This document shows, in pieces, positions 1-30,405 of a stretch of DNA of 30,405 nucleotides. Both the position numbers and the translations under genes were made by a program. The notes under the pieces were generated by a model, which searched no databases, was not told the DNA's origin, and saw only the letters and a list, made by a program, of their open reading frames with translations. Source of the stretch: Chloroflexota bacterium. Lineage in GTDB: Bacteria; Chloroflexota; UBA6077; CF-72. The DNA lies in contig JAFAPL010000568.1 in assembly GCA_019247135.1 (NCBI GenBank), positions 1 to 30,405 of the forward strand, in the 5' to 3' direction. Within the stretch, counting starts at the first letter, position 1. Each line of letters begins with the position of its first letter.

Positions 1-47
1 GGCGTCCCCTGGGCGTGCATGTACCGAATGGTCGTCCACGCTTCCAC
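1..47 (-). CDS. N-terminus of a possible IS21 IstA transposase (partial)
   Basis: A GTG at 47 on the minus strand opens a frame reading VEAWTTIRYMHAQGT before the window ends. It is preceded by GGAGG with 9 nt spacing, and a second in-frame GTG lies at 56. The frame is closed upstream by a TAG. The short peptide resembles the start of IS21-family IstA proteins, where a Trp and a TIRxLHAQG-like segment lead into a helix-turn-helix. Only about 15 residues are visible, so no catalytic motif can be checked. A different DNA-binding protein or a chance frame remains possible. Confidence 0.35.
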   Translation of the reverse strand, partial: MEAWTTIRYMHAQGT

Positions 48-175
48 GCGCAGCACCCTCCTGATCCTCCCCGTCGACGATCTCTACGCGGGCCAGGCTG
101 CCAGACCAGGTGGGTCATTCTTCGGAGCGACGCCCCAGCAGCCGAGAAGCAACCCACGAACCTGCAGAATCTACA
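1..175 (-). mobile_element. Probable terminal end of an IS21-like insertion sequence (runs off the left edge)
   Basis: Read on the minus strand, this stretch begins with TGTAGATTCTGCAGG at 175-161. It then carries a noncoding leader containing AATGACCCACCTGG (complement of 106-119) and reaches a short reading frame heading out of the window. A terminal TGT, a leader of about 130 nt and an IstA-like first open frame are the usual arrangement at the istA end of IS21-family elements. Only this end is visible, so the matching inverted repeat and target duplication cannot be seen. The boundary at 175 is inferred from the TGT and from the neighbouring gene ending at 207. The call rests on pattern memory and is tentative. 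Confidence 0.4.
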
Positions 176-206
176 TGGCCGCCCGGCGATGTCAAACTGG
201 CTAGAG

Positions 207-1487
207 TTAGAATCCTGGAAAGCGCAGTTCCAACAATGGCCGTACCGGCGTAAGCTGGCGCTCGCCCGGCAGTGGCGCAAGGGCTTGAGCTGGCACCTGC
301 ATTACATCCGACGCACGCAGAAGCAAGCTCTCCGCTTGCGAACGGGGCAACGCCTCCTGCATCTGCTGGATCAGGCGCTCGTGCATCGGCAGTTCACGTG
401 AAATCTCGGCCAGCCGGTCGCCGGCCGTAAGAGGCGCCGCGAAACCCGACGAATCGAAGTGATTGGAATAATACGTCCCGCTACGGCCCCTCGCCTGGTC
501 GGCTGGAATCGCCAAACGATCTCGTAGCATCGCGAAGTAGTTCTCCACCAGCATCGCCTGCTGCTCGGGAGAAAAGCTGAAAAACGACAAGTCGGGAGTA
601 ATGCGGTAGGCATAAGCGAAGTTACGGTTCCCATGCGCGAACTGAGCGCCGATTTGCGATACTAGTGATACCGAGAGATAACTGGTGCCGCCGTGCTGAT
701 ACTGCCAAACGTGAGTCAACTCGTGAATGAATGTTTGCGCCATCTCTTGGTCGCGCATCGTGAAGTCACGCGGCACACGTATGGCATTGCCGACGGTTCG
801 GTACTCTAGAATGCGCGTTGGAATCAAGCGAACTCGACTAAAGTCGATACTGTTTGCGAACACGCCTCGAGCCACCGCAATCTCTGCTGACGTCAGTCGG
901 CGCCCGCCAAGCGTCGCGGACACGTCCGTGATATCGGTAACGGTTTCCTCGAAGACGGGCGAGCGCACGCTTGTGGCAGGCGCGCGGAAACCCTGCTGCT
1001 GGACAGCCCTCGGTCCAGGGGTGACCACGGCCGGATCTCCCCGGACCGCCGCGCTCGCCGCTCGATCGGCCTCCGCTTCGCCTGGATCGTCGCGTGGCAG
1101 CACGCTTGGACTGCTGACGCCTGAGCCCTCGCTCTGCTGAACCACATGGGCGAGTTCGTGCGCGAGTAACGCTCGTCCAGCTGACGAAGCCGGCTCGTAC
1201 TGTCCAGCGTGGAAGAACACGTTGCTTCCCAAGGTGAACGCTCGCGCGTTCAGTATTCTGGCGATTCCGGCCGAAGTCTCGTCAGTGTGGATTCGCACTT
1301 GGCTAAAGTCATACCCGAAGCTGCGTTCCATAGCGTCCCGTGTCGCGCTGTCGACAGGGCGGCCGAGCCGTGGGCCGCCGTCGGGCGCGGACGTCACCGA
1401 GAGCTGCCGTCGCAGTTGTGGCGAAAGAAGACGTGCCGTTGTGTACGCAGGCGAGCGTTGTTTCGACGCTAGCTGTGATGCAAACAC
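207..1487 (-). CDS. eCIS-associated DUF4157 protein with a second HExxH motif (putative metallopeptidase/cargo)
   Basis: This 426-aa protein carries the DUF4157 (eCIS core) domain at roughly residues 45-135. It includes the family signature RIHTDE and the zincin motif HELAH (His110, Glu111, His114). A second zinc-protease-like motif, FIHELTHVWQYQHGG, sits at about residues 253-267, with His255, Glu256 and His259. DUF4157 proteins are strongly associated with eCIS loci and are thought to be cargo or cargo-processing factors; here that is inferred from the adjacent apparatus. There is no signal peptide or membrane segment. The GTG at 1487 gives an MFAS N-terminus similar to the other DUF4157 protein here, but no clear ribosome binding site precedes it, so the start is uncertain. 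The gene ends about 30 nt from the putative IS end. Confidence 0.9.
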   Translation of the reverse strand: MFASQLASKQRSPAYTTARLLSPQLRRQLSVTSAPDGGPRLGRPVDSATRDAMERSFGYDFSQVRIHTDETSAGIARILNARAFTLGSNVFFHAGQYEPASSAGRALLAHELAHVVQQSEGSGVSSPSVLPRDDPGEAEADRAASAAVRGDPAVVTPGPRAVQQQGFRAPATSVRSPVFEETVTDITDVSATLGGRRLTSAEIAVARGVFANSIDFSRVRLIPTRILEYRTVGNAIRVPRDFTMRDQEMAQTFIHELTHVWQYQHGGTSYLSVSLVSQIGAQFAHGNRNFAYAYRITPDLSFFSFSPEQQAMLVENYFAMLRDRLAIPADQARGRSGTYYSNHFDSSGFAAPLTAGDRLAEISRELPMHERLIQQMQEALPRSQAESLLLRASDVMQVPAQALAPLPGERQLTPVRPLLELRFPGF

Positions 1488-1921
1488 ACGAGCACTTTAC
1501 TGCCTGCAGGGTGGGTTGTGCGCAAAGGACAAAGTGGGCTACTGGGCGAGCATTAATCTGAGCCAGAATTCCAATCCTCGCTATCGAAACCACACCTGCT
1601 CTTTCCCGAGTGTGCGAATCGATGTTGTAGAACTCCGCTCCTGGGCGACACCGATAAACACCACGCGCTCACTGGCCGCACACCGCGAGCGATACTCGTG
1701 CAGCGACGTCGTCCTTGCGCTGGCGTCGCTCAAACTGGACGATCGGCACCAGTTGCCGCCTGGCGAATGTCACGAACCGATGCGATTGCCGAGATGGTTC
1801 CAGCAGCGCGCACAATTGGCCGCTCCCGAACTTGACCATGAGCATTGGTTACAATGGTGCGCGAGAAGCGTGTCGACGGGTGGGGCTCTGGCGCTGTCCG
1901 GGGGCACAACGGAGGCGAGTG
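1488..1921. other. Intergenic region between the two divergent DUF4157 genes
   Basis: This 434-nt gap separates the minus-strand DUF4157 gene from the plus-strand DUF4157-transpeptidase gene. Open frames cross it, but none resembles a protein and they continue as antisense of the flanking genes. It must hold promoters for both genes, yet I see no convincing -35/-10 pair, long inverted repeat or direct repeat. The only clear signal is the ribosome binding site at its right end. Confidence 0.6.
1911..1919 (+). promoter_or_regulatory. Ribosome binding site fixing the start of the DUF4157-transpeptidase gene
   Basis: GGAGGCGAG lies just upstream of the ATG at 1922, with 6 nt between GGAGG and the start. 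It supports this ATG over the upstream in-frame candidate at 1715, whose extra 69 residues look like noncoding translation. Confidence 0.75.
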
Positions 1922-3151
1922 ATGTTTGCGGTGAGCCTGTCAGCGCCTCGAACGAGCGGACTCGGGTGGACGCCCGGCCGAGCGCCAAGAGTTGGCAACC
2001 TGAGTTCGAGCTCAGCGCGTCAGAGGTTTGTAGTTGGTTCGACGAACGACTCGTCCGAGCAGCAGGCCGAACGCATCGCACATAGCTTCGCCGGCGCGCG
2101 CCACGCGGCGCGCAGCGCCGCAATTGCTCCGGTAGATGTCTCTAGCGGTGCTGAGCTCGACACGGAGGCCGCAGCCCGCGTCGAGGGGGTGTTTCGGTCG
2201 CCAGGGAAGCCGCTCGATCCGACCACGCGTGCGGCGTTCGAGCGTCGCCTGGGCCACGACTTCAGCAAAGTCCGCATCCATACGGATGAACGCGCGGCTG
2301 AATCGGCCCGCACGTTAGACGCGCAGGCCTATACCGTGGGGCCGAGCGTCGTTTTCGACTCCGCCAGATATGCCCCCGGTCGAGACGAGGGACGCCTCTT
2401 GCTCGCACACGAGCTGGCACACGTGGCACAGCATAGTGCAGACGCTGCCGAAATGACGTCTGGTCCCGTGACCGGGCTAGCGCGCCCACTGGTCATTCGT
2501 CGCTACAGAAGCAGTAAATCGTTCAACTTTGGCAGGGATGACACGGCTGCGTTGCACGAAGCACAATTCACCGATCCAAAGACACAGCCGTGGATCGAAC
2601 GAATCACGGTCAATTTCGATCGAACGTCGACGGATTCAAATGGCGATCTAGTGCCAACCGGTACTGCAACGGCGAGCTATCATGCCAATCCCGCCGCGCT
2701 GGCCGACATCTCGCTCCCAGTTACAGGTGGATCAACGGCGATTGGATTAACCAACGCCGGCTCATTCACAGTGACGCGAATCGAAGGGATCGGGTACAAC
2801 GATCAACCTTTACCCGACCCCGAGGGAGAAGGTCCGCGACACAAGTACTCGAGAACTCTTTCGTCAAGTATGCATTACGCTGTGTTTTTTCACCGAGGTC
2901 AGGCATTGCATATCGGCTCGCTGAACCTCGGATCTCATGCTTGTGTACATATGGGGAATGATGCTACTGCGTTTGAGAGAATGAAACAGATCAACTACCA
3001 CTCTGTAGTGGGACGGACGCATGTCGTCGTTTCTTATGATTCCGCAGCATTGACGGACTTGTGCTGCTCGCGTATGACCATCCTGGGCGTAACGAAGAAA
3101 GGCGCCGCTCCAAATCCCTGCAAGGGTGCAGACCCCGCGGCTTGCCCTTGA
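1922..3151 (+). CDS. DUF4157 domain fused to an L,D-transpeptidase (YkuD)-like domain
   Basis: This 409-aa protein has two parts. Residues about 75-175 form a DUF4157 eCIS core domain, with FSKVRIHTDE and the zincin motif HELAH (His163, Glu164, His167). Residues about 190-395 look like a YkuD-type L,D-transpeptidase: MHYAVFF (from Met317), a conserved His330 in ALHIG, then SHACVHM with His339 and Cys341 at the nucleophile position. L,D-transpeptidases cross-link or remodel peptidoglycan. The canonical motif is SHGC(I/V)R, so Gly to Ala and Arg to His changes make activity uncertain. There is no signal peptide, consistent with a protein delivered by the injection system rather than secreted by Sec; this is inference. 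GC content is visibly lower in the 3' half than in the apparatus genes, suggesting separate acquisition. The start is set by the RBS at 1911. Confidence 0.88.
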   Translation: MFAVSLSAPRTSGLGWTPGRAPRVGNLSSSSARQRFVVGSTNDSSEQQAERIAHSFAGARHAARSAAIAPVDVSSGAELDTEAAARVEGVFRSPGKPLDPTTRAAFERRLGHDFSKVRIHTDERAAESARTLDAQAYTVGPSVVFDSARYAPGRDEGRLLLAHELAHVAQHSADAAEMTSGPVTGLARPLVIRRYRSSKSFNFGRDDTAALHEAQFTDPKTQPWIERITVNFDRTSTDSNGDLVPTGTATASYHANPAALADISLPVTGGSTAIGLTNAGSFTVTRIEGIGYNDQPLPDPEGEGPRHKYSRTLSSSMHYAVFFHRGQALHIGSLNLGSHACVHMGNDATAFERMKQINYHSVVGRTHVVVSYDSAALTDLCCSRMTILGVTKKGAAPNPCKGADPAACP

Positions 3152-3314
3152 CGGTCAACAGTTTCGTAACTTGAGCTAACCGCGAGAGCAATGCCTCCGC
3201 TTTACAGCAGTCCTGGTCCGCGATCGATACCGGGCTCGAGCGCACAACTTCACGTGCAGCCGCCGTTCTATCCCAATGCGGCCAGTGCCGCGCAAGCCCT
3301 GTGCCGCTTCGCGG

Positions 3315-3740
3315 TCAGCCTTCACGGTAGTCTCCGCGGGCGCGCTCATCGGCGTCATCTGGGGAATGCCGACTCTGCCTCTCCTCATGTTGGCCGCGTG
3401 CGGCCGCGTGCGCCGAGCGCTGCTCCAGCAACTGGAGCGCCGCCTCCGCTTGCCGGAACATCGGTGGCAGCAGCTGTTGGAGCGACACGGCCTCTTCCTC
3501 TCGCTCCCGTGCGTCCTGAAGCATCGCCTGTTGGGCGGCGGCGGGTAGCGCAGCGGCCTGGGCCTGCCCCTGGCCGGCCCCGCTCGCGCCGGCGACGCTT
3601 GCCTTCTGCTGGGCTCCTGCGATCTCTCGCCCAGCGGCGTCGTGGAGCGCCCGCTGCGCATCTTCAAGCATTGTTCGGAGTTCGCGAGCGAACTCACCGA
3701 TCAAAGTTCCTGTATTCTGGCTGGCAGCGTCTTGGGTCAT
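3315..3740 (-). CDS. Small Ala/Gln-rich helical protein at the end of the eCIS cluster, unknown function
   Basis: This 141-aa protein is the last gene of the minus-strand cluster. Its ATG (3740-3738) overlaps the stop of the beta-helix gene by one base (TGATG), indicating translational coupling. The first 100 or so residues are rich in Ala, Gln and Glu and should be helical, with heptad-like Leu spacing (LLPPMFRQAEAALQLLEQ). The last 35 residues are charged and probably disordered. No transmembrane segment or known motif is visible. It may be an accessory or chaperone-like protein for the preceding fibre protein, but I do not recognise a family. Opposite-strand frames here are longer but look artefactual. 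Confidence 0.65.
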   Translation of the reverse strand: MTQDAASQNTGTLIGEFARELRTMLEDAQRALHDAAGREIAGAQQKASVAGASGAGQGQAQAAALPAAAQQAMLQDAREREEEAVSLQQLLPPMFRQAEAALQLLEQRSAHAAARGQHEERQSRHSPDDADERARGDYREG

Positions 3741-6700
3741 CACCCGGTACTCCTTGTGCTCGGCGCTCCGGCGGCCGGCTCCGCAACTGTCGGCACGCCA
3801 ATGCCCGCGATAGAGTTCACGTTTGCGCTCGAGTTGCCGGTACCCCCGTTGATTCGGACTCCCTGCACAGACACGTTGCCGACGACGCTCCAGGCCTGGT
3901 TCACCTGACCATTCGTCCTGGTGTTGATGTCGGCGGCAAATTGTCCACCGCCGCGCACGTGGTTGCCGGTGAAAATCGCGGCATCCGCCTGGAGCGAGAT
4001 GATTGTCGAAGTGGAGAATTGCGAATCGGCTCGCAAACACTGATTGTCGGCGAACGTGCAGACGCCTGCGACGTTGATCTCCACGGTGGGGGCGGGTCCC
4101 AGCGCCTCCAGCAGGTTGCCGCGCACCGAAATCAGCGCTTGTGCCGCAGGCGCGGCTCCAGCCCCGACTGTGGCGGCCTGGGGCGTGGCCTGACCTGGCG
4201 GCTGGCGCAACACCGTACTCCGGATCAAGCCTTCAAGGACTCCAATCGGCCCCACGGCGGCACGGCGGATTTGCTGTTCAATGCTGGGGGCCAGAGGCAT
4301 TCCGATGCGCAGCGCCCTCCAGGCGGGGGCGACTGGAGTCGTTGACAGGCGCACGACGTTGGTCGAGACGTCGACCTCCGCGCTCGGAGCGGTACCATCA
4401 ATGGAGACTCCCGCGGAGTCCGGCAAGGCGCTCCCACTGACCCCGAAGCCCCGCAAGTCGTTGCCGCGCACGCGGACGATCCGCGATCCGGAGCCTGAGA
4501 GCTGTATTCCGTCCCGACCGGCAGTGCCGAGGGCGGTTTGCCCAACTCCGTCCACCATGTTCTCCAGCACCTCCACGTGAGCTATGTCGTGCAGACGGAC
4601 CGCGGCCGCAGGCAGTGTGCCGTTCCGCGGGATGCGGATCACGTCGTGTAGTCGATTGGCCCGGATAACCATGTGCTGTCCTGCGCTCCCGGGCGCCATC
4701 TCGATGCCCATACCGCCCACGCCGGTCACCTCATTTGCCTCGACCCGCAGCGTGCCCGTCGCACTGGCGACGACGATGCCGTGGCCCGCGATGCCGACGA
4801 CTTGATTGCCTGTGACCTCGCAGTCATCGGTCGCGTCGAGGCGTAGTCCGCGCGCGACCACGATGCCGGACTCTGGGTGTGGGACGCGGCGCGCGGGCTG
4901 CGTTGCCGCTTCGTCTACTGCCGCACGGCGCCCAAGGTTCAAGGCAGCGTTTGGGCTGACGACATTACCGCGTACGCGTGCGCGGTCGGTGCCAGCGACA
5001 ATGCCCGGCCCCACCACCCGAATCAGGTTGTCTTCGACCGTCAGCCGGTGCACGCCGGGCTGAGCGCTCTCGCCCGTTGCACCCGTGAGTACGATGCCGC
5101 CGCTCTGCCCCGCCCAGACGCGATTGTGCGCGATTCGTGTCTCGAACAGGTGGAGTGTCAACCCGCCCATGCTGATCCCCGCGCGGCTACACCATAGATC
5201 GTTGTCCCTTACGGTCAGGCCGGCCGTTACCAGGTACGGAACGCCGGCGCCACGGCTCGCCTCCGCCGCATGGGCTGCGTCCACCAGGTAGGGTTGCTCG
5301 CCCATCGCGAGGCCCACCACCTCCCGATTGGCGAGACCGGAGGCGCCAACGATCGTGTTCTCGGTGATGCGAGCGTTGACCAGCAGTCCGCGCAACGCAA
5401 CAGCAGGCACCTCGGCGGCGGAATCCGCCAGTTGGATGGCCATGCAGCCGCGTACATTGACGTCCGCGCTGTCACCCAGTGTCAGGCAGCAGGCGCTTTC
5501 GCTGGAATGCTGGCTGCCGATCGTCTGCAAGCTTGTGAGGACGTCGGCAGCGGTGCCGCTCAATCCCCGGGGCAGCAACACCGACAGCGCCTGACGGGCG
5601 CCGGCTGCCAGTCCCCGGGCGGCAGAGAGCACCGTCAGCTCCTCAATCGTAACCCCCACGCTTTGCTCTACGCGCACTGCGGTATCGGTGCCGTCGTAAA
5701 GCAGAACAGTCGCCCAGCCGCTCCCGGTGAGTCTGATGGACTCGGTGCGGGTCACGTCGAGTGGCTCGGCGAGCCAGAACAGACCAGGCCCAAGGGATAC
5801 GTGGCCGCCGGTGCCTTTCACCCGGTCGATAGCCTGTTGGATGGTGAACGTCCCGTCGTTGTGGCCGGTCGCGGTGACGGAGATCGCCCCGCTGGCACGG
5901 TCCGCCCGCGTCAACTCCGGGGGAGGCCACATGACTCGCAGGTCGAGCGAAAAGTCGGGGAAGTTGACAATCGCGAGCGGACAGTAGTGGCGCCAGACGC
6001 CGCGGGGTGGTGCGGCGTCCAGGACCTCGAGCCAGCCGTCTGAGCGGGCCGCGAATGTCCAGTAATCGCCCGACCGATAGTCCTGCGCGTGCGACGCCTG
6101 GTGCCGGCGCCGGGTGGGTCTTCCTGGGTGGGGGCTCGTCTCGAGCACCTCGACATCGAGCGCTTCGACGCCACCCTCGAAGAACGTCACCAGTTCTTCC
6201 TCCGCGACCACTCGGGTGCGCGGCCGCCCACCGACTCGGCGGGGTGGGTGGGGCGCCCCACCGGAGAAGCTCACGGCGATGCCGTCCTCCAGCACGATCT
6301 GCATCGCGCTATCGGTCGGCACCGGAATCACGCCGTCGGTCACGTCCAGGTTCACGTACTCACGCCCCGACGCGTCGACCACGCTGCCCTTCTGGTCCCA
6401 ACGCCGCACGCGCGTATGTCGCTCGGTTGCACTCGGATCGAACAGATCCTCCGGGAGCTCCGAGGCCAGCCTCAGCAGCCCAGCCGTACTGTCGACCCCT
6501 TGAACCAGAGCCATGACGCCAACCTCGCCGGCCAGTTCGAGCTCGTCGTCGATCACCTCCACCCAGTCGCCCGGCTGAATACCAACAACACGGTCGCGTT
6601 CCACCCGCGCGACCGTGAGCTGCGTTCGGTCGTGGCTGATCGCGACCACCGCCGAGACGACCGAGCCGTTGGTCGAGGACCACTTAAAGGTTGCGGTACC

Positions 6701-7399
6701 AGCCGGACCGGAGTCGTGCAGCTCGATTCGATACAGTCGATTCTCACCTCCGGTGTAGGCAGGCGGCGCGTCGTCTAGTCCCCCAACCGGAACACTGGAC
6801 AACCGGCCGCTCGGCGCTGCAATCAGCGATTGCCACTCCGGGGAGCCCTCGACGTCGCCCGCTGCCAGGTACTGCTGCGCGATCGGCCTGACCCGCACCC
6901 GCCAGGCGCTCTGTAGCCGGGTCGCGGTATCGACGCCGAGTGCCCGCTCCACCAGATTCGGGTCCTGGATGGCGGTCACTTCTCGTTGCCACACCTCCAG
7001 GTAGGCGATCCCGGCGCCGCTTGCCGGCAATGCCGGCGGTTGCGGCGAAAAGGGTTGCGCCTCGTAAGGTATGGGCTCGCTGCCGCGGAGCTCGCCGAGC
7101 AACGGGTCAACCGTTGCCATGGCGCTTCCCTGGTTTTCGGCCAGCAGTCCGTCGACATAAACGCGGCCGACGCCAATGGTCATTGCGCCGTCCACCAGCC
7201 GAATCTTGAACGCATCCGGAGTCTCTCGCGGCACTGCGCAGGGGCCGAACGTGTCCAGGCCTTGTGCCCGGTTCCGCCGCTCGAAAATGTCGACCAGCTC
7301 ATTCCAATCCGAATCCAGCTGGACCCGACCCTGCTGCATGCGGACACCGGCAAAGTGGTTGCTCGGATCGAATGTCAGCCGGGTGTAATCACCGCCCAT
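3740..7399 (-). CDS. DUF6519 / right-handed parallel beta-helix protein (putative eCIS fibre or baseplate appendage)
   Basis: The 1219-aa protein starts with the DUF6519-type sequence MGGDYTRLTFDPSNHFAGVR followed by MQQGRVQLDSDWNE, a segment seen at the N-terminus of proteins encoded in eCIS and tail loci. Residues about 1-430 form this N-terminal region. From about 505 onward a repetitive pattern of short beta strands (VRGNxV, IxxNxV, VxxNxL) is typical of right-handed parallel beta-helix folds such as pectate lyase and phage tailspikes. The likely role is a peripheral tail or receptor-binding component, inferred from fold and from its position after the baseplate wedge and tail protein genes. 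No signal peptide is seen. ATG at 7399 lies 15 nt after the previous stop, with GGAG upstream. A glycan-hydrolysing activity is possible but no catalytic site can be assigned. Confidence 0.82.
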   Translation of the reverse strand: MGGDYTRLTFDPSNHFAGVRMQQGRVQLDSDWNELVDIFERRNRAQGLDTFGPCAVPRETPDAFKIRLVDGAMTIGVGRVYVDGLLAENQGSAMATVDPLLGELRGSEPIPYEAQPFSPQPPALPASGAGIAYLEVWQREVTAIQDPNLVERALGVDTATRLQSAWRVRVRPIAQQYLAAGDVEGSPEWQSLIAAPSGRLSSVPVGGLDDAPPAYTGGENRLYRIELHDSGPAGTATFKWSSTNGSVVSAVVAISHDRTQLTVARVERDRVVGIQPGDWVEVIDDELELAGEVGVMALVQGVDSTAGLLRLASELPEDLFDPSATERHTRVRRWDQKGSVVDASGREYVNLDVTDGVIPVPTDSAMQIVLEDGIAVSFSGGAPHPPRRVGGRPRTRVVAEEELVTFFEGGVEALDVEVLETSPHPGRPTRRRHQASHAQDYRSGDYWTFAARSDGWLEVLDAAPPRGVWRHYCPLAIVNFPDFSLDLRVMWPPPELTRADRASGAISVTATGHNDGTFTIQQAIDRVKGTGGHVSLGPGLFWLAEPLDVTRTESIRLTGSGWATVLLYDGTDTAVRVEQSVGVTIEELTVLSAARGLAAGARQALSVLLPRGLSGTAADVLTSLQTIGSQHSSESACCLTLGDSADVNVRGCMAIQLADSAAEVPAVALRGLLVNARITENTIVGASGLANREVVGLAMGEQPYLVDAAHAAEASRGAGVPYLVTAGLTVRDNDLWCSRAGISMGGLTLHLFETRIAHNRVWAGQSGGIVLTGATGESAQPGVHRLTVEDNLIRVVGPGIVAGTDRARVRGNVVSPNAALNLGRRAAVDEAATQPARRVPHPESGIVVARGLRLDATDDCEVTGNQVVGIAGHGIVVASATGTLRVEANEVTGVGGMGIEMAPGSAGQHMVIRANRLHDVIRIPRNGTLPAAAVRLHDIAHVEVLENMVDGVGQTALGTAGRDGIQLSGSGSRIVRVRGNDLRGFGVSGSALPDSAGVSIDGTAPSAEVDVSTNVVRLSTTPVAPAWRALRIGMPLAPSIEQQIRRAAVGPIGVLEGLIRSTVLRQPPGQATPQAATVGAGAAPAAQALISVRGNLLEALGPAPTVEINVAGVCTFADNQCLRADSQFSTSTIISLQADAAIFTGNHVRGGGQFAADINTRTNGQVNQAWSVVGNVSVQGVRINGGTGNSSANVNSIAGIGVPTVAEPAAGAPSTRSTG

Positions 7400-7414
7400 C
7401 TGTTTGTCCCACTC

Positions 7415-9577
7415 CTACGTGACGTGGATGACCGCAGAGTCGAAGCCGATTGGCAGATACTCGCTAAGACGGAGCTTCAGATTGCTTTCGCGCTGCGGTT
7501 GCTTGAGAAAGCTGAACGCGCCCATTTCTGAGCCGTCCTCGGCGCCAGTGCTGATCTCACATGGCCCGTCGAGGGCAAGTTGACAATACGCCGGGTCACC
7601 ATATTGAACACTGGTGAAGCGCGGCGTCACCGCCTCCGCCGCGAGCGCGGTCAGCCGGCCCCGGCGCGCCGGCGGGAGCGTCGGCACGGCCTCATCCACG
7701 GCACTTTGGATTGCGAGATCAGGCTGGCAGCTGAAGCGTCGTGGAGTGCGCGAGCCAGACGGCACGTGGCAGTAGCGCAGACAACCTTGCTGCGTGCGAT
7801 CCACGAATACCGGCTGCGTAAAAATGACTTCGCTCGCGTTCATTTCCTTGGCATATGAAGCGCCAAGGATCGTGGAACGCTCAATCCACGCCGGGGCCGC
7901 ATCGCGGTCGCCTCGATCGAGACCCGCGAGCGCTGGGCCGCCGAGCCCGTCGACGATGCTGTCGAGGAGCCAGAGTCCCTCCGCGTCCTCGGGTAGTCGC
8001 AGGCTGCCGGTGATGCTGAATGCCACCTCCACTCGCAGGCGCCGGTTGCGTGCAGGGCCGGTCTCGCCCCCGCGAACGACCAGGCTAGGCCCTTCGCCGA
8101 GCAGCTCACCGTCTGCGCTGAGCCGCCGGCCCGGGACGAGCGTGCAGTGCAGGAGCCTCAGCCGGCGCAGGGCGCCGGCCACCACCAGGTGCCCCTCGAC
8201 CGCCACTCCGCTTAGCGTCAGCGTCGCCTGAGTCTCGTCGCCCTGGCGGCCCGCATCCGCATCGATCTCGTAACCGTTGCGCGCAGTCAGCAGCAGCGGC
8301 CGCTGCCCATCTGCCGCCTCGATCGCCAGCACACCTGAATGCCGCAGCCGTAACCGCTCGGGCAGGTTGTATGTCCGGCTGTCGAGGATTGCGATGATGG
8401 CATCCGGCCTGCCCGCCGCCGACCAGGCAGCCAGCGCCTGAATGACGTCGGGGAAGGCGTCGGGAGTGTTCGAACCCGCACGCACGTTGAATCGGCGTAC
8501 TGACGACGCTATCAGCCAGTGCTGACGGCCGTACGGGCCTCCACCCAGGTCGCCAGAAAAGCCGGTGTGGCAGCTCACATCGACGGTTGTGATCGACCCG
8601 AAACCCTCGCCGATCACGAGTCTGCCTGCCCGGGGATCGACGCCTATCCGCCGGCTCTCCGGCCGCTGATCCGGCCATGGCTCCAGTGTCGCGACCTCCA
8701 CGTCTTCGGCGGGCACCTGCGACCCGTCGACCACCACAGACAGGCTCGTCCCGTATAGATCCGGGAGGTGCCGCGCCAGCTCGGTTGGCCGGATCGGGCC
8801 GGGCGCATCCAACTCTTCGACCGGGCCGGTGTCGGCAGCGCCTGGATGCGCCGTTCGGAAGAGCGGCGCGCGACTACGCAGCGGACTGAACGTGTGGCGC
8901 CAGTGCGTGCCCGCCGCTCGCGCTGGCACGTTCGTGACGGGGTACGACTGCAACCGCCAGACATAGATGTCCATACAGCGCGGCCCAAAACGGGGCAGCT
9001 CGGGCATCGCGCTGATGCTGGCGCTGTGGGCGACCGCGTCGAACGGGCTCTCCAGCACCTCCGCGAGATCGGGCGCGTGCAGATCGACCCATCCGCCCGA
9101 CCCCAACGGGTGGGCGAGGTGCTCGGTCCTGGCCAGGAGCAAGCGCGACTCCACAGCCCGCACAAACCAGCCAGTCACGTCACGCGCCAGCGCCTCCAGC
9201 ACTGAGCTCGTCCCCTTTCGCCGACGGTAGCGGAGAGTATTGGCTACATCCGCGCGACTGCGCGCCGCAACAGGCGGCTGGAGCGTCGGACTCCCCGCGA
9301 GGTCAGGGAACAACTGCCCGGCCGTCTCGGCCGCGGGCGCCCGCAGGCTATCCCAGATCAGCTCGTTGCCTACCAGATCGCCCAGGTAGGGGATGACCCA
9401 CGGCTGGCAGGTCTCGATGAAATGGTCGTCGTACAGCTGCCACATGTCTCCCTCGAGCTGTGCAGCCTGATCGGCGATGATGCGGAGCAGTGCTCGAAGC
9501 GGGTAACCGTTGTCTGGGTCGCGCTCCCGCAGCACGATCGGTAGCAGCTGGTACAGCCAGTCAGCCGCGGGTCTCAC
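7415..9577 (-). CDS. Phage tail protein I-like baseplate protein of the eCIS
   Basis: A 720-aa protein whose N-terminus (LLPIVLRERDPDNGYPLRAL, then LIWDSLRAP about 70 residues in) resembles phage tail protein I (P2 gpI-like) proteins that join baseplate wedge to fibres. The conserved region spans about residues 1-200, including RADVANTLRYRRRKGTSSVL, which is often found in large eCIS/tail versions. The remainder is beta-rich and family-specific. Its GTG start at 9577 overlaps the preceding stop (GTGA), so it is translationally coupled to the gpJ-like gene. Order gp25 - gpJ - gpJ - tail protein - fibre matches baseplate modules of contractile tails. Confidence in a tail/baseplate role is high; the exact Afp counterpart is less sure. 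Confidence 0.78.
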   Translation of the reverse strand: MRPAADWLYQLLPIVLRERDPDNGYPLRALLRIIADQAAQLEGDMWQLYDDHFIETCQPWVIPYLGDLVGNELIWDSLRAPAAETAGQLFPDLAGSPTLQPPVAARSRADVANTLRYRRRKGTSSVLEALARDVTGWFVRAVESRLLLARTEHLAHPLGSGGWVDLHAPDLAEVLESPFDAVAHSASISAMPELPRFGPRCMDIYVWRLQSYPVTNVPARAAGTHWRHTFSPLRSRAPLFRTAHPGAADTGPVEELDAPGPIRPTELARHLPDLYGTSLSVVVDGSQVPAEDVEVATLEPWPDQRPESRRIGVDPRAGRLVIGEGFGSITTVDVSCHTGFSGDLGGGPYGRQHWLIASSVRRFNVRAGSNTPDAFPDVIQALAAWSAAGRPDAIIAILDSRTYNLPERLRLRHSGVLAIEAADGQRPLLLTARNGYEIDADAGRQGDETQATLTLSGVAVEGHLVVAGALRRLRLLHCTLVPGRRLSADGELLGEGPSLVVRGGETGPARNRRLRVEVAFSITGSLRLPEDAEGLWLLDSIVDGLGGPALAGLDRGDRDAAPAWIERSTILGASYAKEMNASEVIFTQPVFVDRTQQGCLRYCHVPSGSRTPRRFSCQPDLAIQSAVDEAVPTLPPARRGRLTALAAEAVTPRFTSVQYGDPAYCQLALDGPCEISTGAEDGSEMGAFSFLKQPQRESNLKLRLSEYLPIGFDSAVIHVT

Positions 9578-12243
9578 GTCGCCGATCCTCCGGTCTGGAC
9601 AATGGTCACGTCCTGACTGGGTGTTTCGACCACGGCGAGCTCGGCCGCCAGCAGACTGCCGCGCGGCCCCAGGCGACCAGCCTGGAGTCCGATCCGGCGC
9701 CGCACGGGCGGAGAAGGACTGGCCTTCGGGCGGAACTCGAGTACCGTTGCCGCGGTGACGCCCTGCACCGCCTGCAGCACAGCTATGAGATCGCTCGATT
9801 GGATCGGCCGCGCCAGACCCAGGCGATCCGGCGAGAAGGCGACCAGCACTGCCTGCCGCGCCGCCTCGAGGACCTCACCGGCTGATCGCGCGGTGTCCAC
9901 CATCACGCCGGCCGCGAGCACGATCGGCACGGCCGCGTACACCCCCAAGCGAACGCCCACGCCTGGCTCGCAAGCCGCGGCTAGTGTCGTGCGGACCCGA
10001 GCGAGATCATCCTCGCTCGGCGTCGTCCCTCCTTCACCGGCGACGGTCAGCAGAACCTTTCGCTGGCCGTTGACGGTCACCACGCTGGCCTGTGCTTGTG
10101 CCACCCCGGCGCATGTCAGCGCCAGGTCCTCGAAGTCTCGTAGCGTGACGGCCCGACCCAACGTGCGCACTCTGGCATCGACGCCGCGCTTTGCGCTCGA
10201 TGTGGTGCCGGGTTCGACCCCGCCGCCGGCGGCTATGGGATTGGTCACCGCCAGGAGTCCCGTGGGACGGTCGAGCAGGGTGGTGATCGAGCCGGCGCGG
10301 ACGTTCCCTGCCGCGCCCGTGCCGTAGCGATAGGTTGCCGTCACGTTGGCCCGGCCAGTAGGCGGTATGCGTCCGTGCTGGCCATCGCCAAAGCCGACGG
10401 TCACGGTGCCATCGCCTCCCAGCGTAACGACATAGACTTCGGCGTCGGGCGGCTGATTGGCGAGTCCAGCGACTTCTGACCAGGGGCTGCTGTTCACCAT
10501 TACGCGCAGGGTGCTCCGGAGCCCGCCCGCGAGCGGGTCCGGCGTGTACGTGAGGGGCTTCTTCTGGAGCGTGAACGTCTGGAACGGCACCGAGCCGTCC
10601 GCACTCCCGAGAACCTCGTTGGCCACCGTCTGGCCGTGACCGGCGGTGACCAGATTCCCCATGCCGACGGCGCTTGCCGGGTCCAGCCGGAGCTGAAGCT
10701 GTCCTGAATCACCGCCAGCGGCGACCAGTTGGATGCGTAACAGCCGAGCATCGCCACCACTCGGGTCGGGCTCCACGCTCGGCACTCCCTGGACGTGCAC
10801 TGACTGTAAGTGGCCATTCATATCCGAAAGAATCAGCTGTCGGCCGGGGGCAATCTCCCGAGTCGCGATGACAACGCCTGGCTGGAACGCACCCTTGGCT
10901 ATCGTCAGTCCAACCTCAATCGCATCGCGTTGGGGAGTCATATCCGTGTTCCTGGCTACGCGCCCACGCAGGAACACGGAGTCCGTCCAGACCGCGCCTG
11001 GTGCGGCCGGGTCAGCATAAGCGGCGAAGCTCAGTTCGTCCGCCAACTCGTAGATCGTGACGCGGCGACGGTCGCGCGCTAACGGCGGGGCGGGATTCAC
11101 CCAGAGCCTGGTGACGGTTTGCGGTATCGGCCCGAACGGGTCGGTTATCTCGTCGATGCGCAGGATCGCGACGAGCGTCGCGGTGCCCTGGACCGGCGGC
11201 AAGCTTGTCATGTCCTCGAAGGCATCCGCCACCAGGAGTTGTCGTCCCACCTCCAGGCCCGGCTCGCGCCGGTCCAGGCATAGCCGCGCCACGGCCGCCC
11301 CGTCAATGAGGACAGGGTGCCCGAAGTGGTCGGTAGGCGGCTGCTCTTCAGGCACGGATGGGGACGGGTAAACGTTGTCGCTGACGGTCTGTAGTTGCCA
11401 CTGCACTCGGTCGACCGGGCCGAGATTGGAGGCCTGGGCGAAGCGCGACGGGGCGTTCCAGCCGAAAAGGCGGAAGGTCCGCATGAACTTGAAGGCCTGG
11501 CTGTGGCCTGACAGCTCGATCGGAGACTTCCACTTGACACTCACTCTGTCCTCAGTCACCACCAGTCGATCGATTTTCTTTTCTTCCACTGGCACGGTCG
11601 ATCTAGAGGTGAAGAGGACCACCTGATCGCCAGGCTTGAGAGTGGCGCTGAGCGCCGGTCCGGTGTCGGGGCGCAGCAGCGCCTCGATTCTATTCACCGC
11701 AAAGGCGTCCGCTGGCGTAAGCCCGGGGTAGATACGCAGGCGGTTGAAGCGCCAATCGGCGCTCGTCGCCTGGAGGGTCTCGAAAGTCTGCGGCTTCTCG
11801 TCGGGACCGGGGACGCTCTGCACGCGGAGGCCGGTCGGGACTGGCACCACGGCACCCTGATCGACGGTCAGGAGCAGTTGCGCCGTTGCGGCAGAGCCAG
11901 CGGTCACGGGCGCGGGCGCCGCTGAGAGCGTTGCCCGAGCAGGAACGTCTGCCCCGGTCAATGAGGCCAGGCTGGCGAGTGACTCGGGCGCCTGAGCTGT
12001 ACGCAGGAATGACTCGTTCGCGTACCGCTCCTGGTAGAAGGTCAGGATGTCGCCCACGGCCGCCCACAGGTCGATGATGGTGATCGTGTAGTCGCTGTCG
12101 ATGCGTGAGGTGAGCGGTCGAAGCCCGGGTGGCCCTGTGGCTCCGTCGATCGTATTGATCGCCTCTAGCATCTGCCGCCGAAAAGTGCTGTACGTTCCCA
12201 GTCGATAGACAATCGAGCTGAGTCCGGGCCGGTTCGAGCTCAT
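9574..12243 (-). CDS. Putative baseplate assembly protein, gpJ-like wedge protein 2 (Afp12-like)
   Basis: This 889-aa protein belongs to the large 'putative baseplate assembly protein' group found in eCIS loci. The N-terminus has RIDSDYTITIIDLWAAVGD then LTFYQERYANESFLRTA, a conserved start in which the protein is anchored in the wedge. The C-terminal third (about 640-870) has the baseplate J-like core, with VRTLGRAVTLRDFEDLAL, AQASVVTVNG and a terminal VLVAFSPDRLGLARPI segment. Such proteins form the wedges linking hub, sheath and fibres. ATG at 12243 overlaps the stop of the first wedge gene (ATGA). Two adjacent wedge paralogues are normal in eCIS (Afp11 and Afp12). Confidence 0.88.
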   Translation of the reverse strand: MSSNRPGLSSIVYRLGTYSTFRRQMLEAINTIDGATGPPGLRPLTSRIDSDYTITIIDLWAAVGDILTFYQERYANESFLRTAQAPESLASLASLTGADVPARATLSAAPAPVTAGSAATAQLLLTVDQGAVVPVPTGLRVQSVPGPDEKPQTFETLQATSADWRFNRLRIYPGLTPADAFAVNRIEALLRPDTGPALSATLKPGDQVVLFTSRSTVPVEEKKIDRLVVTEDRVSVKWKSPIELSGHSQAFKFMRTFRLFGWNAPSRFAQASNLGPVDRVQWQLQTVSDNVYPSPSVPEEQPPTDHFGHPVLIDGAAVARLCLDRREPGLEVGRQLLVADAFEDMTSLPPVQGTATLVAILRIDEITDPFGPIPQTVTRLWVNPAPPLARDRRRVTIYELADELSFAAYADPAAPGAVWTDSVFLRGRVARNTDMTPQRDAIEVGLTIAKGAFQPGVVIATREIAPGRQLILSDMNGHLQSVHVQGVPSVEPDPSGGDARLLRIQLVAAGGDSGQLQLRLDPASAVGMGNLVTAGHGQTVANEVLGSADGSVPFQTFTLQKKPLTYTPDPLAGGLRSTLRVMVNSSPWSEVAGLANQPPDAEVYVVTLGGDGTVTVGFGDGQHGRIPPTGRANVTATYRYGTGAAGNVRAGSITTLLDRPTGLLAVTNPIAAGGGVEPGTTSSAKRGVDARVRTLGRAVTLRDFEDLALTCAGVAQAQASVVTVNGQRKVLLTVAGEGGTTPSEDDLARVRTTLAAACEPGVGVRLGVYAAVPIVLAAGVMVDTARSAGEVLEAARQAVLVAFSPDRLGLARPIQSSDLIAVLQAVQGVTAATVLEFRPKASPSPPVRRRIGLQAGRLGPRGSLLAAELAVVETPSQDVTIVQTGGSAT

Positions 12244-14765
12244 CCCTTGCCCCCGATTGCGCTGAGGCGCAACACACCCAGCTCAGGGTGGTCGGGATCG
12301 CTTGCCAGGCGTGCAATATCGAAAGTCCCAAGGCTGATGAGGCCAGCCTCGAGTTCGCCCGCGCCCGGCTGACCAACAGGGTGGAAGCGTGTTGCCAGGA
12401 CGCTCAGCACTCCGCTCACGGCAGCGACCTGCGCGTAGATCATGCTCAGGTAGACGGCCGTCCCGAACGTAAACGCACCAGGCTGAACAAACATGGAGGT
12501 CAGCACACCGGTGACGTCGTCGAGCACCTCGTTGCGGAAGTAGCCTGGCGCGATCGTGACTTGCAGCCCGAGGTCGAGACCGACGTAGCGGGGTGAGCGA
12601 ACGTCGATGTCCTGACCCACGAGGCGCAGCCGCTCCAGCGCGACCGAAACTCTTGGCAGCAGCCGCTGTGTGAGATCGTCGGTCGCGCCCTGAATGCCAA
12701 CGGATACCGTGCTCCAACTGCCACTCCAGCGGATGCTGGCGGCCGCGGCGGCAACCCCGGAAACGGCCAGGGCCGCGGCGCGGTAGTCGGCCTCGGTCAC
12801 CGCTCGGCGCTGCAAGCTCGCCGTTTGAGGCCCCCTGACTCGCACCTCATCGATGGTTTCTGGCTCGGCGCCGTCAATCGCGGCCAGGGGGTTGGTGATC
12901 CGCAGATTTTGGAGCCAGGGCTCAGTCGGATTGGGCTCCGCAACCACGATGTGGGCGAGGGCGTTGGCGCCAATCTGGCCGGCCAACCCGTTGCCGACTC
13001 GGTAGGTCGCAAATAGTGCGACAGGACCGAGCGGCGGCGCTTCACGGCCCTCCACGCCATCACCAAATCGCAAGTGGCCGGTGCCTGCCTCGTCCACTTC
13101 GACCACGAATACCTGATCGAAGGTGCCGCTCTCCAGGAGATCGGGGACAGGCGTCCAGAGGTCGTCTCCCAAGCGGAGGGCGACCGCAGGCACGGCGTCC
13201 CGCACGTCGCATGTCAAATCGCGGCGCTCCGCTTCAGCGAGCACCCCGGCGCCATCAGTCGCAAGGCGGTAGCGGGGCTGACCGATTGGCGGGCACTGTG
13301 TGGTGATCGGTCCAAAGCGCAGTGAATTGTTCGTCAGTCGCTCCGTCGTGCTCAGGCCGTGGTCGGCGGCAACGAGGTTGCCGCGGGCAAGCACAGGTGG
13401 TGAATACACTGATGCGCCCGGTTCGGGGCAGCCGTTGATCGCGTCGGCGGGTGCTGAAAGGAGGAATGGCGACCGCACGGCGTCCTCGATGCGCCAGTTC
13501 ACCAGCAGGAGCGGTAATGCGCCCGAGGTGCGCGCGTCGGGGCACGTGCGCAACTGAAGTTGACCGCACACGAGCAGGTCTGAGAACACCTCGTCGGACA
13601 GAGGTACCGGCTCAGCCTGAATCTGGACCACCTGGCGGTGGCCGGGATCGGGAGGGCCGCCGTCCGGTGCGAGTGCCTCTTCGAGCAGGAGCCAGTCACC
13701 GGCCGAAAGATAAGGGCGGACCGCTCGGTAGTCAGGGCCGATTGCGTAGAGGAAGGCGGCTGTTGCCCCGGCCTGGAGTTGGCTACCAGGAATGCCCCAG
13801 TCATGCACACGGATCTCGTTATTGAGCGGATCGACCGCCTGAGTGTGAGCCGTCTCGTAGACCACCGCCGAGGCGAGAGCAGGATCGGTCTGAAGCGTCT
13901 GGACGTTGATGCGTCGGCCCAGTGGGTCAGCGATCACCACGGACGGCGCGTTCGGCGCGCCCGGGTCGTTCGCGAGGGGGGTCTGAATACGGGTGATCAG
14001 GCGTGTGCCCAGAGGCACCACCCCGGCTGCTTGCACGGTGAATTGGGCCCACGTCCACGCGTTGCGACCGTCGTGCATGTGGTAATCCAGCAGCCGCGCC
14101 AGGCGGCGTGCTGAAATGCGTAACCTGACACGGTCCAGATAAGCCTCGTTCATGAGCGCGTCCTGGAGGTAAGACAGGCGGTCCCCAGCGTAGGCCAGCA
14201 GCTCGACCAGGGCGATGCCAAGGTCGGCTGGACTCCGCTCGAGCCAGCCCGGATTCAGCCGGGCAACCAGGTCCAGGAGAACGCCGCGAAAGCTCTCATA
14301 GTCCTTCGCCTCATAATCGAGCACGGGTTCGAGTGGCGCCGGGCTCGCCACCGGCAACGTTCGACAGTCAGCCAGTATGGGGCCGCCGCCAAATGAGAAG
14401 TCTGCGCGACGCAGGCACGGGTCGAGCTCGGCGACATCGATCTGGAGCGTGTACGGCGAAGCATCACCAGCACGGTCCAGCGTCACCCGCAGGTGTGCTT
14501 CCTCGGGCTGCTCTCGACCGTGCCGCGCCTGTGTCACGTGTATCGCACGCAGGCCGGTCACTCGCCGGCCGCCCTGGATCGTGATCCGCTCCGGATGCTC
14601 GCGCAGGCCATATGCGTGGGACGGAACCGGTTTCAAGAAGTGCACGCGCAGCGTGTCAGCGCGATCGCGGTCTACTTCGACATAGTCGATCCCGTTCAGG
14701 CGCGAACCGTCAACCAGCTGGCGACGCACGGGCCCCGCAAAGCGCCGCGCCTGAACGTCGATCAC
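12240..14765 (-). CDS. Putative baseplate assembly protein, gpJ-like wedge protein 1 (Afp11-like)
   Basis: An 841-aa gpJ/T4 gp6-like wedge protein. Near residues 175-230 it has the recognisable LAYAGDRLSYLQDALMNEAY and LRISARRLARLLDYHMHDGR segments. The C-terminal part (about 640-820) holds the baseplate J core with RRAVTEADYRAAALAVSGV and LGLQVTIAPGYFRNEVLDDV. It should pair with the second wedge protein encoded immediately downstream. The GTG start at 14765 overlaps the gp25 stop (GTGA), and its own stop overlaps the next ATG. Codon use and GC content match its neighbours. No truncation is visible. Confidence 0.9.
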   Translation of the reverse strand: MIDVQARRFAGPVRRQLVDGSRLNGIDYVEVDRDRADTLRVHFLKPVPSHAYGLREHPERITIQGGRRVTGLRAIHVTQARHGREQPEEAHLRVTLDRAGDASPYTLQIDVAELDPCLRRADFSFGGGPILADCRTLPVASPAPLEPVLDYEAKDYESFRGVLLDLVARLNPGWLERSPADLGIALVELLAYAGDRLSYLQDALMNEAYLDRVRLRISARRLARLLDYHMHDGRNAWTWAQFTVQAAGVVPLGTRLITRIQTPLANDPGAPNAPSVVIADPLGRRINVQTLQTDPALASAVVYETAHTQAVDPLNNEIRVHDWGIPGSQLQAGATAAFLYAIGPDYRAVRPYLSAGDWLLLEEALAPDGGPPDPGHRQVVQIQAEPVPLSDEVFSDLLVCGQLQLRTCPDARTSGALPLLLVNWRIEDAVRSPFLLSAPADAINGCPEPGASVYSPPVLARGNLVAADHGLSTTERLTNNSLRFGPITTQCPPIGQPRYRLATDGAGVLAEAERRDLTCDVRDAVPAVALRLGDDLWTPVPDLLESGTFDQVFVVEVDEAGTGHLRFGDGVEGREAPPLGPVALFATYRVGNGLAGQIGANALAHIVVAEPNPTEPWLQNLRITNPLAAIDGAEPETIDEVRVRGPQTASLQRRAVTEADYRAAALAVSGVAAAAASIRWSGSWSTVSVGIQGATDDLTQRLLPRVSVALERLRLVGQDIDVRSPRYVGLDLGLQVTIAPGYFRNEVLDDVTGVLTSMFVQPGAFTFGTAVYLSMIYAQVAAVSGVLSVLATRFHPVGQPGAGELEAGLISLGTFDIARLASDPDHPELGVLRLSAIGGKG

Positions 14766-15142
14766 GGCGGTCCGCCCGGGGTCGCGACCGTCACTTGCAT
14801 AACCGCTTGCTGGCCAGTGACCCGCCTGGTGTAGACGACCGTCACGACAAGCTCGTCGTCCTGCGCCTCCGCCTGTACATCCTGGACTGCGATCTCGTCC
14901 TGGAGGAAGTTCTGGAGCGAGGCGCGAATCACCGTTCGTGTCGCGGCGGCGAGCGCGGTGGAGTTGGGCATGAAAACGAGCCGGCGGACCCCGCAGCCGA
15001 AGTCCGGCCGGTTCACACGCTCACCGGGGTCGGTAAAGAGAAGCTGGACGAGCAGGTCGCGCAAATGGCTGGCCGGGTCAGTCACGGCGGTTCGGCCAGT
15101 AGAGTCGATGGCAAGCGGGTACGCCAGGAAGGGGCCACTCAC
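14762..15142 (-). CDS. GPW/gp25-family baseplate wedge protein (Afp9-like)
   Basis: This 126-aa protein matches the T4 gp25/P2 gpW family in length and sequence. It has the conserved core LRDLLVQLLFTDPGERVNRP followed by DFGCGVRRLVF, which carries the hallmark GER.(N/M)RPDFG motif used to initiate sheath polymerisation at the baseplate. A C-terminal beta strand region (DELVVTVVYTR) completes the fold. The start is GTG, overlapping the preceding stop as GTGA, and its stop overlaps the first wedge gene in the same way. Confidence 0.95.
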   Translation of the reverse strand: MSGPFLAYPLAIDSTGRTAVTDPASHLRDLLVQLLFTDPGERVNRPDFGCGVRRLVFMPNSTALAAATRTVIRASLQNFLQDEIAVQDVQAEAQDDELVVTVVYTRRVTGQQAVMQVTVATPGGPP

Positions 15143-15441
15143 AGGAGTGGATCCGCAAGATCGAGCGTGATCGTCTCACCGGGGATTGGCGGCGAAAGCG
15201 TAAGCGCCGAGGCGTTGTTCGCCAGGAAGCAGCCAAGCCCCTGGGCGATCGCAACAAAGAGCATCCGTCGGTCGCGTACCTCACTTGTGTTGGAGTCCAG
15301 CTGGAGACCAGGCAGCCCTTCCGCCTGGAGCAATGTGTTGAAGGCCAGCTCGATGTTCGCCGCCAGGCTGTTCTGGAAAGCGGCGGGGATAGCATTCGGC
15401 GGATCGGCGGGGCTGCCCATCTGACCAAGCTTGAGCGACAT
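15139..15441 (-). CDS. Small conserved-position protein between spike and gp25, unknown function
   Basis: A 100-aa protein without a motif I recognise. It has a helical central part (AFQNSLAANIELAFNTLLQA) and a beta-prone C-terminus (LTLSPPIPGETITLDLADPL). ATG at 15441 lies 12 nt after the spike stop, and its stop is coupled to gp25 by GTGA. In Afp/PVC clusters the equivalent interval between spike (Afp8) and wedge genes includes gp25 (Afp9) and the PAAR-type tip (Afp10). This protein lacks PAAR repeats and metal ligands, so it is not an obvious tip. A role in baseplate assembly is inferred from context only. Confidence 0.75.
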   Translation of the reverse strand: MSLKLGQMGSPADPPNAIPAAFQNSLAANIELAFNTLLQAEGLPGLQLDSNTSEVRDRRMLFVAIAQGLGCFLANNASALTLSPPIPGETITLDLADPLL

Positions 15442-15453
15442 GAGTGTCGAACC

Positions 15454-16173
15454 TCACTCGTCCAGATTCTTGAGCGAAAGCAAGCTCGGGTCAGGCGGGA
15501 TCAGCGGCGGCACCGGCACCATGGGTGTGACCGGAAGAATGCCGATCGCCAGCTCGCCTGGGTGGATGTGGGTGTTGAAGAGCGCGACCAGCTCCGTCAG
15601 ATACGCGAGCAGCTCATCGCCAAAAACTGCCGGGTGCGCCGCATCCTCCCCGTGCTTGATGATCGGCGCCTCCAGGACGACCTGCAGCGTGCTCTGTATG
15701 TGCACCTGCCCTTCCAGGACCTTGATCGTGACGTGGTTCGAACTGTCCGAGTCCGACAGAGTGATGGTCTGGGCATCGTCGTTGAGGGCCACGAGCAGAC
15801 CAGCCTCGGTCCGCAGGACCTTCATCGGGGGAGTCGCCCGTGAACCCTGGTCATCGCTGGGTAGCTCGCCGCTGCCCCACCAACAGCCGCTCCAGATCGG
15901 CCGCGAGACATCACCTGCCTCGAACTCGATCCAGACGCCGGCACCAACGTCGGGCACGGTATAGAAGCCCGAGCCGCTGCCGCTGTAGGGCGCGCATGGC
16001 AGTGCCCAGCCGGTTTCTGTCTCGCCAAGTACCTCGGGCACATTCGCCTTGAGCCGCCCCAGGTTCGCGGGGTCGGAGTTGTCAGTGACCAGTCCTCGAT
16101 ATTTCCCGTAGAAGCGGTCGGCCAGCCGCTCGAGGGTGTGTTCGATAGTCTGCTCGATTGTCTCAGGCGGCAC
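15454..16173 (-). CDS. Baseplate assembly protein V / gp5-like spike protein
   Basis: This 239-aa protein contains a gp5/VgrG-type OB-fold at about residues 22-110: [20 protein letters not shown] at the start, then [20 protein letters not shown] and [20 protein letters not shown]. These are standard landmarks of phage gpV and spike proteins. A beta-strand segment follows ([20 protein letters not shown]), likely the start of a trimeric beta-prism. No lysozyme domain is present. The C-terminus is Pro-rich. In Afp8 the gp27-like hub and gp5-like spike are fused; here they are separate genes. The GTG start at 16173 overlaps the hub gene by 11 nt and is preceded by AGGAGG 9 nt upstream. Confidence 0.92.
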
Positions 16174-17302
16174 TGGCAGGGTCCTCCTGATAACCCTCGC
16201 GTTGCGTGGTATCGACCGTGTTTCGGCGGGCCTGGAAGCGCTGGAGATAACCCTGCCCGCCCAGCGAGTGGGTTACGCGTGTGACGTAGTAGGAACCGCT
16301 CAGCAGGGCGCCCGCACCCCGGATGTTGAGCGGCAGGCCAGGGCGCAGGCTGCCCGCGTCGGGGCCGACGGTGCCCTCGGCGATAATCGCCCAGCTCGCG
16401 CGGTCGACCACTCCCTGCGCCATCGCGTGCAGGTCGTTGGTGTGCATGAGGCCAGTCTGGGCGGGGCGCACCAGGGGTGGGTTGGTCAAACGGCCGAGAA
16501 CACCCGCGCGCCCCTGCGTCTGACGGCTGACGTCGGAGACCGTGACCGGCTGTGTCGTCTTGGAGGAGACGTCAAGGGCCGAAGCCGCCACCGTGGTTGG
16601 CCTGAGCATGTCGTAGCGCACCTCGAACTCGCTCACGTTGTTGGTTTGCCCGCCGCCAATAGTCAACACCGCCTGGTGCGGATCACCCGGTCGCGGCGGA
16701 CCGAAGTAGACCGTGTCCGAACCGCTGTCAGGGTCCGGATGAACGTAGCATTCGAAGCCATTGCGTTGCGCCAGGCGCCGGACAAAGCGCATGTCGGTAC
16801 TCCGCTGGGTGGGCGTTCCTTCGGGATCGCGCAGGGAGCCAGGTGTGGCCGACACCTGGGCCTGCAGCGGGTAGTCAGCGAAGATCTGTTGGGCGATGTC
16901 GCTATCCGACAGGTTCGGCCAGGGTCTGATCTTCTCTTCGAGATTCATCAGCAGTGTGGCGTCGAGGCCGATGACCTCGAGTGTGGAGCGACCGGGCTCG
17001 TCGGCGAATTGCGCCATCTGGCCAGTCAGATAGCTGTTTATCAGCGTTACGGGTTTGCTGCCCAAGACCACCCGCACCGTCAGGGAGGTCAGCGGCTTGA
17101 ACGGGTCGTCTTTCAGCATGTCCCAATCAGTGCCATCGCGCGTCTCGGCAAGTCCGAGGCGAATACGCACGATCGACGCGAGGTCGATGGATTGTTCGAT
17201 CTCGATGTCTTGCACAGCAGCCATCAGATCGGGGCCAGCGGGTGCCTGGCCGAGCACGACGGCGTAGACGGGGCCAGACGTGAGACCGTTCGCAGTGACC
17301 AC
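16163..17302 (-). CDS. gpD/gp27-like baseplate hub protein
   Basis: A 379-aa protein of the phage late control D/gp27 type. Visible landmarks are [20 protein letters not shown] near the start, [15 protein letters not shown], an IDATLLM-like strand, [18 protein letters not shown] and [20 protein letters not shown], the most typical hub segment. It ends with the [20 protein letters not shown] and [19 protein letters not shown] strands. The protein forms the trimeric hub on which the gpV spike, encoded next, is mounted. I chose the GTG at 17302, one base after the LysM gene stop, because the open frame upstream of it reads as noncoding antisense-like sequence. GGAG lies 10 nt upstream. Confidence 0.9.
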
Positions 17303-17303
17303 G

Positions 17304-17585
17304 TTACTGCTGCTCCGGGATGTCCAGGTGTCGACCCGCAACGGCCAGCAAGTCGTCCGGCCACAGGCCGCGGTTCGCGTCACAAATTCGCCAGAACTGC
17401 AGCGGATCGCCATACACCGTGTTGGACACCAGGTCGAAGCGGTCCCCGTCAGCCACGACATACGTGGCTTGAATCGGAATATCAAAAGGGATGCGGCGCA
17501 AGCGTCGGTAGTGAATCTGACGCCCGCCAGGGCCGGTGAACACGGCATCAGGCACGTGCGCGTATCGACTCTCGGCGCTGAACAT
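17304..17585 (-). CDS. LysM-domain baseplate protein (C-terminal half of an Afp7-like function)
   Basis: This 93-aa protein is mostly one LysM-like module: YVVADGDRFDLVSNTVYGDP, then LQFWRICDANRGLWPDDL and VAGRHLDIP. The pattern (strand, helix, W-x-I-x-x-A/D-N, strand) is the form found in phage gpX/gp53 and in the C-terminus of Afp7-type tube proteins. There it is structural in the baseplate and does not necessarily bind peptidoglycan. ATG at 17585 overlaps the preceding stop by one base. The adjoining upstream gene supplies the CIS tube domain, so two genes cover what is usually one Afp7 protein. A longer frame upstream is noncoding. Confidence 0.9.
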   Translation of the reverse strand: MFSAESRYAHVPDAVFTGPGGRQIHYRRLRRIPFDIPIQATYVVADGDRFDLVSNTVYGDPLQFWRICDANRGLWPDDLLAVAGRHLDIPEQQ

Positions 17586-18331
17586 CAGTTCTGCCCGCCC
17601 GGAGGTTGCGCCGTTGTCGCGATCCGCTGCGCGGCCAGAGCTGCGTCGCTGTTGGAGTCGTAGACCGCCAATCTCTCCTTCTGGGTGACCTGATCGACCA
17701 CCAACTGCTTCCAGGGACTGCCCGCGTCCCTCAGCTCGCGAACGGTCAGCGAGCGCAGGCTCAGCTCGACGTTGGCTCGAATCGGGTTCAGCGTGGGGTC
17801 GAACGCCTCTTCGGTAATGGAGAGCGACGTAAGTCTGACCGGCAGCACCCGATTCTGTCCCCACACCAGGATGACCATCGGGATGGCGCCCGGAGCGACC
17901 GCCGCCTTGCCGCCGCGCTCCAGCTCGAGCTCGTTCCTGAGCGCCTCGGAACTAGGGTAGACCAGCAGCTCGAGCGCGTTGAGTGACGGATGCAACCCAT
18001 ACTTGATGGCGGAGTCCACTGACCACTCCAGCTGGTCGGCGAGGTCCAGCTCAATGGAGAGCGTCAAGCTCTCGAGGGGTAACGTAGTGTGCTCCGTGTC
18101 GCCGGCGTTTCGCTGCCAGTCGTAGTCCGTCCCCTGCTGCTGAATTGTCCGGGTGACCGTCTCGGGGTTGTACTGAAACACGATCATGCCAGTTGGATTC
18201 GCAGCTTTCGTCCGGTCGGCGTAGATGACCAGCGCTCCCCTCGACACGCGTGGCGCCCCGCGCCAACTCGACGGCCGCGTCCGAGTTCCGCCAACTGACG
18301 CGCCGCTGATGGAACCGGAGATGTCGATCAT
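17585..18331 (-). CDS. CIS tube protein, N-terminal-domain type (Afp7-like)
   Basis: A 248-aa protein matching the contractile injection system tube-protein domain that joins inner tube to baseplate hub. The signature is ANPTGMIVFQYNPETVTRTI at about residues 45-65, followed by LTLSIELDLAD, LNALELLVYPSSEAL, MVILVWGQNRVLPVRLTSLS and ITEEAFDPTLNPIRANVELS. It lacks the LysM tail of typical family members; that module is encoded by the next gene. ATG at 18331 is preceded by GAGGAGG and overlaps the preceding stop (ATGA). The frame continues another 132 codons upstream, but that part is antisense-like and Arg-rich. Confidence 0.93.
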   Translation of the reverse strand: MIDISGSISGASVGGTRTRPSSWRGAPRVSRGALVIYADRTKAANPTGMIVFQYNPETVTRTIQQQGTDYDWQRNAGDTEHTTLPLESLTLSIELDLADQLEWSVDSAIKYGLHPSLNALELLVYPSSEALRNELELERGGKAAVAPGAIPMVILVWGQNRVLPVRLTSLSITEEAFDPTLNPIRANVELSLRSLTVRELRDAGSPWKQLVVDQVTQKERLAVYDSNSDAALAAQRIATTAQPPGGQN

Positions 18332-18609
18332 CCTCCGCCTCCTCGTGCCAGACCGTGGTAGATGCGGCGGGCAATGGCCGAGCCTACGCGACGCGTGGAG
18401 GTCGCGATTGGGCCATCGAGTCGGCCCCCATCGAGCTGGCTCACCTGATGGGTGCGCAACAGCGAGGCAGGCAGCTCCTGGCCGGCGAATAGCCGCGTGA
18501 GCTCGTCCTCGATCGCGGCGGCGAGCAGGTCGGCACGCAAGGGGCCCGACATCTCGAGCCTCAGCTCGCTGATGCTGACCAGGATCGACCGCGCCCCCGA
18601 GGTGCTCAC
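18328..18609 (-). CDS. Small protein coupled to the phosphatase-like and CIS tube genes, unknown
   Basis: This 93-aa protein overlaps both neighbours, with GTGA at its start (18609) and ATGA at its end, which strongly supports it as real. It has an amphipathic beginning (ARSILVSISELRLEMSG), a helical middle (LLAAAIEDELTRLFAGQELP) and a basic Gly-rich C-terminus (ARRIYHGLARGGGG). No known domain is recognised. Position suggests an assembly factor for the baseplate or a partner of the phosphatase-like protein; neither can be shown from sequence. Confidence 0.8.
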   Translation of the reverse strand: MSTSGARSILVSISELRLEMSGPLRADLLAAAIEDELTRLFAGQELPASLLRTHQVSQLDGGRLDGPIATSTRRVGSAIARRIYHGLARGGGG

Positions 18610-19079
18610 GGCACCTGCCCGGCCAAGAGCTGCGCCTCGAGCTTACGAAGCTGGTCGACGAAGCCAGGGTTGGGGTTCGCCTGCGGGCGGTGGTGTCGCA
18701 GGAACGCCAAGGCGGCGGCGAAGTCAAGGTGCTCGACCAGCATGATCGTCGCCAGATTGCGGTAGCTCGACCGGCTCACGCCTGCCGCGCAATGGGCCAC
18801 CAGGCCACAGCCGCTGCGCATGACAAACGCATCCGCGTACGCACCCGCAATGACGAGCTGGTCCGGCAAGGTAGCGTCGGACGAATCCTCGATGGCAACG
18901 ACTGTCAGGCCTAGGACAGGATGACCGTCGATGTAAGAATCATCCACTTCGCCGTGGTTCATACACACGAGCCACAGCGGCGGCCCCTGAATCGCCCGGA
19001 GACCGGCGGGGTCCGCTACCCCGCCTTGATAAAGTGATCCCCAGCCGGGGCGCAGTGGGCCGATTTTGGAATAGTCCAC
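18606..19079 (-). CDS. Dual-specificity protein phosphatase-like protein embedded in the eCIS cluster
   Basis: A 157-aa protein with a complete cysteine-phosphatase signature, AHCAAGVSRSS: His96, nucleophile Cys97 and phosphate-binding Arg103 (CX5R). Asp65, 32 residues before the cysteine in VVAIEDSSDA, is at the position of the general acid in VHR-like dual-specificity phosphatases. The downstream helices (YRNLATIMLVEHLDFAAALA, then LRHHRPQANPNPGFVDQL) match DSP family consensus closely. It would hydrolyse phosphotyrosine/phosphoserine or another phosphate ester. No signal peptide or membrane segment is visible. The GTG start at 19079 is 3 nt after the AAA+ stop and the stop overlaps the next gene. 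Whether it regulates assembly or is itself a cargo is unknown. A phosphatase is not among the core Afp/PVC components I know. Confidence 0.9.
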   Translation of the reverse strand: MDYSKIGPLRPGWGSLYQGGVADPAGLRAIQGPPLWLVCMNHGEVDDSYIDGHPVLGLTVVAIEDSSDATLPDQLVIAGAYADAFVMRSGCGLVAHCAAGVSRSSYRNLATIMLVEHLDFAAALAFLRHHRPQANPNPGFVDQLRKLEAQLLAGQVP

Positions 19080-19082
19080 AGA

Positions 19083-21038
19083 TCAGGCCTCAGCAAGCTC
19101 GAGTTCGGGTAGCGGCTTCTCCAGTTTGGCGAACTCCGCTCTGGCCGCCGCCAAAAGGTGGGCCATGTGAATCGGTTCACCCGCATCGGCGGCGATAAAA
19201 GCGCCGCCCAGCGCGATGTTCGCGATGCTGCCCCCCGCCACGTTCAGGTGCGCCAACCGCTCGACGTCCAGCCCCGCCGTCGGGGCCGTCGCAGGGAAGA
19301 CGCGGCGCCAGATTTCGGCGCGCTGCGCAGCATCGGGAAAAGGGAAATGCACGGAGAACCGCAGTCGGCGCATGAAAGCCGGATCGAGTGCGGCCTTCGC
19401 GTTGGTGGTCAGAATGGCCAGGCCCCGGTACACCTCCATTCGCTGGAGCAGGTAGCTGACCTCGATGTTTGCGTAGCGGTCGTGACTGTCCCTGACTTCG
19501 GTGCGCTTTCCGAAGAGTGCGTCGGCCTCGTCGAACAGCAGTACGGCCCCGGCCTCGTCGGCCGCATCAAAGATGCGCCGCAGGTTCTTTTCGGTTTCGC
19601 CAATGTATTTGCTGACGACCTGACTGAGATCGATGCGATACAGATCCAGGTTCAGCGCGCCGGCCAGGAGTTCGGCGGCCATCGTCTTGCCGGTGCCGCT
19701 CGGCCCAGCAAAGAGGGCGGTGATCCCGAGTCCGCCGTTGGGGCGTGCTCCGAAACCCCACGTCTCGTACACGGTCAGACGCTGGCGGACCTGGACACAG
19801 ATCTGGCGCAGGGTGGCGAGCTGAGCCTCGGGGAGGACCAGGTCGTTCCAACCGGCTCTCGGTTGGAGCCGCTGGGCGAGGTCCTCGAGCCTCGCCCGCG
19901 TGAGCAACTGGCAGGCCGACCAGAGTTCGCCGTCAAGTGCGCCTCCAGTCTTTCTCCGGGCTGCCAGGGCCTCTGCCGCAGCGGCCTGGATGCGCGGCGC
20001 GCTGAGGTCGAAATGCGTGACAAGCTTCTGCACGAATACGGATCCGGACAAGTCGCCAACCGCAGCCCTCCACAGGTCAGCCTGCTCACCACGCGAAGGG
20101 CGCGCGACCTCGAGCGTCACGGACCAGCGGCGCAGGTTGCGACGACGCTGGGGTGTTGAAACGAGCACCGGCCCGCCCACCGAGTCCAGGAATCGATCGG
20201 CAACCCACTCCCGCCCTGATTCACCGGCGTCCGGCTCCCCGCAATCCAGCAGGAGCGCGCAGCCGCTGAGCGCCGACTCCCTCTGCCACAGTCGAATCAA
20301 TCCCTGAAGCTCGGTCGGGTCAGTCGGCACGAGGCGGGATGGCAGAACTGCCAACTCGATTTGCAGCGCAGCGCAGGCGGCGGCTGCTACTTCGCGGCGG
20401 GCCTCGGGGTCGTCGCCCCAGAGCTGCACAATTGGGATCGCCGAGGCCCGCTGGCCACCGGACCAGAGGGCAGCCACCCGCTGCGCGAGCTGCTGCTGCG
20501 ATGGCGGCAACGTAACTGACGGAACAATCAGGTCCAGCAGCGCACTGAGCCGATCGTCGAGGTGCCGCACTCCGGCGAGGTAATGAAGGACCCATTCATC
20601 GATCCGCAGCGGGCTGGCGACCAGCGAAGACCCGGCGCCAATCTCAATCATGCGCCAGCGGCGGAGCGGAGAATCCGGCGCAAGCGCGCTCCAGTGCGGC
20701 TGAGGGAGCGCCCCCAGCGCCAGGCTGAAAGTAGGCTGCACGCGGGCCGGGTCGCCCTGGGCCCGGGCGCACAGCGTCGCGAAGCTCGAGTCTAGCTCCA
20801 CTCCAGCGCACAGCAGCAGGAGCGCCTGTTCAAACGGGCTGAGCTCGAACCTGGCACAGAGGGTGTCGACGGCCGGCGGCGCGAGCATCGGGGCGCGTAA
20901 CTCCGCGAGGCGTTCTCTACCGCTCGCCGGGAACGTGGCGGAGTTGCCCTCGAGCACCTGGCGCAGATCGGCCAGCGCAGCGACAAGGTAACACTGGTTC
21001 TGCTCTTGCCAGCTCGGGGGCGGACTCACGGCCATCAT
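19083..21038 (-). CDS. AAA+ ATPase of the eCIS (Afp15-like)
   Basis: A 651-aa protein with a C-terminal AAA+ module. Walker A is GPSGTGKT at residues 445-452 (Lys451) and Walker B is VLLFDEADALFGKR with Asp503/Glu504. Sensor 1 is AILTTNAKAALDPAFMRR, with Arg residues that could act as fingers. The long N-terminal region (1-400) is family-specific, with a second degenerate nucleotide-binding-like fold. This ATPase is conserved in eCIS and is thought to act in assembly or cargo loading rather than sheath recycling. I chose the ATG at 21038, which overlaps the preceding stop (ATGA); a second ATG follows directly at 21035. Confidence 0.95.
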   Translation of the reverse strand: MMAVSPPPSWQEQNQCYLVAALADLRQVLEGNSATFPASGRERLAELRAPMLAPPAVDTLCARFELSPFEQALLLLCAGVELDSSFATLCARAQGDPARVQPTFSLALGALPQPHWSALAPDSPLRRWRMIEIGAGSSLVASPLRIDEWVLHYLAGVRHLDDRLSALLDLIVPSVTLPPSQQQLAQRVAALWSGGQRASAIPIVQLWGDDPEARREVAAAACAALQIELAVLPSRLVPTDPTELQGLIRLWQRESALSGCALLLDCGEPDAGESGREWVADRFLDSVGGPVLVSTPQRRRNLRRWSVTLEVARPSRGEQADLWRAAVGDLSGSVFVQKLVTHFDLSAPRIQAAAAEALAARRKTGGALDGELWSACQLLTRARLEDLAQRLQPRAGWNDLVLPEAQLATLRQICVQVRQRLTVYETWGFGARPNGGLGITALFAGPSGTGKTMAAELLAGALNLDLYRIDLSQVVSKYIGETEKNLRRIFDAADEAGAVLLFDEADALFGKRTEVRDSHDRYANIEVSYLLQRMEVYRGLAILTTNAKAALDPAFMRRLRFSVHFPFPDAAQRAEIWRRVFPATAPTAGLDVERLAHLNVAGGSIANIALGGAFIAADAGEPIHMAHLLAAARAEFAKLEKPLPELELAEA

Positions 21039-22306
21039 GCGAACGTGACCTTCGGGCCGGCCCACAGGCCAAACGTGGGACTGTTCGGGGCCGCGTCACG
21101 AGTGAGCGGACTGTCGACACCGGCGACGGTTACTCGTACGTAGTAGTCTCCGGTGGGCACGCCCTGGATCGGGACCGATCGGGGATTGTCACCCGCCGCG
21201 ATCGCGACCGGCGGCAGGGTCGTCCCGTCGGCAAGCGAAATCAGGGTGACCGTCGCTGACTGATCTTCTGTAATCGGTGGATCGACACTGAGATGGAGGG
21301 TGGCTGAACGAGGCGACGTGCCTGTTCCCTGCACGTCCGAAAGTAGCGGCGGCTCGAGGAGCTGTGGCTGGAGCACAAAGCCAGCCAGGTTCGACTCAAA
21401 AGCAGGGTGCAGCGGCGGCTGACTGGGCGGCGGCTGAGTGGTTCGGCCCATCGGGATCAGGTGCTGGACCTGCAATGTGTGAGCGCCAACACGGACCGTC
21501 GGTAACACGGCAAGCTCCAACCGCGTGTCGGTCGCCGTCTGGGCGTCGAAGGGCGTGGGAGTGCCATCGACCAGCACCTGGCTGACCCGAGGCGGCGGCG
21601 CTAACAATTGCCGGCCCGTGACGACCAGTTGGACACCGGGGACGATCGGCAATCCTGGCCCGCTCGAGGGTTCGATACCGGTAATGGTCGGCGCGGCGAC
21701 TGTGAGCACATGGATGTTCCGCTCCAGCACTGGAAGGATGCTGATGGGCGTGTCGTCTGACTCGATGAATACCGGTCCGCCGGCGTAGGCCGCCGAGAGC
21801 TCATACTGCGTGAGATAGAAAACAGACCAGAGTTTGGACATTTCCTCGAGCGACAGCTGCATTGGGGTGAACCTCACGAGTTCACGCTCGCCCGCGAGGT
21901 TCGACTCGCGTAGAAAGGCGTGAGTTGCAACTGCCGCGTCGATCAGGTCGGGGCTCAAGCATGGGTGTGTATGCAGCGTCCGCACGACCAGGGCGAGGAG
22001 CTGCTGGTCGTCGAGAGTGGCGTCCTCGCCGTAGCAGCTGATCAGATAGTGGAGCTCCAGCGCCGCGCGCGGCCGATGCACGAGCCGCCCCTCCGACGTG
22101 CGAGTAGGCAGATCATCCCCTCGCCAGTGTGGATTGTGAGCAGCCTGGTACAGGAAAACATTAACGCGTGGTGTGCGATCGCCCTGCGTTGCCGCATCCG
22201 GTTTGCCCGTGCTGACGGTGACCCCACCGAGGACTGGCGTGATCGCGGCATCAAGTAGGAAGCGCAGCGTCTCGGTGACGGTGGCGATGGTCAGGTGGTT
22301 GCTCAC
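21035..22306 (-). CDS. Pvc16/Afp16-like tail terminator (DUF4255) with Ig-like C-terminal domains
   Basis: This 423-aa protein has an N-terminal Pvc16/DUF4255 domain (about residues 5-190): TVTETLRFLLDAAITPVLGG, RTPRVNVFLYQAAHNPHWRG, ELHYLISCYGED and MQLSLEEMSKLWSVFYLTQY. Afp16-type proteins cap the tail tube and set or end its length. After residue 205 it carries an IPT/Ig-like fold (APTITGIEPSSGPG through VGAHTLQVQH) and a second beta-sandwich near residues 330-420, giving a protein much longer than the minimal terminator. The GTG at 22306 has GAGG 8 nt upstream, and its stop overlaps the AAA+ start. Confidence 0.9.
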   Translation of the reverse strand: MSNHLTIATVTETLRFLLDAAITPVLGGVTVSTGKPDAATQGDRTPRVNVFLYQAAHNPHWRGDDLPTRTSEGRLVHRPRAALELHYLISCYGEDATLDDQQLLALVVRTLHTHPCLSPDLIDAAVATHAFLRESNLAGERELVRFTPMQLSLEEMSKLWSVFYLTQYELSAAYAGGPVFIESDDTPISILPVLERNIHVLTVAAPTITGIEPSSGPGLPIVPGVQLVVTGRQLLAPPPRVSQVLVDGTPTPFDAQTATDTRLELAVLPTVRVGAHTLQVQHLIPMGRTTQPPPSQPPLHPAFESNLAGFVLQPQLLEPPLLSDVQGTGTSPRSATLHLSVDPPITEDQSATVTLISLADGTTLPPVAIAAGDNPRSVPIQGVPTGDYYVRVTVAGVDSPLTRDAAPNSPTFGLWAGPKVTFA

Positions 22307-22316
22307 GCCGCCGTCC

Positions 22317-23519
22317 TCACAGGTATGCTCGATCGAGGTGGCGGCGGGCCAGCGTGTAGTCGCCAAAGCCGCCCGATTTCCGCGCCGGCAGGCCGGCCGC
22401 TGGTGTCGACAAGCGCTCTGGCGCGCGTATCTCGACCCGGCCAATGCGAATCTCAACCTTGGGTGGTGGGTCTTCCTGGGGCGCGGAGCTCAGCGAATGC
22501 CTGAGAGGCTGATCGGCATCAGCCGCCGGTGCCGCGCTGGCCTGAGAAGGGGTCACATCGAACGGGGGATATGGCCGAGTCTCGTCAGCCTGCACTCCGA
22601 CCGGGCGCCGCAGCTGCTTCTCGTCACCACGCACTCCGACCAGCGGCTGCACCCGCCCCTCGTCAGTGCGCACTCCGACCGGGGGCTGCAGGAATGCCGG
22701 CGTGGCGGCATTGGCTGCAACGGGGGCCACAGCCGAGCCGGCCATCGTTGTGGGGGCGATCGAGCTCTCGGCCGCAGGGTTGGCGATACCGGGCTCCGCC
22801 CGCGCATTCCCCGCTGGTGCGGAATCCGTTTGGGCCGCCGCGAGCGGCTCCTGTGGCCAGCTGGGCGGGGTCGGCGTTGGCACGTCCGTCGAAGCAGTCG
22901 AGGCAGCACCGGGCGGCAACAAGCGTGGCGTTCGCGTCCGCCTCGCGGGCGTCGGCGAGGGCGGGGTTGTCAGCATCTCGGTGGCCGACCAGGAGGTGGT
23001 TTCTTGGGCAGCCGGAGGCGCACCGCGTATTCCCGAGTCGGCGGGGCGCGCCGCAGCCGTGCTTGCGGGTCGGGTAGCAGCCCTGGCGCCCGGCGCCTCC
23101 TTCGGCGTTGCGTCCGGGCGCGTGCGCGCCATCGTTGCACCACGGGCAGCGGCGGGTGCGCGGCTCGTGGCCAAACTGGGGTGCCTTACAGCCCGGTTCC
23201 TACTCGGAGCAGGACTGCCGGGCAGACTCCGCTGTTTGGCCGAGTCAGGCTGAGGCGTGTCAGATGTCACCGGCGGCTCCACTGCGGGCGTCGCAGTTGT
23301 CTGGTTGGAGTCGCTATCCGGCAGCTTCAGACTCGCTCGGGACTGCTCGAGCGGCCCCGCCCATTGAGGCGCCTGGTCGAGGCCCAGCGGCTCGGCCGGA
23401 CCTGTGTCAGGTGTGGTCTGCGACTCACCCAACACAGGTAATGTCTGCTGGAGCGCCGGCGCAGCCGCTACGGTCAGGCCTGCCCCGCGGAGCACCAGAC
23501 GCCTGAAGAGCCCGTTCAC
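22317..23519 (-). CDS. Long disordered Pro/Ala/Thr-rich eCIS protein with 13-residue tandem repeats
   Basis: A 400-aa protein of low complexity: Pro, Ala, Thr, Ser and Arg dominate from about residue 30 to 340, with no predicted fold. Near the C-terminus three 13-residue units (centre VGVRxDE) stand in tandem, followed by VEIRIGRVEIRAPER, a short strand motif I associate with the C-termini of other tail-locus proteins, and GFGDYTLARRHLDR. The start (MNGLFRRLVLRGAGLTVAAA) is helical but too weak for a signal peptide call. It is coupled to the T4-baseplate gene by GTGA. Its position between tail genes suggests a flexible linker or measuring role. Composition alone cannot decide, and no tape-measure coiled coil is visible. 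Confidence 0.8.
   Translation of the reverse strand: MNGLFRRLVLRGAGLTVAAAPALQQTLPVLGESQTTPDTGPAEPLGLDQAPQWAGPLEQSRASLKLPDSDSNQTTATPAVEPPVTSDTPQPDSAKQRSLPGSPAPSRNRAVRHPSLATSRAPAAARGATMARTRPDATPKEAPGARAATRPASTAAARPADSGIRGAPPAAQETTSWSATEMLTTPPSPTPARRTRTPRLLPPGAASTASTDVPTPTPPSWPQEPLAAAQTDSAPAGNARAEPGIANPAAESSIAPTTMAGSAVAPVAANAATPAFLQPPVGVRTDEGRVQPLVGVRGDEKQLRRPVGVQADETRPYPPFDVTPSQASAAPAADADQPLRHSLSSAPQEDPPPKVEIRIGRVEIRAPERLSTPAAGLPARKSGGFGDYTLARRHLDRAYL
22569..22685 (-). repeat. Three 39-bp in-frame tandem repeats
   Basis: Three consecutive 39-bp units (22647-22685, 22608-22646 and 22569-22607 in reading order) encode 13-aa repeats with the shared core GTCGGAGTG...GACGAG (VGV..DE). A partial fourth unit (PPFDV) follows. 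They are coding repeats inside the disordered protein. Confidence 0.9.
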
Positions 23520-24379
23520 CTGTCTCGAGGCCGCCAGTCGTCTAGCAGCTCCAGGTACAGCCTGCGCCGCGTTCTGCTCATGTGGAGGATGTCAGCTTCG
23601 GACCAGTGGTAGTGCAGCGCCAGCATATGGACCTCCTCGAACAGCTGACCGCGGCGGCCGCCCCCCAGCTGGCGAAACAGGTAGCTCGCAGGATCGAACT
23701 GAATCTGGAACCTGGCACGGCATTCGGGACAGCTAGCGCTGAGCAGTGTTTCCGCATATGGGTCCGATGCCGTGATCTCGTCCTCCATGGCATCCACTAG
23801 AGCCTGCGGTGCCTGGTCCGGCTCGATCTCGCGACCGTCGCACCAGAGCCCAAGCAGGCAGCGTCGCAGCAGCAACTCAGCGGCCGCATCCGGATCGCGT
23901 GCGGCGAGCTCGGTGGTGCAATCGAGATCGGCGACTGTCGGGAGCCGGAAATGGGAGCGCCACTCGTGCCCACCGCTCTCGACCCGCGCTTCAAGCGGTC
24001 GCCGCGGTGGAGGGACCTGTCGATCGAGCAGCGCGGCGACCGTGATCTCGAAATCCATCCTCGAGCCGCAAGCGGGCGCGGGACAGTTCGCGACGCACGA
24101 CAGTCGGTCGCCAAACATCAGCCGCTGCAGCTCCAGCAACAAGACCTCCCGATCGCCGATGACGAGCCTGCGGATGGCTTGTTCGTCTTGTGCGCTGCCC
24201 TCCGCGGTCTGGACACACCGCGCGAGGAGCGCGGTCGCCTGACGGCTGGTGCTGAGCGTATGGCCCTGCTCGAGCAGGAACTCTTCTTCCGTGCCCGAGA
24301 TCGGACGCACCTGGATGGTCTGTCGCACACGCCCTCCGCGCACGCGCTCGTGCGGCAGTACGACGTTGATCCCGCTCAT
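23516..24379 (-). CDS. T4-type baseplate protein / tail chaperone-like protein with Cys clusters
   Basis: This 287-aa protein resembles the T4 baseplate-like family found directly after tube genes in contractile tail loci. Recognisable parts are RQTIQVRPISGTEEEFLLEQ near the start, LVIGDREVLLLELQRLMFGD, LPTVADLD and the C-terminal VHMLALHYHWSEADILHMSR followed by RRRLYLELL. Two cysteine groups, CVANCPAPAC (about residue 96) and CPEC (about 217), could form one zinc site. ATG at 24379 is 4 nt after the tube stop; the open frame runs 39 codons further upstream into the tube gene but that part is Ser/Arg-rich noise. The WSEADIL ending is typical of phage tail assembly proteins that link tail and baseplate formation. 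Confidence 0.85.
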   Translation of the reverse strand: MSGINVVLPHERVRGGRVRQTIQVRPISGTEEEFLLEQGHTLSTSRQATALLARCVQTAEGSAQDEQAIRRLVIGDREVLLLELQRLMFGDRLSCVANCPAPACGSRMDFEITVAALLDRQVPPPRRPLEARVESGGHEWRSHFRLPTVADLDCTTELAARDPDAAAELLLRRCLLGLWCDGREIEPDQAPQALVDAMEDEITASDPYAETLLSASCPECRARFQIQFDPASYLFRQLGGGRRGQLFEEVHMLALHYHWSEADILHMSRTRRRLYLELLDDWRPRDR

Positions 24380-24383
24380 CGGC

Positions 24384-24911
24384 CTAAGCGTGCAGTCCGC
24401 TTGGTTCCTTGGGCTCGGGGACCGTATCGTCACGTTCCCACGCCTCGAGCTCGAGCTTGATGTGCTGTATCGCGACCGCGTTGGCATTTGCGTCAAAATC
24501 CGGAAGAGCCTGGTATTCGGAGACCCAGCAGCGGAACAGCTTGTAAGAGATGACCTTCTGACCGGATTCGTTGAAGATGTCGACGATTACGTCCTTGCGG
24601 AAATCAGCCAGAGACGACTGTTGCCCCTCGCCAGAGGCGTAATCCCATACTTTGAGCGCCCACTTCTCGAACTCCAGGTCATGGGTGACGCCACGCTCCA
24701 GGGTGACAGCGTCGAAGTTGCTGCGACCAGGTGACTTGCGGCTGGAGCTGTTGTCGGCGCCAGTGCGATGGGTGACGACCTCGGTCGTGCGCTTCAGCGC
24801 GCTCATCTTGCTGATTCCGGCAACGTACCGGTTGTTCCACATCACTTTGAATCTGAAATTCTTGTACGGGTCAAAACGCGTGGTATTGACCGTGAACTCC
24901 GGCGGGGGCAT
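24384..24911 (-). CDS. Inner tube protein (T4 gp19/Afp1-like)
   Basis: A 175-aa tail tube protein with the family landmarks YKNFRFKVMWNNRYVAGISK, TEVVTHRTGADNSSSRKSPG, DAVTLERGVTHDLEFEKWA and the C-terminal IKLELEAWERD strand. It polymerises into the hexameric rings inside the sheath through which cargo is delivered. Only one clear tube gene is present, whereas Afp has two (Afp1 and Afp5). ATG at 24911 is preceded by AGGAGG 9 nt upstream. It follows the sheath gene by 28 nt, the usual sheath-tube order. Confidence 0.95.
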   Translation of the reverse strand: MPPPEFTVNTTRFDPYKNFRFKVMWNNRYVAGISKMSALKRTTEVVTHRTGADNSSSRKSPGRSNFDAVTLERGVTHDLEFEKWALKVWDYASGEGQQSSLADFRKDVIVDIFNESGQKVISYKLFRCWVSEYQALPDFDANANAVAIQHIKLELEAWERDDTVPEPKEPSGLHA

Positions 24912-24939
24912 GTGCGCTTTCCTCCTGCCTTGACCTCAC

Positions 24940-26595
24940 CTAGGTTGGGATCGCACCGGCGATCTGCTGGATCTGGATGATCACGAACTCAGCCGGCTTG
25001 AGCGGCGCAAAGCCGACGACGATGTTCACGATGCCAAGGTCGCGGTCCGCCTGGGTTGTCGTTTCCGCGTCACACTTGACGAAGTACGCGTCCCTTGGGG
25101 TCTGTCCCTGGAAAGCGCCCTGCACGAACAGGTGGTGCATGAAGGCACCCACGTTTAGCCGAATCGACGCCCACAGCGGCTCATCGTTTGGCTCGAAGAC
25201 CACCCACTTGGTGGACTCGAAAAGCGACTCTTCCAGGAACAGCGCCAGTCGACGAATGGGAACGTACTTCCATTCGCTCGCCAGCTGGTCGGCGCCGAGC
25301 AGTGTCCGTGCTCCCCAGCACACCTCACCGATGATCGGCAGCGCCCGCAACGCGTTGATCCCCTCGGGGTTGAGCTCGCCGATGTCCCCGTCAGCCAGCT
25401 TAACCGGCAGACGCGCGCCAACCAGCACGGCTTCCACGCCGGCGGGTGCTTTCCAGACGCCTCGGTTCGTGTCGGTGCGTGCATAGATGCCGGCGATGGT
25501 CCCGCTCGGGCCGACTGTTCGATCCCGGAGTTGGGCCTGCACGTCGGAGATGACCAGGTTGGGGTAATAGACCGCCCCGTTGGAGTTGATGCGCAGGCCA
25601 CCATCGAGCCACTCTGAAATGCTGTGTGGCGGCGTAATGTGGAGGCCGTCGGGCGGGTCTATAACCAGAAATGCCCGTTTAGCCTGGCAGTACGTCAGGG
25701 CAGCCACGTAGATGTCGGTCGCAGCTTGATCGCCGAGCTTCGCAGCCGCTGGGATGCACAGGATGTTGAAGATGTCCGGCGCGATCCGGTCGAGTGGGAG
25801 GGGGCTCGTGGGTGTGGTCGGGACGAAGACGTCCAGCAGTGCCTGGACGCCTGCTTCCTGCCACTGGCTACCGGGCACAGGTACGCCGTCGCCGTTGGGT
25901 GGGACGGCGCCGTCGCTCCCAGGGTTGCCGCCGAGCGGTACCCAGCCCCTCGGGTTGGGCAGTGGTCCGCTGCTGCCCGTGGGTGCGTCCGGCGGGTTGA
26001 GCGGGTCAGCAATCACGATGAGGGTGGATTGATCGTTGACGACCTTGACTGCGTAACGTGGGTCGTGCGGGTCCATGCTCAGGTTCCGCAGCGTCTCGAT
26101 GGTCAGTGGCGGATCGTTCGGTTTGGCGCCGGGCGCTTTGAGCCGGGCGAGCAGGTTGAACCTGGCTGGATCACCCGTGATCGCCTGCACCAGTACTTCA
26201 AGATTGTTCCCCCAACTGCCTGGGCTTGAAGCGCTCACGGTGAGCGATGGGGCGGCGGTCGGACCACTGTCGGACCCCGAGCCCGCCGGACCCGACGAGA
26301 TGTCGGCGTGAGCCGCGGCTGCGCCTGGCGCGACGCGGACGACCCACGCCACTTGACCACCATTGAGGTAGTACTGTTGGATCGCGTAGCTCGCCTCGCT
26401 GTGAGCGTCCAGTCCGCCAAACTGCCGGACGAAGTCGCTCCAGCTGGTGAGGCGCGTGGCAACGCCGACCGGACCCTGTGCAAAGTAGTCCACAAATGCC
26501 GTGTTCGAGGTGCTGACCCCGACAATGGTGTGGACTCCGCTTGGGATCTCCTCGATATACACGCCGGGATATGTCAGGGTGGGTGGCACAGCCAT
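24940..26595 (-). CDS. Contractile tail sheath protein (gp18/Afp2-like)
   Basis: The 551-aa sheath protein starts LTYPGVYIEEIPSGVHTI and VGVSTSNTAFVDYFAQG, the classical sheath N-terminus used for the linker to neighbouring subunits. It ends with IVNIVVGFAPLKPAEFVII and IQQIAGA, the conserved C-terminal linker strand. The middle has Gly/Pro/Ser-rich insertions (about residues 95-120 and 205-245) that may form surface loops. A single sheath gene replaces the three of Afp/PVC. The glycosyltransferase stop codon TAG overlaps the GGAGG ribosome binding site (26601-26597), which is only 1 nt from the ATG at 26595. A GTG two codons downstream (26589) has better spacing (7 nt) and could be the true start. 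The open frame reaches a further 95 codons upstream, inside the glycosyltransferase gene, and is rejected. Confidence 0.96.
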   Translation of the reverse strand: MAVPPTLTYPGVYIEEIPSGVHTIVGVSTSNTAFVDYFAQGPVGVATRLTSWSDFVRQFGGLDAHSEASYAIQQYYLNGGQVAWVVRVAPGAAAAHADISSGPAGSGSDSGPTAAPSLTVSASSPGSWGNNLEVLVQAITGDPARFNLLARLKAPGAKPNDPPLTIETLRNLSMDPHDPRYAVKVVNDQSTLIVIADPLNPPDAPTGSSGPLPNPRGWVPLGGNPGSDGAVPPNGDGVPVPGSQWQEAGVQALLDVFVPTTPTSPLPLDRIAPDIFNILCIPAAAKLGDQAATDIYVAALTYCQAKRAFLVIDPPDGLHITPPHSISEWLDGGLRINSNGAVYYPNLVISDVQAQLRDRTVGPSGTIAGIYARTDTNRGVWKAPAGVEAVLVGARLPVKLADGDIGELNPEGINALRALPIIGEVCWGARTLLGADQLASEWKYVPIRRLALFLEESLFESTKWVVFEPNDEPLWASIRLNVGAFMHHLFVQGAFQGQTPRDAYFVKCDAETTTQADRDLGIVNIVVGFAPLKPAEFVIIQIQQIAGAIPT

Positions 26596-26600
26596 TCCTC

Positions 26601-29285
26601 CTACGGATGCTCGAGACTTCGCCAGATTGCTAGATGTCGCTCGGCGATGCGGTGCCAGCTCAGCTCGAAACAGTGCTCGCGCGCGGCCACCACGAGCCGC
26701 CGGCAGAGCCCAGGGTCGTCGAGGAGCTCGCGGAGACCGTCTTCCAGTCGGGCGGCCTGGCGGGTCACGGCCGCCAGCTCGCGTGGCGCGGAGTCCGAAG
26801 AGACGAGTACCGGGACGCCGCTGGCGAGCCCTTCCCGCAACGCGCAGGCCCGCGCCACCTCGCAGCGTGGCACACCCCAATACACCAGAACGTCCCCGCT
26901 GGCAGCGATTTCGGCGGCCGCATCGGCCAACTGGGCTGGTTCGGTCACTCGTCGAACCCGGCGGGAGTTGGCCGCACGCCGCCAGCGCCCTTCGACGGAA
27001 GCAGACGCCGGTGGAGCCACCAGCAGGAGCTCAGCACCAGGGATCGCGGCCATTTCTTCCAGCACTCGCCACGGCCCCTCCTCGTCGAGCGAGTCCCATA
27101 CCACGACAACTCGCCCGGGCACAGCTTTGCGGGGTGGGAACCAGGTCGGGCAGCCGTATGGCACATGTTCTACGCGGCGTGCCGGCCAGCGGCGCCGCAG
27201 TCGCTCGGTGGCTACTTCGGTTGGGGCCACGAGCGCATCTGCCTGCAGTTCGGCCACGTCCAGCGCTGGACCAGCGCAGTGTTCCGTGAGGACGAGCGGA
27301 ACGCGGCACGTGCGGGCTTGCTGCGCGAGCTCCTCCAGCTTGTTGCCGAATACGAGCCCGGGTGGGTGCTGGACATGCACGAGGCGCAGCCCGCCGACAT
27401 CCGGCGGATCCTCGCTCACCGCGACCCCCGGCGCCGCCGCGGCGAGATGGCGTGCGTAGCGTCCGCAACCGTCGCTCCGCGGCACGCGGGGCGCCCAGAT
27501 GGCCCGAGGACGGCGGACGAGGCGCCCGTGGCGAGATCGCCGCTCTATCACGTCGAGCATCGCGGGGCCCATCCGCCAGACATTGCGGTGTTCGAGCGCC
27601 CAGCCCGAGGCGGCAGCGCCGAGCGCACGAGCCTGCATGCCGTGCCCGGCGACCCAGCGCAAGTGTGCCGCCACCTTGTTGACGTCGGGGACTCCGCGAA
27701 CGCCGCAGGGCCCGAACGGCTGCTCGTCGAATGGTTGCCAGCTTGCCGGCTCTACAGTAAGGAGCAGGTCCCGCGCCTCGCGGCAAACGTCTGCCTGCCC
27801 CTCAGCGTCGAGTGCTACGACGGGTAGGCCAGTGGCCATCGCCTCGATCAGTGGCAGACCGAATCCTTCGTTCCCCAGGGCCAGCAGAACGTCGGCCTCG
27901 CGGTACCAGTGAGCGATGCCGGTCGTCCGCTCATTTGCGTCGACGAACCTGATACGCGGGTCGTCCGAAACGTAGTTTTGGTAAAGCCAGCGTGCCTTCA
28001 AGATCAGCCGGGCATCTGGATCGCCCGCGAACGCGCGTTTCCAGGCTTCGACTCCGAGCAATGTGTTCTTCCTGGCGCAAACCGGGCCTACCATGAGAGT
28101 GGTGATGCCCGCGCGCAGGGGCCGTTCTTGATAGCTGTAGATCGCCGGATCCACACCCTGGGGAACGACCTCAATGGGAGTGGTCACACCGCCCCGCCTG
28201 AAGACATCGGCAACGAAGCGGCTCGGGACGATCACCGCCCGAGCAGTGTTGACCCCAGCAGACCAGCCGGCAGGCAGTTGGCTGGTTTCCCACATCGTGT
28301 TGACGAACAGGTTGCTGCTGGACTGGAAAGGAGTGACATCCGGGCCCGGGGCAAACGCGACGACCGTTCCTCGAACGTCCGGGCGCGACCGCCGCAGTAG
28401 CTCGAGCAGCTCTGGGCTGAGCCCGTTGGGGTCAAGGCGGAGGGGCGACAGGTGGACTGCTACCCCTGCGCGATCCAGCCCGAGCGCCAGGTACTGGGCC
28501 ATGCTCCCGTAGCCGTCGTAGATCATCAACGGGGCGACGAGTGTAAGACCATCCCGCACGGCGGGACGGCTTTGCCGCGGTGACCAGCTATCCGCCAGCC
28601 ACGCGAAGAAGCGCCGGTCTGCGCCGATCGTCTGCGCGACTTCACTCGTCGGCGTGGGCCGCCAGCGTTGGTCAGAGAGATTCTTGGGGCTGGCATTCGC
28701 TGAGTGCAGCACGGCAACGTAAAGCGACGCGTCACGCAAGACGGCGATCGTCCCAGATGGGAAGCTGTCCACGAAACGGCGCGTCGGCGCCGGCAGCGCG
28801 GTTGGGAATCGGTGTGACTGCCAGGCCGATCGCCGGTAGACGAGGGTGCCGCCGGTCACGTGCGGGGCTTCACCTTCGGTCTCCTGGTAGCGCCAGGCCT
28901 CCTGAGACCAGGGCCGGTAATGCACCACGCCTGCTAGCCCACATAGATCCGCTCCAGAGCGACTTAGAGCCGCCACCTGAGTACGGATGCGCCGCGGAGC
29001 CATCCAGTCGTCGTCGTCGAAATGCGCAATAATGTCGCCGCGCGCCAGCTCGCATCCGAGGTTGCGTTTGACTCCAAGTGAAACCTCGCGCTCTAGCCGG
29101 TGGTAGCGAATCCGCTCGTCGGTGGGTACGACGTCGGCTACGGTGTCGCGGCCGTCATCGAGCACGATTAATTCCAGGTTGGGATAATCCTGGCGTAGAA
29201 AGTGATTGATCGCGTTGCCGACGAACAGCCGTCGATTGCGGGTCGGCATGACACAGCTGACTAGCGGGTAGCTGGGCGAATTCAC
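26601..29285 (-). CDS. Three-module glycosyltransferase (GT2 + GT4-like + degenerate GT4-like)
   Basis: This 894-aa protein has an N-terminal GT2 (GT-A) module at about 1-200, with VSCVMPTRNRRLFVGNAI, IVLDDGRD and the metal-binding HFDDDDW at 89-94. A GT-B/GT4-like module spans about 245-580, with VVPQGVDPAIY and EGFGLPLIEAMATGLPVVAL (Glu473, Glu481). A second GT-B-like module spans about 595-890; it has REGLASGVPVLVSSDSAPRE but lacks a clear donor-site EX7E, so it may be inactive. No transmembrane helix is seen. It probably builds a surface or protein-linked glycan in the cytoplasm. It lies 5 nt upstream of the sheath gene and likely shares its transcript. GTG at 29285 lacks a Shine-Dalgarno sequence; a leaderless start is possible. 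The next Met (MPTRN) would cut the first strand of the fold. Confidence 0.9.
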   Translation of the reverse strand: MNSPSYPLVSCVMPTRNRRLFVGNAINHFLRQDYPNLELIVLDDGRDTVADVVPTDERIRYHRLEREVSLGVKRNLGCELARGDIIAHFDDDDWMAPRRIRTQVAALSRSGADLCGLAGVVHYRPWSQEAWRYQETEGEAPHVTGGTLVYRRSAWQSHRFPTALPAPTRRFVDSFPSGTIAVLRDASLYVAVLHSANASPKNLSDQRWRPTPTSEVAQTIGADRRFFAWLADSWSPRQSRPAVRDGLTLVAPLMIYDGYGSMAQYLALGLDRAGVAVHLSPLRLDPNGLSPELLELLRRSRPDVRGTVVAFAPGPDVTPFQSSSNLFVNTMWETSQLPAGWSAGVNTARAVIVPSRFVADVFRRGGVTTPIEVVPQGVDPAIYSYQERPLRAGITTLMVGPVCARKNTLLGVEAWKRAFAGDPDARLILKARWLYQNYVSDDPRIRFVDANERTTGIAHWYREADVLLALGNEGFGLPLIEAMATGLPVVALDAEGQADVCREARDLLLTVEPASWQPFDEQPFGPCGVRGVPDVNKVAAHLRWVAGHGMQARALGAAASGWALEHRNVWRMGPAMLDVIERRSRHGRLVRRPRAIWAPRVPRSDGCGRYARHLAAAAPGVAVSEDPPDVGGLRLVHVQHPPGLVFGNKLEELAQQARTCRVPLVLTEHCAGPALDVAELQADALVAPTEVATERLRRRWPARRVEHVPYGCPTWFPPRKAVPGRVVVVWDSLDEEGPWRVLEEMAAIPGAELLLVAPPASASVEGRWRRAANSRRVRRVTEPAQLADAAAEIAASGDVLVYWGVPRCEVARACALREGLASGVPVLVSSDSAPRELAAVTRQAARLEDGLRELLDDPGLCRRLVVAAREHCFELSWHRIAERHLAIWRSLEHP

Positions 29286-29310
29286 GTCTAGCAGTGGTGT
29301 AGCGCCCCAG

Positions 29311-29387
29311 CATCACCAGGGCGTAACCAAGTCGTCACCAGCCGCCAGCATCCCGCGACGCTTGTCGTCGGTGACGCTACGGTAACG
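29311..29387. promoter_or_regulatory. Operator-like array: 7-bp units at 11-bp period, in two inverted groups
   Basis: Three direct units stand at 29311 (CATCACC), 29322 (CGTAACC) and 29333 (CGTCACC), exactly 11 bp apart. Two units in the opposite orientation, GGTGACG at 29370 and GGTAACG at 29381, are also 11 bp apart. The groups lie in the divergent region between the glycosyltransferase/eCIS genes and the 67-aa/methyltransferase genes. Tandem 11-bp direct repeats with a GTTCACC-type core are the known architecture of Streptomyces PhoP boxes, and OmpR-family regulators in general bind such arrays. Assignment to PhoP itself is inference; the units match the GTTCACC core at only 4-5 of 7 bases. 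Confidence 0.5.
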
Positions 29388-29409
29388 ACGGCCGCGCATA
29401 GTGTTCGGC

Positions 29410-29613
29410 ATGACGACGTCTGAGCGGACGGGCGTGCTGGTGATCCGTGTCTGGATAGAACCTGACAACCGCAATCAGCTGCGGGCACGCATCACCCGGA
29501 GCCTGGACATCACTACGACCGATCAGGTTCTCACCGCGGCCGCCAGCATCGAGAGTATCTGCGACACGGTGCGCGATTGGCTGGAAGTCTTCGTTGCCCC
29601 AGCCCAGCTGTAG
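29410..29613 (+). CDS. Small conserved-looking protein of unknown function
   Basis: A 67-aa protein with a strand-rich start (RTGVLVIRVWIEPDNRNQLR), then ARITRSLDI, and a helical end (SIESICDTVRDWLEVFV). Such an alternation of strands and one terminal helix looks like a genuine compact fold rather than a random frame, and the amino acid choice fits coding sequence. I cannot name a family. ATG at 29410 is preferred over GTG at 29401; neither has a strong ribosome binding site. It lies divergent from the glycosyltransferase gene, next to the repeat array, and 13 nt before the methyltransferase start, so the two are probably co-transcribed. Confidence 0.65.
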   Translation: MTTSERTGVLVIRVWIEPDNRNQLRARITRSLDITTTDQVLTAAASIESICDTVRDWLEVFVAPAQL

Positions 29614-29626
29614 CCAGGGTGGGACC

Positions 29627-30331
29627 GTGGAGCTGGGAAGCAGTCATCCAACTGGGGGCGTGCCGCAAGTCAGTCCTGACTATCCGGCCGACTTCCACCG
29701 CTCCCTGGCTGGCGGCGCCCGCCGCTCAGCGGAAGTCATCGTCCCGCTCGTTCAGCGGCTCGTCGCCGCCGAAAGCGTTGTTGATGTTGGTTGCGGCGTG
29801 GGGAGCTGGCTGTCAGTGTTCCGTGAGTGCGGCGCGAGGAGGATTCTTGGGATCGACGCTGGCCTGGATGCCGACGAGCTCGTTATCCCTGTCGATCAAT
29901 TCTTGAACCGAGATGTTTCGGAACCGCTGAGGCTCAGCGAAACATTCGACCTGGCTATCTCGCTGGAGGTGGCGGAGCACCTACCGGCCACCAATGCTGA
30001 CACCCTGGTCAGCTCGCTGGTGCAGCTTGCGCCCGCCGTGCTCTTCTCGGCGGCCATCCCGTTTCAGGGCGGATACAACCACCTCAACGAGCAGTGGCCC
30101 GAGTACTGGGTCGAGCGGTTCCAGCGGCACGGCCTCGCAGTCATCGATGCGATTCGAAAAGAGATCTGGCTGGACGAACGTGTCGAGTGGTGGTACGCCC
30201 AGAACACTCTGCTGTTTGCGACGCGTGAGGCTCTCGAGCATCACCCGTCGTTGCGGTTCGAGCTTGACCGGACTGAGCCGCGTCGTCTCGCCCTGGTACA
30301 TCCGCGCAACTACGCCCGTTGCTGGTCTTGA
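29627..30331 (+). CDS. Class I SAM-dependent methyltransferase
   Basis: A 234-aa methyltransferase with motif I VVDVGCGVGSW (residues 51-61), the acidic residue that binds the SAM ribose in ILGIDAGLD (Asp77), and FDLAISLEVAEHLP (107-120), the usual motif preceding the active-site loop. The C-terminal half has FSAAIPFQGGYNHLNEQWPE and YWVERFQRHG, a pattern seen in methyltransferases from glycan and polysaccharide gene sets. The substrate cannot be told. GTG at 29627 follows AGGGTGG at a 5-nt distance; an upstream TTG at 29594 would overlap the preceding gene. It probably forms a two-gene unit with the 67-aa protein and may modify the glycan made by the divergent glycosyltransferase. Confidence 0.88.
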   Translation: MELGSSHPTGGVPQVSPDYPADFHRSLAGGARRSAEVIVPLVQRLVAAESVVDVGCGVGSWLSVFRECGARRILGIDAGLDADELVIPVDQFLNRDVSEPLRLSETFDLAISLEVAEHLPATNADTLVSSLVQLAPAVLFSAAIPFQGGYNHLNEQWPEYWVERFQRHGLAVIDAIRKEIWLDERVEWWYAQNTLLFATREALEHHPSLRFELDRTEPRRLALVHPRNYARCWS

Positions 30332-30405
30332 TCACTCCTTGAATCCCGTGTGGCCCGCCAGGTCGGATGGAAGTCAGGCGTCCAGTGGTAGGGTCCGCCC
30401 CACAT

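Follow-up and report, generated by a model that had tools for sequence, protein, structure and literature searches.

The window, by which we mean the whole stretch of 30,405 nucleotides analysed here, carries on its minus strand a long run of genes that is, judged by its content, an eCIS operon, with sheath, tube, baseplate, spike, Pvc16, AAA+ and eCIS_core genes standing together. In order, these are first the genes for the sheath (24940-26880 as listed, with the true start probably downstream; Pfam Phage_sheath_1C, 38.2 bits), the tube (24384-24911, placed by position and by matches in related loci), a T4-type baseplate protein, a proline-rich open reading frame (ORF), a Pvc16-type protein (21035-22456 as listed; Pvc16_N, 136.5 bits), an eCIS AAA+ ATPase of the Pvc15 type with a winged-helix domain (19083-21065; AAA 92.2 bits, WHD 64.9 bits) and a dual-specificity phosphatase (DSP; 18606-19079). 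The DSP gene is followed by a small gene for 93 aa (18328-18609), whose family usually lies directly after AAA+ according to matches in related loci, and by a CIS tube protein gene (17585-18344; CIS_tube, 33.8 bits), whose start is not fixed, the listed ORF reaching 18727. Then come the spike and baseplate genes assigned by Pfam, namely GPD hub, OB spike domain, gp25 and two baseplate J (9574-17548), a 720-aa protein, a beta-helix/DUF6519 protein and, at the far end, an eCIS_core protein that also matches the putative metallopeptidase family DUF6782 (207-1487). A second eCIS_core ORF lies on the plus strand (1715-3151), and from their sequences both eCIS_core proteins look like cargo candidates. 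Sheath, Pvc16, AAA+, CIS_tube, GPD hub, OB spike domain, gp25, both baseplate-J and both eCIS_core proteins scored above the Pfam cut-offs; the T4-type baseplate protein fell below its own (22.0 vs 24.5 bits).

The 720-aa operon protein (7415-9577, minus strand) has no Pfam match. Its neighbour of 1219 aa (3740-7399, minus strand), with DUF6519 and a right-handed beta-helix, occupies a position at which one might expect a tail fibre or a receptor-binding protein. Two further genes lie next to the sheath end, one for a protein of 894 aa that carries glycosyltransferase domains of family 2 and group 1 (26601-29285, minus strand) and one for a methyltransferase (29594-30331, plus strand).

A first-pass annotation had placed a DSP-like ORF at 18606-19079, 3 nt from the AAA+ stop and overlapping the next small gene. 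We confirmed the ORF and both of its junctions, and found it on the minus strand, which had not been stated. The gene encodes 157 aa, starts with GTG at 19079 and stops with TGA at 18606-18608; 3 nt separate its start from the stop of the upstream AAA+ gene, and its stop overlaps the start of the 93-aa gene by 4 nt (GTGA). By eye, a GAGG motif was seen 8 nt upstream of the start codon. This start is sound because the seven closest database clusters (P0002-P0008, 67-99% identity) have their first residue at the same position as the DSP. The protein matched Pfam DSPc (PF00782) with 45.6 bits against a curated cut-off of 33.5, which was the only Pfam domain on it; no eCIS_core (DUF4157) domain was found there. 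GC3 was 0.76 for the DSP gene, 0.73-0.82 for most of its neighbours and 0.66 for the eCIS_core gene. The DSPc score, the starts shared with P0002-P0008 and the neighbour-like GC3 indicate that the ORF is not a chance one. The DSP had also been said to be expressed with the apparatus: its place inside the eCIS operon agrees with this, and co-translation with AAA+ is probable.

The claimed catalytic residues were all at their places: the HCX5R(S/T) signature reads HCAAGVSRS, with Cys97 and Arg103 in the loop HCAAGVSR, and Asp65 lies upstream within IED. Cys97, Arg103 and Asp65 are invariant in all 14 rows of an alignment of the window DSP with 13 database clusters. The His preceding the Cys is present in 12 of the 14 rows, including the window DSP; P0013, P0014 and the DSP copy of the phage locus L083 (9902-10435) have Gly at this position and keep Cys, Arg and Asp. 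Asp65 aligns with the Asp of 'vED' in DUSP4, which we take to be the general acid. The predicted structure of the DSP has the DUSP fold, and its closest folds were eukaryotic DUSPs, most of the solved DSPs in those lists being eukaryotic. Atypical DUSPs and MAP-kinase phosphatases (DUSP15, DUSP18, DUSP22, MKP-2) share this fold at 22-28% identity to the DSP, but the window DSP, unlike them, is encoded in a bacterial injection-machine operon, and to our knowledge MAP kinases are absent from bacteria. The N-terminus is folded in the model, with strands at residues 3-8, 15-19 and 35-39 and a pLDDT of 88 for residues 1-10 and of 77-94 per block of ten over residues 1-50. The catalytic residues are thus intact and the protein is, on sequence grounds, an intact-looking phosphatase that presumably acts on phospho-Ser, phospho-Thr or phospho-Tyr.

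We compared the insertion site with the best 80 of 584 relatives of the window AAA+, taking at most 10 kb on each side per locus; six of these loci (L063, L028, L039, L048, L054, L011) have fewer than 474 bases past AAA+. For the 93-aa family we made a profile out of the 80 loci and the window; in 53 of these loci it detected a member on the downstream side of AAA+, no more than 3 kb away and without a comparable insert. Measured from the AAA+ stop, the conserved domain of this family lay at most 313 nt away in all 53 and no further than 180 nt away in 52 of them. In the window, AAA+ and the 93-aa gene are 473 nt apart and the DSP gene fills the gap. From this comparison of gene order, the DSP gene is an insertion between AAA+ and the 93-aa gene. 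No member of the 93-aa family was detected in the other 27 loci, and in L011, L028, L039, L048 and L054 the contig stops within 400 bases.

The first-pass annotation had further proposed to look for DSP genes beside AAA+ in other eCIS loci. The DSP family profile gave no match in the 80 loci at E up to 10, and a tight DSP motif gave none in their ORFs of at least 60 aa. Looser patterns matched 15 ORFs (C..[GA].[ST]R[ST] type), 20 times (C..G.[ST]RS) and 6 times (HC..G..R; one being the gp25 ORF of L017 and one, in L079, antisense to baseplate genes), all of which we took as chance. Because none of the 80 relatives was seen with such a gene, eCIS does not in general need a DSP. The earlier reading is therefore upheld for an intact-looking DSP in an eCIS operon and is not supported for a general link of DSPs to eCIS. 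The arrangement of AAA+, DSP and 93-aa gene was seen here in one species.

A search of 5.8 billion proteins returned 26 matches to the DSP. One of them (P0002), named Chloroflexi bacterium, is the window DSP with one change, and the window AAA+ has a 100% partial match (P0031) of the same name. The nearest non-self relatives are six clusters with 67-75% identity (P0003-P0008), of which P0004 is named Limisphaerales, followed by six with 36-44% over the alignment (P0009-P0014); the remaining 13 matches (P0015-P0027) mostly span half of the query or less. In IMG/VR, 18 loci encode a DSP relative. The family profile scored 152-186 bits for L081-L084 and at most 57 bits for the other loci; L082-L084, with scores alike, are probably one sequence. 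The phage DSPs of L081 and L083 have 35-37% identity to the window DSP and match the profile over the whole length, and P0013 is close to the L083 protein. Both loci look like real phages because terminase and portal genes lie downstream of the DSP in L083, and head, tail-fibre-like, sigma-factor and neck genes lie around it in L081. No eCIS protein match was found beside either phage DSP, and the proteins that follow the DSP in the two loci are unrelated to each other by BLASTP. Phage-encoded DSPs gave weak matches to PHROG 10650 and PHROG 32716.

In a tree of 37 rows, the window DSP, P0002-P0014 and the L081 and L083 phage proteins formed one 16-row group with support 99/99, the tree being midpoint-rooted only and containing long branches that meet, that of the L081 protein included, as the tool warned. 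P0027, the phage loci L089-L098, the likely duplicates L082 and L084, and the short loci L099-L103 from the search of 12 genomes (see below) were left out. The DSP family is a small one, and among its members are phage proteins whose genes lie close to those for packaging, head or neck. The phage members resemble the window DSP in their tree group and whole-length profile match, but differ in their terminase, portal, head or neck context and, for the L083 copy, in the Gly that replaces the loop His.

Whole-genome searches with the DSP profile gave matches in 3 of 12 genomes at E up to 1e-3, in 5 of 346, 1 of 199 (a repeat of one of those five) and 0 of 366 genomes at a limit of 1e-10, and in 0 of 273, 0 of 400 and 0 of 384 genomes at a limit of 1e-12; the sets partly overlap, in many genomes scoring covered only some of the first-look candidates, and an empty result without a known positive shows nothing. 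The genome matches reached at most 51.8 bits, compared with 152 and 186 bits for two phage records serving as positive control, the 186-bit record being close to the query row P0013 and hence not independent. We read these genome matches as generic DSPs. Within up to 10 kb on each side of five of these matches, no protein matched the window eCIS proteins at E up to 1e-3. tblastn of the DSP found no match in 50,697 phage records or in 72,556 plasmid records. When 15000-25000 was compared with plasmids by megablast, the one match, at 74% over about 556 bases, fell within AAA+ and came from a Novosphingobium plasmid.

The explanation that we favour, tentatively and with somewhat less than even confidence, is that a DUSP-type phosphatase shared with phages was inserted after AAA+, is translated in step with it and acts in the producing cell. 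A complete enzyme of this small family would have entered between AAA+ and the 93-aa gene and would be translated together with both. Most likely within the producing cell, it would dephosphorylate a Ser, Thr or Tyr residue, either on a protein of the apparatus or the loader or on a host protein that keeps assembly in check, and might affect loading or firing; the opposing enzyme would be a host kinase encoded outside the window. This explanation is favoured by the intact fold and catalytic residues, by the packing of the DSP gene against AAA+, by the nearest phage members, which also lie near packaging, head or neck genes, and by the cargo-type eCIS_core proteins already in the window. Against it stand the lack of a kinase signature in the window, the 80 relatives, none of them seen with a DSP, and a mismatch between DSP and AAA+ identities (see below).

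According to excerpts of PMC11495950, the AAA+ homologue Pvc15 selects and loads payloads in PVC. In type VI secretion systems (T6SS), PpkA and PppA can govern assembly, with PppA opposing the kinase PpkA on Fha1, and the phosphatase is encoded with the contractile injection machine, as in the window (excerpts of PMC10433429). By analogy with these two cases, the DSP could act on the loader, on its 93-aa partner or on the tube. PppA is a PP2C-type enzyme. The window has a DSP instead, and no kinase partner was seen: no kinase signature was found in the window by Pfam on the scanned ORFs or by a simple Hanks pattern in six frames, nor was a PP2C motif by a simple pattern in six frames, so the pair of PP2C phosphatase and Hanks kinase that marks a PpkA/PppA-type switch was not found in this cluster. 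The suggestion of the first-pass annotation that the DSP controls assembly or firing as in T6SS thus holds in that a phosphatase accompanies a contractile machine, but the parallel is loose.

The core genes of the window, including the AAA+ loader, are like those of a PVC-type operon, from which the window differs by the extra phosphatase gene between AAA+ and the 93-aa gene. Known core sets had been said to lack a phosphatase. In agreement with this, 'phosphatase' is a term with 0 occurrences in the main texts of PMC8213781, PMC11297309 and PMC11495950. In the available parts of two further papers, phosphatase appears only as the PhoA reporter (PMC12237407) or only among inhibitors and reference titles (PMC7082817). 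Titles and abstract beginnings in our literature searches indicated no phosphatase in an eCIS operon, and these searches found no case of an extracellular injection machine that is controlled by a phosphatase. The case described here, seen in one species, is that of an eCIS operon carrying a phage-type DSP as an insertion behind its loader gene.

Alternatively, though we consider it unlikely, the DSP gene could be of mobile or phage origin, have landed in the operon and work for the cell without taking part in the particle; signalling by phosphorylation in the host and competition against phages are examples of such work. This alternative is in line with the family members in phages and with the 80 related eCIS loci, in which no DSP copy was found. 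In addition, the best non-self identity is 75% for the DSP and 61% for AAA+ (among the best 120 of 7048 AAA+ relatives). Under joint inheritance AAA+ would be expected to be at least as alike as the DSP; because the DSP relatives are the closer ones, the DSP does not seem to travel with the apparatus, which suggests that its gene moves on its own. On the other hand, the gene fits closely between the stop of AAA+ and the start that follows, which together with the neighbour-like GC3 suggests long residence under co-expression with the apparatus. A foreign origin of the gene by composition was unsupported, and composition gives no sign of a recent arrival. No repeats were found at the borders of the insertion, so nothing there bears the mark of a mobile element.

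Type III systems are known to inject phosphatases, and the DSP could likewise be a cargo that is loaded inside the tube, enters a target cell and upsets phosphorylation signalling there. Its small size, its position beside the loader ATPase gene and a fold nearest to eukaryotic DUSPs (though most solved DSPs listed are eukaryotic) are consistent with this reading. The features described for eCIS-loaded toxins (EATs), in excerpts of PMC11297309 and PMC11495950, are an N-terminus that is both hydrophilic and disordered, and the eCIS_core (DUF4157) domain. The disordered N-terminal signal of 50-70 residues expected of an EAT is absent from the modelled DSP, whose folded N-terminus speaks against such a signal, and the eCIS_core domain, frequent yet not required in EATs, is absent too. 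Hydropathy over the first 50 residues was -6.6 for the DSP and -28.6 and -37.8 for the two eCIS_core ORFs as listed, which points away from cargo, but the measure discriminates poorly, giving -32.8 for the tube protein, -18.1 for AAA+ and -32.8 to +17.5 across the measured window proteins that are not cargo candidates. eCIS toxin genes also tend toward the operon 3' end (excerpts of PMC8213781), from which the DSP gene lies away. The cargo option of the first-pass annotation is thus kept as an improbable one, since the usual signs of eCIS cargo are missing from the DSP. Finally, STYX is catalytically dead, and a STYX-like, non-catalytic phospho-binder is very improbable for the window DSP, which keeps the loop His and the invariant Cys97, Arg103 and Asp65, even though STYX (2r0b) was its best profile match among solved chains and Gly replaces that His in two alignment rows and the L083 copy.

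It is not well understood how eCIS particles become loaded, what holds them back and how they are released, and a phosphatase directly after the loader ATPase offers a single testable candidate for control of this step by phosphorylation. A bolder form of the explanation that we favour, in which the phage-type DSP would be a built-in eCIS phosphorylation switch with the AAA+ loader or assembly proteins as its targets, and would descend from phages that employ the same enzyme when virions are assembled, seems to us quite improbable. The DSP family also hints that regulatory or anti-host genes pass between phages and the domesticated relatives of phage tails. Because the arrangement is rare, the finding is of limited value.

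Six of the 80 AAA+ loci (L003, L012, L013, L015, L040, L041) had ORFs with Hanks-kinase motifs. The 93-aa protein (18328-18609) had no Pfam or NCBIfam match, and a search of the protein database with it returned one cluster, identical to the query (3 members, 2 contigs); its family may be an overlooked eCIS core component. Among ten large downstream genes, hand-picked from 79 loci, eight encode eCIS_core proteins, one is CIS_tube-like (below the cut-off) and one has no match. The window differs from these in that CIS_tube follows the 93-aa gene and the eCIS_core proteins lie at the far end.
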